This document shows positions 1-64,000 of a DNA stretch of 64,000 bases, piece by piece. Under the pieces are notes generated by a model that saw only the letters and a list, made by a program, of their open reading frames with translations, was not told where the DNA came from and made no database searches. Position 1 is the first letter of the stretch. The number at the start of each line of letters is the position of its first letter. The translations under genes and the position numbers were made by a program. The DNA lies in IMG/VR virus record IMGVR_UViG_3300027759_004177, positions 186,001 through 250,000 of that record; one strand, given 5' to 3'. This DNA is from a virus.

Positions 1-12
1 TGATCCGGGGTT

Positions 13-1308
13 TTAATATCCAATACGTCGGAGAAAGTGTTTATATCTTGGTGCATAATCTAGTATCGTGTTGTTCCTGATTGTTTCAAAACTTTTTAAG
101 AAACTGACTAATTCTTTCAGTGATTCCTCTGCATCTGCAGGCGGGGTGTATGTTTTAACAAACTCCAGGTACTCAGTGGCCAACTGTGCAATAATCTCGT
201 GACTTAAATCACTTCTGCGAGTATTCACTTGCGGAGTATACGATCCTAATCGATCAACCACAGCCTGTAACTTTGCAACGGTTTCTTGTCTGATATCGTC
301 TGGCATCAGTTCCATACGCAAACAACGTGGTTGGTGCAATATGTTACAGCTCTCGGCGATAATGTTGTGTTCGATCATGAACTCAAAAACTTGGTCCAGT
401 TCGCTGATAGTAAACAAGTTAGGAGTGATACGTAGTTCTAGTTTTAATCCGGGATTACGATCACGCAAGGCCACAAACTTGAGAATGTTTGCCAAGATCT
501 GATCAGTAGGTCCTGGATAACGCACATAATCGTTTAATGACGTAACTGACTCTATACTGATACCTAGATGAAACTCTTGGAATCTAGGTATCAATTGTTC
601 TATACGTTCATCGTATATTGTGCCGTTGGTAGTTGTGCCAACTATTAGATCTTGTCCATCCAAGTGCTCGCAAATGTCGTAGAAGGCTTGATTATATAAT
701 GTTTCTCCACCCAGGAAGTGTATGTAACGTATGTATGGAAACGATTTTAACTCTGCAACAAAGCGATTGACTGTTGCTGAATCTTCAGTCCAAGACTGAT
801 ACGGCTTGGGTTCAGCAAATAATCGACTATCCAGCTTGTTTAATTTTTTATAGTCTGCAACAAGACGTGAGCTTGCTGTGGGGTCGCACATGATACAGGC
901 ACTATTACAAGTATTACCTAGGTCTATTTGTAAATCTGTTGGAAAATGTGGGCTGGCACCCGCATGACTGTTGCTGTATTCAAATACAGGCAAGTGTGGG
1001 CTAGAACGAAAGGTTAATGGAAACTCTGCAAGACCAATAGCACTTTTGTTTAGTTGTCTAACACGACCCGAAAGTTTTCCAAACTGATCTTGGTAGTAAC
1101 AAGGCTCACACTCTTTGGGTTTGTTGCCGGCTAATAGTTGTTGACGCAGGTCTCTCATGGGCCCACTGTTGTAAAAATCCATCAGCGAAGTTGTGCGTAT
1201 GTTGAAGGCGGTAGCACCGTTTTTGCTCCAGCGACACACATCATAACTACCATCGTAAGTTAATCTAATGTGGAACCAGGGACTTGAACAGAATGAGTCT
1301 TTTAACAT
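13..1308 (-). CDS. Radical SAM protein with N-terminal SPASM-like Cys domain
   Basis: 431 aa. The radical SAM [4Fe-4S] motif CxxxCxxC is at C134, C138 and C141, followed by a GGE-type motif (FLGGETLYN) expected of the SAM-binding barrel. The N-terminal about 90 residues carry C7, C25, C67 and C70 in a C-x17-C...CxxC arrangement with a DG turn. That resembles a SPASM/twitch auxiliary-cluster domain, but placed before the barrel. It should bind at least one Fe-S cluster and cleave SAM reductively; the substrate cannot be read from sequence. It is one of five such proteins in the window. ATG lies only 7 nt after the CCA end of the upstream tRNA-Ser and has no Shine-Dalgarno, so processing of the tRNA transcript would leave an almost leaderless mRNA. 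Function class sure, substrate unknown. Confidence 0.88.
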   Translation of the reverse strand: MLKDSFCSSPWFHIRLTYDGSYDVCRWSKNGATAFNIRTTSLMDFYNSGPMRDLRQQLLAGNKPKECEPCYYQDQFGKLSGRVRQLNKSAIGLAEFPLTFRSSPHLPVFEYSNSHAGASPHFPTDLQIDLGNTCNSACIMCDPTASSRLVADYKKLNKLDSRLFAEPKPYQSWTEDSATVNRFVAELKSFPYIRYIHFLGGETLYNQAFYDICEHLDGQDLIVGTTTNGTIYDERIEQLIPRFQEFHLGISIESVTSLNDYVRYPGPTDQILANILKFVALRDRNPGLKLELRITPNLFTISELDQVFEFMIEHNIIAESCNILHQPRCLRMELMPDDIRQETVAKLQAVVDRLGSYTPQVNTRRSDLSHEIIAQLATEYLEFVKTYTPPADAEESLKELVSFLKSFETIRNNTILDYAPRYKHFLRRIGY

Positions 1309-1315
1309 AATTATA

Positions 1316-1405
1316 TGGCGGAGAGTGTGAGATTCGAACTCACGATAGTGTTGCCACTATGCCGGTTTAGTAGACCGGTGCCTTCAGCCGCTCGGCCAAC
1401 TCTCC
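1316..1405 (-). tRNA. tRNA-Ser (anticodon ACU)
   Basis: Class II cloverleaf: 7-bp acceptor (GGAGAGT/ACTCTCC), discriminator G, encoded CCA, long variable arm stem (ATAGTG/CACTAT) and a normal T arm. The anticodon loop is CTACTAA, giving anticodon ACU for Ser AGU. A34 instead of the usual G34 is unusual for bacteria and phages. It lies directly upstream of a radical SAM gene on the same strand. Confidence 0.9.
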
Positions 1406-1412
1406 ATAAATA
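1406..1412 (+). promoter_or_regulatory. Late-type promoter element ATAAATA
   Basis: ATAAATA matches the T4-type late promoter core. It lies 20 nt upstream of the ATG of the small exported protein at 1433, with an AAAGG ribosome binding site in between. Confidence 0.55.
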
Positions 1413-1432
1413 CTTTTTTATAAAGGCAAAAC

Positions 1433-1708
1433 ATGAAAAAATTAATATTTCTATTGGCAACATTCTTTTGTGTTTCTGCCATGGCTTTTACTACTCAAAA
1501 ACCTGTTGACTGTTTTGGAACACCTGAAGTTACCAAAATGCTACGAGAAGAATTCAACGAAGTCATCATATTTGACAGTATCAACAACCTGACCGGCAAA
1601 AGCAGAATTTCTTTGTTTGTAAATTCTAAAACTGGAACATGGACCTTGGTTGAATACGACAACGACAATGCCTGCATTTTAGGTGCTGGTCAAAGTCGTT
1701 CCACCTGA
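1433..1708 (+). CDS. Small exported protein with signal peptide
   Basis: 91 aa. The first 18 residues form a classic Sec signal peptide (Lys-Lys, hydrophobic core, AMA before the predicted cleavage site). The mature part of about 73 aa has two Cys (near residues 27 and 81) that could form a disulfide in the periplasm. No family recognised. The start is supported by AAAGG and a late-type promoter. The 3' end overlaps the convergent dCMP deaminase by 19 bp. The signal peptide closely resembles those of the two TctC-type receptors nearby, so it belongs to a set of phage proteins sent to the host envelope. Possible roles are superinfection exclusion or accessory receptor function (speculative). 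Confidence 0.7.
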   Translation: MKKLIFLLATFFCVSAMAFTTQKPVDCFGTPEVTKMLREEFNEVIIFDSINNLTGKSRISLFVNSKTGTWTLVEYDNDNACILGAGQSRST

Positions 1709-2130
1709 CTGACTTCCACGCCCGACTTAGTTAAAAAATCAACGCCGGTGGTATCTCTGTAGGCTGTGCCAAACCACACCCGAGCTATACCACTTTGATA
1801 TATCAGTTTGGCACAGTCTAAGCAAGGGCTGTGAGTAACAAATAGATCAGCACCATGCCCAGACTCATTGCTACGTGCCAGTTTTGCAATAGCATTTGTT
1901 TCAGCATGGAGAACTTCTGGTTTGGTTTTAAGTTCATGATGTCCATCCTCTCTAAGTTCTATTATTTCTTCGCAGTCATTGTCCCAACCGGCGGGCATGC
2001 CATTATAACCAATACTGATGATCCTATCATCCTTGACCACAATAGCACCCACATGCAATCTACGAGCGTGACTGAGTTCAGCAAATGTTCTTGCTGTTTG
2101 CATGTAGGCTTGTACTAACTTGTCTTTCAT
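1690..2130 (-). CDS. cd: dCMP deaminase (deoxycytidylate deaminase)
   Basis: 146 aa. Zinc-dependent deaminase converting dCMP to dUMP, feeding phage dTTP synthesis in the cytoplasm. The zinc site is visible as HAE (H75, catalytic E77) and PCxxC (C103, C106). Length is close to the family norm. The N-terminal region HARRLHVGAIVV...GYNGMPAG is typical of ComEB/dCMP deaminases. ATG overlaps the TGA of the upstream omega-like gene in an ATGA junction, so the two are translationally coupled. T4 encodes the same enzyme (cd). Confidence 0.93.
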   Translation of the reverse strand: MKDKLVQAYMQTARTFAELSHARRLHVGAIVVKDDRIISIGYNGMPAGWDNDCEEIIELREDGHHELKTKPEVLHAETNAIAKLARSNESGHGADLFVTHSPCLDCAKLIYQSGIARVWFGTAYRDTTGVDFLTKSGVEVSQVERL

Positions 2131-2345
2131 TTTACCTTGGCCAGATAATCGACTACATTTAAGTGGCCTTTTTGTGCTTCCAACAATGCGTCCACTGCTG
2201 TGACATGAGCTCCGGATTCTCTAGCACGGATTTTAAGTTCACGCACCCGCTGGGCGGCTGCAACAACTAGGTCAAACCGGCCAACACCTGTTTTGTCAAT
2301 ACATTTTTCAACATCTACTTCTGATGCACGAGTTTCTTTTCTCAT
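2127..2345 (-). CDS. RNA polymerase omega subunit-like protein
   Basis: 72 aa. The segment RFDLVVAAAQRVRELK (about residues 23-38), followed by TAVDALLEAQKG, matches the helical core of bacterial RpoZ, where omega holds the beta-prime tail during RNA polymerase assembly. The bacterial protein is about 90 aa, so this is a compact version lacking the C-terminal tail. A phage copy could replace host omega to favour binding of phage transcription factors or stabilise the enzyme (inference). It is coupled to dCMP deaminase (ATGA) and lies 8 bp after a glycosyltransferase-like gene. Assignment rests on a short motif. Confidence 0.6.
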   Translation of the reverse strand: MRKETRASEVDVEKCIDKTGVGRFDLVVAAAQRVRELKIRARESGAHVTAVDALLEAQKGHLNVVDYLAKVK

Positions 2346-2353
2346 TTTTTGCC

Positions 2354-3433
2354 TTAGTTTAAAAAATAATCATTTAGAATGGTTGTGTCTACTTTAAAGT
2401 TCTCTTTTATTATAACACGTTTATCTATATCTTGCAAGATCTTTATCAGATTACCGTAAGCTGAGTTAGCCACTTTTTGGAAGTGTAGTCTATTATGGTA
2501 GCTTGGTGCAGGATTGCCTGCTGTGAGCAAACTCTTAACTAGATGGTCTGCACGTTCTTGTGGATATGGTACACTATCGTAGGTTTCATCTATAGTATCG
2601 CCGAAGGTTTCAAATCCTAACTCTCGGATCTTGGCCAGGCTATGTTGTCCACCGTAGACCACAAACGGGTGACCTAGCATTAGACTCTTGTAGGTCTTTT
2701 CGGTTGGGAACCATTCGTTCTGTGTGGTTTCACTGGCTATGCTTATCGTGGTATTGTAGTAGTGACTAGGATAGTAGGCATAGAAACGAAAGTCCGGATG
2801 TACAAATGGATCAGGCCAATCTTGATCTGGTCCAAAGCCGTCTGCACTTTTACCTGACCTATGACTCCATATACTGGCATCAAGTAGCCCGGCTGTTTTA
2901 AATAATTCAAAGAATCGTTCTCTATTGGTGCGCCATTCTCCATTTAAGAACAGGAACCGGTGCGTCTTTACTGCTGTGTCAATTTGATTGCATGTGTACT
3001 CTAATCTGGCACGATTAAACTCATTGTTGATAATCCACGCAAAGAACTCGGGCATGTTATAGTTCTTTGCATAACCGTCAATATCCCAATCGCCACACTT
3101 GATTAAGTATCCATCAATATTTTTTGCTTGCAGTTGCTCTGCGGTTGGGCAAAAACTTGCCGATAAGGTTGCATAGCTTTCACTTGGATAATAAAATACA
3201 ATCTTGTTGTTGTGTCCTGCGGCACGATCAATTATGGCTTGAGCAATATCGTGTCCGGGATCACCACAGGCTGTCTCCATAACAAAGCAGTCTGTGACAA
3301 TGGTAGCACCGTCAGGTATTGCACTCACATCAGACTCCACGTAATCCACACCGTGCAGAGACAGAGTAGCACGTAATAAATCCGCTTGTTTTTCGGCTGG
3401 ACGTTTGAGTGGATGTAATATTAGATATAACAT
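2354..3433 (-). CDS. Glycosyltransferase-like protein, EKT family (paralogue 1)
   Basis: 359 aa. The C-terminal third carries PTEKTYKSLMLGHPFVVYG...LGFETF...DETYD. The same pattern (EKT-x-G-x-PF-x-G...GF-x-TF) occurs in two other proteins of this window (27914-28888 and 29642-30670). The E-K-T/x-G-x-P layout resembles the nucleotide-sugar binding half of GT-B glycosyltransferases such as GT10 fucosyltransferases, so sugar transfer to a glycan or modified base is a reasonable guess, not proven. The N-terminal half is less conserved. No signal peptide, so cytoplasmic. It heads a minus-strand unit with the omega-like and dCMP deaminase genes. Confidence 0.6.
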   Translation of the reverse strand: MLYLILHPLKRPAEKQADLLRATLSLHGVDYVESDVSAIPDGATIVTDCFVMETACGDPGHDIAQAIIDRAAGHNNKIVFYYPSESYATLSASFCPTAEQLQAKNIDGYLIKCGDWDIDGYAKNYNMPEFFAWIINNEFNRARLEYTCNQIDTAVKTHRFLFLNGEWRTNRERFFELFKTAGLLDASIWSHRSGKSADGFGPDQDWPDPFVHPDFRFYAYYPSHYYNTTISIASETTQNEWFPTEKTYKSLMLGHPFVVYGGQHSLAKIRELGFETFGDTIDETYDSVPYPQERADHLVKSLLTAGNPAPSYHNRLHFQKVANSAYGNLIKILQDIDKRVIIKENFKVDTTILNDYFLN

Positions 3434-3442
3434 GGATTTTTC

Positions 3443-3449
3443 ATAAATA
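3443..3449 (+). promoter_or_regulatory. Late-type promoter element ATAAATA
   Basis: ATAAATA in the divergent gap between the glycosyltransferase-like gene (minus) and the 2OG oxygenase (plus, ATG 33 nt downstream). The overlapping minus-strand reading TTAAATATTTATG may also serve the minus gene. Confidence 0.45.
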
Positions 3450-3482
3450 TTTAATCAAACATTCCCCGTTGGAAAATATTAT

Positions 3483-4112
3483 ATGAAAAATCTTGTCTAC
3501 TATCCAGATTTGCCCTCAATTCCTGAACACCTGTTGGTTGATGTTGAAAAAATAGTGTTAGAACGTATTGCCAATGATCCGCCACATCCAAATCCGTTGT
3601 GTCAAAGAGAAATGGCTGTTTCTCGCGGTGAAGAAAAAATTGTAGGTGGGCGATATCGCGGAGACGAAGCAGATGAACCACTACAATCTTGGGTTAGAGA
3701 AAATATTGGTGATGATCTAGCACCAAAAGCACGAGTACGGATTGCCAGCCACGGGGAACAAGGAAATTTAAGTGTTCCACACAGTGATGCTTCTAGAGAT
3801 TGGAGTCTGTTATATCTTGTCAATTTAGGTGGTGACAACGTGGAAACAATTTTTTGGCAAGAAAAAAATCAACCAGTGAGACGACCAAATGCAACTTTTC
3901 CTCCTAGCTATGATGATTTGATTGAACTAGAACGTGTGACATTCCCTAGTCATACTTGGGTCATGCTTGACTCATTGGTTTTACACAGCATAGAAAACAT
4001 GGAAAGTTTGCGTATAGCAGTACAGGTAGGATTCAAAGACGGTAGCACAACTCTACAAAAAATTTGGCCTGAAAGAGATTGGACTCAGCTAGAAATTCCC
4101 AGCTCTAATTGA
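3483..4112 (+). CDS. 2OG-Fe(II) oxygenase-like protein
   Basis: 209 aa. A facial-triad signature is visible: H100-x-D102 (VPHSDASRDW) and the distal H169, with R177 eight residues later as the likely 2-oxoglutarate anchor. The core YLVNLGGDNVETIFW fits a double-stranded beta-helix fold. Such enzymes hydroxylate proteins, nucleic acids or small molecules using O2 and 2OG; T4-like marine phages often carry them. Target unknown. The gene is on the plus strand, divergent from the glycosyltransferase-like gene, preceded by a late-type promoter, and overlaps the convergent TctC-type gene by 8 bp. Confidence 0.75.
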   Translation: MKNLVYYPDLPSIPEHLLVDVEKIVLERIANDPPHPNPLCQREMAVSRGEEKIVGGRYRGDEADEPLQSWVRENIGDDLAPKARVRIASHGEQGNLSVPHSDASRDWSLLYLVNLGGDNVETIFWQEKNQPVRRPNATFPPSYDDLIELERVTFPSHTWVMLDSLVLHSIENMESLRIAVQVGFKDGSTTLQKIWPERDWTQLEIPSSN

Positions 4113-5058
4113 TTTTTTGACCAATTGGTAACCAGGTGTTTCTCAAACGTTCTATGTGTTGATTAAATCCTGCGGTGGTTGCTTCGTCTGGGTTGGAAAA
4201 AATAAAATTTTCATTGTTAAATCTTTTTACTTCGTCAGTTTCTAATGCCCGGCTAAACTTTGTTTGATACCAAGCCACAATCTCAGGTGCTGTATCCGGC
4301 GGCAACATCAGTGCCCATGCTGCAAAAATATCAATACCCTTTCCATTGATCTTCAATGTTTCCACTGCCGGTAACTTGGCCAATCTTTTTTCTCCTGTGA
4401 TAGCAATAATTTTTACTTTGCCTGCTTCTACCAATGGGCGGGCAACACTGATTGGCATGATGCCAAACTCAATGTTGGATTCTGACGCCACTCCAGTTAC
4501 TGCCTGTAGCGGTCCTTGAAAGTTTACATGGCCGACTAAATTTTTATTTGCGCCACTGTTGAGCATAATATATTCAAATGCTAGGCGATGTACTGGACTA
4601 CCCACTGCAACATTAACTGGTTTTCCAGGACTTTTTATATATGATAAAAATTCAACAGGTGTATTTACACGACTACCGGGGTGTGCCACTATCGCTAATG
4701 GACTTTTTGCCATGCCCATCACATTGGTAAAACTGTTGTATTCCCATCGTTTTAGATCTTTTTGGAAGATATCGTTACCTACGTAGGTTGCAAAATAGCT
4801 GGGAACACTGATGGTGTATCCATCAGGTGCAGCTTCATACAATGCATTGCTGGCCAACACAGTATCTGCACCAGGTTTATGTTCTATCACGTATTGAAAG
4901 GTTGGATGATTTTTCTGTACTTGTGTGGCCAACAATCGAAACTGAACTTCGTTGCCACTGCCGGGAGCGAATCCAATTATTACTCTCACAGGTCTGGTAG
5001 GTTCCCATGCCCAGGCCATGAGAGGAGCCATAAGCAAAACAAACAATAATTTTTTCAT
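4105..5058 (-). CDS. Bug/TctC-family periplasmic substrate-binding protein
   Basis: 317 aa. It has a Sec signal peptide with AWA before the predicted cleavage at about residue 17. The mature protein follows the Bug (Bordetella uptake gene)/TctC pattern: PVRVIIGFAPGSGNEV near the N terminus, a HKPGA segment around residues 60-64 and DGYTI. These receptors capture carboxylates in the periplasm for tripartite tricarboxylate transporters. No TctA/TctB membrane partner is encoded here, so a phage-made receptor would have to use host permeases or act in signalling or exclusion (inference). The start is supported by GGAG 10 nt upstream. The gene follows the amidotransferase and diiron protein on the same strand. 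Confidence 0.9.
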   Translation of the reverse strand: MKKLLFVLLMAPLMAWAWEPTRPVRVIIGFAPGSGNEVQFRLLATQVQKNHPTFQYVIEHKPGADTVLASNALYEAAPDGYTISVPSYFATYVGNDIFQKDLKRWEYNSFTNVMGMAKSPLAIVAHPGSRVNTPVEFLSYIKSPGKPVNVAVGSPVHRLAFEYIMLNSGANKNLVGHVNFQGPLQAVTGVASESNIEFGIMPISVARPLVEAGKVKIIAITGEKRLAKLPAVETLKINGKGIDIFAAWALMLPPDTAPEIVAWYQTKFSRALETDEVKRFNNENFIFSNPDEATTAGFNQHIERLRNTWLPIGQKIN

Positions 5059-5080
5059 TTTTTCTCCGACTAATTGATTT

Positions 5081-5629
5081 TTACAACAAAAACAAATTTG
5101 ATATTTCAGTTGGTAACCAAGGTGTGTTCATACGTTCTGGATGCCAAACTACTCCTGCAATACGTTGATCAATCCAGGCTTCGCAGTGGCCATTGTTATC
5201 ATACACCAGTCCGGTTGCAGAAGAGTGTAACTGAGTAATAGCCTGAGTATGATACGAATTTACTGTGTGTTCTTGTCCAAAATATTCAACAGCGTGTTCT
5301 GTGTCCATGTGTCCTTCACATGCCTCAACCTGTCCGCCCAGTGCATCTGTAAGCAGAAATGCACCGTGACAAATTCCCAAGATTGGTTTCTGTTGTTTCA
5401 TCACAGCAGTGGCCAATTTAAATTCAACAGTTCGTCTGATTGCACTATCGTCGCCGCCGGTGATAATCAAACAGTCGTGACCGTCGGCTAATTGTTCAAA
5501 ATCTTGATCGAGTCTATTGGGAATAAAAGAAAGCGTGTGATTTTTTAAATAACGATACCAACCGTGTTCTATGCTATCGTATGCCCTACCTTTGTGATAC
5601 AGAACTCTTTGTGTAAGAGCTATCTTCAA
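5081..5629 (-). CDS. Class I glutamine amidotransferase-like hydrolase (peptidase C26/PuuD-like)
   Basis: 182 aa when started at TTG 5629, one base after the upstream stop codon. A longer upstream reading would overlap the diiron gene by 65 bp and adds a non-homologous tail, so the TTG is preferred. The triad is complete: nucleophile C87 in GICHG, and H163/E165 in HPER. ITGGDDSAIRR matches the oxyanion region. Stand-alone GATases of this kind hydrolyse gamma-glutamyl bonds or supply ammonia to a partner synthetase. No synthetase is adjacent, though asparagine-synthetase-like PP-loop proteins lie 1.3 kb away. Cytoplasmic. Confidence 0.82.
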   Translation of the reverse strand: MKIALTQRVLYHKGRAYDSIEHGWYRYLKNHTLSFIPNRLDQDFEQLADGHDCLIITGGDDSAIRRTVEFKLATAVMKQQKPILGICHGAFLLTDALGGQVEACEGHMDTEHAVEYFGQEHTVNSYHTQAITQLHSSATGLVYDNNGHCEAWIDQRIAGVVWHPERMNTPWLPTEISNLFLL

Positions 5630-5630
5630 A

Positions 5631-6341
5631 TTACCAACCGTAGGCTTCTGCTGCCAATTCCCGAGCACCAGGACTGTCGCAAGTATTACCGACAATAATG
5701 TCGTATAATTCTTTACGCATTTTGGAGGCCATGGTCAATGCACGTTCAGCAACTTCTGGGTTTTCGTCTTGCAAGCGTTCTAAACGAAGTGCACCAATGT
5801 TGGCATGGAATGCTTCATCTTTGCCAATGCGATTGTATTTTTCAGCAACAAAAGAATCATAGGCACCAATTTCACTCATTGTTAACCAGCTGGTACTGGC
5901 ACGACCTTCGGCAATTATTTGATAAACAGCCAAGGCCACTTCGTCTTGGGCAGTTTCGTACGATTTCATTGTGGCAGCACCTTTGTCGTTGGCTTTGCGA
6001 CTAAATTCACGATCTAAATATTCTTGAGTGTTGACTTCTGCACCGGTAATGTGCTCTAACACTTCCTTGACCAAACGGAAGTGTGTCGCTTCATCTTGAG
6101 CTTGTTTGGCCAACAGCAACATTTCTTCAGCAGGAGCTGAAGTTGGAAGATTGGCAATTGCTTCAGCGACACCGACCATGTTCATGTATTCATTGGCTAA
6201 ACGACCTTGGAAATGCAACAGGTATTCTTCTTTTGTGCGTGCCGGATCGTTGAACCAATGGCGAATGTTCATCATGCTGGCTTCAAATAATGGTTTGTTT
6301 TCTTCTTGTATTTTTAGTACTAGTTCTTTGCCGGTCAGCAT
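5631..6341 (-). CDS. Ferritin-like diiron carboxylate protein
   Basis: 236 aa, all helical. Two ExxH pairs (E84-H87 in DEATH, E176-H179 in DEAFH) plus E51 and E145 give the six-ligand pattern of a four-helix-bundle diiron oxidase or oxygenase. The arrangement resembles PaaA/miaE/ferritin-like oxygenases more than storage ferritins. The reaction cannot be assigned; hydroxylation of a small molecule or modified nucleoside is possible. It is preceded on the minus strand by an ATAAATA element and a GGAG site, and is directly followed by the amidotransferase start, so the two are co-expressed. Confidence 0.75.
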   Translation of the reverse strand: MLTGKELVLKIQEENKPLFEASMMNIRHWFNDPARTKEEYLLHFQGRLANEYMNMVGVAEAIANLPTSAPAEEMLLLAKQAQDEATHFRLVKEVLEHITGAEVNTQEYLDREFSRKANDKGAATMKSYETAQDEVALAVYQIIAEGRASTSWLTMSEIGAYDSFVAEKYNRIGKDEAFHANIGALRLERLQDENPEVAERALTMASKMRKELYDIIVGNTCDSPGARELAAEAYGW

Positions 6342-6371
6342 AGGAATCTCTCCAAATTAATTCAGTATATG

Positions 6372-6378
6372 TATTTAT
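6372..6378 (-). promoter_or_regulatory. Late-type promoter element ATAAATA
   Basis: The reverse strand reads ATAAATA about 30 nt upstream of the diiron protein ATG at 6341; a GGAG site lies between. It is arranged back to back with the plus-strand element at 6401. Confidence 0.55.
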
Positions 6379-6400
6379 GTTTATTTGCAATTTATAAAAC

Positions 6401-6407
6401 ATAAATA
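6401..6407 (+). promoter_or_regulatory. Late-type promoter element ATAAATA, 9 nt from ATG
   Basis: ATAAATA ends 9 nt before ATG 6417 with no Shine-Dalgarno between. With T4-type initiation about six bases after the element, the 5' leader would be only about 4 nt. Confidence 0.6.
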
Positions 6408-6416
6408 GTTTACTCA

Positions 6417-7010
6417 ATGGATAAAAAATGGTTTTTTTACGGCTGTGCTGACAATGAGTTTACTGTTACGTATGCTCTGTATGAGCACACTTCTGACTGT
6501 TTTTTTCTAGTAGATACAGACGAAAAATCCATGAAAGATTTGGCTTTTTTGTTTTCCAGTAGATATCAACTAACAATTTGCCAGCTTAACACCGCACACA
6601 ATTATTTACCTGAGCTAATAGACAATACAGTATGTGTAAATTGGACTTTGACCAACAAACAAGACATTCCTATCGCTAGATTTCCACGTCCACATATGAT
6701 TGTTTCCGCAGAAGGCCTGGTTGAAAAATCGAATAACAATTTGCCATGGAATTACAACAACGAACAAAATTACTTGATGGCTGCAAAACATTGGTTGTCC
6801 CACCCTGCACTCAAAGGATATCCTACTGCTCTTGCTCACTGGGGTGATTTTTACCACACTTCTTCAATGGTGCCAGGAGCACCATTTGAAAATCGATTTG
6901 TATATACATTGTCCCAAATTAAAAAAATAATTTATCAAGAATTCGATCTACCAACTGCTCACCAAAAAATTAATCAACTGTTGACGACATATGAATTTGA
7001 TATACATTAA
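6417..7010 (+). CDS. Hypothetical protein linked to PP-loop gene
   Basis: 197 aa, rich in aromatic residues, no signal peptide or membrane span. No family recognised. The N-terminal WFFYGCADNEFTVTYAL could be the first strand and helix of a Rossmann-like fold (guess). The 3' end overlaps the PP-loop gene that follows by 20 bp, so the two are translationally coupled and likely act together. A late-type promoter with a very short leader precedes it. The HWLSHPALKGYPTALAHW segment contains several His and could be catalytic or metal-binding, but no known motif matches. Confidence 0.65.
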   Translation: MDKKWFFYGCADNEFTVTYALYEHTSDCFFLVDTDEKSMKDLAFLFSSRYQLTICQLNTAHNYLPELIDNTVCVNWTLTNKQDIPIARFPRPHMIVSAEGLVEKSNNNLPWNYNNEQNYLMAAKHWLSHPALKGYPTALAHWGDFYHTSSMVPGAPFENRFVYTLSQIKKIIYQEFDLPTAHQKINQLLTTYEFDIH

Positions 7011-8142
7011 TAGCAGAGTCGATTTGACTGCATACGAAAAACAGCTAGGCATTCAGTTCTGTCAAGAGTTTACAAACTATCAAACTATTTCTCAACAGCT
7101 ATGGTATGAACAACATTTCCCACACAATCGTTCTGGAGTTGATCCAATTTGGAGTCTTCAAACCCCCAAAAAATACCAATTGTGTTTGCCCTCCTTTTGT
7201 CATAACAAAACATTTGAGGATATCACAGATCAACGTGCAATCGAATTAATCAATCGTTGCCAACAAAAAAATCAACCCATGTTTATTACGTGGTCGGGCG
7301 GGATTGACAGTACTTTGATAGTTGCTGCATTATTTAAACATGCCGATCGAGAATATCTAAAACAGATAACTGTGCTAATGAACAATTCCAGTTATTATGA
7401 GAATCCTGTATTTTTTGATCGTATAATTTCTCCTTATTTTTCCTACAACAATATTGATCATGCAATTTGTTATTGGAAAGATTCTGTTGTTGTTAGCGGA
7501 CAACCGGCAGATCAAATGTGGATTCACGCAGATATTGTCAAACTTGAAAATCGCTTTCCAGGGGCCGGAGATATTGACCCACACACTGATCCGGATTTGC
7601 TATTGGATTTTCTTTCAAAAAAAAGCAATAAGAATCATGCTGAATGGTTTTATTGGCTAGTTTTAAATACTGCTGCCGAAGCAAAAATTTCAATTGTTAG
7701 CTATAGAGATTTTTTCTGGTGGGCAAATTTTAATTTTTACACCGTGGGAAACTGTTTAAAATCATACCTGGCTGAAGCTGAATGTTTCAACAACGAACAG
7801 TTTTTATTGTATCAGCAAAATTACATACCCTGGTTCTTGACAGACGACTACCAATTTTGGAGCATACACAATAACAACACCGGAGTTAAAATGTTGCAGG
7901 GCTTGGGAAGCTACAAATTGGTTGCAAAAAAATATATACTGGAAGTAGATAATAATCAATACTACTATCATTACAAATACAAAACAGGCAGTCCCAACCA
8001 GCATTTGTTTGCACAGAAAAAAACTACCGAAGATAAAATTAAAAAAGTTTTTGCGTTATATGATGATGGATCTGCTGTTATGTCAGATGATTCCAAGTCA
8101 ATTGGTCAATTAATTTTGAACAATATCAATCTTTATCATTGA
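6991..8142 (+). CDS. PP-loop ATP pyrophosphatase (asparagine synthetase/QueC-like fold)
   Basis: 383 aa. The PP-loop SGGIDST (about residue 103) is intact, so the protein should adenylate a carboxylate or carbonyl substrate with release of PPi, as in asparagine synthetase, QueC and tRNA thiolation enzymes. There is no N-terminal glutaminase domain. It overlaps the upstream hypothetical gene by 20 bp. A second, distinct PP-loop gene follows 23 bp later behind its own late-type promoter. The presence of three PP-loop proteins in the window points to a shared pathway. Substrate unknown. Base composition is AT-rich compared with the structural genes. Confidence 0.75.
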   Translation: MNLIYINSRVDLTAYEKQLGIQFCQEFTNYQTISQQLWYEQHFPHNRSGVDPIWSLQTPKKYQLCLPSFCHNKTFEDITDQRAIELINRCQQKNQPMFITWSGGIDSTLIVAALFKHADREYLKQITVLMNNSSYYENPVFFDRIISPYFSYNNIDHAICYWKDSVVVSGQPADQMWIHADIVKLENRFPGAGDIDPHTDPDLLLDFLSKKSNKNHAEWFYWLVLNTAAEAKISIVSYRDFFWWANFNFYTVGNCLKSYLAEAECFNNEQFLLYQQNYIPWFLTDDYQFWSIHNNNTGVKMLQGLGSYKLVAKKYILEVDNNQYYYHYKYKTGSPNQHLFAQKKTTEDKIKKVFALYDDGSAVMSDDSKSIGQLILNNINLYH

Positions 8143-8149
8143 TCAAATA

Positions 8150-8156
8150 ATAAATA
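8150..8156 (+). promoter_or_regulatory. Late-type promoter element ATAAATA, 9 nt from ATG
   Basis: ATAAATA ends 9 nt before ATG 8166, with no Shine-Dalgarno in the interval. This predicts a leader of about 4 nt. Confidence 0.6.
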
Positions 8157-8165
8157 CCTATTCCC

Positions 8166-9461
8166 ATGCAAAACAAAATAGAACATACCTCCGTTGCCGG
8201 TGTTAACTTTGAACCTAATAAAAAACTGGGCTACTATTTGGTCGACAACCAAATCTATTACAACAAATATCATGCGTTATTAAACGCATCTAAACAGAAA
8301 CAATCTATAAAATGGTTCTTTAACGAAGATGTGTTTGTACGTTACCCGTGGCACATTGAACCAGAAGAATCTTTAGATGAGTTGTATCGTCAAAGAGCAC
8401 AACAACTTAGAGATGAATATGATTATATTCGAGTGGAGGCCAGTGGCGGCAGCGATAGCACTACAGTTATTTTTAGTTTTCTACTTAATAACATACCACT
8501 AGACGAAGTGGTATTTCGATATCCCAAAGGTGGAGACAAGGATGTAGTAGGAAATGCTCGAGACCTACGCAGTGAAAATACTCTAAGCGAATGGGAGTTT
8601 GCAGCAAAACCGTTGCTAGATTGGATTGCTACAAACTATCCTGGTGTTAAAATTACTGTGTATGATTACGCAGGAACTTTAGTGCGTGAAGCCGAAGAGA
8701 AGGATGAAAGTTGGGTGTTCCGTACTAGACACTATTTACAACCCGGTCACATAAACAAATACCAAGCCATAGCCATAGACGACCATAAACGGTTAGTTGA
8801 AAAGAACCTGCGGATTTGTGTGTTATGGGGTGTTGATAAACCTAAAATTACTGTCAAAGACGGAAAGTTTTTTTTATATTTTCATGACGGGCAAGCCAGT
8901 CATAGCGATCAAGCGATAGGCGAATACACCAACATAACCAATGAATTTTTTTATTGGAGCCCTGACGCCTGCAAATTATTGGCCAAACAAGCACATTCAA
9001 TAAAAAACTGGTTTGAAATGCCCGCCCACTATAATATGCAAAACGTATTACATTGGCCCAATTCAAACTTTAGTGGTAGAACTATCTACGAACAAATTGT
9101 TAAAAGTGTAATTTATTCTAAATACGATTTGCAAACATTTCAAACCAATAAGCCAACTAACAATATTTGGAACGAAATGGATTATTGGTTCCATCACAAT
9201 TTTAAAGATACTCAAGCATATCGTGTATGGGAATCTGGTATTGACTATTTGATCTCTACCTTGGATCCTGCATTTGTTGAAAACCTACACGGTCGACCGA
9301 CCAATATCATGATGTTTGAAACCCCAATGTATTATTTTGGAGATAGCAATATACCTAATTTGGCCTTGCCGTTCACTCCCGGGGCAGATCTTAAAGAGAA
9401 AAGAGTCGATTCTTCTAAGCAACATAGACACGTGATCAACGGACGCCTGGTAATTTATTAA
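8166..9461 (+). CDS. PP-loop protein, intact SGGSDS (paralogue A)
   Basis: 431 aa. The PP-loop SGGSDSTT near residue 96 follows the helix YRQRAQQLRDEYDYIR. The whole protein is clearly paralogous to 13538-14725, sharing long stretches such as NNIPLDEVVFRYPK and ENTLSEWE. It also shares ICxLWGVDKPK. An N-terminal small beta domain (KLGYYLVDNQIYYN) precedes the PP-loop domain. Expected chemistry is ATP-dependent adenylation; the substrate is unknown. The late-type promoter sits 9 nt before the start. Two tRNA genes lie immediately downstream on the opposite strand. Confidence 0.75.
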   Translation: MQNKIEHTSVAGVNFEPNKKLGYYLVDNQIYYNKYHALLNASKQKQSIKWFFNEDVFVRYPWHIEPEESLDELYRQRAQQLRDEYDYIRVEASGGSDSTTVIFSFLLNNIPLDEVVFRYPKGGDKDVVGNARDLRSENTLSEWEFAAKPLLDWIATNYPGVKITVYDYAGTLVREAEEKDESWVFRTRHYLQPGHINKYQAIAIDDHKRLVEKNLRICVLWGVDKPKITVKDGKFFLYFHDGQASHSDQAIGEYTNITNEFFYWSPDACKLLAKQAHSIKNWFEMPAHYNMQNVLHWPNSNFSGRTIYEQIVKSVIYSKYDLQTFQTNKPTNNIWNEMDYWFHHNFKDTQAYRVWESGIDYLISTLDPAFVENLHGRPTNIMMFETPMYYFGDSNIPNLALPFTPGADLKEKRVDSSKQHRHVINGRLVIY

Positions 9462-9462
9462 T

Positions 9463-9538
9463 TGGTGCCCTGGGTAGGATTCGAACCCACAATGTCCGCT
9501 CGGTAAAGCGGTGACTATACCATTTTGTCTACCAGGGT
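9463..9538 (-). tRNA. tRNA with 6-nt anticodon loop, isotype uncertain (perhaps Val UAC)
   Basis: D arm (GAC/GTC), T arm (GTGGG...TTCGAAT...CCTAC), acceptor and CCA are recognisable. Position 1-72 is an A-C mismatch. The anticodon arm is 16 rather than 17 nt: stem CCGCT/AGCGG leaves a loop of only TTACCG. The anticodon therefore cannot be read safely. Either the tRNA is non-functional or unusual, or a base is missing in the assembly. Confidence 0.6.
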
Positions 9539-9540
9539 GT

Positions 9541-9615
9541 TGGTTGCGGGGGACAGATTCGAACTGTCGATCTCCAGGTTATGAGCCTGACGGGTTGCCT
9601 CTTCCCTACCCCGCG
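9541..9615 (-). tRNA. tRNA-fMet (initiator, CAU)
   Basis: Acceptor CGCGGGG/CCCCGCA leaves an unpaired C1-A72, the hallmark of bacterial initiator tRNA. Anticodon loop CTCATAA gives CAU. A73 and CCA are encoded. The anticodon stem has two G-C pairs next to the loop (the usual three is broken by an A-U at 29-41). Confidence 0.88.
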
Positions 9616-9618
9616 ATA

Positions 9619-10221
9619 TTACATTGTAGGACCGTTGCCGTTCCTAAATCCAATACTTCCACCCTCTGCTTCAATCCGTTTGATAACATCTTCGAACAAG
9701 ATAGGTGCAAAATCTGTCTGTTCCACGCATACGCAATGATAACGGACATCAATCCATTGCCTTACTCCGCGGGTCATAAACTCGTGTGTGGTTTGTGCTG
9801 TTTTCATCACGCGATTAGCATGGAGGTGACCGTGGATGTTGACACCAAAACGACCCAGGCTTTCCTCATGGATAGGGATATGACTGAGTATCATTCCGTT
9901 CATCACATGGTAAGCACGCAGTTCACGAAAGTGTTCACGATAGTCGGTATCCCGGAAGATGTCGTGATTACCGCGGATAAGAACTTTGTCACCGTTGAGC
10001 CTACGCATAATAGCAAGACTCTTACGGCTCATAACTACATCACCCAAGTGGTAAACTTTATCGTTGGGACGTACACGTTCGTTCCAACGCTCAACCATGG
10101 CTTCGTCCATTTCGTCTGCTGAGTCCCAAGGACGAAGTTTTGTTACACCATCGTTACGGACAAAGCGACATACACCTGCATGACCAAAGTGCGTGTCGCT
10201 GACTAAAAATACTGCTGGCAT
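9619..10221 (-). CDS. Calcineurin-like metallophosphoesterase
   Basis: 200 aa. All metal-binding blocks are present: D9-x-H11 (SDTHFGH), GD61, GNHD (N85, H86), SHIPIH and GHLH. It should bind two metal ions and hydrolyse phosphomono- or diesters, possibly a nucleotide or nucleic-acid end. Many T4-like phages carry such an enzyme. ATG is preceded by a strong AGGAGG site. It sits between two tRNA clusters on the same strand, so it is probably expressed on the same early transcript (sigma-70-like promoter at 10749). An opposite-strand ORF over the same bases has no such motifs and was discarded. Confidence 0.88.
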   Translation of the reverse strand: MPAVFLVSDTHFGHAGVCRFVRNDGVTKLRPWDSADEMDEAMVERWNERVRPNDKVYHLGDVVMSRKSLAIMRRLNGDKVLIRGNHDIFRDTDYREHFRELRAYHVMNGMILSHIPIHEESLGRFGVNIHGHLHANRVMKTAQTTHEFMTRGVRQWIDVRYHCVCVEQTDFAPILFEDVIKRIEAEGGSIGFRNGNGPTM

Positions 10222-10246
10222 ACGTGCCTCCTTTCTTTTCTAAACA

Positions 10247-10320
10247 TGGCGCCGGTCCAGGGAATCGAACCCCGATCAGCGGTTTTGGAGACCGCTGTAA
10301 TGCCATTATACCAGACCGAC
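10247..10320 (-). tRNA. tRNA-Trp (CCA)
   Basis: Full cloverleaf with acceptor GTCGGTC/GACCGGC, anticodon loop CTCCAAA (anticodon CCA), G73 and encoded CCA. Last gene of a six-tRNA array. Confidence 0.93.
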
Positions 10321-10321
10321 C

Positions 10322-10399
10322 TGGAAGTGAGGGTCGGATTTGAACCGACGGGGTTAGGGATTTGCAGTCCCTTGCATTGGGCCACTCTGCCACCTCACT
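10322..10399 (-). tRNA. tRNA-Cys (GCA)
   Basis: Acceptor AGTGAGG/CCTCACT, anticodon loop CTGCAAA (GCA), discriminator U73 as expected for Cys identity, CCA encoded. It is 1 bp from tRNA-Trp. Confidence 0.92.
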
Positions 10400-10407
10400 G
10401 CTGTTAC

Positions 10408-10481
10408 TGGAGCGGGATATCGGAATCGAACCGATGACGAAAGATTGGAAATCTTTAGTTTTGCCCCTAAACTAATCCCGC
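10408..10481 (-). tRNA. tRNA-Gly (UCC)
   Basis: Acceptor GCGGGAT/ATCCCGC, anticodon loop TTTCCAA (UCC), U73 and CCA encoded. Confidence 0.93.
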
Positions 10482-10490
10482 ATTATAATC

Positions 10491-10566
10491 TGGCGCTCCC
10501 GACCGGATTCGAACCGGTGTACTCGCCGTGAAAGGGCGATGTCCTAGGCCTCTAGACGACGGGAGC
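10491..10566 (-). tRNA. tRNA-Glu (UUC)
   Basis: Acceptor GCTCCCG/CGGGAGC, anticodon loop CTTTCAC (UUC), G73 and CCA encoded. Confidence 0.93.
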
Positions 10567-10572
10567 CTAACT

Positions 10573-10656
10573 TGGTGGAGAACACTGGGATCGAACCAGT
10601 CGTGCCATAGGCGCCGGATTTACAGTCCAGTGCATCACCATTGATGCTTCTTCTCC
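10573..10656 (-). tRNA. tRNA-Tyr (GUA)
   Basis: Class II tRNA with long variable arm, anticodon loop CTGTAAA (GUA), A73 and CCA encoded. Acceptor GGAGAAG/GTTCTCC has one G-G mismatch at 7-66. Confidence 0.9.
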
Positions 10657-10662
10657 AAAACT

Positions 10663-10739
10663 TGGCGGAGTAGACGGGACTCGAACCCGCGACCCTCGGC
10701 GTGACAGGCCGATATTCTAACCAACTGAACTACCACTCC
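10663..10739 (-). tRNA. tRNA-Asp (GUC)
   Basis: Acceptor GGAGTGG/CTACTCC, anticodon loop CTGTCAC (GUC), G73 and CCA encoded. First gene of the array, about 10 bp after a sigma-70-like -10 box. Confidence 0.93.
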
Positions 10740-10748
10740 AATACTACT

Positions 10749-10777
10749 ATTATACATTAAACGGATTTAATGGTCAA
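10749..10777 (-). promoter_or_regulatory. Sigma-70-like promoter of the tRNA array
   Basis: On the minus strand TTGACC (10772-10777) and TATAAT (10749-10754) are separated by exactly 17 bp. The predicted start falls just before tRNA-Asp, so it should drive the six tRNAs, the metallophosphoesterase and possibly tRNA-fMet. The remainder of the gap 10778-10847 shows nothing recognisable. Confidence 0.75.
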
Positions 10778-10847
10778 TACTTACTGCTTATCGTAGATTG
10801 TTTGCCCAAAAAACGTACCAGTCATTTTCATGACCTCGAGCCATTTA

Positions 10848-11015
10848 TCAGTGTGAGGGGTATTTCAACCCCCTTGCAGAATTCTTTGCTGTTGCAAGTT
10901 CTGCCAACGCTTTTATTTGTGCTTCTACTCTTGCTACCTTTGCTTCTAGTAACGCCGCTTTATCTTCCGGTGAGAGGACAAAATGCGAAAACTCTTTTTT
11001 AATTTTGCGTTCCAT
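10848..11015 (-). CDS. Small basic coiled-coil hypothetical protein
   Basis: 55 aa when started at the ATG preceded by AAAGGAGAAG, 6 nt upstream; a longer upstream start lacks a site. The N terminus is Lys-rich. Residues 17-50 form an Ala/Glu/Lys heptad-like helix (LSPEDKAALLEAKVARVEAQ). No family recognised. It lies between the terminator at 11035 and the tRNA promoter at 10749; read-through or an unseen promoter would express it. Confidence 0.55.
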   Translation of the reverse strand: MERKIKKEFSHFVLSPEDKAALLEAKVARVEAQIKALAELATAKNSARGLKYPSH

Positions 11016-11034
11016 TTGCTTCTCCTTTATAAAC

Positions 11035-11067
11035 AAAAAACCCCGGAGTGTTTAATTCCAGGGTTTT
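11035..11067 (-). terminator. Rho-independent terminator
   Basis: On the minus strand AAAACCCTGGA pairs over 11 bp with TCCGGGGTTTT across a 9-nt loop, ending in a run of six T. It follows the small ORF at 11093 and closes that transcript. Confidence 0.8.
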
Positions 11068-11092
11068 GGTTAAAATACGGTAATATGTATGT

Positions 11093-11191
11093 CTATCCAA
11101 CACCCTTCAAGTGCTCTAAATTGCGATCAAGCCAACGGCCTAGCACACACAGCACTACGGTCGCATAAATTTCATGAAGGTAATTTTTCAT
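11093..11191 (-). CDS. Very small protein expressed from its own promoter
   Basis: 32 aa from the second ATG (a first in-frame ATG at 11200 would fall inside the promoter start region). The middle of the peptide (ATVVLCVLGRWL) is hydrophobic enough for a short membrane segment. The unit is compact: a near-consensus sigma-70-like promoter (11201-11229), this ORF, then a strong terminator (11035-11067). The predicted transcription start is about 3 nt before the ATG, so translation would be leaderless. No homologue recognised; membrane-active early peptides are common in phages, but that role is only a guess. Confidence 0.45.
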   Translation of the reverse strand: MKNYLHEIYATVVLCVLGRWLDRNLEHLKGVG

Positions 11192-11200
11192 TGTTTTCAT

Positions 11201-11229
11201 ATTATACAATTATTTATCTTTATTGTCAA
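11201..11229 (-). promoter_or_regulatory. Sigma-70-like promoter overlapping a late-type element
   Basis: Minus strand TTGACA (11224-11229), 17-bp spacer, TATAAT (11201-11206): a full consensus. The spacer contains ATAAATA at 11211-11217, so both early and late recognition are possible. Confidence 0.8.
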
Positions 11230-11232
11230 CCT

Positions 11233-11529
11233 CTAGGCTGACATAATAGCGATAGTGCTTTTAACAAACCTATATTTGGCAACAAAGGCATTGATAAAAC
11301 TGATCCATTCTTCGGCGGCAGATTGATCAGTGAACAGCCTAGTCGATATCAATGATGAACCTTTGCTCTCAACCATCGTATCTGCGGACATTTTGCCAAC
11401 GGCAATCATTTCCGCAGTCTTTGCATCTAATTCGGCTAACGCTACAGAATCATTTTCATTTCTATCGTTTGGATTCGAGTTAATATAATTATCTCTTTGC
11501 CAGGTAATTTTAACTTTTTTTGTGTACAT
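11233..11529 (-). CDS. Hypothetical protein downstream of DctP-like genes
   Basis: 98 aa. No recognised domain. The N terminus MYTKKVKITWQ looks like a beta strand and the centre is acidic. FTDQSAAEEWISFINAF suggests an amphipathic helix, as in small ferredoxin-like-fold proteins of the DUF-type phage set (guess). ATG is 3 nt after the stop of the second DctP-like fragment, so it is coupled to that unit. No signal peptide. Confidence 0.55.
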   Translation of the reverse strand: MYTKKVKITWQRDNYINSNPNDRNENDSVALAELDAKTAEMIAVGKMSADTMVESKGSSLISTRLFTDQSAAEEWISFINAFVAKYRFVKSTIAIMSA

Positions 11530-11532
11530 ATT

Positions 11533-12021
11533 TTAAGCCTTTTTAATCTTGTCAATCAAACCAGGTGAAAATGTTGGTTCAAACTTTTCATAAACTGCTT
11601 GAGCTTTATGTTTCCACTCAGCTGTTTCTTCTTTGGAAAGTTCAATAACATCAATACCATCAGCAACCAATTGCTGTTTGGCATCTTCACCATCCTGGAT
11701 CGTGACTTCACGTTCTCTACGTCCTGCTTTGATAGCAGCATCCTTGATCACGGCTTGAACCTCGGGACTCAATGTCTTCCAGAAGTCGTCACGCATGATC
11801 ATGGTTGTCAAAAACAAACTGTGCTTTGAGTCAATCACGCTTTTGGTAACGTCATTCTGCTTCAAGGGATAGATACGACTGTAAACAGTTTCTCCACCTT
11901 CGCAATCACCTTCGATGATGTGGGCACGAGTGTCTTCGGTTTCACAAACAAACACGTCGACACCACCCAAGACCTTGAATGTTTCTTGTGCCACTGGATT
12001 ACGATTGGTTCTTAGCTTCAT
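11533..12021 (-). CDS. TRAP DctP-like receptor, C-terminal half (split gene)
   Basis: 162 aa. It matches the second half of TRAP-transporter substrate-binding proteins. The start MKLRTNRNPVAQETFKVLGG corresponds to the motif after the conserved DLxGxKxR turn, and TMIMRDDFWKTLSPEVQAVI with the C-terminal long helix are typical. The ATG overlaps the TGA of the N-terminal half in ATGA. Inserting one A in the AAA run at the junction would restore a single DctP-like protein of about 318 aa. So this is a frameshifted gene, a programmed -1 shift, or a genuine two-subunit protein. Confidence 0.75.
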   Translation of the reverse strand: MKLRTNRNPVAQETFKVLGGVDVFVCETEDTRAHIIEGDCEGGETVYSRIYPLKQNDVTKSVIDSKHSLFLTTMIMRDDFWKTLSPEVQAVIKDAAIKAGRREREVTIQDGEDAKQQLVADGIDVIELSKEETAEWKHKAQAVYEKFEPTFSPGLIDKIKKA

Positions 12022-12488
12022 TTCTTGCCTAGATCATCTAGACCAGAGACTGGCTTGTCAACAATAATGTTACGGAAACCGCCTGAGTAAGTGAATGCCA
12101 TACCGCGAACATTGGACTTTTCAGTGATCTTCTCTAATAGACCTTCGCCAACTTCACCTTCTAGCACACGGGTTGCATGGTCGTGATCTTCAAAAATAAA
12201 TGGCATTTCTAGGGCTAACATATCGTGCTCAATATCTTCGGCCAACCATGTGGTGTACATTTGGCTCATTTCAATCTTGCCTTGTTCCATTAGATCTAGC
12301 AAATCGTGTTTAGTAACCAACACACCGTCGTTGTACTTCATGCTGTACTCGCTTAGTGTCATAACTTCAACTTCGATCTTTTCTGCACTTTGAGCTTCGT
12401 TTACAAAACGCTGAAAGTCTTCTGCTGCACGTACAAATAGGCTTAGTGGCTCGTGAGCAATTACCCAACGAATTTTAGTAGTTTTCAT
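12018..12488 (-). CDS. TRAP DctP-like receptor, N-terminal half, no signal peptide
   Basis: 156 aa from the ATG at 12488, which has AAAGGA upstream; a longer reading starts in the structured leader and is not preferred. KIRWVIAHEPLSLFVRAAEDF corresponds to the first strand and helix of mature DctP. MPFIFEDHDHATRVLEGEVG and MAFTYSGGFRNI are family segments. DctP proteins normally work in the periplasm, but no signal peptide is present, so this one should stay in the cytoplasm. It ends at GLDDLGKK, precisely where the other half begins. It is preceded by a hairpin-rich leader (12513-12600). Confidence 0.75.
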   Translation of the reverse strand: MKTTKIRWVIAHEPLSLFVRAAEDFQRFVNEAQSAEKIEVEVMTLSEYSMKYNDGVLVTKHDLLDLMEQGKIEMSQMYTTWLAEDIEHDMLALEMPFIFEDHDHATRVLEGEVGEGLLEKITEKSNVRGMAFTYSGGFRNIIVDKPVSGLDDLGKK

Positions 12489-12512
12489 GTGTATTTCCTT
12501 TATAATTTTTTT

Positions 12513-12600
12513 GGCGGCGTTCCGGTGTAACACACCGGTAAAAGGGTTTGCTACCCTAGGCGTCTGACGTCAACTGAATGTCGGCGTTGCTACAATTATT
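12513..12600 (-). other. Structured leader upstream of the DctP-like gene
   Basis: The 124-bp gap between the second TctC-type gene and the DctP-like gene contains a perfect hairpin (CCGGTGT/ACACCGG, loop GTT, 12522-12538) and a smaller one (GGGT/ACCC, 12544-12556). It also has the palindrome TGACGTCA (12565-12572) and a direct repeat CGGCGTT. No T-run follows, so it is more likely an mRNA leader or attenuator than a terminator. No known riboswitch class could be matched. Confidence 0.45.
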
Positions 12601-12612
12601 TAGCTTTTTGTT

Positions 12613-13527
12613 TTATTTGTCCAGTTTAACTGTAGCACTCAAACGGCGCCATAACACCAGCTGACTGTTGTACCAGTTGTCTAGCTCAGAATCTGGAATT
12701 TGATTGTTAGGAATACAAGTATCTGCGGCATTGGCATCACGTACACTTTTGCTACGTGCAGCTTCTACAAAAATCTTGCGAATTTCACGAAACTTTTCTT
12801 CAGGAAATTTGCGTGGAATAAAGATCTGTTGCGAGCTACTCATGTCTGCAATTGCCGGTGCAAATCCTTGATTTTTCAACAAGGGAATACCTTTAATACT
12901 TTCTTTGCCGGTCATGCCCAACCAATAAACCCGTTTGGTAGCGTCTGGCTTTGTGTACTGCTCGCTATCGCCAATGAATCCCACAGCAAAATCAGTTTGC
13001 CCACCCAAGACATTTAACAATGCTTCGTTGGTGCTTTTAAACGGAACAATCTGCATGTTTGGATATTGTGCAGCCACTTGCAAGGCTACCAGGTGCGTGG
13101 TTGCCCCAAGTCCACTGATACCAATGTTTAACTTGGCGTTTCGAGGAACATCCTTCCATGTTTTATACTTTGTGCTTGTGATAACAAACGGTGCAATACA
13201 CATGGGCATTAGGCTTCTAAAGTCGGCCATGTTATGACTTTCCGTTGGAAACAGGTTGGGACGGATAAATCCTGCCGAACTGTTGATCCAGATTGAGTTG
13301 GGAGTGTTTAACACATGGTTGGCTGCAACTGTGCCACCAGCACCAGGTTTGGCATCAAATACAAATGTGTATTTGCTTTGAAGTTTGTTGCTTTCATCAG
13401 CAAGTGTGCGATAGAAGTTTGCTGCTGTGTCTGCTGGCGACCAAGAATAAAACATAGTTACTGTTTCTTTCTGCGCCATGGCAGATAAACTGACCATGGT
13501 TAATAGTGTGGCTAATAATCGTTTCAT
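12613..13527 (-). CDS. Bug/TctC-family periplasmic substrate-binding protein (second copy)
   Basis: 304 aa. Sec signal peptide with AMA before predicted cleavage near residue 18. The mature protein contains AKPGAGGTVAANHV, a hallmark of Bug receptors, and the GxGATTHLVALQ ligand-loop region. It differs strongly from the copy at 4105, so the two would bind different ligands. No transporter membrane gene is nearby. GGAAAA precedes the start. It sits between the PP-loop paralogue and the DctP-like genes on one strand. Acting with a host TctAB permease is the simplest hypothesis. Confidence 0.88.
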   Translation of the reverse strand: MKRLLATLLTMVSLSAMAQKETVTMFYSWSPADTAANFYRTLADESNKLQSKYTFVFDAKPGAGGTVAANHVLNTPNSIWINSSAGFIRPNLFPTESHNMADFRSLMPMCIAPFVITSTKYKTWKDVPRNAKLNIGISGLGATTHLVALQVAAQYPNMQIVPFKSTNEALLNVLGGQTDFAVGFIGDSEQYTKPDATKRVYWLGMTGKESIKGIPLLKNQGFAPAIADMSSSQQIFIPRKFPEEKFREIRKIFVEAARSKSVRDANAADTCIPNNQIPDSELDNWYNSQLVLWRRLSATVKLDK

Positions 13528-13537
13528 TTGATTTTCC

Positions 13538-14725
13538 TTAAAATTTGTAGTGTACGTTACGACCTGAATCTTGGTATGCTGCTTCGCCTAGGTAGTAGAA
13601 GGGACTGATAAATCCCACAAAACCCACCGGGCGACCCATTTCATAATTGAAATACTTGGCATCTATCGAATCAGTTAATAATTTATGCCCGGCTTGCCAT
13701 GCCCGATAAGCATGAGTATCCTGAAAGTTTGTGTAAAACCAATAGTCCATTTCGTTATAAAAACTGTTGGTGGGCTTGCTGGTTTGGAACGTTGTAGGAT
13801 CGTAGTCGGGATAAATTAAGGGTTTAACAATGTGTTCGAATGTGGTACGTTGTGCAAAACTGTAGTTGGGCCAACGTACCAAGTGCTGTAGATATTTATT
13901 TGATTCTTGGTTGAACCAGTTTTTTATTGTGTGTGCTTGTTTGTTGACCAGGTCTGGCAAGTCTGGCGCCCAAAAGAAATACACATTGGCAATGTTGGTG
14001 TAGTGTTTGATGTCAGGGTTGGCAGCATTGGCCTGGATGTCCATGAAGTACAGGTACCACTTTGAATCCCGGATACAGACCTTGGGTTTGTCAACACCCC
14101 ATAACATACATATTCGCTTACCAGAGTCTAGCAATAGTTTATGTTCGTGTACTGCATCAACTGTGTGTTTGAACGGATGCCCGGGTTGGAAATAGTCTCT
14201 AGTTTTAAACACCCATGACTCATCATGTTCACTGGCCAGCATGTCCGCACTATAATCGTGTACTGTAATTTTGACTCTGGGATAGTTGGTAGCAATCCAT
14301 TCTAGTGTAGGTCTGGCAGCATACTCCCATTCACTCAGTGTGTTCTCCGGTTTGGTGTTGAATGGATCTGCTGATACATTCTTTTCACCTGTTTTGGGAT
14401 AACGAAATACCACTTCGTCTAACGGAATGTTATTGAGTAAAAACGCATACAATACTGTGTTGCCATCAGCACCGCCACTTAGTTCTAAACGAATGTAATC
14501 GTATTCATCTCTAATTTGCTGTGCCCGTTGCCGATACAACTGTTGTAGATCAGTTTCAGGTTCTGTTAGCCAATCATGTGCGTCAAATACTGTGCGGTTA
14601 AAATGCCACTCAGGAAAGACGTTGGTTTTTGTACCCGCAATTAGGGCTTCTACCTTGCTGTAGTATCGGGTATCTCCAACTTGGTAAAAGCCTAATTTAG
14701 GGTTTTGTTCAATAGTGTACTGCAT
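13538..14725 (-). CDS. PP-loop protein with altered motif SGGADG (paralogue B)
   Basis: 395 aa, paralogous over its whole length to 8166-9461. The PP-loop reads SGGADGNT where the paralogue has SGGSDSTT, so the second Ser that binds pyrophosphate is replaced by Gly. The surrounding NNIPLDEVVFRYPK segment is unchanged. The protein may be a non-catalytic partner, or have shifted chemistry. It lies between the TctC-type gene and ahpD on the minus strand. Both paralogues keep ICxLWGVDKPK near the middle and NEMDYWF near the C terminus, which could be substrate-binding segments. Confidence 0.72.
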   Translation of the reverse strand: MQYTIEQNPKLGFYQVGDTRYYSKVEALIAGTKTNVFPEWHFNRTVFDAHDWLTEPETDLQQLYRQRAQQIRDEYDYIRLELSGGADGNTVLYAFLLNNIPLDEVVFRYPKTGEKNVSADPFNTKPENTLSEWEYAARPTLEWIATNYPRVKITVHDYSADMLASEHDESWVFKTRDYFQPGHPFKHTVDAVHEHKLLLDSGKRICMLWGVDKPKVCIRDSKWYLYFMDIQANAANPDIKHYTNIANVYFFWAPDLPDLVNKQAHTIKNWFNQESNKYLQHLVRWPNYSFAQRTTFEHIVKPLIYPDYDPTTFQTSKPTNSFYNEMDYWFYTNFQDTHAYRAWQAGHKLLTDSIDAKYFNYEMGRPVGFVGFISPFYYLGEAAYQDSGRNVHYKF

Positions 14726-14736
14726 TAATTGTAGAA

Positions 14737-15243
14737 TTAACTGTTCAAAACTTTGGCAACACTATTCATAACACTAGCAATACGTCCGATGTCACGTAGG
14801 TTTTCTACTGTGTATCCTTCTTGCTTGAGTGTTTCATAGTGTGCTTTCACACAGAAGTGGCACTTGCCAACAATACTAGCTGCCAGGCTAAATGCTTCAA
14901 AGTTTGACTTGGTAGTTCCGCCATGACTAGCAATAGCGTTCATGCGTAACTGTGCTGGCAGGCCTTTAAGAGCAGGATCGTCAGCCATTTCAACATATGG
15001 ATACCACACATTGTTTTGTGCCATAATACTTGCGGCAGTCATTGCTGACTCTGCATGTACAGGTGCGTCTGCTAAAATCAAACTGACTAGTTTGCCGTTG
15101 CCTGTTGCGGCTAGTGCGGCTACAGCACAACCCATAGCCACATCCGCATCCAATGTGCTACGCACTAGAACAGCATCAAGATTTAACTTGGTGTCCTTTG
15201 CGTAGTCTGGCAACGCTTCTTTGACGGCGTCGTTGAAAGCCAT
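14737..15243 (-). CDS. ahpD: AhpD-like alkylhydroperoxidase
   Basis: 168 aa. The catalytic pattern E116...C128-x2-C131-x3-H135 has the same spacing as Mycobacterium AhpD (E118, C130, C133, H137). AhpD recycles AhpC, or acts as a weak peroxidase, through the CxxC dithiol. The gene directly follows ahpC (adjacent or overlapping start/stop at 15243), forming an ahpCD operon. Such a pair in a phage would protect the infected cell from peroxide. Length close to the family norm of about 175 aa. Confidence 0.88.
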   Translation of the reverse strand: MAFNDAVKEALPDYAKDTKLNLDAVLVRSTLDADVAMGCAVAALAATGNGKLVSLILADAPVHAESAMTAASIMAQNNVWYPYVEMADDPALKGLPAQLRMNAIASHGGTTKSNFEAFSLAASIVGKCHFCVKAHYETLKQEGYTVENLRDIGRIASVMNSVAKVLNS

Positions 15244-15782
15244 TATAGTGTTTCTCCGCCCACTGTACGATTACATGCACACAGTTCGCCAGTTTGTAAC
15301 GCATCTAATACACGCAATGTTTCTTCTGGTGAGCGACCAACATTCAAGTTGTTGACAGTAACGTGTTGAATTTCGTTGTTGGGATCAACAATAAATGTGG
15401 CACGAAGTGCGGCACCTGCTGGCGCATAAAATACACCAAGTTGCTCGATCAAGCTCAACTCACCACGCTGTGTGTCAGCAAACTGGGTGTGAGTAATTTT
15501 CTTCAAATCCGCATGTGCGTTTTGCCATGCTACCTTGCAGAACTCATTGTCTGTGCTACCTGTTAGCAGGACTGCATCACGATCTGCAAAGTCACCTGCT
15601 AGTTTATCGTATGCAACAATTTCTGTTGGGCATACGAATGTGAAGTCTTTTGGATAGTAAACAATTACTTTCCACTTGCCTTCAAATGATTTTTCTGTAA
15701 TATCAAAGAAAGCGTCTTCTGGTTGTCCTGGCCGGACGCCTGTTACTACAAAAGGATCTAATTTTTGACCTACTGTTTTCAT
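15243..15782 (-). CDS. ahpC: Peroxiredoxin AhpC
   Basis: 179 aa. Peroxidatic C51 in FTFVCPTEI; C-terminal resolving cysteines C168 and C170 in GELCAC, as in the mycobacterial-type AhpC that works with AhpD rather than AhpF. It reduces H2O2, organic peroxides and peroxynitrite in the cytoplasm. The start has a strong AAAGGAG site. tRNA-Leu and tRNA-Ile2 lie just upstream on the same strand, under a sigma-70-like promoter at 15997, so early co-expression is likely. Confidence 0.95.
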   Translation of the reverse strand: MKTVGQKLDPFVVTGVRPGQPEDAFFDITEKSFEGKWKVIVYYPKDFTFVCPTEIVAYDKLAGDFADRDAVLLTGSTDNEFCKVAWQNAHADLKKITHTQFADTQRGELSLIEQLGVFYAPAGAALRATFIVDPNNEIQHVTVNNLNVGRSPEETLRVLDALQTGELCACNRTVGGETL

Positions 15783-15819
15783 GTGCTTCTCCTTTAAGTT
15801 AATATGAAATTATTTTGAT

Positions 15820-15904
15820 TGGTGCCCAGAAAGAGACTCGAACTCTTAAGCCTTGCGGCACTGGCTTCTAAGACCAGCGTGTATACCAATTCCACCATCT
15901 GGGC
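15820..15904 (-). tRNA. tRNA-Leu (UAG)
   Basis: Class II tRNA. Acceptor GCCCAGA/TCTGGGC, anticodon loop CTTAGAA (UAG), long variable arm with GC-rich stem, A73 and CCA encoded. Confidence 0.92.
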
Positions 15905-15910
15905 AATACT

Positions 15911-15987
15911 TGGTGGGCCTTGTCAGATTTGAACTGACCACCCAACGATTATGAGTCGTTTGCTCTAACCTAATGAGCTAAAGGCCC
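15911..15987 (-). tRNA. tRNA-Ile2 (CAU) or Met
   Basis: Acceptor GGGCCTT/AAGGCCC, A73, CCA encoded, anticodon CAU. The D-arm and the anticodon arm (CGA-CTCATAA-TCG) follow bacterial tRNA-Ile2, whose C34 is converted to lysidine by TilS to read AUA. Elongator Met is the alternative. Confidence 0.88.
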
Positions 15988-15996
15988 TATGCTCGT

Positions 15997-16025
15997 ATTA
16001 TATACTAATTGTGTTTAAAGGTCAA
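15997..16025 (-). promoter_or_regulatory. Sigma-70-like promoter of tRNA-Ile2/Leu and ahpCD
   Basis: Minus strand TTGACC (16020-16025), 17-bp spacer, TATAAT (15997-16002). The predicted start falls at the first base of tRNA-Ile2. It uses the same TTGACC-17-TATAAT form as the promoters at 10749 and 49231. Confidence 0.75.
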
Positions 16026-16030
16026 ACGAT

Positions 16031-17761
16031 TTAACGGCGCGGTCTGACCGGTTGTGCAGCAGTTCTACGTTGTCTTGGCGCAGGTGTTGTTGAATCAATT
16101 TCTGGTTCTTCTACGTCTGGCTCAATATCGGGAACAGCTGGTGTTGGCATTGCTGGTGCAACCGGTTCTGGTGTTGCCTTAGCGGGTATTTTTGTTGGAG
16201 CAACTTTTTGTTGCGGTGCTGGTGTGGCTTGAACTTGTGGCGTTTCTAATTTTTGAACATCAGCAAGATCTTTTAAAAGACCACCGATTTCAACTACGTT
16301 TCTAGCTGCACCATCTTGCAAATAAGAACGCATTTGTACAAACATACTTTTATCATTGTTGACTCGTTTGGCTTTTTGATCTTTTGGATAGCCATAAACT
16401 AATAATTTATAATTGGTTTTTTCTACATCAAGCACAGGAACTAGATCATAGGACTCTAATGCTTTGTATAACTCTGTACCAAATTGTAATTCTGTATAGG
16501 CTTTTTTTGCACTGGGGCTAATAACTACAACTCTGATATCCTCACCCAAGGTAGCATGGTGCACAACTCCTTTGGTGACTTCTGTTACAAAGTCGTACTC
16601 GCTCTTGGTATTATCGCCTTTGAGGCGACGATTAATTTCCTTATATACCCAAGTATAAACAGCTTTAAGTGCTGTATAGTTATAATTCATTGCTGTTTGG
16701 ATTACTGCCGAGCGTTCAGCTTGAGACATTTTAACATATTCTGGGTTTGGTTGAGTCTTGTCTGCTTTGCCATCTGGGCCGGGTAGGTATTGTGTTGGAG
16801 GAGCTTTTTTAAATTTTTTACGGAACTCGTCCGGCAAATCAAAATTAACTACACTTCTAAAGAATTTATCAACGTGATCAAATTCGTATCCACTTACTGC
16901 ACCAATATGTTTTACTGTTGCGGTTTTAATACTTAACAGTCGTTCTTTCTTTCCACCAAGAGCGATCCATAAATCTGCCTTGGTACTGTGTTGAGCTTCA
17001 GCCGTAGCGCCATCGGCAGTGACTTCAATGACATCGTTTGCATTTGCCTGTCGTATTTTTTCTATGGCGGTAAAAACATTCGACGAATCGTTTACATAAG
17101 TTGCACAATCTTCGTACAACCTGTATATTTCAGTTGAGTTTTCAAATTTAATAAACTCTTGAGGTTGTTTAGCCGACATCTCTAATGCACGATAATCATT
17201 GCGACTTAAAACAATACGTAATTGTAATTTTTTACCAAATGATTTTGTAAGATAGTTACCTTCTGTTATTTTTTGCACAGTTTTAAATACATCCTGGCCT
17301 TGCAACTGTTTAGTGGGATTTTCAAATTTGGTAATGACCGCACAACTCATAATACCTTCTGCAACGTTACCTTTGTTCCACCATTTACTATTTGATTCTT
17401 CGCCTTCGGCACCAATTTTTTGTTTTATATCTTTGGTTTTTTCAATTTGATTTAATTTATATGCGTCACCAGCGGAATCTATCATGCGGAATGCTTGCAT
17501 TTGAGATATTTGGTTCGGCGTTGCTGTTTCTTTTGGATCTGTGCCGGTTGGGTTCCAAATATTTTCTAGTTGTTTGGCAACAGGGGCAGGAAATGTTACA
17601 TCAATAATCTCATCGGGGATACCTTTACCTTTTTTAATTCTCAAGGTAACTGGCTGTTTATTTTTAATAAGATTGATTAGGTTCCGCCAATAATTAGGAT
17701 TTCGTGATTCAAAATTTTCTAAATTTATTGCGGCTTCGGGTAAAATTTGTTTGTATCTCAT
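16031..17761 (-). CDS. Large hypothetical protein, possible restriction-endonuclease-like fold
   Basis: 576 aa from the ATG at 17761, which has a late-type ATAAATA 7 nt upstream; an earlier start would lie in or before that promoter. The central STKADLWIALGGKKERLLSIKT resembles a PD-(D/E)xK core (Asp followed by a strand ending in x-x-K), but the match is loose. The last about 80 residues are Pro/Ala-rich and disordered (repeated TPxPxP), ending in a basic PRQRR...RPRR tail. The N terminus MRYKQILPE is the type common in virion-associated proteins of marine T4-like phages. Could be a packaged nuclease or DNA-binding virion protein (inference). Confidence 0.65.
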   Translation of the reverse strand: MRYKQILPEAAINLENFESRNPNYWRNLINLIKNKQPVTLRIKKGKGIPDEIIDVTFPAPVAKQLENIWNPTGTDPKETATPNQISQMQAFRMIDSAGDAYKLNQIEKTKDIKQKIGAEGEESNSKWWNKGNVAEGIMSCAVITKFENPTKQLQGQDVFKTVQKITEGNYLTKSFGKKLQLRIVLSRNDYRALEMSAKQPQEFIKFENSTEIYRLYEDCATYVNDSSNVFTAIEKIRQANANDVIEVTADGATAEAQHSTKADLWIALGGKKERLLSIKTATVKHIGAVSGYEFDHVDKFFRSVVNFDLPDEFRKKFKKAPPTQYLPGPDGKADKTQPNPEYVKMSQAERSAVIQTAMNYNYTALKAVYTWVYKEINRRLKGDNTKSEYDFVTEVTKGVVHHATLGEDIRVVVISPSAKKAYTELQFGTELYKALESYDLVPVLDVEKTNYKLLVYGYPKDQKAKRVNNDKSMFVQMRSYLQDGAARNVVEIGGLLKDLADVQKLETPQVQATPAPQQKVAPTKIPAKATPEPVAPAMPTPAVPDIEPDVEEPEIDSTTPAPRQRRTAAQPVRPRR

Positions 17762-17768
17762 AGTGTAG

Positions 17769-17775
17769 TATTTAT
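17769..17775 (-). promoter_or_regulatory. Late-type promoter element ATAAATA, 7 nt from ATG
   Basis: Reverse strand ATAAATA lies just inside the 3' end of the nucleotidyltransferase-cupin gene, 7 nt before ATG 17761. No Shine-Dalgarno; predicted leader about 2 nt. Confidence 0.6.
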
Positions 17776-18530
17776 CTACGCTCGATATCTTGTTCCACAC
17801 AGGCTGTGCCGTACTGTATTTCCACCAGTTTGCAAGGCTCTTTAAATGGATTTGTTAGCTGGTGCCATTCGCCGACTCCCACCCTATAGGTATCGTGTGT
17901 ATGTAGATGTTTAGGTGGTAATGAATATCCATTTTCCATAGCAGAATTTACTACAGCTTGTCCACTGGTAACTAACCAATATTCTGCACGTAGCTGATGG
18001 CGTTGCATACTTAGGCTTTGCCCCGGCTCTACTGTGAGTTCCTTGACTTTGGTGCCTGCAACTTCGTGTAGCACACGATAATATCCCCAAGGACGCTGGG
18101 TTTTAGGTGCTTTCCACTCCTCAAGGATCCAACTACTGCTGTTGGCTTTGTTTTCGCCACCAACACCAAATGCAAATTCAATGTTGGTATCTTGCACATC
18201 CATCTCAGGGATATTATCTTTTGTTCTATCGCCACCATTGGCAAAAACCAGAGTTGCTGCAGGATAGTGTGCTCTGACCTGTTGGATAAAATGTCGAGCT
18301 GATCCATCTTCATCATCAAAGGTGTAAACTTCATCTATCATGGCAAGATTGTTGACAACGCACAAGCGTTCGTTCCAAGGCATAAATGCACGGCCCTTCT
18401 TGCGTTCTAGCCATTCGTCGCTGTTTAGGCCAACAATTAATAGGTCGCCTAGAGATCGGGCTGCTTTGAAATAAGCGATATGTCCAGAGTGTACAGGATC
18501 AAACCCGCCGGTTGCCATTACTATTTTCAT
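17772..18530 (-). CDS. Nucleotidyltransferase-cupin fusion (sugar nucleotide enzyme)
   Basis: 252 aa, two domains. Residues 1-140 are a cytidylyltransferase-like domain with GGFDPVHSGH (HxGH at H14-H17), as in HldE/TagD/PPAT. Residues about 145-252 match the type II mannose-6-phosphate isomerase cupin found at the C terminus of ManC: RPWGYY, HxLRAEYWLV, HLHTHDTYRV, WHQLTNP and the end ..EQDIER. The fusion suggests synthesis of an activated sugar, perhaps for the glycosyltransferase-like proteins of the window. Substrate uncertain because the fusion partners are normally in different pathways. It overlaps the methyltransferase gene at 18530. Confidence 0.82.
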   Translation of the reverse strand: MKIVMATGGFDPVHSGHIAYFKAARSLGDLLIVGLNSDEWLERKKGRAFMPWNERLCVVNNLAMIDEVYTFDDEDGSARHFIQQVRAHYPAATLVFANGGDRTKDNIPEMDVQDTNIEFAFGVGGENKANSSSWILEEWKAPKTQRPWGYYRVLHEVAGTKVKELTVEPGQSLSMQRHQLRAEYWLVTSGQAVVNSAMENGYSLPPKHLHTHDTYRVGVGEWHQLTNPFKEPCKLVEIQYGTACVEQDIERR

Positions 18531-19285
18531 CAGTCTGTGATCTTGTAGTAGTCTTTGTCTAGCCAGGTCACAACTAAATCTTCCAGTCTAGCATAGCCGT
18601 GCTGGCTTACGCTGTTGATTAAGCTGTCGTTGATGAGATTGCGTTCAGCCAAATCGTACCAGGTGGCCTGTTGTGTCAAGGACTCGTGGCCGCTGGCATA
18701 TACTGCTGCATACAACCAAGGCGTGCCACGTTTACGATAAAAATATGCATCTCTGCAATCAAATCCCGAGATGGCCAACATGTAAATTAGATTTAAAATA
18801 TTGTAATTGTAATATTGGTGACTATGTTGTTCAACCACTAAACTGCTGTTTTTCACATAGGTGCCCTGAGGTACTGTCAAGATCAGCATGCCATTTTCTT
18901 GCAAGGTTTCTTTCCATATCCGCAAACACTTGAATGGATCTAGAGCATATTGAAAACTATCGTGTGCCCAGATTAGATCCACTTGTCTGGGTACTACCCG
19001 TTCTTCGAAATTTCGCTCAATCGGTATCAAGTTTGGGTTACGGGCTAATATGTCAGGATCAATCTTGTTCAAATCTTGGTCTATGGCATATACTGTGTAA
19101 TTTCTAGGCTCGGCCGGTTCATCTCTGGTCATAAGGCTGGCCCACCATTCGGCATCAAGGCCGGCTCCACAACCCATGTCTGCTACACTGGTCAAACTAT
19201 CAAGAAAACTGTCGTAGCCGTACAACAAGTTTAATACTTCTAAACTGTGTTCGTGACTTAGGTAGGGATTTTTAAATAGACCCAT
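18530..19285 (-). CDS. SAM-dependent methyltransferase (class I)
   Basis: 251 aa. SAM-binding motif I VADMGCGAG at residues 34-42, acidic end of strand 2 in VYAIDQD, and motif IV-like DLIWAHDSFQY. Pattern fits Methyltransf_11/23 enzymes that act on small molecules or sugars. It overlaps the next gene (fusion protein) by one base and the preceding 84-aa gene by 14 bp, so it belongs to a tight operon with sugar-nucleotide and radical SAM genes. Substrate unknown. Confidence 0.82.
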   Translation of the reverse strand: MGLFKNPYLSHEHSLEVLNLLYGYDSFLDSLTSVADMGCGAGLDAEWWASLMTRDEPAEPRNYTVYAIDQDLNKIDPDILARNPNLIPIERNFEERVVPRQVDLIWAHDSFQYALDPFKCLRIWKETLQENGMLILTVPQGTYVKNSSLVVEQHSHQYYNYNILNLIYMLAISGFDCRDAYFYRKRGTPWLYAAVYASGHESLTQQATWYDLAERNLINDSLINSVSQHGYARLEDLVVTWLDKDYYKITD

Positions 19286-19526
19286 GTTGTAGAATTTCCA
19301 TCACCAATTTTTCTTTTAATTGCGTGAGTCTAAATTCCAATTGATGGCATGCTTCGGCTACTTCGGCATCTGTGCCCCAACCACGCTGTGTATTTAGATG
19401 GTATGCAAATTTTGCTACTGTGTCTTTTTCTAACTGTATATTTACAGCATCGTGCTTAGGTTTGGCTTGACAACAAAGTTCAAACTCTCGCAACAACTCA
19501 TCGGCACGTTGACGCCAATCCGTCAT
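19272..19526 (-). CDS. Hypothetical small protein
   Basis: 84 aa, mostly helical (many Glu, Leu, Lys), two adjacent Cys (FELCCQAKP). No family recognised. It overlaps the methyltransferase by 14 bp and the UvsY-like gene by 4 bp (ATGA), so it is translationally coupled within the recombination/radical SAM operon. Confidence 0.6.
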   Translation of the reverse strand: MTDWRQRADELLREFELCCQAKPKHDAVNIQLEKDTVAKFAYHLNTQRGWGTDAEVAEACHQLEFRLTQLKEKLVMEILQHGSI

Positions 19527-19978
19527 ACCACAATGTCTTCCATTCCGGCTGTGCGTAGTCTGACCACATGTCCCAACATGAAGTTCTTTGACTCAATGCC
19601 TTTCATGACGCCCAGCCAGCGATTGCGTAACAAGGCTACTTCATTGATAATAGTTTCCATGTCGACCACTTCATCCTCGGCTTCGGCATACTTTTCGGCA
19701 TCTCTTGATGTTAATGCTCTAGCATAGGCTTCTAAATACTTTTTATAATGACGTTGGCGGATTTTACGTAATTGTATGTTAAGAAATTCTAGCACAGCTT
19801 CAATCTCTTGCAGTTGATTAAATCTGTGTTCAGTCATGCCTGGCAAGTCGGACAACTCTTTTTCTACGCGACCACGTATTTTAATTTCTGTTTTGGCTGA
19901 CGTCATCTCGCCTTCGTAGTAGTCGATGAATTCAGGAATAACGCTTAGGTCAGCTACAATTCGATTATAAAACATCAA
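19523..19978 (-). CDS. uvsY: UvsY-like recombination mediator
   Basis: 151 aa. A highly charged helical protein with the UvsY arrangement. An N-terminal ELSDLPGMTEHRFNQL segment is followed by KKYLEAYARALTSRDAEKYAEAEDE, and then by LRNRWLGVMKGIESKNFMLG, which resembles the conserved C-terminal R-W-x3-GIE block. UvsY loads UvsX onto gp32-coated ssDNA. Location supports this: uvsX lies 2.6 kb downstream on the same strand and gp32 further on. T4 UvsY is 137 aa. Identification is by pattern, not by close identity. Confidence 0.55.
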   Translation of the reverse strand: MMFYNRIVADLSVIPEFIDYYEGEMTSAKTEIKIRGRVEKELSDLPGMTEHRFNQLQEIEAVLEFLNIQLRKIRQRHYKKYLEAYARALTSRDAEKYAEAEDEVVDMETIINEVALLRNRWLGVMKGIESKNFMLGHVVRLRTAGMEDIVV

Positions 19979-21212
19979 GGACTCCGGTTAGCCAAGGAAA
20001 AGTTTCACGCCAGTTGGTGTTGCGTCTACGATCAAGTTCGTCAAGATAAGTACGCAACTTGTTGATTTCGGTGGGATTTTTTTTGGTACTAGCAATTTGT
20101 TGTCTAACACCTTGCATATACTTACGTGCTTCCTGTTGTTGCCAAGTGTCTGCAGGCATAACTTCTAGCACCTGTGCAAAGTACGGATCTAGCAGTTCGG
20201 AATCAAAGATGTCTGGGTTCATGTAAGTGGGTGTGTTTGCGGTTATCAAATGATGCCCTATTTCTCTATGTGGTCTAAATGTGTTTATGTAATTGATCAA
20301 TGCTGGCATGGTAGGCACAGCCAATGCAGTGACCACTTGGTTTATGTTCAAAGTTATCCAACGTTGATTGACCAAATATTCAAAATTCTTTTTCCATTTT
20401 TCTAAATCCAAGCCCGATCTAATATACTCTTGTTCTGGACCCCAACAATCTATACTGGCAGTCACTTCAAAACGTTTGATCTTGCGTTCAGCAACCAAAT
20501 GTTTGATACGTTCTACATGCTCTTGCAATCGTTTATTATCGATCATCAAGTTACTTACTACATTAAATTCCAAATCTTTGTTACTATGATTATACAGGAA
20601 ATCCAAACAAGTGTCAAATTGTGCTTGATAAAATGGTTCTCCGCCCAACACATGAAATCTGCGTACAGTCAAATAATTATCGTCTAGCCAGGCCCATAAC
20701 TGTTCAGTCAGCAGGGCCTTGTCTGGATGCGGCCGATATTGGTTGTCAATTACAACACCGCCCAATTCAAATCTGCCGTGTTGATCATTTTCGTGTTTGA
20801 TGCGACTGCTAAACCCATCGTGGCAATATATACATCGTAGATTACAGGTATTGTCAAAATACACTTCTACAATTCTAGGGGTGACCATGATGGCCTCAGG
20901 ATCTGTGTCTAGTTCTGGCGGTGTTAGGTCTGGTATTGCCAGGTGTAGCATACGATCACTACTACCACCCGCACGTTCTATTTTTTCACAGTAATCGCAA
21001 CCACCTGAGGGCCATGCACCCAACAACATGGTTTGCCGATCTTGTAATTTTTTAGCAGTATTATGAAACTGATCAAACGATTCAGTTGATAGCGAACTTT
21101 TTTCTACTCTATGACAACTGTTGGTAGTTCCTTCGTACAAATAGATACTGCTCCAGGTCCATTTGAGCTGGCATGCAGTCGCTGTCTGTATTGGAAAATA
21201 CTTGTGTTGCAT
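19965..21212 (-). CDS. Radical SAM protein with N-terminal SPASM-like Cys domain
   Basis: 415 aa. CxxxCxxC at C123, C127, C130 (DNTCNLRCIYC), followed by GGEPFYQ for SAM binding. N-terminal cysteines C14, C33, C72 and C75 repeat the C...C...CxxC layout seen in the other four family members here, suggesting an auxiliary Fe-S cluster before the barrel. It overlaps the UvsY-like gene by 14 bp and touches the 77-aa acidic gene at 21212. Substrate unknown; a protein or nucleic acid partner of the recombination machinery is one possibility given the genomic position. Confidence 0.87.
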   Translation of the reverse strand: MQHKYFPIQTATACQLKWTWSSIYLYEGTTNSCHRVEKSSLSTESFDQFHNTAKKLQDRQTMLLGAWPSGGCDYCEKIERAGGSSDRMLHLAIPDLTPPELDTDPEAIMVTPRIVEVYFDNTCNLRCIYCHDGFSSRIKHENDQHGRFELGGVVIDNQYRPHPDKALLTEQLWAWLDDNYLTVRRFHVLGGEPFYQAQFDTCLDFLYNHSNKDLEFNVVSNLMIDNKRLQEHVERIKHLVAERKIKRFEVTASIDCWGPEQEYIRSGLDLEKWKKNFEYLVNQRWITLNINQVVTALAVPTMPALINYINTFRPHREIGHHLITANTPTYMNPDIFDSELLDPYFAQVLEVMPADTWQQQEARKYMQGVRQQIASTKKNPTEINKLRTYLDELDRRRNTNWRETFPWLTGVLDVL

Positions 21213-21445
21213 TACCAGTTGGAATCTTCGCCTTCGTCATCATCTTGTTCGTCATCGGCGGTGTATTCTTTGAGAGCTTTTTTCAAGGTGCTGTCTGTTG
21301 TACCAAACTCTTTAAGCTCTTGATCGCCCAACATATCAACCATGACACTCATTAGGTTATCGGCACACTCTTGACGATCCTTTGCAGGAACATACTGTTT
21401 CATAATGGTATATAGTTCGCTTAAAACTTCTGTATCGATGGTCAT
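21212..21445 (-). CDS. Small acidic protein between two radical SAM genes
   Basis: 77 aa with a strongly acidic C-terminal tail (DDEQDDDEGED). The N-terminal part LSELYTIMKQYVPAKDRQECADNLMSVMVDML looks like a helical bundle and resembles small conserved proteins of marine T4-like phages (recalled, not checked). It is sandwiched by overlaps between two radical SAM genes, upstream of a GAGG site. It could be a substrate or docking partner of those enzymes, or simply a conserved phage accessory protein. Confidence 0.65.
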   Translation of the reverse strand: MTIDTEVLSELYTIMKQYVPAKDRQECADNLMSVMVDMLGDQELKEFGTTDSTLKKALKEYTADDEQDDDEGEDSNW

Positions 21446-22578
21446 ACTTTTTCCTCTTTGTTAATCCACGTTGTAAAATTTTCTGGAAATACGTCTAACA
21501 AAAGTGATCTGCGATGAGCAAATTCTGTTAGATAATGCTTTAACTTGGTTTTTTGTTCCATTGTTGATTCTACTGCTAAAGTTTCTTTGATTTCTTGGTC
21601 ATGATATTTATATTCAATTTGACATAACTGTGTCTTGGACTCAGGATCTAACACACTGGCACTTAGATATGCAGGATCGTTGCAGGGATTTAACAAATCT
21701 TTGTCAGTTGAATATTCCCGTTGAAAATCATCGAATCCATGCACAGTTAAATTACTCAACACACTACAAAATCTATAGTCAAACTGTGCGGCTATCAAAT
21801 CCAAGTTACGTCTAAACTGATCCCAGGTATTACCATGCCTGTTAAATTCGTATAATGCACCTGTGTTTTCTGCACTGACAGTAAATGTAGTGCTTTTAGG
21901 TAACTGTGACAATATCTGCGTTAATCGCTTGGTATTAACTCCTAGGCCTGTAAAAATATCAACGGATCCTGTTAGTCCTGTTACCAACTCTGTTAGTCCA
22001 TTGTATAAAAATGGCTCGCCACCGGTAATTTCTATTTGCTTGACTGTTTTAAATCTTTTTATTTCTGACAAAATAGTTTGGTAACTATCGCTGGCTTTTA
22101 TAGCAGGTTGTCCTAGTTGTAACACAATTCTATCGTTGGCTGTGATTTGATATCTTGGCTCATCAAAATATGCACCGTGATCTTTAACATCACGTAACCA
22201 AGCAGTACTGTACTGTTTACAGCAATAACTACAGGTTAGATTGCAATCGCTACCAACATTGATGTGTAACACTTGAGGACCAGCATAGATATCTGTGTGT
22301 GTTCTTTCTCCAGAATTCATCAGAGTACGTCGGCTGGGCAATCCACGACGTTCAGCTGACCAACAAGTATCTTCGCAACTTGCCACAGGCTCGTTGTTTA
22401 ACATTGCTTGTCGTTCTTGTATTAGTACGGGCGTGTTAAACAACTGTCCTGGGTTATTTCTAAGCCAGGACAAGTCAATCTTGGTAGCTGTAGCAGCACA
22501 GCACGAATTCATAGTTCTTCGTTCAGGCTCTACAGTTAACCACCAAAATTTTTGCGAGCAATAATTACTCTGCGACAT
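21442..22578 (-). CDS. Radical SAM protein with N-terminal Cys domain
   Basis: 378 aa from ATG 22578; a longer reading extends into uvsX and was not used. CxxxCxxC at C112, C116 and C119 with an extra Cys at 120. ITGGEPFLYNG provides the GGE motif. The N-terminal domain has many cysteines (C7, C26, C27, C68, C72). The C-terminal part is less conserved. The start overlaps the 3' end of uvsX by 14 bp, so translation of the enzyme is coupled to UvsX. One of five paralogues in this window. Confidence 0.86.
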   Translation of the reverse strand: MSQSNYCSQKFWWLTVEPERRTMNSCCAATATKIDLSWLRNNPGQLFNTPVLIQERQAMLNNEPVASCEDTCWSAERRGLPSRRTLMNSGERTHTDIYAGPQVLHINVGSDCNLTCSYCCKQYSTAWLRDVKDHGAYFDEPRYQITANDRIVLQLGQPAIKASDSYQTILSEIKRFKTVKQIEITGGEPFLYNGLTELVTGLTGSVDIFTGLGVNTKRLTQILSQLPKSTTFTVSAENTGALYEFNRHGNTWDQFRRNLDLIAAQFDYRFCSVLSNLTVHGFDDFQREYSTDKDLLNPCNDPAYLSASVLDPESKTQLCQIEYKYHDQEIKETLAVESTMEQKTKLKHYLTEFAHRRSLLLDVFPENFTTWINKEEKV

Positions 22579-23686
22579 CAACCTCTTTTTTAGACTTCTT
22601 TGGCTTGTCTTCAACCACTGCGTCTAATTCAGCTTCTAGTTCTTCAATGTCCACTGACTTCTGATGTGGATTGGCAACAAAATCTACCATGGCCTTGTCC
22701 AAGCATGAATCTTCGTTGCGTTCCCATGCCTTGCGAAACTTCTTGATAATTTCACCTGTAGCCAGTGTATACACCAGGCTGTTGCCTTCTTTCTTCAGCA
22801 AGTCTTTGCCTTCAAATAGGTCAACCAAACCCGAGTAAGGATTCATACCTTCTTCGTACGGAATCTTGACCTGAACAGATTCAAATGGTTTGGCATAGCG
22901 TGTTTTCATGATCTTGCAAGCGGCACGGATGCCTTTTACTTCTGAAATCTTGTTGCCATCCTCATCTTCTTTGAGTTTTAACTTACGCATAGCTACAACA
23001 ATAGAGCTTGCATAGATAAAACCTTGTCCTCCTGATATTTTGTCGTCCGGATCAAACATGTCCTGTGACGCATAAGTGTGTGCTGTTGTTACTAGGCCAA
23101 TATTCAAGCTACCAAACATGTTTACGCAATTACGTACCAGGGCGGCCAGTGCCTTGGGCTTACGACCCATGTCACCTTTCATGTCCCCTGCTTCGAATTG
23201 ATTTACATCCGTGGGGGTAAGTAGCATACCCAACGAATCTACTACAAATAGTACTTTGGGACGTTGATCTTCTGGTAGTGTTTTGTATTCTTTGACAAAC
23301 TCCGAGATCATCTTGCCCACATCATCGATCATGGCCATGTTTAGTTTGAGTAACTTGTCCTCACTGGTATCTACATTTAATGCATGTAGCCATTTCTCGT
23401 CGAGTGCGTTTTCGCTATCAACCAGGATCACATAAATGCCTTGCTTTTGTGCATTGGCTACCAAGTTGCCCGAACAAATAAAACTTTTACCTGCGCCAGA
23501 CTCGCCAGCAAACACAGTAACTTTACCTAGTGGAACACCTTTGTTAAAGTCTCCTGAAATTAGATAGTTGAGAGCATAGTTATTTGTACTGATCCAATCT
23601 GTGGGATCGGTAAAGCCAACGCTGATACCGTCAATACTTTTGGTAATGCTCTTGCGAAATTTTGATACGTCAAATGGTTTAGCCAT
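22565..23686 (-). CDS. uvsX: UvsX RecA-like recombinase
   Basis: 373 aa. Walker A GESGAGKS at residues 61-68; VFAGESGAGKSFICSGN and the Walker B-like LFVVDSLGML fit UvsX/RecA. It polymerises on ssDNA and catalyses strand invasion for recombination-dependent replication and repair. The acidic C terminus (IEELEAELDAVVEDK) resembles the regulatory tail of UvsX. ATG follows AAGGAAA. It is coupled upstream to a radical SAM gene (8-bp overlap) and downstream to another (14 bp), an unusual arrangement. Length slightly shorter than T4 UvsX (391). Confidence 0.93.
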   Translation of the reverse strand: MAKPFDVSKFRKSITKSIDGISVGFTDPTDWISTNNYALNYLISGDFNKGVPLGKVTVFAGESGAGKSFICSGNLVANAQKQGIYVILVDSENALDEKWLHALNVDTSEDKLLKLNMAMIDDVGKMISEFVKEYKTLPEDQRPKVLFVVDSLGMLLTPTDVNQFEAGDMKGDMGRKPKALAALVRNCVNMFGSLNIGLVTTAHTYASQDMFDPDDKISGGQGFIYASSIVVAMRKLKLKEDEDGNKISEVKGIRAACKIMKTRYAKPFESVQVKIPYEEGMNPYSGLVDLFEGKDLLKKEGNSLVYTLATGEIIKKFRKAWERNEDSCLDKAMVDFVANPHQKSVDIEELEAELDAVVEDKPKKSKKEVDVAE

Positions 23687-24833
23687 GATAGTTTTCCTTG
23701 ATGTTATATAAATCTTTAAATATTTTACTGCTGTCTACTTTACGTCTTTGATCCAATGTATATAGCTCTGCCATTGAACCTAAGAAATCTTTTTCGAATG
23801 GTTGCTCAATGTAATGTAGCATGTTACGGTAACTATCTTCTAATAGATAGCCCGGGCTTTCATTGATCCTAGTTTCCAAAGTGCTCTTAACTGATTGTAA
23901 CACAGAGTCTGGCAAATGTCTAATGTTTAGGTATTCTGGCTCTAATAGTGCACCAATCACAAATGCATTATTATGGAATCCCTGTGCTTTTAGGAGATCC
24001 ACACAACCAAATATGCTTTGGTAGTTTAATAGGAAGTGTAGCATATTAAACGTAATTTTATGATCAAGTGAGTTTATGTGTTTTAAATTGTCTTGGAAAT
24101 CTTGCCAACGACCACCGTGTCTAACGTACTCAAACTCATCTTCCGTAGTTTCTACACTCACTGTCCAGTGTACATTACGAAACTCACATATACGCTCAAA
24201 TACTCGGGTATCTACTTTACTTAGATTTGTGTTGATACGTAAGTTTACATCAGGATCTAACAGGTCTAGCAACTCTAAGTTTTCCCGCATCAGCAGAGGC
24301 TCGCCGCCAGCTAGATAAACATGCTCAAGTTGATCGGCACGGTCAAATATATACTGTTTAAAATTGGCACGTTGTTCTTGTGTCGGTGTTTGTTGTTTGA
24401 TATCCAATTCATCTGCCCAACGGCTGCTAAACTCTGGATTACAATATACACAAGCAAAGTTACACAAGTTGGTCCAACGTACATCAATGGTTTTTAAATC
24501 AAAGTTTCCAGCACGATATGTATCCAAGCTGACATTTTTTAATTCTCGTATGTAAAACTTACGATCGCTGATAATATCAAATCCTTTTTTACCATGCTCT
24601 AAATCATAGCATGTGCGGCACGAAGGTACCGCAACATCTGATACAATTTTATTTTGTATCAGTACATTGGTGTTGCCATGTACTACTTGTTCTATTGGAG
24701 TGTCTTTGATATTGCCAATAGTACCAGCACTACGAATACAATTTTTGACTGTACCATCAAATCCGTTGTACATGAGGCCAGTCCAAGGTATAGGACAAAA
24801 ATATGGATTAGTTAATACGTCCTTGGGTGTCAT
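23679..24833 (-). CDS. Radical SAM protein with N-terminal SPASM-like Cys domain
   Basis: 384 aa. CxxxCxxC at C124, C128 and C131 (NLCNFACVYC), GGEPLLM for SAM binding. N-terminal cysteines C13, C32, C72 and C75 match the recurring layout with FCPIPW at the start and a DG turn. It overlaps uvsX by 8 bp and the SDR gene by 4 bp (ATGA). The best preserved of the five copies in terms of N-terminal SPASM-like signature. Confidence 0.88.
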   Translation of the reverse strand: MTPKDVLTNPYFCPIPWTGLMYNGFDGTVKNCIRSAGTIGNIKDTPIEQVVHGNTNVLIQNKIVSDVAVPSCRTCYDLEHGKKGFDIISDRKFYIRELKNVSLDTYRAGNFDLKTIDVRWTNLCNFACVYCNPEFSSRWADELDIKQQTPTQEQRANFKQYIFDRADQLEHVYLAGGEPLLMRENLELLDLLDPDVNLRINTNLSKVDTRVFERICEFRNVHWTVSVETTEDEFEYVRHGGRWQDFQDNLKHINSLDHKITFNMLHFLLNYQSIFGCVDLLKAQGFHNNAFVIGALLEPEYLNIRHLPDSVLQSVKSTLETRINESPGYLLEDSYRNMLHYIEQPFEKDFLGSMAELYTLDQRRKVDSSKIFKDLYNIKENYHG

Positions 24834-25321
24834 GTCAATGAGATGTCCGGTATAATAAATCCGTTAGCTTCTGCTGTAGAAAAAAGTTTAACTAGTGTAC
24901 GTGCCCATTCTGCTGGATTGATTACTTTACCTGGACGCACCAAAGTTATATTTGGACCGGCGGCATTCATATAACGCAATTGATGTACTGCTTGTTCTAG
25001 TGCAACCTTTTGCAATCGATATTGATCCATGCCTTCTATAACACTAACTGGTTGCTGTGCCATCATTGTGCTAATAACAATAATATGCTTTTGCGTATTA
25101 TTCCAGCGACGATACACTTCAAACAACAATTCAGTTTGTGCAAAACCTGCTTGTGCATTGTTAATAAACACATCGCACGGCTCAATCAAGCTGGCAATCT
25201 TGGGAGTGTTGCGTATGTTGTTACCTTCGCGAGTGCTCAAACCAACAATCTCGTTGCCATAGTATGCTTCGGCCAGAGCTTGACCAATGCCTGCTGTGTG
25301 TCCTGTGATTGCTATTTTCAT
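24830..25321 (-). CDS. Short-chain dehydrogenase/reductase (paralogue 1)
   Basis: 163 aa. TGHTAGIG at residues 6-13 (TGxxxGIG nucleotide loop), NNAQAGF (NNAG-like) and a YxxxK active site in DQYRLQK. Classical SDRs are about 250 aa, so this is a compact version. It uses NAD(P)H to oxidise or reduce an alcohol or ketone. It is coupled by ATGA to two radical SAM genes, so it probably belongs to the same pathway. A second phage SDR with the same start MKIAITGHT lies at 34290 on the other strand. Confidence 0.8.
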   Translation of the reverse strand: MKIAITGHTAGIGQALAEAYYGNEIVGLSTREGNNIRNTPKIASLIEPCDVFINNAQAGFAQTELLFEVYRRWNNTQKHIIVISTMMAQQPVSVIEGMDQYRLQKVALEQAVHQLRYMNAAGPNITLVRPGKVINPAEWARTLVKLFSTAEANGFIIPDISLT

Positions 25322-26202
25322 TCGATACCCCGTAATTGTTTTTGTTGTTGTATATATGCTTGTACTTGTTCTTGATTCTTATTATTGACATCTAATTCTT
25401 TGGGCTCTTTTAAATAAGCATAGCCATGATCGATTCCGTGTTCCTCGGCAAACTTTTTTATATTGGGCAAATCGTGCAAGTTCAACACACTAACTGTGGT
25501 CCACAAGTTTAGTTTCACAGGCATGGTTTTATATCGCATTAAGTTTTGATAAAATGTCGCCCACTTGATAGGCCAACGCACATATTCAAACACTGAACCG
25601 ATACCATCACAACTCGCTGTGACCGTGACTTCTATGCCACGGCCGGCAATCTCTGTTAGCTCTTCTAACACCACGTTACAATTGGTATTAAGTCTCAGTG
25701 TACGCAAGTTCGAAGGCAAGTTGGCCAATAGTCTTCGATAGTTTTTGCTATAACTGGGTTCGCCGCCGTTGATATCCAAATGCACAATACGATCTTGTGG
25801 CAAATCCCAAAAACGATTACTGTTATCTATTATAGTAAAAGTGCCACTGGTCAACGCACCTATCCTGGTGCTACATTCAGGACTGCAAGTCAGACAAGCG
25901 GCATTGCACACATTGTCTAATACTCCGCCTACTTGTAAATAATCCCTCTGCGTTTCTAGGGCATCCACAGCAATGGCGTGTATTCTTATACTGCTAGGCG
26001 ACTCTTGCTCGACTTCTTGACAACGTCGACATTCTACCGGCCACTCACCTTGTTCAAACTGTTCACGTATTTTACGCAACCAGCGACTGTTATTCATTTC
26101 TTCAAGGCTATCAAACTGTGCAGGATTGACCATGTGACCACAGCGGCTTACTGTGCCATTGGGGTTAAAGCGAACAAAGTGATCTAGTCTAGGACATTGC
26201 AT
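25318..26202 (-). CDS. Radical SAM protein, short version
   Basis: 294 aa, the shortest of the five. CxxxCxxC at C99, C103, C106; NGGEPSYSK supplies the GGE motif. N-terminal C3, C21, C58 and C61 keep the C...C...CxxC layout, with a further Cys at 110 after the CxxxCxxC motif. The C terminus stops soon after the barrel, in a Gln-rich tail. It overlaps the SDR by 4 bp and the sulfotransferase-like gene by 19 bp. Confidence 0.85.
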   Translation of the reverse strand: MQCPRLDHFVRFNPNGTVSRCGHMVNPAQFDSLEEMNNSRWLRKIREQFEQGEWPVECRRCQEVEQESPSSIRIHAIAVDALETQRDYLQVGGVLDNVCNAACLTCSPECSTRIGALTSGTFTIIDNSNRFWDLPQDRIVHLDINGGEPSYSKNYRRLLANLPSNLRTLRLNTNCNVVLEELTEIAGRGIEVTVTASCDGIGSVFEYVRWPIKWATFYQNLMRYKTMPVKLNLWTTVSVLNLHDLPNIKKFAEEHGIDHGYAYLKEPKELDVNNKNQEQVQAYIQQQKQLRGIE

Positions 26203-26795
26203 ATTTGAATGCTCCGATCAATAACTTCATCGTACAAAGCATGATGATTGTCTTGAACGAATCTAACGATTTGTTTGAGTGGAACTGTTTGTCCCATAAA
26301 ATCTTCGTAAAGTATTTTATCTAATTGTAGATAATATTTTAATTTTTGATTGGTGCCGAAATAGTCTATCAGCGTTCGATCTCGTGCCAGCACATTCCAT
26401 GTGTGTTCTGTGGCCGTGTGTAATTCTTCTATGGGTCTAAAGTACATCCAAGCATCGGTAAACTTTTGCAGATTGACGATCCAATGGAACTGCAAACTAA
26501 AATGACTGTTTAAAAACAAATACTGGTCGATCATGGTCAGTGCAGTTGCACGATCAAGGTGTGGATTTTGTCTTAGGTATGTTTGCACTCCGCTGACATA
26601 GCGTTCAAAAGGTTCACGTAAAAATATTTCAACTGTACGCAACTCCCGCATTTCAAAGTAATTGAGTTTTCTAGGGTTGGCAGCAAGTAAACTACTGCTA
26701 CCATTTTTAAAAATAGGATAGACATAGCGATCGGTCCCTACTTCAAGGATCTCGCATTGGTCTGGAAAGAGTATGGGGTCTAGATAAGACAGCAT
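26184..26795 (-). CDS. Sulfotransferase-like protein
   Basis: 203 aa from ATG 26795, just after the hairpin; an upstream start would read through it. VYPIFKNGSSSLL (residues 25-37) has the form of the 5'-PAPS binding loop, and FLREPFERYVSGV (58-70) that of the 3'-phosphate binding segment of carbohydrate sulfotransferases. It should transfer sulfate from PAPS to a sugar or other hydroxyl. No PAPS synthesis gene is in the window. Weak start context and partial overlap with the radical SAM gene indicate coupled translation. Confidence 0.72.
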   Translation of the reverse strand: MLSYLDPILFPDQCEILEVGTDRYVYPIFKNGSSSLLAANPRKLNYFEMRELRTVEIFLREPFERYVSGVQTYLRQNPHLDRATALTMIDQYLFLNSHFSLQFHWIVNLQKFTDAWMYFRPIEELHTATEHTWNVLARDRTLIDYFGTNQKLKYYLQLDKILYEDFMGQTVPLKQIVRFVQDNHHALYDEVIDRSIQICNVLD

Positions 26796-26802
26796 AGGAA
26801 AT

Positions 26803-26823
26803 GTGGGGGACCGTCTCCCCCAC
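26803..26823 (-). terminator. Hairpin after gp32 (attenuator or terminator)
   Basis: Minus strand GTGGGGGA pairs over 8 bp with TCCCCCAC around a 5-nt loop, starting 15 bp after the gp32 stop. No T-run follows, so it may attenuate read-through into the sulfotransferase-like gene or protect gp32 mRNA rather than terminate fully. Confidence 0.5.
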
Positions 26824-26837
26824 TGACACAAGCAATA

Positions 26838-27812
26838 TTACTGTTTCTGACGGTTACGAATCATTGCCAAAATGTCTTCAGCACGTTGGCTGGATGGTTT
26901 GGCTTCTGCAGCCGGAGTTGCTATCGGTGCAGTTGGAGCAGGTACATCATCTTCTTCCGCTGGTTCTGCCGCCACAGCTGGTGCTGGTGCACTTTCTGCG
27001 GCTGGTGCAACGTTAGGAACATCCAAGCCATATGGCTTGTAGTAAGCACCCCAACGATCTGGATCGTATGGTTGGCCATCTACTGATGCTTCAAACATTT
27101 CTTTGAGAACCTTGAGCTCTACTTCGCTGGGTTTCTTAGGCAAGAAGTCTGACAAGTTGAACAGGCCATGCTCATCAATTGCGGCTTGTTCTTCTGCTGT
27201 CAATGCTGACTCTTTGCGGCTCCACTTAGAAGTTGAGTAGTCTGCGTAGCCACCTTTGCTTGTTTTAACGATTTGGAAATCCAAACCACGTTGCAAGTCT
27301 GTTGGCAACTCTTCCATTTCTGGATCCATCAATGCAGCCTTGATGATGTTAAAAATCTGTGGGCTGATTGTAAAGCGACGGATTGGGTTGGCTGGAACCT
27401 TGTCGTCACTCAGTGCGTTTTCACGTACAAAGCCTTGGAACACATAAGATTTTTTCTTCCAGTACTTGCGACCCATTTCCTCTAGGCTAGGATCTTTGAA
27501 CCACGGACGAACTTCTGCCAAGATTGGGCAAGCTTCGCCGTACATTTCCATACATGGAACTTGTACAACCACAGGCTTACTATCTGCTTGACCTTTGACA
27601 CCAGCAAATGGTAGTCGGATCATTGCACGTTCAGCCCAAAAGAAGCTGTTCTTGGTGTTGCCGTCTGGGAGGAATCTAATGCGTGTTGTGGAACCTTCTG
27701 CAATGTTCCAGTGTGGATAGATAGCGTTGTCGCCACCTGATTGTCTGTTACCGCCTTTACCGCCTTCTGATGCTTGGAGCTTTGCTCTAATTTCTGCTAA
27801 TGTTGTAGCCAT
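26838..27812 (-). CDS. 32: Single-stranded DNA-binding protein gp32
   Basis: 324 aa. Core follows T4 gp32: IYPHWNIAEGSTTRIRFLPDG, the FFWAERAMIRLPF segment, and the zinc ribbon cysteines C87 and C95 with YWKKKSYVFQGFV after them. The C terminus is acidic/Pro-Ala-rich (AEPAEEDDVP) and ends in an amphipathic helix, as in gp32 where it contacts replication partners. Coats ssDNA for replication and UvsX recombination. AAGGAA precedes ATG; a sigma-70-like promoter lies at 27877. Confidence 0.93.
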   Translation of the reverse strand: MATTLAEIRAKLQASEGGKGGNRQSGGDNAIYPHWNIAEGSTTRIRFLPDGNTKNSFFWAERAMIRLPFAGVKGQADSKPVVVQVPCMEMYGEACPILAEVRPWFKDPSLEEMGRKYWKKKSYVFQGFVRENALSDDKVPANPIRRFTISPQIFNIIKAALMDPEMEELPTDLQRGLDFQIVKTSKGGYADYSTSKWSRKESALTAEEQAAIDEHGLFNLSDFLPKKPSEVELKVLKEMFEASVDGQPYDPDRWGAYYKPYGLDVPNVAPAAESAPAPAVAAEPAEEDDVPAPTAPIATPAAEAKPSSQRAEDILAMIRNRQKQ

Positions 27813-27876
27813 GATAATTTCCTTTTATAAAATGTGCCATAATATTTTTACTGCTTTGCCATGTTGCACATACCAC

Positions 27877-27906
27877 AGTATATGCTAATATATTTAGTCC
27901 TGTCAA
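27877..27906 (-). promoter_or_regulatory. Sigma-70-like promoter of gp32
   Basis: Minus strand TTGACA (27901-27906), 18-bp spacer, TATACT (27877-27882). The leader to the gp32 ATG (27812) is about 60 nt and holds an AAGGAA site. Confidence 0.6.
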
Positions 27907-27913
27907 ATGTTTT

Positions 27914-28888
27914 TTAAGACTTTTTTACAGTTTGGATATATTTGTTGTAGAGCTCGCAATTTTTGGATGCCAATTGATACAATGCGTCCATATGTTGTTG
28001 CCTACTAGGACTAGTATACAACACTTGTAGGCTATGCGTCAACCTTTTTATTCGATCATATGGATGTTGGGCTTGATCATATGATTCATCGATAATGCTA
28101 TCAAATGTTTGGAATCCCATGTTGCGTAATCTAGCCAAACTGCCTTCGCCGCTGACCAATACAAATGGTTTTCCGGTTGCCAAACAGTTGGCAGTCTTTT
28201 CAGTAAACCAAAAATCACTGATGCTGTCTGTTTCGCTTATGATTTCGATTTGGTATCGATTCCATACGTTGTTGTAGTTGCGACAAGCATCATACCAATC
28301 AATCATGCCCATGAAATGGGTACTGTTTAAATCTCGATCAAAAGTTTTTTGTTCGAGCCAGGCCAATTCTTTGGTGTACTGATTGTTAAAGTGTTTTAAT
28401 GAGTCTTGTATAAAAGAAACTTTGGGTTGAAATGTTATGTAAGTATCATCGGGAAATGCTTGATCTAATTCATATGCCAAGCGAAATCTATTTAAATTGT
28501 ATCGGCCAAGCAAACTGCCCACAAACTTTGCGTTGCTAATATTGCGGTCAAATTCCTTAGGCAAGTATTGATTGACACTGACAAAGATGCCCAAAGACAA
28601 ACAATCAATTTTAAAATTGCTATCAGGATCAGGATCGTGTGTTTCTATTGTTATTTTATTGTGTGGTATACCAACCTTGTTGCAGAGAAATTCAATAAAC
28701 TGACCAAATCCGCTAAAATCAAAATTTTCCCCATCCCATAATCTAATTAATACTTGTTGTCCAGTATACTGTTGCCCAAGTATGTCTAATAGTATGTCTT
28801 TTCTGGTGATAGAATAATCTTTATGTACAAAAAATTGTCCAAGTATTAAAATGTCTGTATCGGTTACGGTAACTGCTTGTTCTATCAT
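27914..28888 (-). CDS. Glycosyltransferase-like protein, EKT family (paralogue 2)
   Basis: 324 aa from ATG 28888; the longer frame would start at TTG and overlap the SGNH gene. The C-terminal pattern FTEKTANCLATGKPFVLVSG...GFQTF...DESYD matches paralogues at 2354 and 29642. The N-terminal half contains KIDCLSLGIFVSV and other strands with no clear signature. Likely GT-B-like; donor and acceptor unknown. ATG overlaps the SGNH hydrolase stop (ATGA), so these two are made together. Confidence 0.6.
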   Translation of the reverse strand: MIEQAVTVTDTDILILGQFFVHKDYSITRKDILLDILGQQYTGQQVLIRLWDGENFDFSGFGQFIEFLCNKVGIPHNKITIETHDPDPDSNFKIDCLSLGIFVSVNQYLPKEFDRNISNAKFVGSLLGRYNLNRFRLAYELDQAFPDDTYITFQPKVSFIQDSLKHFNNQYTKELAWLEQKTFDRDLNSTHFMGMIDWYDACRNYNNVWNRYQIEIISETDSISDFWFTEKTANCLATGKPFVLVSGEGSLARLRNMGFQTFDSIIDESYDQAQHPYDRIKRLTHSLQVLYTSPSRQQHMDALYQLASKNCELYNKYIQTVKKS

Positions 28889-29649
28889 ATTTGTTTTAGC
28901 AAGTAGTTGGCCCAAAGTTCATGACCATACTCTGTGGGATGACGGCTATCTTCTTTGTAAGTGTATTTGCAGGCGTCTAAAATATCAACTCTAGCCAATG
29001 CTTGATCAATCACAGCTGGAGTATCCGGATAGGTGTAATTGTAGTTTAGTTGTTTGATGTGCTCGCTGACCACTATGTGTGTGTCGTTTTGTATGCGATT
29101 GTTGGTTATAACTTCTAGCCAATTGCGATCACACACGTTTAATTTTGTTGGGCGACTATCAGTAAAGTTGTGTGCTACAACAAATTTTATACTGGGATAT
29201 TTTTTTTCCAGTTGCTCAATGTCACTGTAAGTACGATCTAACATTGCAATCAGATTGTTGTGTAATGTATCTAGTTCAGGTTTTAGCCAATTTATTTCTT
29301 CGTGGCGTCCCGATTCTGTTAGAGTGATAATGCACACGGTATTTTTGCCATGCACATGTCTTGACAACAGTTGTGCCAACCAGGCGCACATCATATGGTT
29401 ACTAATGCCTGGCAAGGCCAAATTGATCCAATCTGCCCCAATTTCTTCTGCTATTAACCCGCCATACACATGGCATAATCTATGTTCTGGGTCATCGCGG
29501 CCATCACGTACTCGTGTTTGGCCTAGGCTATCTCCGTATGTCCAACTATCGCCTACAGTTATAAGTAGTTGTTCGCTGTCAACACAACGATAATGATACG
29601 GATTATTGACCTGGGACCATTTGGGAATATCAACTATAGTATTAAACAT
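28885..29649 (-). CDS. SGNH/GDSL-type hydrolase
   Basis: 254 aa. Block I GDSW with S35 as nucleophile (33-36), block III-like region with NLALPGISN (Gly/Asn oxyanion residues), and D234-x2-H237 in DSRHPTEYGH at the C terminus. Acts as an esterase or acetyl-transferring/deacetylating enzyme on sugars or lipids. No signal peptide, so cytoplasmic. It lies between two EKT glycosyltransferase-like genes with overlapping ends, which points to a joint role in building or editing an acylated glycan. Confidence 0.8.
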   Translation of the reverse strand: MFNTIVDIPKWSQVNNPYHYRCVDSEQLLITVGDSWTYGDSLGQTRVRDGRDDPEHRLCHVYGGLIAEEIGADWINLALPGISNHMMCAWLAQLLSRHVHGKNTVCIITLTESGRHEEINWLKPELDTLHNNLIAMLDRTYSDIEQLEKKYPSIKFVVAHNFTDSRPTKLNVCDRNWLEVITNNRIQNDTHIVVSEHIKQLNYNYTYPDTPAVIDQALARVDILDACKYTYKEDSRHPTEYGHELWANYLLKQI

Positions 29650-30670
29650 AGCTGGTTAAATCTAATTCATACAATCTTTTCCACTGATCGTATGCATACT
29701 TCCTAAAATGATTTTTGTTGTATTGACAACGACCAAAATATTTTTGTTGATATTCTTGTGCAGGATTACCAACAGCATTTATAGCGGCAATAGCCACTTG
29801 AGCATATTGATACTGTCTACGTGGGTCGCCGGTGTTTTCATCAATAGTGGTATAGTTAAATACATCATCAAACACATCAAATCCCTGTTGCTTAAGGTGT
29901 TTACGTAAAGGTGCTTGTCCGTAGACAAAAAATGGTCGCATGCCAAGTATGGGCTTGAATGTTTTTTCACTGGCAAAAAAATTCTTGGGATAATAGTTGT
30001 TGAATTCTGTTTCAGTAACCAAACATAACAAACTATTTTGCCAAATATTCATATCGCCTAGGCTAAAAATATCGTTGCGTATTTTATGACTGACCCAAGT
30101 TTCGTCAGCGCCAAGTTGGCCGTATTCATCGTGTATGCCCTGTACATCGTCAAATGTTTCGTTTAATGTTATGGCACGATCACCCGGCAAGCCAAGACTT
30201 ACAAATCCTTGTTGTTGTAGGCCAGCGGCCAACAATTCATTTACCAACGACACTCTGTGCGGATGTGGTTTGCGATTCAAGCATATAAACTTACGAGCTG
30301 TGTCCATAACAGGAACATGATATTCTTCGTAGTTTTGAAAATACAAATCACACACCATGGCCCAGAAGTCCAAACGATATTGGTCAGCATTGCCCAATAT
30401 AAGATACGGGCGACCCGATTGTTCAATGGTTCTAAATATTCTAGGCACAGCAGGATCTACAAAATTATGACAGATAATAAAATCAGGGTCAGCGGCTTCA
30501 ATTTTTTTGGCTATGTCATTTTCGTGTAGCCAGGTAGGATTGATAAACATCACACGTTCGCAACCAAGCTGTTGTTGTGCTTTGTTTTCTAGTATGTTAC
30601 GTATTAGTTGTTCAACTCGGCCGGCTTTCCATGCATAGGGAAACCCGTTGGTATCTTTGATAATTTGCAT
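29642..30670 (-). CDS. Glycosyltransferase-like protein, EKT family (paralogue 3)
   Basis: 342 aa. C-terminal FASEKTFKPILGMRPFFVYGQ...QGFDVFDDVF corresponds to the EKT-G-PF-G-GF-TF motif of the other two copies. Upstream residues include FICHNFVDPAVPRIFRTIEQ and FICLNRKPHPHRVSLVNELL, typical for a sugar-transfer N-lobe, but family is not firm. It overlaps the SGNH hydrolase by 8 bp. Near the start an inverted repeat (ATAACTT/AAGTTAT, 30672-30692) sits between this gene and the preceding hypothetical gene. Confidence 0.58.
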   Translation of the reverse strand: MQIIKDTNGFPYAWKAGRVEQLIRNILENKAQQQLGCERVMFINPTWLHENDIAKKIEAADPDFIICHNFVDPAVPRIFRTIEQSGRPYLILGNADQYRLDFWAMVCDLYFQNYEEYHVPVMDTARKFICLNRKPHPHRVSLVNELLAAGLQQQGFVSLGLPGDRAITLNETFDDVQGIHDEYGQLGADETWVSHKIRNDIFSLGDMNIWQNSLLCLVTETEFNNYYPKNFFASEKTFKPILGMRPFFVYGQAPLRKHLKQQGFDVFDDVFNYTTIDENTGDPRRQYQYAQVAIAAINAVGNPAQEYQQKYFGRCQYNKNHFRKYAYDQWKRLYELDLTSYV

Positions 30671-30692
30671 TTTGGATAACTTGTTTAATAAG

Positions 30693-32162
30693 TTATTTAC
30701 GAATTCCTGCTAGACTACGAATAAAATCTAGGTCGGTGTTTTCCATGGTCATGTTGCTGACGTTTGGATGATCGGGTTGTGATCCGTATTGATCTTGAGG
30801 ATCGGCTTGTCTTGGACTCACTGGCAATGCCTGAGCTGTTTGTGCCGCATCTGCGTTGTTACGACCAAACTCAATTTGATTCAACAATGCGGGCATGTTG
30901 TCATTGATCCAGGTTTTGATCAAGGGTCTTGCATCAGCATCGGGCCCTTGACTGTCTGCCAAGTGATACACAGCATCATACAAGTCATCATCACCAATGA
31001 GCGGTTGCAATGCAGATACTGCATCAACTCCGTCTATGCCAACAGGCACACTGGATTGCAACAATGCTTTTAATGCCAAAACTTTGTCTTTGTTGTCAGG
31101 GGTAGACCAAGTGCCTTCTGTGACTGTGTCGGCCCATTCTTCCAGTTCTGCACCCAACTGCTCGGCCGATTCTGACTTGTATTTTTTGTAGGCTTTGAAC
31201 ACGATAGGAAGTGCTTCTGTAAAACGATCATCATAGATTTTTTTAACAAAACGTTCACGCAAGGCATCCACATCTACTTCGTCTTCGATAATGGTGTTTT
31301 CTGCTTGCCAATTTTCAAAGTAGCTACGATAGCCGCGTGCTCCACGCATTTGACGTAGTGTACGTTTTAATTCATCGTAATGATGAACAGCAGATTTAGT
31401 CATGTCCATTGTTTCTTTATCTTCAAATTGACGATGTTTAGTGCTGCGAACAAAATGTCGCATGTCGGCCATTTCTTTTACAATACCGTTGATGTGTTCA
31501 GCTATTTGATCATACATGGTGCCGCCGGCGTTTAGGTGTTCGGCCATGGCGTAGGCACCATGCAAATTTGTATGATTTAATAAGAAGCGTTCGCCGCGGT
31601 CAGTTTCTAAGAAGATTTCTTGTATGCGTCGTGCCCGAGCACCATGTATATCGTCGTTTACTTTGTCTTTGTGACGGATTAAAATTTTGGTTGCGCCTTT
31701 GTCAGCAAAGCTGTTGTAAGGACGTCCCGGAGTTCCGTATAATCTGCTTTCGGTTACAGCAACATCTTTGCTCGAGAATGTGTCATCTGCTTTGCTTTGT
31801 TGTTTAACGTCTTTGAGATCTAGGTTAGATTTGTTAATATCACGTGTGTCAAATGTCAGCAAGTTACGCTTGGCAAACTTGCGTAGGCCGCGTAAAAATC
31901 CATACCATTCTTTGCGTTGTTCTCTATCCATCTCGCCTGAGATGTTCTGTCCAAAATATACTTTCAATGTGGTTTCATCAATAAGACTGATTGTCACTGT
32001 GCCAAATTCTGCACCATCTTCGCCGGTATAGGTAAAGTTAAAAAAACGAGCCTTAGAAGGGTCTGAGCTAGCCTTGGCTTTTTCGTCGCCCAGCGTTACA
32101 TTGCTGAAGCGTGAGCGAATTTTGTCAAATAGTGCAGAGGAGATTGATTCAATTTCTTTCAT
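30693..32162 (-). CDS. Conserved phage hypothetical protein, possible virion component
   Basis: 489 aa. The N terminus MKEIESISSALFDKIRSRF and the downstream FFNFTYTGEDGAEFGTVTISLIDE resemble a protein widespread in marine T4-like phages (recalled from general knowledge, not checked). It is a charged, helical protein with a Pro/Gln-rich C-terminal linker. The ATG is 5 nt after an ATAAATA element with no Shine-Dalgarno, so the mRNA would be leaderless and the gene late. It lies directly before terminase in the late region. Function unknown. Confidence 0.75.
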   Translation of the reverse strand: MKEIESISSALFDKIRSRFSNVTLGDEKAKASSDPSKARFFNFTYTGEDGAEFGTVTISLIDETTLKVYFGQNISGEMDREQRKEWYGFLRGLRKFAKRNLLTFDTRDINKSNLDLKDVKQQSKADDTFSSKDVAVTESRLYGTPGRPYNSFADKGATKILIRHKDKVNDDIHGARARRIQEIFLETDRGERFLLNHTNLHGAYAMAEHLNAGGTMYDQIAEHINGIVKEMADMRHFVRSTKHRQFEDKETMDMTKSAVHHYDELKRTLRQMRGARGYRSYFENWQAENTIIEDEVDVDALRERFVKKIYDDRFTEALPIVFKAYKKYKSESAEQLGAELEEWADTVTEGTWSTPDNKDKVLALKALLQSSVPVGIDGVDAVSALQPLIGDDDLYDAVYHLADSQGPDADARPLIKTWINDNMPALLNQIEFGRNNADAAQTAQALPVSPRQADPQDQYGSQPDHPNVSNMTMENTDLDFIRSLAGIRK

Positions 32163-32167
32163 AGTTA

Positions 32168-32174
32168 TATTTAT
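32168..32174 (-). promoter_or_regulatory. Late-type promoter element ATAAATA, 5 nt from ATG
   Basis: Exactly 5 nt lie between the element and ATG 32162. With T4-type initiation at the sixth base the A of ATG would be +1. Confidence 0.65.
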
Positions 32175-33736
32175 CAGATCATTATAAACGGCATGGGTTC
32201 AATAAACTCACCAGCGTCTTTGATTTCAGCATCTAAATTGGCATCATAGTTTTGTAGGGTTTGCATCATGCGTAGGGCCAACAGGGTTGACATGACTAGG
32301 TCGTCAGTTTCGCCTATTTTGGCTGCAAAACTATTGCCGTGTGCAACAAAGGTTTTTAACTCTGACACCAGAGCTTTACTAGCAATAATCATACGGCGGG
32401 TTTCTACTAGACTCTTGAGCTTGGAACAAGCAGTTAATTTTGATTTGTTGGTAGTGTTAAATCCTTTGCGGAATCTGCGTACATTGCCGGCTCGGGCAGT
32501 TTCACTTAGGAATACCCCACGTATGTTTTCTTCGCCAATTTCTTCGATCACGACCAATGCGGCTTCGCCTAAGGTGTTGTTCTCTACGCTGTAGTAAACA
32601 TTGTTTGGTGATCCGCTGGCATCAGATATATACTGACAAATTTCTTGCAAGATACGTACCTGACGCTGTATAGGAGTTTTGTTATCACGCCACTCGGCCA
32701 CTTGTTTAAGTCCAGGCATTTCAAATACTTGTAAGGCCGCAGGATCTCCACCGGTACCTAAACTGGGATCAAGTGCTACAAAGTAAGTGTGATCTCGTTC
32801 AGGACGTTTGTACCAACGCACTTGGCCCTGTCGTTCAAACGGATCGATGCCCGACATCTCAGCCAGGTGTAAGGGATTGATTAAGGTCTCATCAAAGATA
32901 ATAAATTCACATTCCATCTCACGACGGAAACGTTCTTCACCCAGTTGTGCTCGCATGTTTGCAGCCCAGGCTTCATCTCGTTCAGGATGTTCTTCCCATT
33001 TGCTACGGAATGCTTTGAATCCGTTGACACCCACTTCTGTTTCATTGCCATTGATGTCTATACACTTGTTGGCTCCTCGCCAGATCTGTGCAAATTGATC
33101 TTCGTCACTGTTTGGTGTTGATGTGATAATACATTTACCACCAGTGGCCAAGGTAGGAGTAATGGAAGTCCAAAAGTCTGTGGCAATAGTAGGCCGAACG
33201 AAAGCAAACTCATCACAATATAATAATGATATACTCATACCTCGTCCGGTGTTTTCTGTTGTGGTTTGACTTACTATGCGGCTACCATTTTCAAAGTCTA
33301 AGCTACCTTTGTTGTAACTGGTTACACCTGCTCGGATATAATCTGGACAGTTTTCATAAGCATAACGGACACGTTGCATGATCTCTTGAGCGCCTAGGTA
33401 TTTGTGTGCGGCAACCAATATGGTTGAATCCGGCACAAACATGGCGTACCATAACAGGTAGCCGGCGGCCGTAGTGGATTTGCCCGTTTGTCTTGGCATT
33501 AGGCTTATACTGAATCTATAATGATGATAAGACTCAATCAATCGTTCTTGGTATTCAAAAGGATGATATTGTATGGCACCGCGGGTAGGGTGTTGTATAA
33601 AGAAATAGTTCTTCATAAAGTAATCTGGGCCTGTTACAGGATCAGCACAGCGGGCTAACTCTAAGATCTGTTGCTCAGTGTAAGACATCCGTTTGTACGG
33701 TGCCTTGATAATTGCAGTCTCTAACTCTTTACTCAT
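32174..33736 (-). CDS. 17: Terminase large subunit gp17
   Basis: 520 aa from ATG 33736 (preferred over a longer start that crosses into the divergent HNH gene). Walker A MPRQTGKST at about residues 80-88, Walker B SISLLYCDEF, coupling motif region TSTPNSDE, and a nuclease domain beginning FVALDPSLGTGGDPAAL with the catalytic Asp. It packages DNA through the portal, cutting concatemers. Highly like gp17 of marine T4-like phages. A TTAAATA element lies 7 nt upstream, divergent from the HNH gene. Confidence 0.95.
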   Translation of the reverse strand: MSKELETAIIKAPYKRMSYTEQQILELARCADPVTGPDYFMKNYFFIQHPTRGAIQYHPFEYQERLIESYHHYRFSISLMPRQTGKSTTAAGYLLWYAMFVPDSTILVAAHKYLGAQEIMQRVRYAYENCPDYIRAGVTSYNKGSLDFENGSRIVSQTTTENTGRGMSISLLYCDEFAFVRPTIATDFWTSITPTLATGGKCIITSTPNSDEDQFAQIWRGANKCIDINGNETEVGVNGFKAFRSKWEEHPERDEAWAANMRAQLGEERFRREMECEFIIFDETLINPLHLAEMSGIDPFERQGQVRWYKRPERDHTYFVALDPSLGTGGDPAALQVFEMPGLKQVAEWRDNKTPIQRQVRILQEICQYISDASGSPNNVYYSVENNTLGEAALVVIEEIGEENIRGVFLSETARAGNVRRFRKGFNTTNKSKLTACSKLKSLVETRRMIIASKALVSELKTFVAHGNSFAAKIGETDDLVMSTLLALRMMQTLQNYDANLDAEIKDAGEFIEPMPFIMI

Positions 33737-33743
33737 ATAAGTA

Positions 33744-33750
33744 TATTTAA
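33744..33750 (-). promoter_or_regulatory. Probable late-type element TTAAATA, 7 nt from terminase ATG
   Basis: Reverse strand TTAAATA lies 7 nt upstream of ATG 33736. One base differs from ATAAATA, so weaker evidence than for the others. Confidence 0.4.
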
Positions 33751-34277
33751 TGTCAGATACATTGTTACTCAATCAAAATTACCAACCAATTAGTGTGCTA
33801 CCCCTTAGTGTTATCAATTGGCAACACGCAATCAAACTCATGTACCTGGGTCGTGTTCATGTGTTGGAAACCTATCCCAATTGGATAGTACACTCAGAAC
33901 GCCTGGCTCTAAATGTGCCCAGTGTTTGTGTGACCCGAGACTACTTTCACTACAAACAGGCTGTTAAATTCAGCAGATATAATCTTTACATGCGAGACTT
34001 ATTCAAGTGTCAATATTGTGATGATGTGTTTGACTACGAAGATCTGACCATTGATCATGTGAAACCTCGTAGCCTGGGTGGCAAAACAGTCTGGGAAAAT
34101 TGTGTTACCAGTTGTAAAACTTGTAATCATGCCAAAGGCAGTCATTTGCTATTGCCCAAGGTAAAACCGTACAAACCAGATTATTATAGTCTAGTTGGAC
34201 AATGGAAGAAAATGCCGTTTACAGTTAAACAAGATTCGTGGAATCAATACTTGGGGTTAGATAAGCGAGTAGCTTAA
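33750..34277 (+). CDS. HNH endonuclease
   Basis: 175 aa. A zinc-knuckle CxxC (C87, C90), the HNH core with H103 (IDHVKPRSLGG), N117 and a second CxxC-like cluster (C122, C125, N126, H127). Free-standing HNH nuclease, as often found beside phage packaging genes; it may assist DNA cleavage or be a mobile/homing-type element. It lies divergently 13 bp from terminase and is followed by an SDR gene on the same strand. Confidence 0.9.
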   Translation: MSDTLLLNQNYQPISVLPLSVINWQHAIKLMYLGRVHVLETYPNWIVHSERLALNVPSVCVTRDYFHYKQAVKFSRYNLYMRDLFKCQYCDDVFDYEDLTIDHVKPRSLGGKTVWENCVTSCKTCNHAKGSHLLLPKVKPYKPDYYSLVGQWKKMPFTVKQDSWNQYLGLDKRVA

Positions 34278-34289
34278 AGGAAAATAAAA

Positions 34290-34847
34290 ATGAAAATAGC
34301 CATTACCGGACATACCATGGGAATTGGAAAAGCCTTGGCAGAAGTATATCAACAACACGGACATGCTGTAGTTGGGTTTAGTCGATCCACAGGTCACGAC
34401 ATTTCGACTATTGATGGTCGCACACGTATTATTACAGAATCAGCCGATTGTGATTTATTTTTCAACAATGCTCATGCCGACTTTTCACAATGTGATTTAT
34501 TATTTGAGTTATGGATGTCTTGGAAAAATCAAAAAAAATATATTGTAAACATTTCATCTGCTCACAGCGTAAAATGGGTATATTTTTTAAAAGATCAGGT
34601 CAGTGATATCAAGTATTGTAGCGTTAAAAAAGCACTAGAGGAATCTGCAGAATTTTTGTGGAACCAATTGGATTGGCCCGCAGTATCAATCGTTTCTCCG
34701 TGTCGTACAGATACTCCCAGAGTAGCACATAGAGATTGGAGTAACAAAGTTGATCCGACGGAATTTGCTAACCTGGTATATACCACGTTGATTCAGAATA
34801 ATTTTAGAGTGCAGAGATTAAGCCTGGCCAACAGACCCATCGATTAG
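34290..34847 (+). CDS. Short-chain dehydrogenase/reductase (paralogue 2)
   Basis: 185 aa. MKIAITGHTMGIGKALAEVY holds TGxxxGIG, followed by FFNNAHADF (NNAH in place of NNAG) and YCSVKK (YxxxK). Same opening as the SDR at 24830, so a duplicated family inside one genome. Start has AAAGGA nearby. It is alone on the plus strand with the HNH gene between head/packaging genes. Substrate unknown; the strand and position differ from the radical SAM operon copy, so it may act later in infection. Confidence 0.8.
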   Translation: MKIAITGHTMGIGKALAEVYQQHGHAVVGFSRSTGHDISTIDGRTRIITESADCDLFFNNAHADFSQCDLLFELWMSWKNQKKYIVNISSAHSVKWVYFLKDQVSDIKYCSVKKALEESAEFLWNQLDWPAVSIVSPCRTDTPRVAHRDWSNKVDPTEFANLVYTTLIQNNFRVQRLSLANRPID

Positions 34848-35239
34848 TTGTTGTTAGGGAAACTTCTGGGACGATACTCAGGATGTTTGGTTAGATATTC
34901 TTCTACCTTGTCACGCAGGCTACCTGTCATATAAGGCAAACTAAAATTAATCAAGAACCATAGATCAGTTCCAGGCATGACATGATATTCTTTTAATAGG
35001 TCATTGCGTTCTTTGGCGGTATAACTGATGTTACTGCCCACAGGACTCTGTATGCCTGCTTCGGCAGCTTGTGGTACTGTGTTATGACCGGTGTACATGC
35101 CAGCACCAGCTTCTAGCAAGCCTGTTATCCCAGCAAGACGTTTAATTTCTGCCAGATCGTTTGTATCCATGACAGTATCGGCATCGCCAGACTCACCGGG
35201 TAGTACAAAATCTTCTTGTGTTATACGATACTGTTTCAT
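34844..35239 (-). CDS. Hypothetical protein with AEIKRLAGI motif
   Basis: 131 aa. Contains DLAEIKRLAGI, a short helix that also appears as LDELAKLAGL in the 602-aa protein upstream (36459) and as DFIRSLAGI at the end of the protein at 30693. The shared helix suggests a common docking or scaffolding role in the head. No other domain. It overlaps the neighbouring 115-aa gene by 4 bp. Confidence 0.65.
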   Translation of the reverse strand: MKQYRITQEDFVLPGESGDADTVMDTNDLAEIKRLAGITGLLEAGAGMYTGHNTVPQAAEAGIQSPVGSNISYTAKERNDLLKEYHVMPGTDLWFLINFSLPYMTGSLRDKVEEYLTKHPEYRPRSFPNNN

Positions 35240-35583
35240 TTTAGTTTACGGATAGGACCACGTGCTGTGACTGGACTTTGATGATTGATAACATCTAGTT
35301 CAGAAGAATCTTTGCCGGTGTTGTTTCTACTGGTGTAGCCCATGTTTTTGGCTGCACCTTGTATTATTTCACGCTCAGCGTCGGTATAAGCCACTGTTAC
35401 TAATTCTGGGCCAGTTGGGCCTTCGGTGTCTGTGTCACGATGTGGTTGTGCTGCCATGCTTAGACCAAATCTATAAGCGGCATACGGGTTGTTATTGGTT
35501 TCTGGCCAACTGGCTAGATCAGGGATTGCGTTTATCGCAGCTTTGCGAAACTTACTTTCCTGGACAATTTCGACAATTTTCAT
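35236..35583 (-). CDS. Hypothetical protein, YAAYRFGL family copy 1
   Basis: 115 aa. Clearly paralogous to the next gene: MKIVEIVQE start, IPDLASW, YAAYRFGLSMA, VAYTDAEREII and SPVTARGPIRK have direct counterparts there. Tandem duplication. Head/tail-associated small proteins with this YxxYRxG motif occur near packaging genes in marine T4-like phages. Overlaps both neighbours by 4 bp. Confidence 0.7.
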   Translation of the reverse strand: MKIVEIVQESKFRKAAINAIPDLASWPETNNNPYAAYRFGLSMAAQPHRDTDTEGPTGPELVTVAYTDAEREIIQGAAKNMGYTSRNNTGKDSSELDVINHQSPVTARGPIRKLK

Positions 35584-35954
35584 TTTGGTTTACGGATAGG
35601 ACCTTGAGCTTTAACTGGACTCTTGATGTTAATCAAATCTGTTTCAAACGATCCATCACCGGTTTCATTGTTTGGTTTTATACCCAGGTAGTTTTGTGCG
35701 GCACGTATTTTGTCATTGTCAGCGTCACTATAACCAATGGTAGTAAATCTACCGCCAATTGGTCCATACGGTTTCATTGGCAAGTCAGGTGCACCTGCTA
35801 GTGCAAGACCATAACGATAGGCAGCATAAGCATTGTTATTGTTGTCTAGTTCGTCCCAAGTTTTCAAGTTTGGTATAGAACGTCTGGCACTGGGACGTAA
35901 TTTTTCACGACCCGTTTTTACTTGACCTTCTTGAACGATTTCTTTTATTTTCAT
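35580..35954 (-). CDS. Hypothetical protein, YAAYRFGL family copy 2
   Basis: 124 aa from the ATG that lies 1 nt after the upstream stop; a longer frame into that gene is not used. MKIKEIVQE start, IPNLKTW, AYAAYRYGLALA, GYSDADNDKI, SPVKAQGPIRK: same order of segments as copy 1, separated by about half of the residues being identical. Function unknown, presumably structural. Confidence 0.7.
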   Translation of the reverse strand: MKIKEIVQEGQVKTGREKLRPSARRSIPNLKTWDELDNNNNAYAAYRYGLALAGAPDLPMKPYGPIGGRFTTIGYSDADNDKIRAAQNYLGIKPNNETGDGSFETDLINIKSPVKAQGPIRKPK

Positions 35955-35955
35955 A

Positions 35956-36459
35956 TTACCAGGCCCTGCATGACCAATAACGTGCCTTGGTGCGTGGGCC
36001 AGGATTGGCGCAGTTGTGTCTGGCACGAAAACTCTTGCGACGCTTGGGATTGGATTTTTTGATTTTCATGGTTTTGTCACCAAAGTTTACTTTGACAACT
36101 TTACCAGTTTTAGGATTTTTTACATACACTTTAGATTTTTTAACATCGCCTGCCATAGGCTTGCCTAGTGCAACTTCACGGCCCTGATACTTGGCTTCGG
36201 GTACATCATCTTCTTCCACTGCTTCTTCTTCTGAGTGAAGGTTGATATGATCGTAGTGTGTGTTGTGATCTCTTGAGTAAGTTTCTAATAGAGAAACCAC
36301 AGAATCTGTGCCGGCGATCACAATGCCGTCTTCCGTAATAGCAATTACTTCAGATTCAATCACTTCAGTTGGGCTCAGCTCAAGATCAAACAAATCGCCT
36401 ACAACTGGGTTGTTGTAGGCGTGTTCTGCATCAGAGACATAGTCCTTGAACGTTTTCAT
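35956..36459 (-). CDS. Hypothetical protein with basic C-terminal domain
   Basis: 167 aa. The N-terminal part is acidic and ends in EEEAVEEDDVPEAKY. The last 60 residues are a compact basic module (KKSKVYVKNPKTGKVVKVNFGD...RARHNCANPGPRTKARYW) with two Cys, a pattern seen at the C terminus of several marine phage head-associated proteins. Could bind DNA or other head proteins. Overlaps the 602-aa gene by one base. Confidence 0.68.
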   Translation of the reverse strand: MKTFKDYVSDAEHAYNNPVVGDLFDLELSPTEVIESEVIAITEDGIVIAGTDSVVSLLETYSRDHNTHYDHINLHSEEEAVEEDDVPEAKYQGREVALGKPMAGDVKKSKVYVKNPKTGKVVKVNFGDKTMKIKKSNPKRRKSFRARHNCANPGPRTKARYWSCRAW

Positions 36460-38267
36460 TAGCTGACTTTCTTGATACTCTCGTATTCAGCAGCTAGTTG
36501 AGATTCTAATGAAAGTGTTGCTTCGCTTACACGGCTACCTTTGTTGGTAAAAGGGTTTGCGGCCTTGTTAGCAGTAGCAGGATCTTGACTCTTTTCACGA
36601 TTCATGTCGTCACCTTGTGTGGTGATTGTTTTGATACTGGCATACTTGGGACGAGGCTTGTTGACTGCTTCGGGAGCATCAGCAACATCAACCTTAGCTT
36701 CATCAATGTCTTTGGTTTTGATAGCATTGGTGCCAGGAATCTTGTCGCCAATTTTGACATCGTCGTCTGCTAGGCCCGCTGTAAATGCGTTGCCTTCGTT
36801 GGGTTCTTCTGTGATTTCATCTGTGTTAAAAATTTGACCAAATGCATTGAACTTGTCTTTGCCTGACTTCTCTGCAGCAGCATCTTGTTGTTTGATATAT
36901 TCGCCACGACTGACTTCGCTTAGTCCAGCCAATTTGGCCAGTTCATCCAGTTCAGACTCTAATGAATCTTCTTCGTAATAGTTACGACCTTGGCCTTTTA
37001 ACAATGCCGATTTGCCTGGGATTTGACTTGCTGGCAAGTTGCCTGGAATACCCATTGGTGGCTTAGGAGCATCTTTGACATAGGCAAATGGATCAGGGTT
37101 ACTTGGACGTTGTACTGGCTCGGAGCCTTCGTCGGCCATCATTTTGCCATGATAACCTTTGATCTCCATACAGTCACGCAACAATTCACTGCAATGACCT
37201 GTTTCTTTAAATACCTTCATGTCGTTGCTGAGTTCAGCCAACATTTCGTCAACTGTTTGATGTTTTTCTTTTAACAGGTTAGCAAAGTTTACACCTTCGG
37301 TGAGTCTACGTGCTAGATTGTCCATGCTTTCTGCCACTGATTTTTTGGAGTCTTTTTTTGCAACGGTTTTTTCAGCGTCTGGTTTAACACGACCAAATGG
37401 ATCATGACCCATTTTGTTTTTGCTGGAGAATGGCAAACTGTCTTTGCTACTTTTCTCACCGGTGCTGTGTTTGCTTGGACGACCACGACCACGCTTTTCA
37501 CCTGTTTCTTTTTTCTTGGCATGCTTGCGTGGACGACCACGTTTGCCTTTGTTTTCATCTTCTTCGTCATCATCAAGATCATCACTTGGATAACCAGGGA
37601 AGTCAGTTTTACGATGTTTGGTTACACCATCTTTGTGTGTGGTTTCACCTTCGTTGTACTGATCGTGCTGGTCACGAATTGTATCTAATTCTTTTTCGCT
37701 AGCGCCTTCGCGACCAGCTTTGGCCAAGGCTTCCATGCCTTTTTTGCCATACTTCTCGTAGCCTTTGGCTGCACGGCTCATGTCTTCGTTGGTATGATCA
37801 CAACTGCATTTGCTTTCATACATGCCACACTCATTACACTTGCTTTCGTTTGTTGGGCACTCGCATGGCTCACAATCACACTTGGAGCAATGACCTTCTG
37901 CTACGTGTTGTGGCAAACCTTTGTGCTTGGTAGCGGCAAAGTCGCGAGCATCTTTCTTGCCCATTGACTTGGCAACTTTGGCTACAGCCGGACTTGCGGC
38001 CTTTTCACCTTTTTGTGCGGCATGGACCATGCCCATAAATTTTTGTTGAGCTTGGCTAACTGCCTTCTCTTCAATTTTGCTTTTGGCAAACTGTTCAGCT
38101 AGACGTTGTTGTACTGAATCAACTCCGGCAATGATTGATCCTTGTGCCTCAACACTTTCGCGGATTTCTTTTACAAGAGCAAAACGCTTTTCTTCTGCGG
38201 TTGGCTTTAGTGCTTCTAGTTTGCCTAGAATACTGTAGATGTTATCGTGTGAATGATTGTTGCTCAT
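36459..38267 (-). CDS. Large disordered protein with Cys cluster and AT-hook-like motifs
   Basis: 602 aa. N-terminal helices, then a dense cysteine cluster (C127, 130, 132, 135, 137, 144, 147, 154, 156) that may bind zinc. Around residues 238-270 there are two basic RGRPRK/RGRPSK motifs like AT-hooks, which bind the minor groove of AT-rich DNA. Downstream are low-complexity KDS/GEK-rich regions and helical repeats with LDELAKLAGL. Probably a DNA-associated virion or prohead protein. SD AAAGGAA precedes ATG. No homologous family recognised beyond marine phage proteins. Confidence 0.7.
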   Translation of the reverse strand: MSNNHSHDNIYSILGKLEALKPTAEEKRFALVKEIRESVEAQGSIIAGVDSVQQRLAEQFAKSKIEEKAVSQAQQKFMGMVHAAQKGEKAASPAVAKVAKSMGKKDARDFAATKHKGLPQHVAEGHCSKCDCEPCECPTNESKCNECGMYESKCSCDHTNEDMSRAAKGYEKYGKKGMEALAKAGREGASEKELDTIRDQHDQYNEGETTHKDGVTKHRKTDFPGYPSDDLDDDEEDENKGKRGRPRKHAKKKETGEKRGRGRPSKHSTGEKSSKDSLPFSSKNKMGHDPFGRVKPDAEKTVAKKDSKKSVAESMDNLARRLTEGVNFANLLKEKHQTVDEMLAELSNDMKVFKETGHCSELLRDCMEIKGYHGKMMADEGSEPVQRPSNPDPFAYVKDAPKPPMGIPGNLPASQIPGKSALLKGQGRNYYEEDSLESELDELAKLAGLSEVSRGEYIKQQDAAAEKSGKDKFNAFGQIFNTDEITEEPNEGNAFTAGLADDDVKIGDKIPGTNAIKTKDIDEAKVDVADAPEAVNKPRPKYASIKTITTQGDDMNREKSQDPATANKAANPFTNKGSRVSEATLSLESQLAAEYESIKKVS

Positions 38268-38269
38268 GT

Positions 38270-38854
38270 TTACTTTCCTTTTGCCTTGTATACTTTGTTT
38301 TGGTTTGTGCCAACTGGACTGGTGGTGCCAACATTTTCTGCTGTCATTACGCCAGTGGTTTTTTCAGTAGCGGCAAAATCAAATTTGCGACTTTCCAATT
38401 CTTTGATCAAACTACCAATACGAAGTTGTCCGGCTAACTCTTGACCGCCTTCGTCAGCTTTTAACTCTTCTTCATCCAGCAAAGCACCTTCATGATCTTT
38501 GCCACGTGCTTCTGCTTCGTCTGTGTTGACTGCGTCACCTAAGGTACGTACACAGATCCAGTCTGGATTCAATTGAGCACGTTCTTTGATTGTTTGGCGG
38601 ATTGCAGGAACCGTAACAGGGTATGCAACTTTGATGTCAAATGTCCAACACTCGCAAGGACCCCATTGTGGGAATTCACGGTGTTCTTGTATGGGCAAAC
38701 TTTTAACAGCACTGACGCTTTCTAACTGATAAGTTTCCAGTGCATGTTTAATGCGGTCCATTACTTCCCCTTTGGGGTTAATGGTAGCTAGTTTGATACG
38801 AAACTCGTATGGCTTGTTTAATTCGGCGATGTAAGTTTGGAATGGTTTCATCAT
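38270..38854 (-). CDS. Conserved T4-like hypothetical protein, head-associated
   Basis: 194 aa. N terminus MKPFQTYIAEL is the short leader motif common in virion proteins of marine T4-like phages. The middle is compact and beta-rich (FRIKLATINPKGEVMDRIKHAL, CECWTFDIKVAYPVT); the C-terminal half is acidic and disordered. Two start ATGs in tandem. An ATAAATA element lies 18 nt upstream, so late. Exact role unknown. Confidence 0.7.
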   Translation of the reverse strand: MMKPFQTYIAELNKPYEFRIKLATINPKGEVMDRIKHALETYQLESVSAVKSLPIQEHREFPQWGPCECWTFDIKVAYPVTVPAIRQTIKERAQLNPDWICVRTLGDAVNTDEAEARGKDHEGALLDEEELKADEGGQELAGQLRIGSLIKELESRKFDFAATEKTTGVMTAENVGTTSPVGTNQNKVYKAKGK

Positions 38855-38871
38855 TATAATCCTATATTCAG

Positions 38872-38878
38872 TATTTAT
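38872..38878 (-). promoter_or_regulatory. Late-type promoter element ATAAATA
   Basis: Reverse strand ATAAATA 18 nt upstream of the 38854 ATG. A weak TAGGATT site lies between. Confidence 0.5.
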
Positions 38879-39357
38879 ACTTTTTTGTTTAATATTTGTT
38901 TTAGCAATTCGTTGCGATCCAGCACAACTCCTTGCCCGTCTATGGCTGCTTCCACTGGATCTTTGGCATCTTTTTTGATCTGGTGATCCAGCTTGGCTTT
39001 GGCCAACTGTAACTGTACCATTTTTAACTTTTTATCTAGCTTGGCAGTTTTGGCTGTGATAGCGTGTCCCAACATTACACCAGCTGTTTGTAAGATAACA
39101 CCCGAAAAGCGTGGCTCTACATTCATGCCCAGATCTATCAGATCTTCAGCTTTGCTCTGTGCCAACTGTGCCAATTCATCCAGCTCGGTATCACCGGTGT
39201 CTAAATTGTGTACTGTGGGTAGTGCAGCATCAATCTTATCTATAGCAAGATTAACTTCGGTGATTATGTCGCGGTTTTCTTCAATTATCTGCTCGGCTTC
39301 TTCGGCAGTAGCATCCGTGGATGGTAGGTTAAACAGCTCTTCTAATTTTTTAGTCAT
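38875..39357 (-). CDS. 16: Terminase small subunit gp16-like
   Basis: 160 aa, helical with acidic N-terminal part. Central RFSGVILQTAGVMLGHAITAKTAKLDKKLKMVQLQLAKAKLDHQ resembles the long coiled-coil of T4 gp16, and the C terminus VLDRNELLKQILNK fits its tail. The small subunit binds DNA and regulates gp17 cutting. Genomic context (near gp17, gp4, tail genes) supports it. A leaderless start: ATAAATA is 5 nt before ATG 39357. Confidence 0.6.
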   Translation of the reverse strand: MTKKLEELFNLPSTDATAEEAEQIIEENRDIITEVNLAIDKIDAALPTVHNLDTGDTELDELAQLAQSKAEDLIDLGMNVEPRFSGVILQTAGVMLGHAITAKTAKLDKKLKMVQLQLAKAKLDHQIKKDAKDPVEAAIDGQGVVLDRNELLKQILNKKV

Positions 39358-39362
39358 AGCAA

Positions 39363-39369
39363 TATTTAT
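39363..39369 (-). promoter_or_regulatory. Late-type promoter element ATAAATA, 5 nt from ATG
   Basis: Element and gp16-like ATG (39357) are 5 nt apart with no ribosome binding site; predicted +1 is the A of ATG. Confidence 0.65.
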
Positions 39370-39800
39370 TTGCTACGGCCTTGGTGGAAAATCATATCTT
39401 CGGTGACAACTCTAAAGGTCATTCCGTGTGCTCGAGCCCAAGCACGAGCAGCCTCCCATTTGGCCATGTTCAATATGGCACTGGCTTGATCACGTATGTT
39501 TTTGGCGCCTTCTAGCGTGGTTTCTTTTTTGGGTTTGACTTCGACCAATTCAGCACGTTGGGCACCGCCAGCATCTTGATAGGTAATCAAAAAGTCTGGA
39601 ACATAAATGGTATTTTTACCTGTCAACGGATTGCGATAGTTGATATGTACTGCCTCGCTAGCCCAGTTGATTATGCTGGGATTGTTGTCGCAAAATTGCA
39701 TAAAAACAAATTCCCAGCTGGATCTATAGGTAGGTGTTTTGTTGCCCACATACTTGGCAGGGTTCTGTATTTGAAATTTGCCTTGCGAGTATTTGCTCAT
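39366..39800 (-). CDS. 4: Head completion nuclease gp4
   Basis: 144 aa. Follows T4 gp4 from start to end: KYSQGKFQIQNPAKYVG, YRSSWEFVFMQF, NYRNPLTGKNTIYVPDF, and the catalytic LVEVKPKKE. The P-D and E-x-K residues indicate a PD-(D/E)xK nuclease (PDF followed by VEVK). gp4 finishes the packaged head, trimming DNA ends. Overlaps the next gene by 4 bp. Strongly recognised. Confidence 0.85.
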   Translation of the reverse strand: MSKYSQGKFQIQNPAKYVGNKTPTYRSSWEFVFMQFCDNNPSIINWASEAVHINYRNPLTGKNTIYVPDFLITYQDAGGAQRAELVEVKPKKETTLEGAKNIRDQASAILNMAKWEAARAWARAHGMTFRVVTEDMIFHQGRSK

Positions 39801-40180
39801 ATCAATACTGTGCGAGAAACCAGGGGATTAGTATTGTTTGTTCGTTTGACGCCAATGGTACTAGTAGGTGCTCGATTGGCGTTTAAGAATGCAGCAAGAT
39901 AGTTGTTGAGTTCACCAGCTGGTAATTTTTGAAACTCGCTCAGCACCATCATTGGATCCAAGTCTTGTGCTTGTGCTGTGTACAACACCACCGCAGCTAA
40001 ATTTTTAGCTGAAGTTTTGTTCTGTGTGCGTTTTTCAAAGAATGCCACGATAGCATCATCGGCTGGGCCTGATGCAAATTCTTTAGAATAGAAATTATTA
40101 AAATATTTTCTAGCGTCATTGACAGCAACCGAAGTGTCTGGTGGTGCTAAATTAGTTGCGGTAGAGATTTGATTGTTCAT
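39797..40180 (-). CDS. Hypothetical protein upstream of gp4
   Basis: 127 aa. N-terminal disorder, then helices (ARKYFNNFYSKEF, AIVAFFEKRT, KNLAAVVLYTAQ). Resembles small conserved proteins located between gp4 and tail tube genes in marine T4-like phages, but no known family by sequence. Overlaps both neighbours by 4 bp (ATGA). Confidence 0.6.
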   Translation of the reverse strand: MNNQISTATNLAPPDTSVAVNDARKYFNNFYSKEFASGPADDAIVAFFEKRTQNKTSAKNLAAVVLYTAQAQDLDPMMVLSEFQKLPAGELNNYLAAFLNANRAPTSTIGVKRTNNTNPLVSRTVLI

Positions 40181-41652
40181 ATGAGATTGGTCACACGTTC
40201 AGCCAAAGCGTCGGTGGAGAATGATGCACTAAATTCGTTAGCAATGTCTCTCGCGAAATCACCAAACGCTATTGAAATATCACCGACTACACTTCCAACT
40301 TGGTCCTTGATAAATCCTGATGCTTGATCAATTAATGGCTGTGTTAGCTCAGTCACATAGGATCCAACCTGTTGCATAGCATAGGTGGCTGCCATGTTGG
40401 TCACTGTGGCCAGAGCCGCTTGAGGGTTTTGTATAGCTGACGCAATTAGATTAATAGTGGCTCCGCCATTGGGCCCAAGTCCAGCAGCCAATCCACCAAT
40501 CAGTCCATTGGCCGCGGAGCTTACTACGCCGCCCACGATATTAGACGCTTGTGCTTGTATCTGTTGCTGTATTTGTGCGGCACTGGTAATGCCCTGTGTT
40601 AAACTGCCAAGACTTGGCACACTGAATCCACCGGCATTGACTCCGCCCACACCTGCAGAAATTGATGTGCCAGTACCAAACAATCTTCCAAACACACTGG
40701 GTTGTGCTGATGTTGTACCGGCACCAAAATTTATGGGTGCGGTTGCATCGGTGTATAGTGGACTAATGCCTGCCAGGTCAGTGATTTGATCTGGCGCACG
40801 GTTATATCCACCTTGGCCATTGTCTACCAGGTCTGTTCCGTCTCTTGGAGCAATAGGACTTGGCATCTTGTCATAGTGCAAATCAATAAATCCGCCGGCG
40901 TTGTTGGCAGTGGTATAGCCTGTTAGATATTTTACTGTTTCATACTGTATGGTCATTTCGTGACTTAACAAACTGGTTTCGCCATTCACATGATCACCGT
41001 GTTTGAACGCAGTGATAGTGGGATTGACCAATTGGTATTCACTAAAATTCTTTTGATACAAGCTGTAAATTCTTATAGCTTGTATGTATTGATAGGCCTG
41101 TTGCCCATTTAGGTTGGTACCAACTGTGGGACGTCTTGGACTATAACCCCAATCAAAGCTGGGACGACTGGCATACTTGTGTGGAGTATTATAGGTGGCG
41201 TCAGCATAGTCAGGGTCACGAAAAAAGAAACTGTAGTAGTCATACCAGAAATTTCTTACATTGTCGCTTTGGTCATCGTGGAATGATATTTGCACAGGAT
41301 CATACTTGATGCTATTTTGCACAATGTTTTTACGATTGTAAGCATTGTGTGTTTTGGTGTCGATAGTAAACTTTGGTAGCGTGGCACTTTTGACCAACAT
41401 GCCTAATTCTCTTGCTGGAGCATTGCCACTACCCATGCTTTTGTATTGCAAGGTTTGATCGGAGATATTTGTAATCAATGGATTAAAATCAAATTCCACA
41501 TAAAACAAAAATCCATATTTGGGACTTAGTCGGAAATTGTCGTCGGTGAATATTCTTGCCGCATGGCGGTAGTCATACATTTGCCCGCGAGGATTTGTAA
41601 CTGTATTTGGGTAATTAACTTGAGACGATGATAAATGTTTATTAATGCTCAT
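40177..41652 (-). CDS. Tail-tube-related baseplate protein (gp54/gp19-like N terminus)
   Basis: 491 aa. The first about 240 residues have the tail-tube type beta fold pattern (FLFYVEFDFNP, LVKSATLPKF, QISFHDDQSDNVRNFWYDYY); the remainder is Ala/Gly-rich and hydrophobic, possibly helical. T4 has two tube-fold relatives, gp48 and gp54, that start tube assembly on the baseplate; by this context it is likely such a protein. Leaderless: ATAAATA is 5 nt before ATG. Transcription into it from the gp19 unit would be stopped by the terminator at 41671. Confidence 0.6.
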   Translation of the reverse strand: MSINKHLSSSQVNYPNTVTNPRGQMYDYRHAARIFTDDNFRLSPKYGFLFYVEFDFNPLITNISDQTLQYKSMGSGNAPARELGMLVKSATLPKFTIDTKTHNAYNRKNIVQNSIKYDPVQISFHDDQSDNVRNFWYDYYSFFFRDPDYADATYNTPHKYASRPSFDWGYSPRRPTVGTNLNGQQAYQYIQAIRIYSLYQKNFSEYQLVNPTITAFKHGDHVNGETSLLSHEMTIQYETVKYLTGYTTANNAGGFIDLHYDKMPSPIAPRDGTDLVDNGQGGYNRAPDQITDLAGISPLYTDATAPINFGAGTTSAQPSVFGRLFGTGTSISAGVGGVNAGGFSVPSLGSLTQGITSAAQIQQQIQAQASNIVGGVVSSAANGLIGGLAAGLGPNGGATINLIASAIQNPQAALATVTNMAATYAMQQVGSYVTELTQPLIDQASGFIKDQVGSVVGDISIAFGDFARDIANEFSASFSTDALAERVTNLI

Positions 41653-41657
41653 ACTAA

Positions 41658-41664
41658 TATTTAT
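41658..41664 (-). promoter_or_regulatory. Late-type promoter element ATAAATA, 5 nt from ATG
   Basis: Located between the gp19 terminator and ATG 41652; 5-nt gap and no Shine-Dalgarno, so predicted leaderless. Confidence 0.65.
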
Positions 41665-41670
41665 CCAATA

Positions 41671-41698
41671 AAAAACCCGAGGTTTTTAAGCTCGGGTT
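41671..41698 (-). terminator. Rho-independent terminator after gp19
   Basis: Minus strand AACCCGAG pairs over 8 bp with CTCGGGTT around a 9-nt loop, followed by TTTTATTGG. It lies 20 bp after the gp19 stop. Confidence 0.8.
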
Positions 41699-41717
41699 AG
41701 TTGATAAAATTTATCAA

Positions 41718-42329
41718 TTAGTTAACGCTGTCACCTCTTGGGAAAGTAACAGTAGTACCAACACCGCCACCGATTGTTTGTACAGCATTGTCAAAGCGGA
41801 TGTTGACTGCAATTTGCACAGGATCATTACTGTTATAAGCCATGTCGCCATAGTCAACTGAACTTAGGAAACAACCTTCTAGGTCCCACTGCTCAAGAAT
41901 CACCGGAGTTGTTTGACCATTGCCACCGTCTAGGATGTCGAATTCCATACGGAACTTGTAATCAACACCACTTGGTGCAGAGCTTTGTTCCATAAAGTCA
42001 AACTGCTTCTGGATCTGTTCACCAATAAGTTTACTGACTTGACCAGTTGCATCATCACGGAAGTTGATTGTGGTTTCTTGCCACTCTGGCTTGCCTTGCA
42101 AGTATACTTTGCTGTTATAAACATCAATAGTAACAGGTGCAAATGTTACGTTTGGACGCTTGATATCCACTACTTGCTTGGTTAGTTCTGTGGTTGGGTT
42201 AGTTACACCAAGATTATAAAAGCTCGCACGGAAGCGATACTTTAACTTGGGCATCAAAAGACCTTGGCTACTTGCACTTTGGTCATTTGATAGTGGAACT
42301 GTAAATTTGCTTAAACTTGCTACGGCCAT
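41718..42329 (-). CDS. 19: Tail tube protein gp19
   Basis: 203 aa. Pattern matches T4 gp19: LMPKLKYRFRASFYNLG, VDIKRPNVTFAPVTIDVYNSKVYLQGKPEW, INFRDDATGQVSKLIGEQIQKQFD and the end ...NIRFDNAVQT. Forms the inner tube through which DNA passes. AGGAG precedes ATG and a late-type element lies upstream; a strong terminator follows. Length slightly longer than T4 (163). Confidence 0.9.
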   Translation of the reverse strand: MAVASLSKFTVPLSNDQSASSQGLLMPKLKYRFRASFYNLGVTNPTTELTKQVVDIKRPNVTFAPVTIDVYNSKVYLQGKPEWQETTINFRDDATGQVSKLIGEQIQKQFDFMEQSSAPSGVDYKFRMEFDILDGGNGQTTPVILEQWDLEGCFLSSVDYGDMAYNSNDPVQIAVNIRFDNAVQTIGGGVGTTVTFPRGDSVN

Positions 42330-42347
42330 GTTATTCTCCTATACTCT

Positions 42348-42354
42348 TATTTAT
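42348..42354 (-). promoter_or_regulatory. Late-type promoter element ATAAATA
   Basis: Reverse strand ATAAATA 18 nt upstream of gp19 ATG, with AGGAG in the leader. Confidence 0.6.
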
Positions 42355-42362
42355 CTATATTC

Positions 42363-45300
42363 TTAAGTTGACGATGTACCTAGGCTTGCTAATGCACCTG
42401 GGTTATACAACGCGATAGGAATGTAAATAAACTCAACATCACGTGCTGGCTCAATCGCAACATCAACATACAGTTGGTTGTTAGCAATGGTGCTAGAAGT
42501 GTTATTACTGCTATCACATACCACCAAGAAATCGTAAATACCACGTTTGCTCAAAATGTCGTTTAATGCACTTTCAATTTGAGTTGAGATTGACTTACGT
42601 GTGACTTGATCGTTTGGCTCAAACAAGTAACCATTGGATATGGATTTAAATATGGTTCTTAGATAGTTTTCTAAACGAACCACGTTTACACGATTACGTG
42701 CTGTACTTGTACCCGACTTGGTCTCTTGACCCCATACCACAATACCAACTCCTGGTAACTGTGTGATTGGGTTGATGTTCATGGTATACAAACTGTCACG
42801 TAGACCTTGTCCAATTGAGTTGTGAGTCCATGCGCCTGTGTTGGCATCAACATAACCAACATCTTGAATGTTGCTTACTAGACCACGATGTGTTCCAGCT
42901 GGAGCAAACCAAGGATAGCTGACGTTGTCACTGTACAAGAATGTGCGTAACACTGAATAACTTGCAGGAACTGCTACGGTGTTACCAGTCAAGTCGGTTG
43001 TTACACCGCTTGGATAGTAAACAGCCAGGTATGGACTTGCTGTTGCTAGACCATTACCGTCTGTGTTGCTGTTCCAATTATTAATTGCTGTGCTTGTAGC
43101 AGCCAATGTCATTGGTGTGTCGCCAATAACAAAACCTGTGTCGCCACGATCTGAGTTCAATGTTACTAAATTGTCAATCAACTCTGGGTAACCAGGAGCT
43201 ACCAACAAGTTAAATTGATACAGGTCTTCGCGAACTTCTAAATTGCTGTCAATAGCACTAGACATAGCAGCAACAACAATGGCTCGTTGTGCAGCTGTAC
43301 CAGCTTTCATTGATCCATCTGTGTTCAATCCACTGGAGCTAACCCATGCACCAGCTTCTGCTGGCAAACTGGTTGGTAAGCCAATACTGTTAGCACCAAC
43401 ATCTGGGAAACTTACATCATTGTAGTAGTTTGATCTGTACTGTTTGACATTGTAGCCTGAGCGACGTGTGTTAAACAATAGTGCGCCACGCGGATATAAG
43501 CGATAGTCTGGAGCATCTAGATCAAGATAGTTACTGGTTAACAAACTGGTGATTGCTGGCAAATCATCAACGATCGGATCTTTGGTGCCATCTGTGTCCC
43601 AACGTGCATCAGCAAACACAATACCATTGCTGGTTGTTTGATCTGATGTGTTAATAGCAGCCCAGGCTGTGCCTGTGTAGCGATATAGTTTAGGATAATT
43701 AATTAGATCACTAGTATCTAACCACAAATCGCCTGCTACCAATGCACTGGCATCGCTTTGTGTGAGTGGTTCTGTGGCAGTAACAATAACGCCGGCTGGA
43801 TCTGTGTTGCCCAGGTTGTAACCACGACTGTCACTGCTTACGTTTTGATAGCCTTTCCAACCATTGTTGTTGATCATGATGTCAACATCAGCAGCACTAC
43901 TGTAATACCAGTATGTGCCATTGGCTGGAGCAGCATATGGAGCTGAATCGGTTATTTCAAGTTGACTTTCATGTGTCAAATTATTGAACGCAGAAATTAC
44001 AAAAGCGCCGGTCACGGTATTTTGTATATATCCAGACCCTTTTGTAGCTTCTCCATCTGCATCTGCTGCAAATCCAGCAGCAGTCAATGGAGTTCCACTA
44101 ACATCTAACAGTATCAATTGACCACCAGTTTGATGAGTAATTTTAATTGTGCCGTTGCTTTCAAGGCTGGCTGTCACATAAGGAATGTTGGCAGATAAAA
44201 TGTCAGTCACAAATGAAGCAGTTGTTGTGCCTGATAAGGTGATTGTTATAGGTGCACCAACTTCTTCAACGCCAGGTGTGGTGTAGTCAATACTGAAGCT
44301 GTTACCTGCGGTAAATGCTGTAGGAGTTCCTGTAAAGGCAACCGATTCTCCGTTGGGTTCGTAGGCATTACGAGCTCTGTGATTGTAAAATCTTAGACCG
44401 TTGCTGGTGGTATCATTTACACTATAAGTTACAATGGTTTGACCTTCGGCAATGTTTACGCCACCGCCTATAGGATCAAGACCATAAACAGCATTGTCGG
44501 TGTTTAAAAACGCTGGCACATTTAATGCTTGGAAAGTACCTGTGGCTGAACTGTATTTTTTCATTATAGGATTTAGACCAGCGCCGGTAGATCCCAATTT
44601 CCACCAGATACTGCCGGTTGGACGTGGTTGGGAGTCTGTGGTAAACCAACCACCACTGGGAGTTTCAGCATAATCACCGTAGAACAAGTATGGTGCAAAA
44701 TAAGTACCAGGAGTAATTCCCAGTACTGTACTTACGTTCATTGTTCCGCTGGCCACTGTGACTCTGCCGCTAGTGGCAGCACTTGTACAGAATAATGTAA
44801 GTTTACCGCCAACTGCAGCCGCTTTAACACCTGTGATAGCCGCTGTATTAATATCGCTGGCCAAGGTGGTAGATGTTATACCTGTTGCAGTAACGGTGCT
44901 TCCGTTAAGAACCAATGTTTGTCCGATTGTAACGCCCGGGGTAGCAATAGTGCCGGTTACAGCCGGTGTTGACAACTGCCAAGCAGTAGATCCTACTTGT
45001 ACCCAGACATTTGATCCGGGTCCACCAGTTCCTGTAGCAACTGAATCGGTTCCAGTCTTTTTCCATAGACGCAATACATTAGGGTTTGTACCATCGGTGT
45101 CTACTGCTACAATGGCGTAGGTACCAATTGCACCAACAGATTGTTTGGGTTTTGGTACATTGTAAGCAAAAGCATTGTCGTTTTCAACTTGAGTAGAATC
45201 TGTGATCACTAAAGGAGTAACGTGGTCAAAATCGACATCAGTGCGATTCAAACTGTAAATACCCCATTCTGTATTAACTGAGTCTAACCAGTATGTTCCA

Positions 45301-45689
45301 TCAGCAGGTGTGTTGCTTGGACGCACACTGGTACCGACCAATTGATCCAGGTCAATGTCGGCACGAATAGCATATAACTGATTGCCTAGGCCCAAGGCAC
45401 TATAAGCTGTCATTAATCCGTATTCGTTTAGTTCGCCAGCGTGTATTGGTGTACCCGCAGAACTTAGTCGGAATGTGGGTGTGCCCATTGCTGTCACCAA
45501 GTCACGCTGACTGGTAAAGCTCTGCAATTTGCCTGCATTGGCTGCAGATGTACCCGATGCTATTGCACCGTTATAAGTCTTATCTTGTGCTGTTGCTAAT
45601 ACCACTAGTGGTACTGATCCAACTGCGTTAGATACGTATTGACTCTGATCGTTAATGGAAATTTGAATTCCTGGGGAAACTAGTGCCAT
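42363..45689 (-). CDS. 18: Tail sheath protein gp18 with large insertion
   Basis: 1108 aa against 659 in T4. N-terminal GIQISINDQSQYVSNAVGSVPLVVLATAQDK is the conserved start of myovirus sheath proteins; the C-terminal third (NVVRLENYLRTIFKSIS...IETALND-like...VVCDSS...PARDVEFIYIPIALYNPG) is also conserved. The central 400-500 residues form a variable, Thr/Gly-rich beta insertion with repeat-like ANGTYW motifs, which would lie on the tail surface. It contracts to drive the tube through the envelope. AAAGGA site and a late-type element precede it. Confidence 0.92.
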   Translation of the reverse strand: MALVSPGIQISINDQSQYVSNAVGSVPLVVLATAQDKTYNGAIASGTSAANAGKLQSFTSQRDLVTAMGTPTFRLSSAGTPIHAGELNEYGLMTAYSALGLGNQLYAIRADIDLDQLVGTSVRPSNTPADGTYWLDSVNTEWGIYSLNRTDVDFDHVTPLVITDSTQVENDNAFAYNVPKPKQSVGAIGTYAIVAVDTDGTNPNVLRLWKKTGTDSVATGTGGPGSNVWVQVGSTAWQLSTPAVTGTIATPGVTIGQTLVLNGSTVTATGITSTTLASDINTAAITGVKAAAVGGKLTLFCTSAATSGRVTVASGTMNVSTVLGITPGTYFAPYLFYGDYAETPSGGWFTTDSQPRPTGSIWWKLGSTGAGLNPIMKKYSSATGTFQALNVPAFLNTDNAVYGLDPIGGGVNIAEGQTIVTYSVNDTTSNGLRFYNHRARNAYEPNGESVAFTGTPTAFTAGNSFSIDYTTPGVEEVGAPITITLSGTTTASFVTDILSANIPYVTASLESNGTIKITHQTGGQLILLDVSGTPLTAAGFAADADGEATKGSGYIQNTVTGAFVISAFNNLTHESQLEITDSAPYAAPANGTYWYYSSAADVDIMINNNGWKGYQNVSSDSRGYNLGNTDPAGVIVTATEPLTQSDASALVAGDLWLDTSDLINYPKLYRYTGTAWAAINTSDQTTSNGIVFADARWDTDGTKDPIVDDLPAITSLLTSNYLDLDAPDYRLYPRGALLFNTRRSGYNVKQYRSNYYNDVSFPDVGANSIGLPTSLPAEAGAWVSSSGLNTDGSMKAGTAAQRAIVVAAMSSAIDSNLEVREDLYQFNLLVAPGYPELIDNLVTLNSDRGDTGFVIGDTPMTLAATSTAINNWNSNTDGNGLATASPYLAVYYPSGVTTDLTGNTVAVPASYSVLRTFLYSDNVSYPWFAPAGTHRGLVSNIQDVGYVDANTGAWTHNSIGQGLRDSLYTMNINPITQLPGVGIVVWGQETKSGTSTARNRVNVVRLENYLRTIFKSISNGYLFEPNDQVTRKSISTQIESALNDILSKRGIYDFLVVCDSSNNTSSTIANNQLYVDVAIEPARDVEFIYIPIALYNPGALASLGTSST

Positions 45690-45720
45690 GGTTATAATCC
45701 TTTATATATCATGTTAAAGT

Positions 45721-45727
45721 TATTTAT
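45721..45727 (-). promoter_or_regulatory. Late-type promoter element ATAAATA
   Basis: Reverse strand ATAAATA about 31 nt before the gp18 start; AAAGGA is in the leader. The hairpin at 45746 lies further upstream. Confidence 0.6.
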
Positions 45728-45745
45728 TACGAAGTGGCATTTTTT

Positions 45746-45761
45746 GGGCACAATGGTGCCC
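45746..45761 (+). other. Intergenic hairpin (GGGCAC/GTGCCC)
   Basis: Six-bp stem with AATG loop between the divergent gp18 gene and the zinc-ribbon gene, flanked by TTTTTT on one side. It lies outside both coding regions. Direction of use is unclear. Confidence 0.35.
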
Positions 45762-45790
45762 TTATTTAAGGTTTGTTAATGCGTTTGCGG

Positions 45791-45797
45791 TTAAATA
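45791..45797 (+). promoter_or_regulatory. Probable late-type element TTAAATA, 4 nt from ATG
   Basis: TTAAATA ends 4 nt before ATG 45802; no ribosome binding site. One mismatch to ATAAATA. Confidence 0.4.
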
Positions 45798-45801
45798 CAG
45801 T

Positions 45802-46149
45802 ATGACCAGACCGTTATGCCCGACTTGTAATGCCAGACCCGTAGCTATCAATTGCTATCGTGGTGAACACACCTACTATCGTCGGCAATGCGACGCTTGT
45901 TTACGTATAGGGAAAAAATTAAAACCCAAACCGCCAGCTTGGGCCCAGAGTGGTTATAAGAAAAAAGAACGTTGCGAACTATGCAACTTCAAAGCCAAAC
46001 ATATAAAACAGTTGTTTGTGTATCATGTGGATGGCAATTTAAAAAATACCAACACGTTCAATTTGAAAACTGTGTGTGCCAATTGCACCATTGAATTAGC
46101 CGTTAGTCAGATGCCGTGGCGGCAGGCTCCGCTAGTACCAGATTTTTAA
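45802..46149 (+). CDS. HNH-like zinc-ribbon protein
   Basis: 115 aa. Cysteine pairs C6-C9, C30-C33, C58-C61 and C92-C95 bind zinc, and HVDGN (H75, N79) followed by N87 gives an HNH-like core. The form HxDGN-x2-N-x4-NL resembles phage-type HNH proteins found between sheath and portal genes. Could be a nuclease or DNA-binding regulator. Its end overlaps the convergent dNMP kinase by 47 bp. Near-leaderless start. Confidence 0.72.
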   Translation: MTRPLCPTCNARPVAINCYRGEHTYYRRQCDACLRIGKKLKPKPPAWAQSGYKKKERCELCNFKAKHIKQLFVYHVDGNLKNTNTFNLKTVCANCTIELAVSQMPWRQAPLVPDF

Positions 46150-46744
46150 TGTTTGTGTACAACTCATCAATGGTGCCGTTGTTGTCAATTTCATAATCAA
46201 ATCGAGTACCTACCCAGGCAGTTTCACTGATGTGAACACCTTGTGCCAGTAAGTATGCCACAGCACTTTGCACCTGTTGATTGGCTGCCACTGCTGAATC
46301 ATACCAGTATGGCAATATACCGCGTTTGACCCAGACAATTTTACCGCCGGCGTTGCGTATGCTTTGTATTTCATTAGGGAATCGCACATCACTGATGACA
46401 GTATTGTCGCTACGACGGCTTAGACGTGCTTCTAGTGCAGCAATCCAGATATCATCATGGAATGCTCGACGACATACCTCAGTACCCCAGTATTGCAACA
46501 CCCAACGTGGGGTAAGATTTGGCATATTTAAACGCTTTGCCCACCAGGCATCCACCTGTTCTCTCCAGGCTCTAGCTTCTGGAGTACGACCTTCTAATAG
46601 CTCTCGGTCCCATCCAAACACAGCCGCCACAGCATCTTTGAGTGTGCCAGCAAAGCTGTCTCTACGATAGCCGTGAAACCCAACCAAATAGTCAGCAATG
46701 GTATCTTTACCGCTACCAATAAACCCACATACGCCGATGATCAT
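46103..46744 (-). CDS. 1: Deoxynucleoside monophosphate kinase (gp1-like)
   Basis: 213 aa from ATG 46744 (GGAG in front); an earlier in-frame ATG at 46798 would lie within the promoter and was not used. Walker A GFIGSGKD (7-14), later DVRFPNE and a ring of Arg residues in the NMP-binding and lid regions (FRDSFAG-like, ARAWREQ). Phosphorylates dTMP, dGMP and hydroxymethyl-dCMP-type nucleotides for phage DNA. The end overlaps the convergent zinc-ribbon gene. It is in a late module but has its own sigma-70-like promoter, fitting an early enzyme. Confidence 0.85.
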   Translation of the reverse strand: MIIGVCGFIGSGKDTIADYLVGFHGYRRDSFAGTLKDAVAAVFGWDRELLEGRTPEARAWREQVDAWWAKRLNMPNLTPRWVLQYWGTEVCRRAFHDDIWIAALEARLSRRSDNTVISDVRFPNEIQSIRNAGGKIVWVKRGILPYWYDSAVAANQQVQSAVAYLLAQGVHISETAWVGTRFDYEIDNNGTIDELYTNIKNLVLAEPAATASD

Positions 46745-46768
46745 AAAAATGCTCCGTGTTATAGGAGC

Positions 46769-46798
46769 ATTGTAACATGTTTCGTCGTAGTGTGTCAA
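46769..46798 (-). promoter_or_regulatory. Sigma-70-like promoter of the dNMP kinase gene
   Basis: Minus strand TTGACA (46793-46798), 18-bp spacer, TACAAT (46769-46774). Leader about 18 nt with GGAG. An inverted repeat (AATGCTCC/GGAGCATT, 46748-46771) overlaps the start region and the ribosome binding site. Confidence 0.6.
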
Positions 46799-46799
46799 G

Positions 46800-47756
46800 T
46801 TAGCCGGTTACCCAGGTTAGTGGCTGACTTCCATCTACGTAGGTTTTTAATTCTTCTTCTAGTTTTTCCATTTCGGCCAAGGCTTCTTGTTTGAGAGCAT
46901 CGCCATTTAGACTTGCTCCACCTTGTGGTCCGGCAATTTGGCTGAACTTGCTACGTGCTTCTCCCAAAATACGCTTGCAGAAGCTATAGGCGTACTCTTG
47001 AATCCAAGGAAAAGCATAGGTGTCATTGAGAATCATTTGGTCTGGTTTGGTATTGTACATCCAAAGCAGTACACTTTCTTGTTGATCTATTGGGGGATTA
47101 ACACCCTGGAACGGCATTTTACGAACCACTGTTAATTTTTTAGTTGTGGGATTGAATGTGTAATTCATAAAGCCACCAAACATCTTCATGGCCAATTTTT
47201 GATAGTCTACAAATAGCTCGTAACTTGTTAGTCCTCCCACACGACCTGCTACCAGCATGTATGTGTTCAAGTATCCGGACGCAAACGGTTCAAATTGGCT
47301 AGCAGTTGTACCTGTCACGCTGCCGATACCACGACGATAAACAGCACGGACTGTTTGTACTTCTTTAGGTAAAATATATTCCTGCGTTTCAGGCATCAAC
47401 TGTAAATGACAGTAACTTTCTTCTACGCTATTCTGTGCTTTTTGACGATACTTGATCAAGGCCTGTGTAATGCCCATTTCATAGTGTTCTTTGTCTAGCT
47501 CAACATCAACAATGCCATCGCCTAGACGCATACGAACATAATCAGTGATTGCGGCTCGTAGACTGTTGGTGGTGCTGCCGTATTCCCAGTTAGGATCTGT
47601 GACGCCGCTTTGACTTACAGTGGCACTTCCTGGAAAAGCTATGTGTGCGCCGGACTGTGTACCTGTGTTGGCGTTGAACAGGCTGGCTGTATCTATGTTG
47701 TTCTTAGCGTCGTATCCAGCTTCAGCTGTTACGTTACCTGCAAATGGTGTGGCCAT
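46800..47756 (-). CDS. 13: Neck protein gp13
   Basis: 318 aa. Middle and C terminus fit T4-type gp13: YVRMRLGDGIVDVELDKEHYEMGI, ALIKYRQKAQNSVEESY, and near the end WIQEYAYSFCKRILGEARSKF with GGASLNGDALKQEALAEMEKLEEEL. gp13 and gp14 form the neck that joins head and tail and holds DNA. Upstream GGAG and a late-type element. Length equals T4 gp13 (309). Confidence 0.8.
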   Translation of the reverse strand: MATPFAGNVTAEAGYDAKNNIDTASLFNANTGTQSGAHIAFPGSATVSQSGVTDPNWEYGSTTNSLRAAITDYVRMRLGDGIVDVELDKEHYEMGITQALIKYRQKAQNSVEESYCHLQLMPETQEYILPKEVQTVRAVYRRGIGSVTGTTASQFEPFASGYLNTYMLVAGRVGGLTSYELFVDYQKLAMKMFGGFMNYTFNPTTKKLTVVRKMPFQGVNPPIDQQESVLLWMYNTKPDQMILNDTYAFPWIQEYAYSFCKRILGEARSKFSQIAGPQGGASLNGDALKQEALAEMEKLEEELKTYVDGSQPLTWVTG

Positions 47757-47775
47757 TGATTACTCCGTTATACAG

Positions 47776-47782
47776 TATTTAT
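47776..47782 (-). promoter_or_regulatory. Late-type promoter element ATAAATA
   Basis: Reverse strand ATAAATA about 20 nt upstream of gp13 ATG, with CGGAG in the leader. Overlaps the stop of the upstream hypothetical gene. Confidence 0.6.
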
Positions 47783-48963
47783 TACTGTACACGAAGTAAG
47801 ATGGTTTCTAGATTGATGCGTCCGTTGAGCTTGGTTTCTGTGGCTTTGATATTGTCCAAGAACTTACGCAACTCCACTTTGGTAGCACGAGCAAACTCCT
47901 TGAGCTTTTCCTCGGGTTTACGTAGTGTTTTTGACGTAGATCTGTGTTCATCGTAGCCAATAATGCCGGTTCCTTTGACGTTTAAGGGTCCTTTTAAACT
48001 GTCAGCTATGTACTTGCCCAGCTTGCGTGTTTTGGTATTATAAACCCATAGCTCTTGTGCGCCAATGATGTCTGCGGGATTGACGCTGATCAGTCGCATG
48101 ACCTTGTCTTCTCGGGCATACTTGAGCTTGCTGACTACTTTTTCTTTGCTTACCGATTTAGGAGCACGTACCTTCTTGGTGGCTTTTTTAACTCCGCGAT
48201 ATTGAATAATGTCGTTTAGGATTTGATCAATAAAAGCAAATATACGTTTGAAGTCTGCGGTTTTATAATGGCTGTATCCTTCTTGTAGCTGTTCGTCGGC
48301 TCGTTCAAATGCCAGTTTAAGTTCATCGAACCTGGCTTGATATACTGCTTCGTACTTGCTTAACTGACTTTGAGGGACATTGTTGGCCACAAGATAATCA
48401 TAAGGCTTGAACTGATACTTGGGATTTGCAATAAATTCATCATAGTGTCCTTCTAGTTCGCCGATGGTGTCGGCTGTTTTTTCGTTTAGTCTGTCCTGGA
48501 TGGTAGGAACATGGGCTCGGGGTTTTTCTTCTACCACAACTTCAACAACTTCTTCTGCACTTTTACTGTTGATGCTTTCAAGTATGTTGGCATCAATGAA
48601 CTCGATGTGTCGTTCCTGTAAAGGCATGCCTTGGCGATGTGCCATGATGAGTCCGCAAGTGGTCATGCTTACTGTACGGTCGCTGGCACGTTCGAATGCT
48701 CGGATTTCATCGGCATCGAAGTCCTTGACCACTTTCATCCAGGCAACCACGTGCTTTTTTAAATCCTTTTGAGTATAGAAATAATTGTAATAGGTCAAGC
48801 TCTTACGCATGAAGTGGTCAAATTCTTCGAACGACATGGCCTTGGCACGTTCAGTGTCCCACTTGGGTTCTTCGCCTATGTACTTTTCATCAAGTAATAA
48901 ACTGTTTCTGGGTGCTGCTTTTTTAGTCTTGCTTGTTTTACCGTTGATTTTGATATTTGCCAT
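47782..48963 (-). CDS. Conserved hypothetical phage protein
   Basis: 393 aa, highly charged, Lys/Glu-rich and helical. N-terminal KKAAPRNSLL, then FDHFMRKSLTYYNYFYTQKDLKKHVVAWMK (compact helices). The central KKATKKVRAPKSVSKEKVVSKLKY is strongly basic, then VWVYNTKTRKLGKYI looks like an SH3-type fold. Similar proteins accompany neck genes in marine T4-like phages (general knowledge). Perhaps a head or tail assembly factor. No clear motif. Confidence 0.75.
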   Translation of the reverse strand: MANIKINGKTSKTKKAAPRNSLLLDEKYIGEEPKWDTERAKAMSFEEFDHFMRKSLTYYNYFYTQKDLKKHVVAWMKVVKDFDADEIRAFERASDRTVSMTTCGLIMAHRQGMPLQERHIEFIDANILESINSKSAEEVVEVVVEEKPRAHVPTIQDRLNEKTADTIGELEGHYDEFIANPKYQFKPYDYLVANNVPQSQLSKYEAVYQARFDELKLAFERADEQLQEGYSHYKTADFKRIFAFIDQILNDIIQYRGVKKATKKVRAPKSVSKEKVVSKLKYAREDKVMRLISVNPADIIGAQELWVYNTKTRKLGKYIADSLKGPLNVKGTGIIGYDEHRSTSKTLRKPEEKLKEFARATKVELRKFLDNIKATETKLNGRINLETILLRVQ

Positions 48964-48972
48964 AGTGAATCC

Positions 48973-49224
48973 TTAGTTTAATAGTGTGGCTAAAACAATA
49001 TACTGTTCCAGTGTTGTCAATGTTTCTAATAATTTATCATTAAGTTCTTTGTATTGTACAGTATTTTTTCCTACTTTGCGACAGTTAATTTCTTCTTTAC
49101 TTATTTCACGCTGTATATCATGGCAATTCTTCCAGATCTTTTTCAAATCTGTGCTTTGATGTCCGGGCAATTTAACTATAGTGAAAAAAGCCTGGTCCAA
49201 ACGATACTTGATATCCGGGTCCAT
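48973..49224 (-). CDS. Conserved small hypothetical protein (leaderless)
   Basis: 83 aa from ATG 49224 (MDPDIKYRLDQAFF); an upstream ATG at 49239 lies within the -10 region of the promoter and is rejected. Helical, with a potential coiled coil (KLLETLTTLEQYIVLA). A sigma-70-like promoter at 49231-49259 would start transcription at or within a base or two of the ATG, giving a leaderless mRNA. Function unknown. Confidence 0.65.
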   Translation of the reverse strand: MDPDIKYRLDQAFFTIVKLPGHQSTDLKKIWKNCHDIQREISKEEINCRKVGKNTVQYKELNDKLLETLTTLEQYIVLATLLN

Positions 49225-49230
49225 AACAAC

Positions 49231-49259
49231 ATTATACATTAAAAGGATTTATGGGTCAA
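49231..49259 (-). promoter_or_regulatory. Sigma-70-like promoter with leaderless start
   Basis: Minus strand TTGACC (49254-49259), 17-bp spacer, TATAAT (49231-49236). Its spacer and -35 match the promoter at 10749 closely. The A of ATG 49224 lies about 7 nt downstream of the -10 box, i.e. near +1. Confidence 0.75.
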
Positions 49260-49265
49260 GCCACG

Positions 49266-49272
49266 ATAAATA
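49266..49272 (+). promoter_or_regulatory. Late-type promoter element ATAAATA
   Basis: ATAAATA ends 21 nt before ATG 49294, with an AGGA site in the leader. It is divergent from the sigma-70-like promoter at 49231. Confidence 0.6.
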
Positions 49273-49293
49273 CTACAATTAACAGGATTCTAT

Positions 49294-50664
49294 ATGCCAC
49301 GTTTAAGCCTTTGGCAAGATGGTAAACACTCAAATGATTACAAGTTCATGGATAGACGCATATCCGAAATGTTTACCATTGGTGGTACGGGTATCCTGGT
49401 CAACAAATACCTGGGCGTAAATACCCAGGGCACCAACAAAGCCACCAGCGCCGCACAAGCATCTGAAGATTTTGATTTGAGTTTTTCCAATACTACTGGA
49501 ATTAATGTCAAAGATTTTGCATTTGGGCCTGGCATTCCTGCTGGAGCACAGGTAGCCAGCAAAACCGCAACCACAGTAACATTAAACACAGTGACCACAT
49601 CTGCTGTGGCCAGCGGAACAACTGTTGGCTTTGGCCCGGATGCTACCAAACCCAGTTACGCTAACCAAAGTGAACAAAACATACAAGACTTGCTGTGGTT
49701 AGAAAATCGTGATCGCAAGTATGATCGTGATGTTTATAAAATGCGTGGTATCTATCAACGTGCTGATCAAGACTTTGATCTAAGCCAATTTGGCCTGTTC
49801 CTGCAAACTGGTACAATCTTCATGGTGTTTCATTTGCGTGACATGGTTGATCAGATTGGTCGTAAGCTCATAGCCGGCGATGTGCTAGAGCTACAACACC
49901 TAAAAGATTACGATGCCTTAGACGGAGATTTGCCTGCGGCATTAAAACGTTACTATGTGGTTGGTGATGCCAGTTTTGCAAGCGAAGGATTCAGTCCCAC
50001 TTGGTGGCCACACCTGTGGAGAGTTAAACTTAACCCGCTGGTAGACAGTCAAGAGTACAAAGATATCTTGGATAATATTGCAGCCAGCGATACCACAGAT
50101 ACTCCAGTGGGACAAATTTTAAGTACCTACAACACATTCTTGGATATCAATCAAAGTATTATTACTCAGGCCGAGATCGACGTACCCAAAAGTGGTTACG
50201 ATACCAGTCCAATTTTTACTTTGCCGACCACTGCACGTGGCAGTGATCCAATCGGTGCTCCCATCACTGCTGACAATGCCAGTATCAACTCCGGCAATAC
50301 TAGTCCTACCGCGGATTCAGGTGTGTCAAGTCCATTACGCAAGGTGTCTGGTTATTTAACTGGCGATGGTGTTGCTCCAAATGGTTTAGCCACTGGTGCC
50401 GGTGTTGCATTTCCTGCCAATCCAACCGAGGGGGAATATTTCTTGCGTTTGGATTACTTACCAAATCGTTTATTTCGTTATAGTGGACGTCATTGGGCTC
50501 GTGTAGAAGATAGTGTAAGAACTTCATTAACTCCAGGCACAGATAATAAAACACAACGTGGTAGTTATGTAAATAATACTAACACTTACACAGACGCTGA
50601 CGGCGTGACGCATAATGAGCGTCAACCGCTGAGTCGTGTACTAACACCGAAAGCAGATAATTAA
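49294..50664 (+). CDS. 14: Neck protein gp14
   Basis: 456 aa. The opening PRLSLWQDGKHSNDYKFMDRRISEMFT and the block NIQDLLWLENRDRKYDRDVYKMRGIYQRADQDFDLSQFG match the gp14 family of marine T4-like phages, as do WWPHLWRVKLNPLVDSQEYKDI. The extra C-terminal segment of about 180 residues is Asn/Thr-rich and disordered; T4 gp14 is only 256 aa. Together with gp13 it forms the neck collar. Ends at 50664 where gp15 begins. Confidence 0.85.
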   Translation: MPRLSLWQDGKHSNDYKFMDRRISEMFTIGGTGILVNKYLGVNTQGTNKATSAAQASEDFDLSFSNTTGINVKDFAFGPGIPAGAQVASKTATTVTLNTVTTSAVASGTTVGFGPDATKPSYANQSEQNIQDLLWLENRDRKYDRDVYKMRGIYQRADQDFDLSQFGLFLQTGTIFMVFHLRDMVDQIGRKLIAGDVLELQHLKDYDALDGDLPAALKRYYVVGDASFASEGFSPTWWPHLWRVKLNPLVDSQEYKDILDNIAASDTTDTPVGQILSTYNTFLDINQSIITQAEIDVPKSGYDTSPIFTLPTTARGSDPIGAPITADNASINSGNTSPTADSGVSSPLRKVSGYLTGDGVAPNGLATGAGVAFPANPTEGEYFLRLDYLPNRLFRYSGRHWARVEDSVRTSLTPGTDNKTQRGSYVNNTNTYTDADGVTHNERQPLSRVLTPKADN

Positions 50665-52040
50665 TGCCAGTTCAATTTGCCTATGATGGCCAAATACGCC
50701 GTTTTGTCCTGCAGTTTGTACGCATGGTATCAAACTTCCAAGTAGAATTTGGAAAAAATGCCGACGGTGATCGTACCTTACAAACTGTTCCTGTGTACTA
50801 TGGAGATATCAGTCGCCAGGCTGCAATGATTTTAAACAATGGTAGTGAAAATACACTTAATGCTGTGCCAGCCATGGCCTGTTATATCAGTGGCTTGTCA
50901 TACGATCAATCAAGACTACAAAATCCTTACTACGAAGGTGTTGTTCGTATTCGTGAACGTGTGTATAACGATGTTGATCAAGAATACGAACGCAGTCAAG
51001 ATGGCATCTATACTGTGGAACGACTAATGCCGGCTCCATATAAACTGACCATGAAGTTGGACATATGGACCAGCAATACAGAACAAAAACATCAGATGAT
51101 TGAACAAATGATGCCCCTGTTTAATCCTGGCCTAGAAATACAAAGCACAGATAATTATGTAGACTGGTCAAGTCTAAGCGTTGTTCTGCTAACAGATGTG
51201 CAGTATTCTAGTAGAACTGTGCCGCAAGGCGGAGAAGAAAACATTGATGTTGCTACACTGACATTTGAAATGCCCATATGGCTCAGTCTACCTGCCAAGG
51301 TCAAGAAGATGGGCGTTGTTGCACAAATTATTGCCAGTATCTATGACGCACAAGGCGATCTCAGTCCCGAAGTTGTGTTTGCAACACAGGGTCTAATGAG
51401 TCAGCAAAGGTTTACTCCAATGAGTTACGAATTGGTCTATGTGGGCAACACATTAACATTATACAAAAACAATGCCACCGAGGCTGAAGATGGTGTCATA
51501 TATGGTACCAAAGTGCGTTGGGCCAACTTGGTTAATTTATACGGCAAGCTGACCAATGGTATCAGTGAAGTTAGACTAACGTTTGCATATCCAGACGGCC
51601 CGCATGAAATTGCTGGGACAGTTGCATTTAGTCCCACAGACGAAACACAGTTGTTGTTTACTCCGTTTGAAGCCACATTGCCGGCCAATACCTTAGATGC
51701 GGTTGATGCCATTATTGATCCAAGAAACGTTACTGTAGACAGCAACATACTGAGTCCTGCCGCAGGTACTAGATATTTGATATTGAATTCAATTGGCGAC
51801 ATTGCCACTGAAAGTCCTGTTGCATGGGCCGGTGAACCAGGGACCAATTTGGTTGCTCGTGCCAATGATATCATTGAATGGAATGGTAGTTATTGGACAG
51901 TGGCGTTTGACAGTAGAGAACCTGCTGTGCAATATGTGTCTAACTTGACTACCACTGTACAATATCGCTGGACCGGATCAGAATGGGTCAAGAGTTACGA
52001 AGGCTTGTATGGATCAGGCGAGTGGAGTTTGGTACTGTAA
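50664..52040 (+). CDS. 15: Tail terminator/sheath stabiliser gp15
   Basis: 458 aa. N-terminal half matches T4 gp15 (272 aa): QFAYDGQIRRFVLQFVRMVSNFQVEFG, VPVYYGDISRQAAMILNNGSEN, PNFYEG-type start of RIRERVYND, and TVERLMPAPYKLTMKLDIWTSN. The C-terminal about 190 residues are an extra Thr/Asn-rich beta extension absent from T4. gp15 caps the tail and couples it to the neck. One-base overlap with gp14 (start at 50664). Confidence 0.85.
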   Translation: MPVQFAYDGQIRRFVLQFVRMVSNFQVEFGKNADGDRTLQTVPVYYGDISRQAAMILNNGSENTLNAVPAMACYISGLSYDQSRLQNPYYEGVVRIRERVYNDVDQEYERSQDGIYTVERLMPAPYKLTMKLDIWTSNTEQKHQMIEQMMPLFNPGLEIQSTDNYVDWSSLSVVLLTDVQYSSRTVPQGGEENIDVATLTFEMPIWLSLPAKVKKMGVVAQIIASIYDAQGDLSPEVVFATQGLMSQQRFTPMSYELVYVGNTLTLYKNNATEAEDGVIYGTKVRWANLVNLYGKLTNGISEVRLTFAYPDGPHEIAGTVAFSPTDETQLLFTPFEATLPANTLDAVDAIIDPRNVTVDSNILSPAAGTRYLILNSIGDIATESPVAWAGEPGTNLVARANDIIEWNGSYWTVAFDSREPAVQYVSNLTTTVQYRWTGSEWVKSYEGLYGSGEWSLVL

Positions 52041-52468
52041 TGGCCGCACACACCGAGGGCGTTGGTGCATTAATTTACGCTCGATCATCCAATCGTTACT
52101 TGTTCTTGTTGAGAAACAAAAGCCGACATGCTGGATCCTGGGGCATTGTGGGTGGAAAAATTGAAACAGGTGAGACTGTCATACACGGGCTAGTTAGAGA
52201 AATACGTGAAGAAATTGGTGTTGACTATTCTGCTCGTAAATTTATTCCATTAGAAACGTTTACCGCAGACAATCGTAAATTTGTTTATTATACATTTGTG
52301 GTCAGTGTAGAAGAAGAATTTGTGCCACGCTTGAATGATGAGCATCGTGGATATTGCTGGGTAGGATTAAATGATCATCCGATGCCGTTGCATCCAGGAC
52401 TTTGGCGAAGTTTTAATTTTGACATTGTCAAAAAGAAAATTAAAACTTTAGAATCAATCTTAAAATAA
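52040..52468 (+). CDS. Nudix hydrolase
   Basis: 142 aa from ATG 52040 (overlapping the gp15 stop by one base); an upstream extension into gp15 is not used. Nudix box GGKIETGETVIHGLVREIREEIG at residues 38-60 is split here as GGKIET and REIREEIG; all of G, E, REV-E-E-type residues are present. It hydrolyses nucleoside diphosphate-linked compounds, as T4 NudE. Co-transcribed with gp14-gp15, ending close to the convergent hypothetical gene. Confidence 0.9.
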   Translation: MAAHTEGVGALIYARSSNRYLFLLRNKSRHAGSWGIVGGKIETGETVIHGLVREIREEIGVDYSARKFIPLETFTADNRKFVYYTFVVSVEEEFVPRLNDEHRGYCWVGLNDHPMPLHPGLWRSFNFDIVKKKIKTLESILK

Positions 52469-52469
52469 A

Positions 52470-53153
52470 TTAACCAATATCTGCTTCAAGCACAAAATCA
52501 CGGAAACTGATTTGTCTAAAATTTAATTTATTAACAAGAGCACCCGAACAGTCTGCTGCAGCCGACATCATAATACGTACAAATTCTACATCAGAATAAA
52601 CATCCATCACAGTTGATAGTGTTTTTACATAAAAAGTATCTTCGGTTGCATTGGTATAACCGTCATAGCCCATCAGATAAACTTTTTTGTGTCCGTCAAA
52701 GCAGGCCAGGTATGCAGCCAAGGCTCCAGCATCGTATGTTGGGTTTTGTGGGGTTAAATAAAACTTACCTGGGTATTGTACAATATATTGAGCATTGGTG
52801 TAAACGATATGATCGTCACAATAGCCAGACTCTGCAATGGTTTTAACTTTTTCTGCGTCAACTGCAACTAAAAAATCTGGAGTAAACTCTTGATATATCA
52901 AATTACAGGCATAACTTTGTAACTTGTCTCTGGCCAATATTCCGCCTCTGTGATTGGCAATATGTGCCAAATCAAAATCTTGACGACTGGGTCCATTACC
53001 TATTGCAATAGCCTGTGTTGTTGTAAACGAATTAAACACGCTGTTGGCAATATATTCTGTGCTGGGTTGCCATTCATTGTTGCCAAGTACTAGTTCGGTA
53101 ACAATGGATTCGCCGGCATAGTTACTGCGATAAAGTTTTTTTATAATTTGCAT
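52470..53153 (-). CDS. Hypothetical protein, possible MAF/DUF115-like Rossmann fold
   Basis: 227 aa. AIAIGNGPSRQDFDLA (about 48-63) is a GxGPS-like nucleotide loop, followed by FLVAVDAEKV and VYLMGYDGY, as in DUF115/motility accessory or sialyltransferase-like proteins. The substrate is unknown. It is located between gp15/Nudix and the fibre genes, so it could modify tail fibres. Convergent to the Nudix gene. Confidence 0.5.
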   Translation of the reverse strand: MQIIKKLYRSNYAGESIVTELVLGNNEWQPSTEYIANSVFNSFTTTQAIAIGNGPSRQDFDLAHIANHRGGILARDKLQSYACNLIYQEFTPDFLVAVDAEKVKTIAESGYCDDHIVYTNAQYIVQYPGKFYLTPQNPTYDAGALAAYLACFDGHKKVYLMGYDGYTNATEDTFYVKTLSTVMDVYSDVEFVRIMMSAAADCSGALVNKLNFRQISFRDFVLEADIG

Positions 53154-53155
53154 GA

Positions 53156-53845
53156 TTAATGTTTTCCAACTACTATTTCAATAGTTTTTATATCATTGGC
53201 ATCAACAGAGTCCAGTGCCTTTCCTAAAATACATCCAGGCGCAAAAGAATCATTGTCAATCAACTGTGCTACGCCAGGCATATTGCTGGTTACCAATATA
53301 TCGCCTTTGGCAACTGGTCCTTGTACACGACAAGGAACACGACCAGTCAATGCCACTGACACCACTGTGTCGCCTTTCAATGTACCGTTCATTAGATATG
53401 CAGGATTTGTACTCACTACACCGGCTACAGCAGTACTGTGTGTTTGTTTGGAAATGGTAACTTCGTGTTCGCCACCAAATACAACCACTGTGGCAGGCTC
53501 ATATGGAGCATCGGCTACATAATTTTCTGCTAGGTCGGCGTATTTGGACTGAGAACTTACGCCATAAAAGGTGCCAAACCAAGCACTGGAACTGCCAATG
53601 TTTACTGCATTGTTGGATGTAGGCAACACGCTGGTTGACACATTAAGTATTGGTACTGTAAGGTTGGCCGTGGCATGAATCTGTGGCGCACTTACTTTGG
53701 CACTCAATGTGACTGAATTTGCTGTTAGATCAAAACTGGCCACACCAGTGGATCTGACCCATGCACCTTTGGTACTGTTATAGGTATAGATAACATTGTT
53801 TATTGTGGTTGTTTGATTGTTTGTTGGACTTGATGGAAATGCCAT
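53156..53845 (-). CDS. Fibre-associated protein with shared C-terminal domain
   Basis: 229 aa. The N-terminal part is short and Thr/Ser-rich. The C-terminal about 130 residues (KYADLAENYVAD, EPATVVVFGG, VAGVVSTNPAYLMN, RVPCRVQGPVAKGDILVTSN) are almost the same as in the next gene (53848-55977), where the domain ends a long fibre. This domain, related to intramolecular-chaperone/peptidase-type fibre C termini, may fold or cap a tail fibre. SD GGAGA precedes the start. Confidence 0.72.
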   Translation of the reverse strand: MAFPSSPTNNQTTTINNVIYTYNSTKGAWVRSTGVASFDLTANSVTLSAKVSAPQIHATANLTVPILNVSTSVLPTSNNAVNIGSSSAWFGTFYGVSSQSKYADLAENYVADAPYEPATVVVFGGEHEVTISKQTHSTAVAGVVSTNPAYLMNGTLKGDTVVSVALTGRVPCRVQGPVAKGDILVTSNMPGVAQLIDNDSFAPGCILGKALDSVDANDIKTIEIVVGKH

Positions 53846-53847
53846 GA

Positions 53848-55977
53848 TTAATATCTCCCTACTGCTATTTCGATAGTTGTTATATCATTGCCGTCATAGT
53901 CTTCAAGACTTTTTGCAATTATACAACCTGGTTCATATTTTGTTTTGTCTAAACGTTCTGCTACACCTGGAATATTGCTGGTAACCAGTCTATCGCCTTT
54001 GGCTACTGGTCCACGCACCTGACATGGTACACGGCCTGTGAGTGCCACTGGCAAGCCAGGTTTGGCAGCATTCATCAGGTATGCTGGATCGGTGCTTACT
54101 ACTCCAGCTGTTCGCGGATCGTGGCTAACGTCTGTGGTTGTTATTTCTGCGGATCCACCAAACACAACTACTGTGCCTGGAGCATATTCCGCATCAGCCA
54201 CATAGTGTTCTGCTAGGTCAGCATACTTGGCTTGGACGCTGACACCGTACACGTTGTTCCACCAAGCTGTGGTGGATCCAAGATTGACGGCCAAATTAGA
54301 TGATGGTACAACAAAACCAGATACTGTGATGTTAGCACAGGTCACTGCACCCAATGATGTGGCGCCGGTTACTGTTATGCCTGAAGAAAATGTGTTGGCC
54401 TGTGATGCCACAAAACCGCTGGTGTCAACCCACTGGGAGCCAGTGCCATCATATAGGTATTGGAATACAGTATCACTGGCGCTGTCATACCAGGTGTCGC
54501 CAGAATATGGATTGGCTGGTGATGTGGTTCCTGTAAAGTTTGTGACTAATGGTCTAGTATTACGGAATGCTCCACTACCTACGTTGAGGTTTCCTGTGAT
54601 TGCAGCTCCACCAGACACCTGCAATGCACCGGTAACGTTGCTGGTACTGGCTGTGGTATTGGATAGCACCAAGCTACCAAAAATCACATTGCCACGTGTG
54701 CCAGAGTTGACGCCTCCAGAAGTTTCAGTGGCATCTGCCAGATATTCCAATGCTCCTGTGGAATTTTCCCATCCCAGGAACGCATGTTTGTCTGCACCTT
54801 TGTAGTAGTGGAATCGAACACCGATGTCACGACCATCATCTGACGACAATGCTGCCAAATTGGCAAATGTGTGTAATTCAATAACTGAGTCAGTGACCGT
54901 CAAGTTGTTGGAACCAATGGTCACTGTGTTACCCAGCACAGTCAAGTTTCCTTGAACTGTCAGCCCGCTTGCATTCCATCCACCAGCTTTGGTTGTTGCT
55001 GTACCGGCAAGATTTTCTACGTAAAATTCTAATTCACCGTTGCTGGCGCCTGCACTGGTTTCTGCCAGAATATAAGTGAATCCGTCAACTGATTTGACTC
55101 CACCCAACGAACTCCATGCACCCGATGCATAGCCTTCAAAACTGCTGATAGTGGTATTGTATCGAACCATACCTAACGCAGGACCACTTGGTCGTTGTGC
55201 GGTATTGCCCACTGGCAAGGTCAAGTAGTTGTAACTGTTGGCACTCATTACTATGTTGCCAAGTACGTACACGTTACCGCCAACACCCACACCGGCTGCT
55301 ACAGTCAATGCTCCTGTACCAGGGCTGGTACTGGTTGTGTTTCCATTGATACCAATACTGGATAAACCTGTGATTGAGGCAGTATTGCCGCCCAAGGCCA
55401 CTGTGGTGTTACCAAATCTTACGTCAGCTGTGGCCCAACTTGGTGCATATCCTGCACCTTCTGAACGCAAGAATGTACCAATTGCACCTGCTGTAATGAA
55501 AGTGGTCACGTTGGTGTCTTGCTGAATCATCAACTGACCAGCTGATCCGCCTGTAATGTTTGTGGCACTGGTTGCTGTGGTAGCTGTACCAACAGTCAGT
55601 GCTGAACCTGAAACCCAGGTTGGTGAACTAGTACCACCCGAAATAAGAAATTGTCCAGCTGTACCTGCTAGACTTAGGCCCAGTCCAGTTGCAGTACTGT
55701 AAGGGACGGCCCCTGCGGCAGCAGTTAATACACTACCAGTTCCGCCATAGGCCAATGCCACAGCATTACCTTGCCAGAATGATCCACTACTAAAAGTTTT
55801 GTTTAATACAGTTTGTGTAGCACCTGTGGTTAATACTGTGGCGCCGCCGCCTGCTGTAGTTCCGTCGTGTAAACGTAGGGTTTTGGCGTCAGTATCGTAG
55901 GTAATTTCACCGGCGGCACCAGTAAAAGCGTTGTTTTGTGTTGTAGTTCCTCGTCTAAACTGTACTTGGGTTGCCAT
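53848..55977 (-). CDS. Tail fibre protein
   Basis: 709 aa. The N terminus VQFRRGTTTQNNAFTGAAGEITYDTDAKTLRLHDGT is the attachment domain found in many phage fibre and Mtd-type proteins. The middle is repetitive (Thr/Gly/Val-rich, NLTVLGNTVTIGSNNLTV). The C terminus is the KYADLAEHYVAD...VVSTDPAYLMN domain shared with 53156. Segment 54770-54930 is nearly the same as 60345-60500 in another fibre gene. Late-type element 18 nt upstream of the start and GAGGAAG site. Confidence 0.8.
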   Translation of the reverse strand: MATQVQFRRGTTTQNNAFTGAAGEITYDTDAKTLRLHDGTTAGGGATVLTTGATQTVLNKTFSSGSFWQGNAVALAYGGTGSVLTAAAGAVPYSTATGLGLSLAGTAGQFLISGGTSSPTWVSGSALTVGTATTATSATNITGGSAGQLMIQQDTNVTTFITAGAIGTFLRSEGAGYAPSWATADVRFGNTTVALGGNTASITGLSSIGINGNTTSTSPGTGALTVAAGVGVGGNVYVLGNIVMSANSYNYLTLPVGNTAQRPSGPALGMVRYNTTISSFEGYASGAWSSLGGVKSVDGFTYILAETSAGASNGELEFYVENLAGTATTKAGGWNASGLTVQGNLTVLGNTVTIGSNNLTVTDSVIELHTFANLAALSSDDGRDIGVRFHYYKGADKHAFLGWENSTGALEYLADATETSGGVNSGTRGNVIFGSLVLSNTTASTSNVTGALQVSGGAAITGNLNVGSGAFRNTRPLVTNFTGTTSPANPYSGDTWYDSASDTVFQYLYDGTGSQWVDTSGFVASQANTFSSGITVTGATSLGAVTCANITVSGFVVPSSNLAVNLGSTTAWWNNVYGVSVQAKYADLAEHYVADAEYAPGTVVVFGGSAEITTTDVSHDPRTAGVVSTDPAYLMNAAKPGLPVALTGRVPCQVRGPVAKGDRLVTSNIPGVAERLDKTKYEPGCIIAKSLEDYDGNDITTIEIAVGRY

Positions 55978-55995
55978 GTTCTTCCTCTGTTTCTA

Positions 55996-56002
55996 TATTT
56001 AT
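55996..56002 (-). promoter_or_regulatory. Late-type promoter element ATAAATA
   Basis: Reverse strand ATAAATA 18 nt before the fibre ATG at 55977; AGAGGAAG serves as ribosome binding site. Confidence 0.6.
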
Positions 56003-56008
56003 GCTCGA

Positions 56009-58873
56009 TTACGCCTGTGCTTCCGACCAGAACAAGTTAACATTGACTGACGCAGTATTTGTACTGCTTAGATTTTTTACAACCACTGCTAATACGTCTG
56101 GGCCGTCAGGGAAATTACTGTATCCGCCAATGGCAGAGTTTGTTAATTCTTTCAGCTGACTTAGGTCAATCTCAGAAAAACCATTAGGTTGTCCCAAAGT
56201 ACTAAAGTTTTGTTCTCCGGGCGTGGCAGCTGTGCTGGTACTGGTGCTGATCTGAGCAAAACTTGGCTGACTTCCCAGTGCTGTACTATTAACTGCTGTC
56301 CAGGTCAATGAGCTGGCATCAATGTTTCCTGGATTTAAAATACCGTATACCTGAACAGATTGATCAGCTTGCACCTGCAATTTTTGTAGCAACAACTGTG
56401 AACGGTTAATAAGATCTCTGTCTCCAAATGCACCTGCAATTGAGTTTGATACGCTGGGCGCCAAACGCAAGAAAAATGCTGTTTCGCTTTGGCTGGCAAG
56501 AATGGTGTTGTTCAATGAGGTATAGTTAAAGTAGTATCCGCGATCACTGTCATAACTACCGTCCATAATATAACTGGAGCCCCAGTGGTTAACAATTGGG
56601 GAACAGGTACAACTAATCAATGTAACCGCTGTGTAACCGTTACCTATGGCATGACTGGCAGCTGTTCCGCCGGTGAAAGTTTTGTTAGATCCGCCCACAA
56701 ACATCTGAAAGCTGGCACCACGAGTTAACCCAGTTAACGTATTAACGTTTTTTCCTGTATATGTCATAACTTCGTTATCTACCATTATGGTTCCCCCGGT
56801 GGCTGGAAAGCGGCTGGCATCGTATAAATCAATTGATGTAACACTGGAATTCATTGCTGTGGCCAATCGATCTCTAGCACTTTCGTTGATGGCTTGATAA
56901 CGTACTGTTGAGTTACCGGTACGCATGTATGCTTCATCATTGATGTTGTTTTGTTTCATACGATGGGCAAGAATCATGTTGCCGTCAGGACCACGTAGCA
57001 TAAAATCAATAAAGCCAGCACCGTACCAACTGAAACTGATTCCCAACATCTGCATTTTGTTTAGGTTAATATCATAACCACTAATACCGTTGCCATCTAA
57101 GGTATCAAAATTAAATTGACTTTGTGGTGTGCGGCGATCAATAACTGCAGCTATCTTGACACTACTTGCATTGTTGACTCCGCGATATTCTGGATTGATA
57201 GTCATGGTATTGTCGTCGGTAATGCTGCCAACCATATAAGTCATACCACGTATGACTATGCGATCGCCTGTTTTTAACTGTTGCGTAAAACGACAGTTGG
57301 TTCCAGCCACTGACTGACTGCCGGCGGTGACACTGACAAAACCCGACAACTGATAGGTGGCACTACGTTTGACCACTGCCAATTCAATACCGTCATATTC
57401 CCAAAACAATCCGTTTTGATCATCGAATGCACCAACACGGGTTGTAGCTCCGTGCCAATTTTTTACAGTCACACGTGGTAAGTTGGTAATTACCGCCGAT
57501 GTACTACCCAAAGTCGTTGTAGCTGTAAGAGTGAACACGCTTTCACTAGTGACACCAACCACACCATAGGTACCGTTGTAACCCGAAGTGACCACACCAG
57601 ATATTTCTATCGTGGCACCGGCCTGTAGGCCGTGATCAGTTTCTGTGGTCACTGTGATTGTGCTTCCAGCTGAGGTTCCTGTTGCACTGATTTGATCAAG
57701 ATTGATAACTGGATTAAACAACACCCCCGATGTCCAAAGAATACCCTTACCAGACTGGTAACGCATGTATTTTTTGGTTTGACGTGATACTGACGCACCA
57801 TGGCTAGGCAAGAATGTGCCTACGTTAATACCGCCATCAAATGGTCTGTGTTGAATAAACGCATCACTTCGTGTGTATGTTGTCGCGGTGATTGATAAAT
57901 TTTGCACGGCGCCGCCCACTCGTGCAGTAAATGTAAATGTGGTTGCAGTGGGAACTGTTTCAACAAAGAAATTGCCGCCCATTAACGCATGATTGGTTCC
58001 GGAACTTGTGACAACGTTGACAATTGGTGCACCCGGAACCAGCCCGTGTGCTGCTGAGGTAGTCACTGTGATTGTGCTTGGACTTGATGCGTTGCTGACA
58101 TATCCTGAAACTGGCATGGCTGATCCGGCATAAAAACCTCCGCGTCGCCCATATGTACTGCCTGTGAATATAGAAGCTCCTGCGGTGCCCACAAGGCCTT
58201 TGGCAAAATATGTAAATGATGTTGAATCAGGAACTGTGGCTACCACAAACGCACCTTCGGCACGTGCGGCATTACTAACATTGCCAAGACCGTGTGTTAT
58301 CACTGGCTGTGCAACACTTAGTCCATGATCAGCACTACAAGTCACTGTGATAATACTGGGGTTTCCGCCATCGGTGACGATAGCAGTGACAAACAAATCT
58401 AGACCAGGTCTTTCATATATACCTGGAATATTACGGATGTCGGTGTAGTTTTGCCACTTGGTTGGTTGCAGGCCGTATTCAAAGTCAGCATCAATCAAAC
58501 TTTGTGGATTGGCCACACGTTGGCGTTCAATGGCATCAACACCGAAAGCATAAGGTCTAACCACATTACCAATCTGTTTTGGAGCATCAGAGTAGATAGC
58601 AATGGCATCCGAACTCAACATGGCCGATGTGTCAGCACTGAATGTCACTGTGCTTACTCCGTTCTGTTCTGAATAGAACGTGGTATTGTCATCGGGGTCG
58701 TAACTGATGGTTCCATTTTTGGTAGGATCTCCAATGGCGTAGATATTGGTCTGTTGTGTTTTGTTGGCAATGATCAACAGCTGAGTTAGATCAACTTTGC
58801 CCGGAAACTTTAATGTTCCTGCCCCTGCTGTGTTGGGACTAAAAATATACTTTTCTATCAGTTGGCGTGCCAT
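56009..58873 (-). CDS. Large tail/baseplate appendage protein
   Basis: 954 aa, beta-rich. N terminus MARQLIEKYIFSPNTAGAGTLKFPGKVDLTQLLIIAN is typical for long structural proteins of marine T4-like phages that precede fibre genes. Repeats of the form SxITVTxSAxHGL (near residues 175, 265, 400) suggest tandem immunoglobulin-like or bacterial adhesion-type beta domains. The C terminus is a carbohydrate-adhesion-like segment. Probably a baseplate or fibre-proximal protein. SD AAGGAAA. Name not assigned to a T4 gene. Confidence 0.7.
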   Translation of the reverse strand: MARQLIEKYIFSPNTAGAGTLKFPGKVDLTQLLIIANKTQQTNIYAIGDPTKNGTISYDPDDNTTFYSEQNGVSTVTFSADTSAMLSSDAIAIYSDAPKQIGNVVRPYAFGVDAIERQRVANPQSLIDADFEYGLQPTKWQNYTDIRNIPGIYERPGLDLFVTAIVTDGGNPSIITVTCSADHGLSVAQPVITHGLGNVSNAARAEGAFVVATVPDSTSFTYFAKGLVGTAGASIFTGSTYGRRGGFYAGSAMPVSGYVSNASSPSTITVTTSAAHGLVPGAPIVNVVTSSGTNHALMGGNFFVETVPTATTFTFTARVGGAVQNLSITATTYTRSDAFIQHRPFDGGINVGTFLPSHGASVSRQTKKYMRYQSGKGILWTSGVLFNPVINLDQISATGTSAGSTITVTTETDHGLQAGATIEISGVVTSGYNGTYGVVGVTSESVFTLTATTTLGSTSAVITNLPRVTVKNWHGATTRVGAFDDQNGLFWEYDGIELAVVKRSATYQLSGFVSVTAGSQSVAGTNCRFTQQLKTGDRIVIRGMTYMVGSITDDNTMTINPEYRGVNNASSVKIAAVIDRRTPQSQFNFDTLDGNGISGYDINLNKMQMLGISFSWYGAGFIDFMLRGPDGNMILAHRMKQNNINDEAYMRTGNSTVRYQAINESARDRLATAMNSSVTSIDLYDASRFPATGGTIMVDNEVMTYTGKNVNTLTGLTRGASFQMFVGGSNKTFTGGTAASHAIGNGYTAVTLISCTCSPIVNHWGSSYIMDGSYDSDRGYYFNYTSLNNTILASQSETAFFLRLAPSVSNSIAGAFGDRDLINRSQLLLQKLQVQADQSVQVYGILNPGNIDASSLTWTAVNSTALGSQPSFAQISTSTSTAATPGEQNFSTLGQPNGFSEIDLSQLKELTNSAIGGYSNFPDGPDVLAVVVKNLSSTNTASVNVNLFWSEAQA

Positions 58874-58881
58874 GTTTTTCC

Positions 58882-59805
58882 TTAAAATCCAAAAATAATT
58901 GAGTAACCCAAATAATCCGACTTGATTGATTGGTCTATGTTATTTAACGAAATAATACCTGTGAAACTTAAAACACCCAGGTCGTAGATGTTGTTGGTTA
59001 CATCCGCAACCGATCCTTCATCTTCTGTGATAGTCAACACCAAATCAGTGACATAACCCAAATCGCTTTGACTTGACGCAAACACCGCAGATGCTACTAC
59101 AGCATTTGAGTCAGCATTGACCCAGTTGGTACCATCGTAGGTTAAAACTTGTTGTACCTGTGGGCTACTTAAATTAACATCAGTTAAACTGTCTAAAGTT
59201 CCGGTATCTCTAGTGACCCATTGTACCCCAGATCCAGTACTGACCAACAGTTGTCCGTTTAGGCCTGCGTTGCCGGTGTAATCTCTCAGTCTAGCACTCA
59301 CTATCAGATTGCCAGTGGCAGTTACGTTGGCAAACGACGGAGTTGCTGTGGTATGTAGATTTTGATTGAGGTTTACAGTTTGATTTGGAGCATATATGGT
59401 TATACCACTGCTGTGTGCTTGGATATTGGCTTGGCCAAGAACTAGGGTATTACCGCTTAGATACAAATCTTTCCACCGCTGTGTTGGACTACCTAAATCA
59501 TATGTTACGTTGGCACTGGGTAATACATGTCCAGTTACAGTTATGTTACCGCCAACAGATAATACATTGCCAGTGGGATTAAAAGTTAGACCAGCACTAT
59601 TGACCAACACATTGGCTGTGCCTAGATAAGCAAGGCCGTTGACGGTGCTTCCGCTGACAGCAGAATTGATTCTGGTGATTGTGTTTGCTGAAGTTTTATA
59701 CCAGAGTACACCGTCGGTGTAGTTGATTGTGACTTCACCGTACTCTAATGTTGTCGGGACCTTGCCGGCCACCGAACTGCGTTTTAATAAAACTGTGTTT
59801 GGCAT
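58882..59805 (-). CDS. Tail fibre protein (short)
   Basis: 307 aa. N-terminal LLKRSSVAGKVPTTLEYGEVTINYTDGVLWYKT is the fibre attachment motif. The middle holds VTGHVLPSANVTYDLGSPTQRWKDLYLSGNT, also found in the last gene at 62433. Ends in short beta segments. It lies between two other fibre genes with a hairpin-rich gap upstream (59815-59880). Host recognition or fibre assembly. Confidence 0.75.
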   Translation of the reverse strand: MPNTVLLKRSSVAGKVPTTLEYGEVTINYTDGVLWYKTSANTITRINSAVSGSTVNGLAYLGTANVLVNSAGLTFNPTGNVLSVGGNITVTGHVLPSANVTYDLGSPTQRWKDLYLSGNTLVLGQANIQAHSSGITIYAPNQTVNLNQNLHTTATPSFANVTATGNLIVSARLRDYTGNAGLNGQLLVSTGSGVQWVTRDTGTLDSLTDVNLSSPQVQQVLTYDGTNWVNADSNAVVASAVFASSQSDLGYVTDLVLTITEDEGSVADVTNNIYDLGVLSFTGIISLNNIDQSIKSDYLGYSIIFGF

Positions 59806-59814
59806 CTATTAACC

Positions 59815-59880
59815 TAAAAAGGCCCGTTATATGTTGGTAAAAAAACCAACGGCCCGAGGATAAAAATCCCCTGGCTCAAA
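59815..59880 (-). terminator. Hairpin cluster between fibre genes
   Basis: Minus strand contains GTTGG/CCAAC within a longer GGCC-rich stem around a T-rich loop, ending GGGCCTTTTT, and a second small hairpin GGGGATTTTTATCC. The first is a likely terminator for the 59883-62417 gene. Confidence 0.55.
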
Positions 59881-59882
59881 TT

Positions 59883-62417
59883 TTAATAAGTACCACCATC
59901 AATGGTAGCACTGGTACTCAATGCATCAGTAATTCCATAACCAGTCAATGTGGTTGGTATTGCTGTCAAAGAAGCAAACGGTAAACTAATAGCTGTGTTG
60001 GCCAAAGTTGCCACACGACCATATGCATCTGTTGTTATAACTGGTATGTAGTTTGCACTACCAACTGTGGTTGCACCTGGTCCAGCGGCTGTTAAATTGA
60101 TTGCTCCAGCGGAAATAGTCAGATTACCAGCACCACTACTGGTACTGACTACACGATTGCTGCTGTCATATAAAGTCTGAGCATACAGGCTACTATTGAT
60201 AGCTGTGTTACCACCCACCGTCAATACTGTGGCAGCAGTATTGCTCAGAGTCAAGCTACCAAATTGTACGTTACCTAGTGTTCCTGTGACATTACTGCTG
60301 ACTTCGTTTGCATTGGAAAAATACACCAAAGTTTCAGTGCCGTTTTCCCAACCTAGGAATGCATGTTTATCTGCACCTTTGTAGTAGTGGAAGCGTAAAC
60401 CAATGTCTCTGCCGTCATCTGATATCAATGGTGCACCATTGGCAAATGTATGTAGGCCAATGATTGAATCGGTGACTGTCAAGTTGTTGGAACCAATGGT
60501 TACTGTGTTACCTTGTATGGTCAAGTTTCCGCCAACAGTGACATCGCCTGTTGTGGTCAAACTAGACAATGTACCTACGCTTGTGATATTGGGTTGTGCA
60601 GCTGTACTTAATGTGCCTGTTAATGTAGCACCCGAGTTACCAATTGTACCTGCCTGTACTGTGCTGGCAATAATTGTTCCACTGCTGGTTACAGCACCAA
60701 CAGCCAAACTTGTCAGTGTACCAACTGAGGTGATATTTGTTTGCGCCGCAGTACTTAATGTACCTGTTAGGGTGGCACCAGCATTACCAATGGTACCAGC
60801 TTGTACTGTACTTGCGATGATTGTGCCACTACTAGTAACTGCTCCAACTGCCAAACTGGTCAGTGTACCAACCGAGGTGATATTTGTTTGTGCGGCTGTG
60901 CTTAGTGTACCGGTTAACGTAGCACCCGAGTTACCGATTGTGCCTGCCTGTACTGTGCTGGCAATAATTGTTCCACTGCTGGTTACAGCACCAACAGCCA
61001 GTGACGTTAATGTACCAACTGCGGTAATACTAGTGTAAGATCCAGATATTCGAGCACTTGGAACTGTGCCGCTGGACAAGTTACTTGCATTTAATGATGT
61101 GAGATATGTACCGGTACCAATCAGATTGGCACCAATGTTACCAATTGTACCTGCTTGTACTGTACTTGCAATTATGGTTCCACTACTTGTGACTGCCCCG
61201 ACTGCTAAACTTGTTAGTGTACCAACTGCGGTAATATTTGTTTGTGATGCTGTACTCAACGTACCTGTTAAAGTTGCGCCTGTGTTACCAATGGTACCAG
61301 CTTGCACGGCACTGGCAATGACTGTTCCACTGCTAGTTACAGCACCAACTGCCAAACTTGTCAGTGTACCAACCGAGGTGATGTTGGTTTGAGCTGCTGT
61401 GCTTAATGTACCTGTTAAGGTAGCACCTGAGTTACCAATAGTGCCTGCGTTTACTGTTGTAGCTGTTACTGTGGTAAAACGTCCGGTGTTTGGAGTAGTG
61501 GCACCAACGGTTGTGTTGTTTAAAGAACCGCCACTTATGACTGCATTACCTGTGCTGAAGTTTGTGGCTACCTCTGTGGTACTACTTAATTGTGTAGCTG
61601 TCAGTAAACCAGTGCTGGGGTTATACGTGAGTGTACTTGCTGAAAAACTTCCAGTATTACCGTCGGTCTTGTCCGACAGCATGGGATAGAATGTGGCATT
61701 GGTGGTTGATGCTGTAACACTTTCGTATAGACTTACGTTGGCTGTTAGAACTGTTCCGTTGCCTGATATAGTGATGGTACTGCCAGCCACGCTGGTAGCA
61801 ATACCATTCGATCCATTGACAGTTAATGTGCCACCACCGGCTACACTTCCAGATCCAGTGTTGCCCGCCAGGCTGATTGTGGTGCTGACTGCATTGGTTG
61901 TTAGGCTGGTGACACGTCCTTTGGCATCAACCACAATAGTGGGAATACTTGTGGCGCTACCATAATTGCCGGCAGATACGCCGGTGTTTGTTAAACTGAA
62001 TCCAACTGTGCCGACTGTGGCGTTGGCAGTGATTTCTGTTGTGTTTGCTGCATTGGTCACTGCCACTGTGTTGACAGCAATGTTACCAGCAGCTGTTATT
62101 AAACCTTTGCCGTTGACAGTGACAAAAGGAATCTGGCCATTTGCGCCACCCCAAGTGCCTGTGTTTGAGTTTACTGTGGCTAAAGTTACTGCCAAATTAC
62201 TATAGTTACCGCCAGCAGCAGGATTAGTACTTGTGCCTGTGGCATCACCGCTGAGCGTGATTTTGTCATTTTGTGTCAGGTCTACGATTGCACTACCGGT
62301 GGTGGTGTATAAACGCCCGTCTGTGCTGTTTATGCTTAACTCGCCCAGTGACAAGTTTGCCGTGACGGGAACCTTTCCTGCGGTGCTAGCTCTTTTTAAT
62401 AATATTGTATTTGGCAT
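59883..62417 (-). CDS. Long repetitive tail fibre protein
   Basis: 844 aa. N-terminal TILLKRASTAGKVPVTANLSLGELSINSTDGRLYT is an attachment-domain motif shared with 58882. The centre is about six tandem repeats of about 49 residues (GTLTSLAVGAVTSSGTIIAS, then TVQAGTIGNSGATLTGTLST) at about 60540-61480. The C-terminal third contains VTIGSNNLTVTDSIIGLHTFANGAP...YYKGADKHAFLGWENG, the module also present in 53848. Repeat copies differ by few bases, so copy number can change by recombination. Confidence 0.8.
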   Translation of the reverse strand: MPNTILLKRASTAGKVPVTANLSLGELSINSTDGRLYTTTGSAIVDLTQNDKITLSGDATGTSTNPAAGGNYSNLAVTLATVNSNTGTWGGANGQIPFVTVNGKGLITAAGNIAVNTVAVTNAANTTEITANATVGTVGFSLTNTGVSAGNYGSATSIPTIVVDAKGRVTSLTTNAVSTTISLAGNTGSGSVAGGGTLTVNGSNGIATSVAGSTITISGNGTVLTANVSLYESVTASTTNATFYPMLSDKTDGNTGSFSASTLTYNPSTGLLTATQLSSTTEVATNFSTGNAVISGGSLNNTTVGATTPNTGRFTTVTATTVNAGTIGNSGATLTGTLSTAAQTNITSVGTLTSLAVGAVTSSGTVIASAVQAGTIGNTGATLTGTLSTASQTNITAVGTLTSLAVGAVTSSGTIIASTVQAGTIGNIGANLIGTGTYLTSLNASNLSSGTVPSARISGSYTSITAVGTLTSLAVGAVTSSGTIIASTVQAGTIGNSGATLTGTLSTAAQTNITSVGTLTSLAVGAVTSSGTIIASTVQAGTIGNAGATLTGTLSTAAQTNITSVGTLTSLAVGAVTSSGTIIASTVQAGTIGNSGATLTGTLSTAAQPNITSVGTLSSLTTTGDVTVGGNLTIQGNTVTIGSNNLTVTDSIIGLHTFANGAPLISDDGRDIGLRFHYYKGADKHAFLGWENGTETLVYFSNANEVSSNVTGTLGNVQFGSLTLSNTAATVLTVGGNTAINSSLYAQTLYDSSNRVVSTSSGAGNLTISAGAINLTAAGPGATTVGSANYIPVITTDAYGRVATLANTAISLPFASLTAIPTTLTGYGITDALSTSATIDGGTY
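60540..61480 (-). repeat. Tandem array of 147-bp fibre repeats
   Basis: About six copies of a 147-bp unit, one incomplete or altered near 61010-61140, coding the collagen-like or triple-beta fibre shaft. Junctions such as GTACCAAC-gaggtgatatt recur at 60718, 60865 and later. Confidence 0.75.
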
Positions 62418-62432
62418 CTTCTAATCCTGTTT

Positions 62433-64000
62433 TTAAAAACTACCGCCATCCATCACTTCTGACCCGTTGATTATCTTTACCCACGTGGTCCATGCACTTG
62501 TACTATACTTGCTACGAGTCCAAAAAACATTGGGCCCAGTGGCGTTATCGTACGGTCTATAATTCTGTGTTATACTCACATTTCCTGTGTTTATAACTTC
62601 TAGTTGTCCAGTAAAATTCAACGTGTTTAGCGGTGTATTGCTAGTTCCTGTCCAGCTATCTCTATTTATCAAATATACGCCCATAACAGTCAGCGTGTTC
62701 CAGTCGTTTATGTCGTTGCCGCGATCCTGGAATATGTTTGTGGCTGAAATATTGCCACCAACGTTGAGATTGCCCGAGATGCCGGCACCGCCTACTACTA
62801 CCAGGGCACCTGTGCTGGTATTTGTTGATACAGTAGCCGAGTTTGCTATTAAATTTCCGCCTACTATTTCTGTACCCAACACCAACTCTGTTTGTGTTTG
62901 TACCACAGAGTTGGTAAAAGTCACAGTTCCGGCCACACTCAAATTGCCTTGTACTTCAAGATTGCCTGTGGTTTGTACGTTGGCAAAAGTTGTGAGTGCT
63001 GCTGCTGCTGCTGCATTGGCCACTGCGGCAATGTTGGCAGAAGCTACAGTACCACTTTGTGTTTGAATGGCGCTGATTGTGCCTGCTGGAGAAACAACAA
63101 TGGCCGTTGGGTTCGGAACTTGGACTGTGGGAATTGGTATGATCACAACAGCGCCAGATACTGCATCAGTTTTAATAGTTGCACCAGCTAGGTCAATGGT
63201 ATTGCCACTGAGGTACAAGCTACGGAAACGCTGGGTAGGACTACCAATATCGTAGGTTACATTGGCGCTGGGTAATATGTTTCCAGTGACTGTTATGTTG
63301 CCACCTATGTACAGGTTGCCAGCAACACCTGCCCCGCCTTTGACTACCAATGCACCGGTTATATTTGATGTTGATGCAGTTGTGCTTGTGACATTAATAG
63401 AGTCAGTGCTAATAACTTGACTGTATGAAATAGCTGCCAGTGATGTACCACCAAATGTGGAGTTTGCTTTGTCGTATACAGAGTGTAAGATAGAATAAAA
63501 ACCACCAAAACTGTTTCTTGCCACATTTGATAGATCGGGTATCAGTGTCTGACTGTTGTTTAATGTCAACACTGATCCAGCACTTTGTGTTATGGCGTTG
63601 GCCGTATTAGTGGCCGCGTAAACCAGCGTATCGGAAATCTGTAGCGTTCCTGCTGTCAAAACCACTGATCCCATGGTAGTAACTGCTTTGACCAAAACAC
63701 CAGCCGCGGCATTGTTTACAGTGACATTACCATAATTACCACCAACCATCACTGTTGTGCCAGTGCCAGTGATACTTAATGTAGATGAAGATAAATCACA
63801 TCCTCTAAAAACTGTATATGCACTTGATGTTTTTGTTGTTGCTGTGGATACTGTACAACCGATAATATCAACTGAACCAACCGATGAGTTTGCCGAGATA
63901 ACAAGATTGGTCATCTTTAGGCCTTCAATGGTACAACCTTTGGTTATGGTCAAATTGCCAGTTAAGGTTGTATTTTTGCCCACCAATTCGTGTGTGGTTA
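62433..64000 (-). CDS. Tail fibre protein, 5' end cut by the window
   Basis: At least 517 aa; the frame stays open to the window end, so the real start is outside (an internal TTG at 63986 is not believed to be the start). It is a repetitive beta fibre with VTGNILPSANVTYDIGSPTQRFRSLYLSGNT (also in 58882). The first visible part TLTGNLTITKGCTIEGLKM looks like pectin-lyase-type beta-helix turns. C terminus NVFWTRSKYSTSAWTTWVKIINGS resembles a fibre tip. Completes the cluster of adhesin genes. Confidence 0.7.
   Translation of the reverse strand, partial: TTHELVGKNTTLTGNLTITKGCTIEGLKMTNLVISANSSVGSVDIIGCTVSTATTKTSSAYTVFRGCDLSSSTLSITGTGTTVMVGGNYGNVTVNNAAAGVLVKAVTTMGSVVLTAGTLQISDTLVYAATNTANAITQSAGSVLTLNNSQTLIPDLSNVARNSFGGFYSILHSVYDKANSTFGGTSLAAISYSQVISTDSINVTSTTASTSNITGALVVKGGAGVAGNLYIGGNITVTGNILPSANVTYDIGSPTQRFRSLYLSGNTIDLAGATIKTDAVSGAVVIIPIPTVQVPNPTAIVVSPAGTISAIQTQSGTVASANIAAVANAAAAAALTTFANVQTTGNLEVQGNLSVAGTVTFTNSVVQTQTELVLGTEIVGGNLIANSATVSTNTSTGALVVVGGAGISGNLNVGGNISATNIFQDRGNDINDWNTLTVMGVYLINRDSWTGTSNTPLNTLNFTGQLEVINTGNVSITQNYRPYDNATGPNVFWTRSKYSTSAWTTWVKIINGSEVMDGGSF

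Follow-up and report, generated by a model that had tools for sequence, protein, structure and literature searches.

An RNA polymerase omega homologue encoded by uncultured jumbo phages, with loss of the MAR arginine in the lineage of a T4-type phage

The T4 proteins gp55, gp33, RpbA and AsiA are small phage proteins that work on the core RNA polymerase (RNAP) of the host, and to our knowledge none of them is homologous to a host core subunit. Jumbo phages of the phiKZ/AR9 type do encode homologues of cellular RNAP subunits; these are homologues of beta and beta-prime, which make up an independent enzyme. A virus-like element that acts through omega is RcGTA, which supplies a factor, GafA, that binds the omega subunit of its host (PMC9638019). 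The MAR motif of bacterial omega binds ppGpp (PMC6416229, PMC9638019); ppGpp site 1 lies at the interface of beta-prime and omega, and RNAP without omega is insensitive to ppGpp in vitro (PMC5811629). E. coli RNAP also has a second ppGpp site, with DksA, and a considerable part of the stringent response survives deletion of rpoZ (PMC5811629, PMC7700224).

The phage described here differs from RcGTA in supplying omega itself. Its gene lies in a stretch of 64,000 nucleotides (the window), which covers positions 186001-250000 of a 356,865-bp IMG/VR record, IMGVR_UViG_3300027759_004177. The sequence-only reading had placed the gene in a T4-type phage, and this context is borne out by the window's own record, which encodes a T4-type gp23 capsid protein (record positions 264176-265126, E 5e-99) and, as in T4, a gp55 late sigma factor (279134-279451, E 6e-23); gp23 was found in 11 of 25 related records and gp55 in 15 of 17. 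Profiles for beta-prime (PF00623) and beta (PF00562) matched none of 25 and none of 17 related records, respectively, the window's record being in both sets and the controls positive in 14 of 14 cases, although some of the records may lack parts of their genomes, and such profiles could miss phage subunits that have diverged strongly. Whereas phages of the phiKZ/AR9 type bring an enzyme of their own, this one encodes omega alone as far as these searches reach. It appears to run on the host core RNAP, and since neither beta nor beta-prime was detected in its record, the partner of its omega should be the host core enzyme.

The omega gene occupies positions 2127..2345 of the window on the minus strand, including the stop codon, and encodes 72 amino acids from an ATG start; the open reading frame is exactly where the sequence-only reading had put it, and both of the motifs then quoted, RFDLVVAAAQRVRELK and TAVDALLEAQKG, are present in the translation. 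Directly upstream, after a gap of 8 nt and in the same direction, is a gene for a 359-aa protein of unknown family (2354..3433, minus strand), whose stop codon overlaps a Shine-Dalgarno-like TAAGGC (2351..2356, minus strand, read from the sequence) 5 nt before the omega ATG. Directly downstream is a dCMP deaminase gene (phrog_174; 1690..2130, minus strand), whose start overlaps the omega stop by 4 nt (ATGA). The Shine-Dalgarno-like element and the ATGA overlap make it look like a member of an operon; the same order of the three genes is seen at two further loci (L002 and L003). The T4 late promoter motif TATAAATA occurs twice in the window against 3.3 expected occurrences, and none lies near the omega gene. 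Between members of the window-type subfamily dN/dS is 0.13-0.18, and the gene is under purifying selection; this and its recurrence in about 12 viral records mark it as more than a chance reading frame. Elsewhere in this part of the window are a tRNA-Ser gene (1316..1405, minus strand), a radical SAM/SPASM protein (13-1308), relatives of which occur in 44 viral contigs, a TctC-type periplasmic solute-binding protein (PF03401; 4105-5058), to which a protein encoded immediately downstream of omega at another phage locus (L059) bears a distant similarity, and a tRNA for which ARAGORN gives an incomplete two-base anticodon (tRNA-???; 9463-9538).

Taken as a single sequence, the window protein scores just under the curated cut-offs of both omega profiles, with 20.4 bits against PF01192 (RNA_pol_Rpb6; E 5e-4, cut-off 26) and 21.5 bits against TIGR00690 (rpoZ; E 1.8e-4, cut-off 23.6). 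No PHROGs family was found for it. A sequence search of the PDB places omega chains on top (E 0.006-0.015), with chance matches to DARPins mixed in below. With a profile made exclusively from omegas of bacteria the window protein scores 27.8 bits, while the maximum over 5000 shuffles of the same protein is 14.4, and with this profile the phage proteins span 84 down to 25 bits. In the HMM comparison with RpoZ that the sequence-only reading had proposed, the single-sequence match stays below its cut-off, and the bacteria-only profile separates the protein clearly from its shuffles.

Consideration of the relatives of the window protein links it to bacterial omega by a graded chain. Phage G021 is a relative that has the neighbouring radical-SAM gene in common with the window, and its omega reaches 45.3 bits against PF01192, above the Pfam cut-off. 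The phage omega profile matches PDB omegas at 1.5e-18 and finds matches in 387 of 398 Pseudomonadota genomes, those read out being MAR proteins of the rpoZ type. The chain starts at the window type, ETRASEVDVEKC, passes by way of ESRSSEIDTERC, SRSSEIDTDKCVELAGGNRYDLVL and PQNIDTDKCVEAVGNRFDLVL and ends with MARITSEDAVEQVGNRFDLVL; named by types, it leads from the window type to the ESRSSEIDTERC and PQNIDTDKC types and on to the MARITSE types. In alignment columns comparing 65 phage with 62 bacterial sequences, the core residues R16, L19, R26, E52 and G56, together with A49-L50, are kept in nearly all.

An AlphaFold2 model of the window protein, for which the input alignment consisted of its own phage relatives, has a pLDDT of 91.6. 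Foldseek alone gives omega as the best match to this model at an E of only 0.2. A second look with VIA-align returned RNAP omega chains in all of the best 23 rows, with Z of 4.6-6.9 against 3.1 for the next, unrelated row; for a small helical protein, a Z below 8 carries little weight by itself. The window protein is thus predicted to have the omega fold. The model with a pLDDT of about 92 and its 23 top omega matches, the graded phage chain and the score with the bacteria-only profile settle its identity as an omega, in agreement with the sequence-only reading, and homology, fold and core residues together make it a member of the omega/Rpb6 family (PF01192, TIGR00690). It resembles bacterial RpoZ over the whole omega core, and the structural alignment gives it an identity of about 30% to E. 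coli omega. It differs from bacterial RpoZ in being phage-encoded, in lacking the MAR arginine and in scoring below the curated cut-offs, and also has a six-residue N-terminal extension, a shortened loop and no long C-terminal tail.

The close relatives of the window omega come from five viral contigs, and the window-type profile finds 57 loci, which include a window-type subfamily (about 12 records) as well as intermediates with identities of 33-45%. With the G021 omega as query, 117 viral stretches were found to encode relatives, of which 80 were kept, on contigs of up to 364 kb. In all, well over 100 IMG/VR contigs encode a phage omega. A 374-kb record with both gp23 and gp55 (G008) gave no match to the combined profile when eleven records were rechecked, so that the presence of omega is patchy. 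Among 50,697 annotated phage records, the window omega has no tblastn match, and the matches of the G021 omega were rejected as apparent host DNA; these comprise short and 'Campylobacter phage' records with an rpoZ of the enterobacterial type, contigs from Salmonella, and the Acinetobacter 'phage MD-2021a'. The enterobacterial-looking rpoZ genes in MG065691, MG065686, OR845831 and OR851528, which are short or 'Campylobacter phage' records, are probably host contamination. A phage omega had been called unusual, which holds for the annotated collection, where there is no genuine match, but does not hold for uncultured jumbo phages, in which the family is widespread. Our literature search, in which coverage of subscription papers and bioRxiv was thin, found no prior report of a phage-encoded omega; as far as we found, the supply of omega alone by a phage to the host enzyme is undescribed in the literature searched.

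In a tree of 96 distinct phage omegas and 62 omegas of Pseudomonadota, the only bacteria sampled, a single branch separates the two sets (SH-aLRT 98), and a smaller, more careful tree gives the same split with support of 100/96, with the proviso that the alignment is short and that the phage set was collected by similarity to phage queries. All of the phage omegas lie outside the sampled Pseudomonadota, and the topology suggests that they have a single origin. A search for a donor among bacterial contigs returned only omegas from alphaproteobacterial MAGs, at 34-39% identity, the reach of this search being limited by the peptide patterns on which it relied.

Arg3 of the MAR motif is present in all 62 of the bacterial omegas. 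In the 96 phage omegas the same position holds Arg in 38, Gly in 31, Glu in 13 and other residues in the rest, which leaves 58 without the arginine. The window protein has Glu9 here (codon at 2319..2321, minus strand) in both sequence and structural alignments; against 6pss_K, the first structurally aligned pair is model residue 9 and residue 3 of E. coli omega. On a tree built without these columns the Arg3 state changes at least nine times, and each phage clade has one typical substitute, Gly in one large clade and Glu in that of the window. As MAR binds ppGpp and RNAP without omega is insensitive to it, an RNAP carrying a MAR-less phage omega may be blind at site 1. Such blindness would not be family-wide, since 38 of the 96 phage omegas keep Arg3. 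The sequence-only reading had suggested a change in promoter choice; with the MAR arginine lost in the window lineage, the alignments point to altered ppGpp sensing, instead of or beside such a change.

At seven distinct loci the phage omega is followed, 1.6-3.7 kb downstream, by a gene for an HD_4 protein (L090:8308-8856, L095:7829-8386, L103:4300-4911, L114:9325-9879, L130:5782-6399, L244:5070-5618 and L087:9840-10376). In the PDB these proteins match the hydrolase domains of RelA/SpoT as well as MESH1 and small alarmone hydrolases (best E 1.5e-15), and we take them to be putative small alarmone hydrolases of the SpoT/MESH1 type. Six of the seven loci have a MAR-less omega, an association of Arg3 loss with a hydrolase neighbour that is not significant (6/52 against 1/37, Fisher p 0.23), and profile PF13328 detects no hydrolase gene in the record of the window itself. 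Because rpoZ and spoT share one operon in E. coli (PMC7700224), the pairing might, by analogy, be a relic. In many relatives the omega gene lies in or beside a tRNA/tmRNA array, for instance between tRNA-Gly and tRNA-Ala (L066) or between tRNA-Asn and tRNA-Ala (L004), and no conserved gene adjoins omega across the lineages compared. Many omega loci, L077:1-12198 among them, have very dense tRNA arrays, in which 12 kb can hold as many as 35 tRNA genes. Phage tmRNA genes near omega, all of them encoding a full tag peptide (e.g. ANDELYALAA), are found at L082:4614-4941, L092:4483-4896, L104:9707-10040, L108:2741-3169 and L110:7539-7960.

We propose that the phage protein is most probably a replacement omega for host RNAP, which would occupy the omega site on host beta-prime, replacing or supplementing the host subunit in the core enzyme used by the phage. 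The sub-threshold single-sequence scores could be read as a chance resemblance, or as the mark of a helical protein unrelated to omega, but the phage intermediates, the profile scores against shuffles and the fold match contradict this, and we consider it scarcely credible. Dominant lethal omega mutants that poison RNAP in E. coli (PMC7700224) provide a precedent for a subunit that binds host core RNAP to inhibit host transcription; as the searches detected neither beta nor beta-prime of phage origin, phage transcription would be hit too, which makes such a poison very improbable. If the protein does act as a replacement omega, the main competing consequences are evasion of ppGpp, supply or chaperoning of the host enzyme, and docking of an activator. 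In the first case, the change from MAR arginine to glutamate in the window lineage would give a phage-modified polymerase with a crippled ppGpp site 1, so that phage transcription could continue while the infected cell makes ppGpp. This is a possibility that we put forward tentatively; the loss of site 1 may matter little, given site 2 with DksA and the considerable stringent response left in rpoZ deletion strains.

Supply of omega would have the phage copy do the job of the host subunit, in beta-prime folding and RNAP stability, once the genes of the host are silenced or broken down, and the loss of Arg3 would then reflect relaxed constraint. Omega is a chaperone of beta-prime (PMC5811629), the phage genes sit within tRNA and tmRNA arrays among other copied small host informational genes, and the MAR motif drifts while the core residues are conserved and is kept in many phage copies. 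However, a residue that is invariant in the sampled bacteria has one typical substitute per phage clade in proteins that are elsewhere strongly conserved, and this looks less like plain drift; supply may be the right explanation, though we would not presume it. The phage omega could instead have been swapped in as a platform that recruits a phage activator through phage-specific surfaces. The GafA activator of the gene transfer agent acts through host omega, to which it binds (PMC9638019), and Glu29 (65 of 65 phage omegas) and Tyr62 (63 of 65) are conserved in the phage proteins and rare in bacteria; no partner protein emerged, however, and omega has no constant neighbour across lineages, and we regard docking as unlikely.

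Taken together, our data show that the window protein is homologous to bacterial omega and allow a broader reading, which we advance with some hesitation: that a widespread T4-type jumbo lineage swaps the omega of host RNAP for a MAR-less one of its own, which leaves the enzyme blind at site 1, and that some members add a SpoT/MESH1-like hydrolase nearby. If this were true, the ppGpp signal and its receptor would both be disarmed in phages with the nearby hydrolase. The phage homologues of RNAP core subunits reported earlier belong to independent beta/beta-prime enzymes, from which the supply of omega alone differs. As deletion of rpoZ has little phenotype, work in E. coli has left open the role of omega and site 1; phage omegas that keep MAR and those that lack it offer a natural comparison for the roles of both in infection.

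Follow-up and report, generated by a model that had tools for sequence, protein, structure and literature searches.

N-type ATP pyrophosphatases, which include GMP synthetase, NadE, the beta-lactam and carbapenam synthetases, LarE and QueC, have in common an SGGxDS loop (the PP-loop), a Rossmann-like core and invariant Lys residues. In addition, phages may provide their hosts with nutrient receptors; for instance, cyanophage PstS is a phage-encoded periplasmic binding protein. Among the receptors of organic acids, DctP proteins belong to TRAP and TctC proteins to TTT systems, and Arg-147 is the carboxylate-binding Arg of SiaP (PMC4646407). PP-loop proteins have also been observed in phages, such as the singleton "QueC-like" proteins of Bacillus phage SP-15 and Salmonella phage SFP10, which are suspected to form another ATP-pyrophosphatase subfamily (PMC6884629).

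The window analysed here, a stretch of 64,000 nucleotides, is part of the 357-kb record of a giant uncultured phage (Table 1). As with cyanophage PstS, this phage would give its host a periplasmic binding protein. In contrast to PstS, the present cassette holds organic-acid receptors, a linked PP-loop enzyme and a structured leader RNA. In the open-licence literature, no paper was found on the combination of PP-loop, TctC and DctP genes or on the leader RNA. The cassette and its leader suggest a pathway by which these phages capture nutrients late in infection; judging from the sequences, its likely role is the late-expressed capture and ATP-activation of a carboxylate.

Table 1. Genes and other features of the window, in window positions
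Positions	Strand	Feature	Details
4105-5058	-	Second TctC/Bug-type receptor with signal peptide	Bug27 as closest solved structure
5081-5695	-	Class I glutamine amidotransferase-like protein	
6417-7010	+	197-aa protein with no assigned family	Overlaps 6991-8142 at the latter's start; assigned by position to the same operon
6991-8142	+	Asparagine-synthetase-like PP-loop protein of a different family, glutaminase domain absent	383 aa, WSGGIDST
8166-9461	+	PP-loop paralogue with intact SGGSDSTT, in a separate paralogue clade	431 aa, ASGGSDSTT
11533-12021	-	DctP-type receptor, C-terminal half	4-nt overlap (ATGA) with the N-terminal half
12018-12488	-	DctP-type receptor, N-terminal half, no signal peptide	ATG at 12488, preceded by the RBS aaaggaaa
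12479-12592	-	Structured leader RNA upstream of DctP	Sole copy in the genome; 85.7 bits, E 7e-23, with a model that includes this copy
12597-12603	-	CTAAATA, T4-late-promoter-like box	Ends 4 nt before the leader RNA
12613-13527	-	TctC/Bug-type receptor with signal peptide	Separated by 10 nt from the preceding PP-loop gene 13538-14725
13538-14725	-	Cassette PP-loop protein with changed motif	395 aa; LSGGADGNT at 14456-14479
14737-15243	-	Carboxymuconolactone decarboxylase/AhpD-like gene	11 nt upstream of PP-loop gene 13538-14725
15243-15782	-	AhpC/TSA peroxiredoxin	Upstream in the same gene run as 13538-14725

A phage-specific family of PP-loop proteins

The three PP-loop reading frames of the original prediction, and the SGGADGNT motif in 13538-14725, were confirmed by an ORF check. 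The SGGxDS loop is present in 6991-8142 and 8166-9461, and 13538-14725 deviates from it at the last Ser only. As had been proposed, 13538-14725 is a paralogue of 8166-9461 (E 2.5e-138; 53% identical over residues 14-394). The same phage has a third paralogue elsewhere, more distantly related and overlooked at the time (genome positions 116392-117558, SGGADSHN). Separately, a third class of PP-loop proteins, of about 290 aa, is observed in a few records.

A phage-specific family of predicted PP-loop ATP pyrophosphatases, present in at least 557 viral contigs, includes the proteins of 8166-9461 and 13538-14725. No significant relatives of this family were found in Pfam, PHROG, NCBIfam or PDB, and none of 50,697 annotated phage records contains it. 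Like the proteins of SP-15 and SFP10, its members are phage PP-loop proteins, but none of them was found in INPHARED phages. A host gene or prophage contamination was rejected as their origin, with 4 matches in 84,980 species genomes against the 557 viral contigs; at least one of those 4 is a 3-kb contig carrying the same cassette and RNA. The pair is not an ordinary asparagine synthetase-type gene of the host, which had been considered as an explanation. A defence role was also discarded, as the PP-loop proteins have no PADLOC match.

Alignment A1 of the family (61 sequences) contains 12 invariant columns, namely R82, D86, SGG.D, D167, G222-x-D-K225, F262 and K329, and the family is thus not a product of chance. 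The predicted fold is confident (pLDDT 90, pTM 0.91). The structure-based search that had been called for returned PP-loop ligases from PDB (carbapenam, beta-lactam, GMP and NAD synthetases, and LarE), with Foldseek probabilities of 0.9-1.0, a best E of 1e-3 and TM of at most about 0.3. As these E-values are weak, the predicted catalysis depends on the motif and on the conserved Lys and Asp residues. The identity of these proteins as PP-loop, N-type ATP pyrophosphatase-like proteins is nevertheless supported. The family shares the SGGxDS loop, the Rossmann-like core and invariant Lys residues with the known PP-loop enzymes, but it shows no significant sequence match, has its own N-terminal region and C-terminal half, and lacks both a glutaminase and a conserved Cys. 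No fusion partners were found for the N-terminal region, and the commonest Cys columns reach just 54-56%. A thiolation enzyme similar to LarE, MnmA or ThiI was rejected because it would require a conserved catalytic Cys.

The protein of 6991-8142 is no close relative of the other two and clusters separately. Its top fold matches are human ASNS and E. coli AsnB (probability 1.00, E 4e-4). Like the synthetase domain of asparagine synthetase B, it carries WSGGIDST, and relatives of it have GHGGDE. By contrast with that enzyme, GQPADQ replaces GxGGDE and the N-terminal glutaminase is missing, the PP-loop being at residue 102 of 383 and no GATase Pfam match being found. The amidotransferase-like protein of 5081-5695 is a possible source of ammonia.

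A receptor cassette and its leader RNA

A PP-loop gene, an exported TctC receptor and a DctP receptor without a signal peptide form a recurrent cassette, observed at about 75 loci. Of 47 TctC or DctP genes, 30 are found at most 1.5 kb from a PP-loop gene, compared with 2.8 expected, in records chosen for holding PP-loop genes; because the genomes are related by descent, these counts are not independent events. Co-inheritance of the cassette is modest (Mantel r 0.27-0.51).

The receptors resemble those of TRAP and TTT systems in their Pfam matches over the cut-off, with PF03480 in both DctP halves of the window and PF03401 in the TctC receptor, which also has an export signal. The K-x-R motif with the equivalent of Arg-147 is kept in the C-terminal half of the window DctP and in many cassette DctPs, while some others are devoid of the carboxylate-binding Arg. 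The phage DctP differs from TRAP receptors in two respects, as it is devoid of a signal peptide and often divided between two ORFs. Signal-like cores are found in 77 of 77 TctC proteins and in none of 63 DctP proteins, read from the nearest start. A programmed frameshift was rejected for the split DctP, as there is no common slippery site and the overlaps (4, 17 and 23 nt) are in different frames. Among isolate phages, none was found with a gene comparable to these receptors.

Many cassettes contain a leader RNA of about 110 nt that begins 3-4 nt past a T4-late-like promoter box, which is present in 92% of the leader stretches and 7% of shuffled ones. Pairing is kept in 99.0% of cells, against at most 59% in slid controls, and 12 of 17 pairs are compensated (127 compensatory cells, 33 in shuffles), so this RNA has the covarying helices of a structured cis-regulatory RNA. 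As in riboswitches and other cis-regulatory RNAs, these helices and a conserved junction are part of a 5′ leader upstream of transport genes. Unlike catalogued elements, it has no Rfam family, with no match even at E up to 10, and is positioned at the mRNA start. In the window, it lies inside the gene run, ahead of DctP and not of PP-loop gene 13538-14725.

We tentatively favour a reading of the recurrent cassette in which PP-loop activation of a carboxylate is combined with scavenging by TctC, cytoplasmic binding by DctP and late expression. The enzyme in the window would be 13538-14725. Expression would be late, with the structured leader RNA internal and 5′ in many phages. In the periplasm of the host, TctC would collect an organic acid for a permease of the host (some phages have a TctA of their own). 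In the cytoplasm, the DctP-like protein would bind this acid, whose carboxylate the PP-loop enzyme would adenylate and so activate for amidation or ligation. The sequences themselves show the family, the linkage, the difference in signal peptides, the structure of the RNA and its position behind a late-type box; the action proposed here is inferred. It is also possible, if doubtful, that there is a dedicated pathway, where the 5′-terminal leader, perhaps by sensing a ligand, controls late-expressed receptors, permeases and porins for the import of organic acids, and where phage-specific PP-loop ligases, assisted by a DctP-type binding protein in the cytoplasm, convert the imported acid to a product that the phage needs.

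A search with the RNA pattern only yielded 74 distinct first genes, with 24 TctC, 15 DctP and 9 PP-loop genes among them, and 54 of the 74 have a PP-loop gene within four genes. Porins, TctA and other SBPs also follow this RNA, as do desaturase, halogenase, TauD-like and transferase-like genes; these last four favour a general leader over a carboxylate-specific regulon. Such variety, the position of the RNA directly at a late-type box and the variable flanking contexts would fit receptors, porins and PP-loop enzymes that are unrelated late cargo sharing a general leader for mRNA stability or translation, their linkage reflecting a cargo region and no pathway. Nevertheless, the three families are found together repeatedly as closely spaced genes on one strand, and their divergence is correlated, which makes unrelated cargo rather unlikely.

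Deazaguanine, the altered motif and nicotinate

Phage DNA base modification, raised as a purpose in the original prediction, is not supported; the PP-loop genes show linkage to solute receptors, not to the FolE, QueD and QueE-like genes. A role of the PP-loop proteins in place of QueC, or at a step after QueE, in a phage pathway for 7-deazaguanine that leads to modified DNA or tRNA is unlikely. In the genome of this phage (G000), FolE and QueD exceed the Pfam cut-off, a radical SAM gene is QueE-like, and there is no recognisable QueC; QueD is present in 13 of 18 PP-loop phages, and 9 to 13 of the 61 family members show weak similarity to QueC. This similarity, however, is under all cut-offs (best E about 0.02-0.03), the zinc-type cysteines are not conserved, up to four PP-loop paralogues occur per genome, and the PP-loop genes of this phage are unlinked to queDE, with about 155 kb between them and the FolE, QueD and QueE-like genes. 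Moreover, a host QueC could serve, and a search for DpdA of the 9g type, the one type covered, was negative; PF01702 is invalid for this purpose, as it misses even the 9g DpdA. As for QueC in other phages, the weak matches proved to be NadE-like (motif GTGNKVEDFGVGF..) or the PP-loop family itself.

Contigs from other metagenomes carry the very same SGGADGNT in proteins with 100, 98, 95 and 82% identity, and the Gly codon of the motif varies silently between GGC and GGA. These independent contigs, the silent variation and a dN/dS of about 0.05 rule out the assembly error once contemplated. The Ser-to-Gly change (S98G) is limited to one small clade with a support of 100/100, nested among intact sequences and under purifying selection (dN/dS 0.04-0.06), whose proteins retain all other positions that are at least 85% conserved. 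From this selection, we infer that SGGADGNT is a variant of one lineage that still works, with a changed ATP/PPi-binding loop, and not a dead subunit. The heterodimer of an active and an inactive protein that had been anticipated, with 13538-14725 as the catalytically dead regulatory partner of 8166-9461, is improbable. Although the two genes are together in the window, L023 and L024, and S98 is otherwise conserved throughout A1, the altered proteins keep every other highly conserved position, there is no tie to 8166-9461, and dozens of relatives hold 2 to 4 paralogues with intact motifs. With the altered clade nested within intact sequences, this is not an ancestral active/inactive pair, and such a pair was rejected as a general rule.

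Finally, it is highly improbable that the PP-loop enzyme amidates a pyridine carboxylate in an NAD/nicotinate-type metabolism: the TctC proteins resemble Bug27, their nearest solved relative, Bug27 and Bug69 are reported to bind quinolinate in vitro (PMC11452294), and several related phages have NadE-like genes, but TctC specificities differ widely within the fold and no ORF of this phage has a NadE-like motif.

What was a motif curiosity thus becomes a testable system, composed of an undescribed phage enzyme family, an RNA class outside Rfam and two kinds of solute receptor, one of them having lost the export signal. Should the RNA sense the ligand of the receptors, binding screens with the RNA, the receptors and the enzyme would converge on one metabolite, and this shared metabolite would show what large uncultured phages import and modify late in infection.

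PP-loop genes and the changed motif

The three PP-loop open reading frames (ORFs) of the original prediction exist in the window, and the proposed paralogy of g231 and g237 holds, at 53% identity. All ORFs are mechanical calls, and the contigs are metagenomic. The whole phage genome (G000) encodes a third paralogue, and clustering places g230 in a separate cluster, apart from g231/g237.

Features of the phage genome and related loci (window positions, that is, bases 186001-250000 of the 356,865-base IMG/VR virus record, unless another source is named)
Feature	Position	Motif or remark
g230, PP-loop	6991-8142 (+)	SGGIDST
g231, PP-loop	8166-9461 (+)	SGGSDSTT
g237, PP-loop	13538-14725 (-)	SGGADGNT
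Third PP-loop paralogue	genome 116392-117558	SGGADSHN; 34% identity to g231
Class I amidotransferase-like gene	5081-5695	near g230, opposite strand
tRNA-like gene	9463-9538	in tRNA cluster; two-base anticodon 'ac' (ARAGORN)
Split DctP	11533-12533	two coupled ORFs
Radical-SAM examples	13-1308, 19965-21212, 21442-22614, 23679-24833	
Mannose-6-phosphate isomerase-type cupin fused to cytidylyltransferase-like domain	17772-18530	adjoined by methyltransferase-like gene
FolE, QueD, QueE-like genes	G000:353274-356855 and G000:12-272	
Third PP-loop class, 287 aa	L222:5232-6095, L212:2043-2906	MSGGSDSENV; between FolE and QueD

The g231/g237 family extends to at least 557 viral stretches and to four loci among 84,980 species genomes; no member was found in 50,697 INPHARED records. 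One of the four loci (L158) is a 3.2-kb contig carrying a DctP receptor gene, a PP-loop gene and the RNA leader described below. Searches of Pfam, PHROG and NCBIfam gave nothing over threshold for the family, the sub-threshold matches (QueC, LarE, TilS and WbuX) being all weak, and a PDB sequence search gave no meaningful match. With an AlphaFold2 model (pLDDT 90), Foldseek matched the PP-loop core alone in carbapenam, beta-lactam, GMP and NAD synthetases and LarE (E about 1e-3), and most of the length in six 'uncharacterized' proteins of uncultured phages. Alignment of 61 family sequences revealed common residues R82, D86, S93, G94, G95, D97, F105, D167, G222, K225, F262 and K329. The highest Cys column reaches 56%, which speaks against both thiolation through a persulfide and zinc binding of the QueC type. 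We infer that the enzyme would adenylate a carboxylate or similar group, with free ammonia or an amine as acceptor.

The change of S98, the last Ser of the SGGxDS loop, to Gly is restricted to the window, near-identical contigs, L023, L024 and L036. In a maximum-likelihood tree, these proteins form a single group (support 100/100) inside orthologues of this cassette gene that keep the intact motif, and g231 is placed in a different supported clade. They keep every other column that is at least 85% conserved, and dN/dS within the clade is 0.04-0.06, similar to intact-motif pairs, few of which were computable. Thus, on sequence grounds, S98G is a recent variant under maintenance.

A possible role in DNA modification, and g230

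A role of the PP-loop proteins in DNA modification is possible, with no linkage support in G000. No QueC was recognised in this genome, and DpdA was not found in a search limited to the type of phage 9g. Phages without QueC are known (PMC6884629). The third PP-loop class of related loci is a candidate QueC substitute. FolE sequence occurs at both ends of the G000 contig, which suggests a circular or terminally redundant genome. Related giant phages (L218, L219, L223, L224 and L225) encode an NH3-dependent NAD synthetase-like protein (SGGIDSxVV, GTGNKVEDFGVGF) that was not seen in G000. The genome also has 17 radical-SAM matches, 12 of them over the Pfam cut-off and several with SPASM-like domains.

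The predicted g230 model (pLDDT 78) best matches human asparagine synthetase and E. coli AsnB (prob 1.00, E 4e-4 to 1.5e-3), and g230 is without a glutaminase domain. The nearby amidotransferase-like gene as its partner is speculation.

A receptor cassette with an RNA leader

In the neighbourhood of the PP-loop genes, DctP (at 75 loci) and TctC (at 74 loci) occur most often, both assignments confirmed by Pfam; they lie mostly on the same strand as the PP-loop gene, and wider contexts vary. The gene order of the window's run is AhpC, AhpD-like, g237, TctC, DctP-N and DctP-C. Among 18 long records, from which near-copies were removed, 30/47 receptor genes have a PP-loop gene no more than 1.5 kb away, against 2.8 expected; because these records were picked for holding PP-loop genes and are related by descent, this shows linkage, not 30 independent events. 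Divergence is correlated among the cassette genes (Mantel r 0.36, 0.27 and 0.51).

A conserved element sits upstream of the cassette DctP or TctC. RNAalifold on 43 non-redundant copies gave a fold of four helices, namely a closing stem of two pairs and three hairpins, with 17 pairs in all; GCA, GACGYC, GACGC, UUUAC and AACGCC segments are invariant or nearly so. Pair cells are 99.0% paired, falling to 23-59% when partner columns are slid by 1-3, and 127 cells are changed on both sides versus 32.7 +/- 7.3 in shuffles. By covariance model, the window's genome has a single copy (85.7 bits), and 90 PP-loop loci contain 59 strong copies; Rfam (E up to 10) and blastn against INPHARED gave no match. 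As a non-circular check, a further scan of the viral collection used the RNA sequence pattern alone. Among the matches listed, there are 74 distinct first genes 3′ of the RNA: 24 TctC, 15 DctP and 9 PP-loop, the remainder including porins, TctA, other solute receptors, TauD-like, fatty acid desaturase, hexapeptide transferase, halogenase and AMP-binding enzymes; in 54 of these 74 cases a PP-loop gene is at most four genes away. Leaders ahead of phage porins, tryptophan halogenase and fatty acid desaturase occur in L286, L269, L298, L243, L276 and L244, and phage TctA-type permease genes with the leader stand beside PP-loop or periplasmic receptor genes in L241, L250, L251, L260 and L264.

A box resembling T4 late promoters (xTAAATA) precedes the RNA by 3-4 nt and is present in 92% of 131 upstream stretches versus 7% after shuffling; late transcripts therefore probably begin with the RNA. 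Its candidate roles are those of a riboswitch, a stability element or a translation element, and the diversity of genes downstream leaves room for the latter two.

Receptor export and proposed function

A signal-like hydrophobic N-terminus is present in 77/77 distinct TctC proteins and in 0/63 DctP proteins read from the nearest start, one gaining it only from a longer, doubtful start; the short start of the window DctP (ATG 12488) has a good ribosome-binding site. Many phage DctPs, the window C-half among them, retain an Arg that aligns with the one conserved in solved DctPs, and a subset has lost it. This Arg is equivalent to the carboxylate-selecting Arg-147 of SiaP (PMC4646407). In about a dozen lineages, DctP is encoded by two overlapping ORFs. 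Such split genes, with relative frames varying from phage to phage, occur, as in the window, in L026, L041, L058, L075, L102, L108 and L115, and in L024 a single N half precedes two C halves.

A late, nutrient-directed cassette is the best-supported reading: the protein family, its gene linkage, the difference in export and the structure of the RNA are observed, and from them we infer a shared ligand, a transport partner and the chemistry. TctC would act outside and the DctP-like binder inside, and the PP-loop enzyme would activate the captured acid.

Follow-up and report, generated by a model that had tools for sequence, protein, structure and literature searches.

Why should a phage keep four radical SAM (rSAM) genes interlocked with its recombination genes? 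The carrier, a 357-kb virus belonging to a group that has been seen almost solely in environmental DNA, is a large T4-related jumbo phage; a comparison of 24 kb of DNA from the region with GenBank phages gave no match. A preliminary description of the window – the whole 64,000-nucleotide stretch analysed here – proposed either that the enzymes act on DNA during recombination or replication, or that the phage needs both sets of genes at the same time. Comparison across relatives suggests a portable biosynthetic pathway that operates in parallel with DNA replication and is not itself part of recombination.

A minus-strand run of ten genes

The locus is a run of ten overlapping or near-adjacent genes in the order gp32, SulT (sulfotransferase-like), rSAM4, SDR, rSAM3, uvsX, rSAM2, acid77, rSAM1 and uvsY, with overlaps of 1–19 bp; this gene content, orientation, placement and overlap, as first described, were all confirmed, apart from two start codons that have moved. 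All coordinates given here are window positions on the minus strand. The start of rSAM2 has been revised to ATG 22578, so that its overlap with uvsX becomes 14 bp, while SulT (26184..26795) most likely begins at ATG 26795, the start site of most of its orthologues; its open frame extends to TTG 26831.

First in the run stands the gene for a gp32-type single-stranded-DNA-binding protein (26838..27812; phrog_1192, 1.3e-64). Upstream of it, a promoter-like site (27877..27906; 11/12) is a candidate promoter of the run, and a perfect sigma70-like site lies inside rSAM1, upstream of uvsY (20589..20617), both being predicted by consensus scan only. With SulT starting at ATG 26795, a 42-bp gap follows gp32 and contains a hairpin of 8 pairs just 3′ of that gene (26803..26823; z = −1.6 for the window, reaching −5.2 in relatives). 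As hairpins occur here in phages with and without the movable genes described below, this one belongs to the gp32 end.

A fixed core and a movable block

The fixed core is gp32–uvsX–acid77–uvsY, and many relatives carry it with nothing inserted. It includes the UvsX recombinase (22565..23686; phrog_97, 1.4e-65; Pfam RecA, 1.4e-13), which is 60–69% identical to jumbo-phage RecA-like proteins, and the UvsY recombination mediator (19523..19978; phrog_231, 5.9e-15). The small acidic 77-residue protein acid77 (21212..21445), followed by phmmer across L001–L080, is likewise a core member and not the rSAM partner for which it might be taken: it is kept in loci without any rSAM gene (L002, L005, L014, L016, L022 and others).

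Between gp32 and uvsX lies a block, SulT–rSAM4–[2OG dioxygenase]–SDR–rSAM3, whose dioxygenase is optional and absent from the window. Its presence is nearly all-or-none: among 156 non-redundant contigs – a set partly selected using block proteins – it is whole at gp32–uvsX in 93, absent in 57 and partial in six. With the complete block at this place in 93 of the 156, the gene order is no chance alignment. Sought in relatives, as had been proposed at the outset, the same order is conserved in those that carry the block, and both order and place are constant across diverged uvsX lineages.

The block does not follow the core by descent. On the uvsX tree, its eight presences need eight changes, against a mean of 7.7 when shuffled, so that they scatter as if at random, and the sisters L001 and L002 differ in block presence. 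Pairwise distances correlate at 0.81 between uvsX and gp32, at 0.48 between uvsX and rSAM3 and at 0.09 between uvsX and rSAM4, this last near-zero value arising partly because loci were chosen by rSAM4 similarity. Within the block, the window and L089 share 91–93% identity in rSAM3, rSAM4 and SulT vs 55% in SDR. These comparisons show that the block is gained and lost without change of place, and that its genes are mosaic one by one. In 50,697 GenBank phage records, SulT, rSAM4 and rSAM3 had no detectable relative.

The enzymes

All four rSAM genes – rSAM1 (19965..21212), rSAM2 (21442..22578), rSAM3 (23679..24833) and the short rSAM4 (25318..26202) – are intact and of the twitch type, and each finds its best match in the NCBIfam family NF033640 (N_Twi_rSAM), rSAM1 (242 bits) and rSAM3 (228) exceeding its curated 170-bit threshold and rSAM2 (158) and rSAM4 (154) falling just below it. 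The SAM-cluster motif CxxxCxxC is found in all four translations and is invariant in the rSAM3 and rSAM4 alignments. Each translation also has four N-terminal auxiliary-cluster cysteines, invariant at positions 13, 32, 72 and 75 of the rSAM3 alignment and 3, 21, 58 and 61 of the rSAM4 alignment. Ratios of dN/dS of 0.05–0.13, in close pairs where dS was computable, indicate purifying selection. A viperin (pVip) identity was rejected: scores reached at most 36 bits against 180 curated in NCBIfam, and the PADLOC pVip matches were weak, as expected of cross-matches within the superfamily.

The SDR gene (24830..25321) encodes a short, Rossmann-type dehydrogenase, assigned from weak SDR-family matches and alignment. 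SulT has no match in Pfam, PHROG or NCBIfam, nor did its profile find one among PDB sequences. Its orthologues align on motifs resembling those of PAPS sulfotransferases (KNGSSS and RxPxxR, the latter as R-E/D-P-x-x-R) without falling into a recognised family, and its AlphaFold model has sulfotransferases among its top Foldseek matches, none of them significant (a sulfotransferase ranks first, at E 0.49); by motif and this non-significant fold rank, it is best described as putatively sulfotransferase-like.

The dioxygenase, found in relatives only, retains the Fe(II)/2-oxoglutarate residues of the HxD...H...R pattern (H76, D78, H151 and R163), invariant in 33 sequences. Its model (pLDDT 94.5), of the double-stranded beta-helix fold, matches AviO1, P3H and AspH with a Foldseek probability of 1.00; the fold matches comprise the antibiotic-sugar oxygenases AviO1, KanJ and EvdO1 as well as AspH and proline 3-hydroxylase, with AlkB also among them. 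A comparison of its profile with PDB sequences returned one weak, meaningless match.

Genomic surroundings

The company that rSAM genes keep is skewed towards DNA metabolism. Such genes are abutted by 20 of 52 rSAM sites (4.6 expected) and, once the uvsX cluster is removed, replication or recombination genes still adjoin 10 of 42 (2.3 expected); the neighbours are uvsX/uvsY/gp32, gp46/gp47, gp41, pol, RNaseH and UvsW. In marine contigs, the SulT–rSAM4 pair occurs either next to primase/gp41 or in the company of sugar-nucleotide genes, in the latter case without a recombination gene in sight; in L309, the pair's neighbours are a nucleotidyl transferase, an FkbM methyltransferase, an MptE-like protein and an RraA-like aldolase.

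In the window, the stretch downstream of uvsY encodes a methyltransferase and a cytidylyltransferase/mannose-6-P-isomerase cupin. Two genes guessed to be glycosyltransferases had no Pfam, PHROG or NCBIfam match. Elsewhere in the genome, an array of five rSAM genes adjoins SGNH-type proteins and a carbamoyltransferase.

What the cassette might do

Our preferred reading, in a judgement that could fall either way, is of a swappable, translationally coupled accessory biosynthetic cassette inside the replication/recombination operon, probably for sugar or glycan tailoring and expressed with the replication genes. Homologous recombination within the conserved core genes on either side would exchange the cassettes, and their location would give early or middle co-expression together with translational coupling. 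The suggestion that the phage needs both sets of genes at once, if read as co-expression, fits here. The enzymes may act one after another, with radical C–H chemistry followed by oxidation, an SDR redox step and finally sulfo transfer. Their substrate would be a sugar, a nucleotide-sugar or another small metabolite destined for a glycan of the host surface or virion, the outcome being changed recognition by, or resistance to, the host. rSAM2, between uvsX and acid77, and rSAM1 are further single inserts beyond the unit.

For a sugar we count the dioxygenase fold, the neighbours in L309, the genes downstream of uvsY and those adjoining the five-gene array, as well as the pelagimyophage rSAM cassettes that lie in a glycosyltransferase-rich host-recognition region (PMC7029224). 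Against it, SDR, 2OG and rSAM enzymes are equally common in peptide and nucleotide pathways, the nearest solved rSAM structure is the peptide maturase SkfB (for the rSAM4 alignment; one of two for rSAM3), and the substrates of AspH and P3H are peptides or amino acids. The enrichment beside DNA genes also exceeds what a glycan pathway needs, and a single pathway does not account for one-gene inserts, of which rSAM1, lying between acid77 and uvsY, is an example.

That enrichment speaks for DNA hypermodification, in which a modified base, or the sugar attached to it, would be made or further decorated by the cassette – an unlikely reading, if one that deserves weighing. The position among replication genes would follow from enzymes acting during replication, as with beta-gt and gene 42 by uvsX in T4. 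In T4, uvsX adjoins both of these DNA-modification genes, so that the initial contrast with T4, whose recombination genes were said not to sit among rSAM enzymes, was incomplete in leaving them out. The AlkB fold match points the same way, as do FolE, QueD, a QueE-like protein and a phosphoribosyltransferase encoded by the genome. Yet no homologue forming hmdU or hmdC was found, as the sole PF00303 protein, scoring above the equivalog cut-offs, is a genuine thymidylate synthase, and for a 7-deazaguanine route, FolE and a QueD-type PTPS are joined by a QueE-like protein that falls below curated cut-offs, with no QueC match in the carrier genome (G000) and no TGT/DpdA (PF01702) – negatives that would miss base chemistries outside the known ones. 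Nor do the Que-type genes track the block, being present with or without it at uvsX (G020, G001), and marine homologues have sugar-nucleotide surroundings. The specific version in which paired N-terminal-twitch rSAMs, the 2OG oxygenase, SDR and the sulfotransferase-like enzyme make an undescribed, possibly sulfated base during replication in uncultivated jumbo phages, from a cassette swapped at gp32–uvsX, is doubtful.

Similarly doubtful is modification of a phage or host protein or peptide, with the rSAMs installing crosslinks, epimers or thioethers in the manner of RiPP maturases. The proximity to SkfB, weak matches to many RiPP maturase models and the dioxygenase's resemblance to AspH and proline hydroxylase would fit, but superfamily membership alone predicts weak matches to every rSAM model, and no conserved small precursor is co-inherited with the unit among ORFs of at least 60 residues. 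acid77 was rejected as a precursor, since it occurs without rSAM genes.

Improbably, the neighbourhood may be a by-product of core junctions that are insertion-prone and accept any accessory gene. The junctions do also hold a GIY-YIG-like gene, a B12-rSAM, 2OG-like and unknown genes, with 31 inserts of other kinds at gp32–uvsX; rSAM genes are nonetheless far more concentrated beside DNA genes than other accessory genes (37% vs 7%), and the unit's order and place stay fixed across diverged uvsX lineages. A family of ~300 residues and unknown nature at gp32–uvsX (L016, L023, L029 and L077) had no link to the block.

That the rSAMs are working parts of recombination, modifying UvsX, gp32 or recombining DNA, is highly improbable despite the physical interlocking and overlaps, and despite an rSAM1 paralogue (genome position 276377) that adjoins gp46, one gene from gp47: cultured jumbo phages and many IMG/VR relatives have the core alone, the block is scattered on the uvsX tree, the relative G001 has 13 rSAM matches but none from gp32 to uvsY, and the SulT–rSAM4 pair also occurs away from recombination genes.

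Relation to known systems

The swappable cassette resembles several known arrangements. T4 beta-gt and gene 42 are likewise modification enzymes next to uvsX, but here no hydroxymethylase homologue was found and the enzyme classes are others. Jumbo phages of the CBB/GAP32/121Q type (Mimasvirus and kin) share the core order terL-x-gp32-uvsX-uvsY, but without inserts, as in cultured CBB, 2.275.O and Phosso. SkfB and other SPASM/twitch RiPP maturases are similar in the radical SAM core, whereas the window's rSAMs have their auxiliary cysteines N-terminal to it and no precursor peptide was found. The NF033640 family has the same four-cysteine N-terminal motif and CxxxCxxC, yet carries no stated function, and we found no report of the gp32–uvsX unit for it.

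rSAM genes have been mentioned in aquatic phages (PMC7029224, PMC9301287) and counted in marine T4-like genomes (PMC5332604), and Vibrio phage K566 carries a short run with three annotated rSAM genes. The T4-type hyperplastic loci and rSAM cassettes of pelagimyophages and TARA T4-like genomes (PMC7029224, PMC5332604) likewise show many rSAM genes and cassettes varying between close relatives, but those reports either locate them in the host-recognition region or give counts alone, whereas here a unit of four to five genes lies inside the recombination operon. A literature search found no description of SulT–rSAM4–[2OG]–SDR–rSAM3, and the system appears, as first suspected, to be undescribed. 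The unit is testable and has a fixed address, and it gives a physical context to rSAMs that are numerous in these phages without an assigned function: they gather near genes of replication and recombination, and phages trade them as cassettes. Should the pathway turn out to make a glycan or a DNA modification, this would add a new layer of phage–host chemistry.

The run of genes and its enzymes

The interlocking of four radical SAM (rSAM) genes with uvsX, uvsY and gp32, as put forward in the preliminary description, is real: all ten genes were found on the minus strand, from 27812 to 19523, in the order gp32, SulT (sulfotransferase-like), rSAM4, SDR, rSAM3, uvsX, rSAM2, acid77 (encoding a small acidic protein of 77 aa), rSAM1 and uvsY, with raw overlaps of 1–19 bp between gene pairs. 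Correction of the SulT start to the ATG at 26795 leaves a 42-bp gap directly 3′ of gp32, within which lies a hairpin (26803–26823, minus strand). A consensus scan also picked out a candidate promoter in rSAM1, upstream of uvsY (20589–20617, minus strand; 12/12 sigma70-like match), and an SDR paralogue lies on the opposite strand (34290–34847, plus; 146 bits against the profile of the unit’s SDR).

The rSAM proteins carry four N-terminal cysteines in addition to the CxxxCxxC motif, and the 356,865-bp virus record, of which the window covers 186001–250000, holds 16 matches to NF033640 (N_Twi_rSAM, N-terminal-twitch rSAM proteins), 10 of them above the curated cut-off. The solved relatives found were only SkfB and another rSAM protein (6y1x) for rSAM3, and SkfB alone for rSAM4. 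For SulT, the resemblance to sulfotransferases is one of motif only, and the fold search was not significant; an optional further gene, present in some relatives, is an Fe/2OG dioxygenase by both motif and fold.

A conserved unit between gp32 and uvsX

Among 80 contigs retrieved on UvsX similarity alone, 26 of the 71 with a readable gp32–uvsX interval had inserts of at least 130 aa there (11 with an rSAM motif), and 16 of the 68 readable for uvsX–uvsY had inserts in that interval (12 with rSAM). Searches with proteins of the unit alone (SulT–rSAM4–[dioxygenase]–SDR–rSAM3) returned block-bearing IMG/VR contigs in which the block lay between gp32 and uvsX in every readable case. Across 156 non-redundant contigs, the unit was whole in 93 (25 including the dioxygenase), absent from 57 and partial in 6; the pool was partly chosen with unit proteins, so that the informative part is the rarity of partial sets rather than 93 as a frequency. 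The cluster is real and conserved, and apparently undescribed in the literature searched. No relatives of SulT, rSAM4 or rSAM3 were found by tblastn in 50,697 GenBank phage records, and the sole genome_contigs match, a Porticoccaceae MAG contig, is itself phage-like, with a DnaB-type helicase at its start.

Some relatives have other genes in the neighbouring intervals. The uvsX–acid77 junction holds a gene for a B12-binding-type rSAM protein in L010 (2645–4183) and, in L025 (11118–11825), a gene identified by eye as that of a GIY-YIG-like endonuclease. In L001, the place taken by rSAM1 in the window, from acid77 to uvsY, is filled by a 2OG-oxygenase-like gene (5423–6097; HxD...H by eye).

A folding energy below −10 after gp32 was seen in 55/58 block-free and 107/133 block-bearing loci, the hairpins differing in sequence among phages of both kinds. 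Since block-free relatives also have them, the hairpin belongs to the end of gp32, with the block placed after it.

Proposed exchange of the unit

On a 71-row UvsX tree, the 8 unit-bearing rows require 8 changes, against 7.7 with shuffled labels, and the sisters L001 and L002 differ in unit presence. Agreement of tree distances with uvsX was 0.81 for gp32, 0.74 for SulT, 0.48 for rSAM3 and 0.09 for rSAM4, values subject to range restriction through the selection of loci. In one locus (L089), the SDR shows 55% identity against 91–93% for its unit neighbours, and is thus replaceable alone. The dN/dS of the rSAMs is 0.05–0.13 (close pairs with computable dS), and the genes are therefore maintained. 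Together, tree scatter, distance disagreement, SDR replacement and dN/dS suggest that the unit may be exchanged through homologous recombination in gp32 and uvsX.

Neighbours of rSAM genes elsewhere

In six large genomes, 20 of 52 rSAM runs abut replication or recombination genes (4.6 expected) and 3 abut structural genes (8.8 expected); at gene level, 28/76 rSAMs lie beside replication or recombination genes, against 29/413 other accessory genes. With the uvsX cluster left out, the count is 10/42 against 2.3 expected (p = 5e-5, which is optimistic, since the genomes share ancestry and most were picked for carrying the unit). The safer argument is the number of distinct junctions with rSAM, which include gp55/gp47, gp47/gp46, gp46/x, pol, RNaseH, UvsW and gp41.

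In the present genome, an rSAM1 paralogue at genome position 276377 (L084:8378–9667) adjoins gp46, one gene from gp47 (both encode the recombination nuclease); in G023, rSAMs occur at gp55/gp47, at gp47/gp46 and after gp46. Five N_Twi rSAM genes stand in tandem at genome 318202–324692, in an array similar to those of G020, G021 and G023; beside it lie SGNH-type genes, genes for possible glycosyltransferases and one for a NodU-type carbamoyltransferase. Vibrio phage K566 (OZ196521), in whose record three genes lying close together are annotated as rSAM, is a possible experimental model.

Possible functions

The best-supported reading is that the unit forms a portable pathway of tailoring enzymes, expressed together with the replication operon. 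Its substrate would be a sugar or glycan, as suggested by neighbourhood: the SGNH-type proteins and carbamoyltransferase around the rSAM array; the cytidylyltransferase/cupin and methyltransferase genes downstream of uvsY in the window; the marine contig L309, where a SulT–rSAM4 pair lies among a nucleotidyl transferase, an FkbM methyltransferase, an MptE-like protein and an RraA-like aldolase; and pelagimyophages, whose rSAM cassettes occur in a glycosyltransferase-rich setting (PMC7029224). L309, classed as viral, also encodes a RuBisCO large-chain domain protein (4533–5717; PF00016, 2e-36) beside rSAM and sugar-nucleotide genes.

The main rival, favoured by the position of the rSAM genes beside replication and recombination genes, is hypermodification of DNA by the cassette enzymes. 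No hydroxymethylase homologue was found, however, and neither QueC nor TGT/DpdA was found in this genome, despite the presence of FolE, QueD and a QueE-like protein. These last are clustered outside the window (genome 353274–356840; L253:8274–11840) as QueE-like, MazG-like (by eye), QueD-type, HGPRT/XPRT-like phosphoribosyltransferase and FolE genes, a candidate 7-deazaguanine pathway that might act at the nucleotide level.

Direct action of the enzymes in recombination, proposed earlier from their coupling to uvsX, is not supported: G001, a relative, has 13 rSAM matches, none of them between gp32 and uvsY, and SulT–rSAM4 pairs sit elsewhere, after primase–gp41 in the marine contig L306 or among the sugar-nucleotide genes of L309. 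A peptide pathway around acid77 is likewise not supported; this gene keeps its position between uvsX and uvsY even in loci without any rSAM.

Comparison with cultured jumbo phages

The UvsX of the window is 60–69% identical to those of cultured jumbo phages such as CBB, GAP32 and Vibrio phage 2.275.O. In CBB and its kin, terL and one more gene are followed by gp32–uvsX–uvsY without inserted enzymes, unlike the arrangement in the window, where the rSAM and other enzyme genes are set into this same core.
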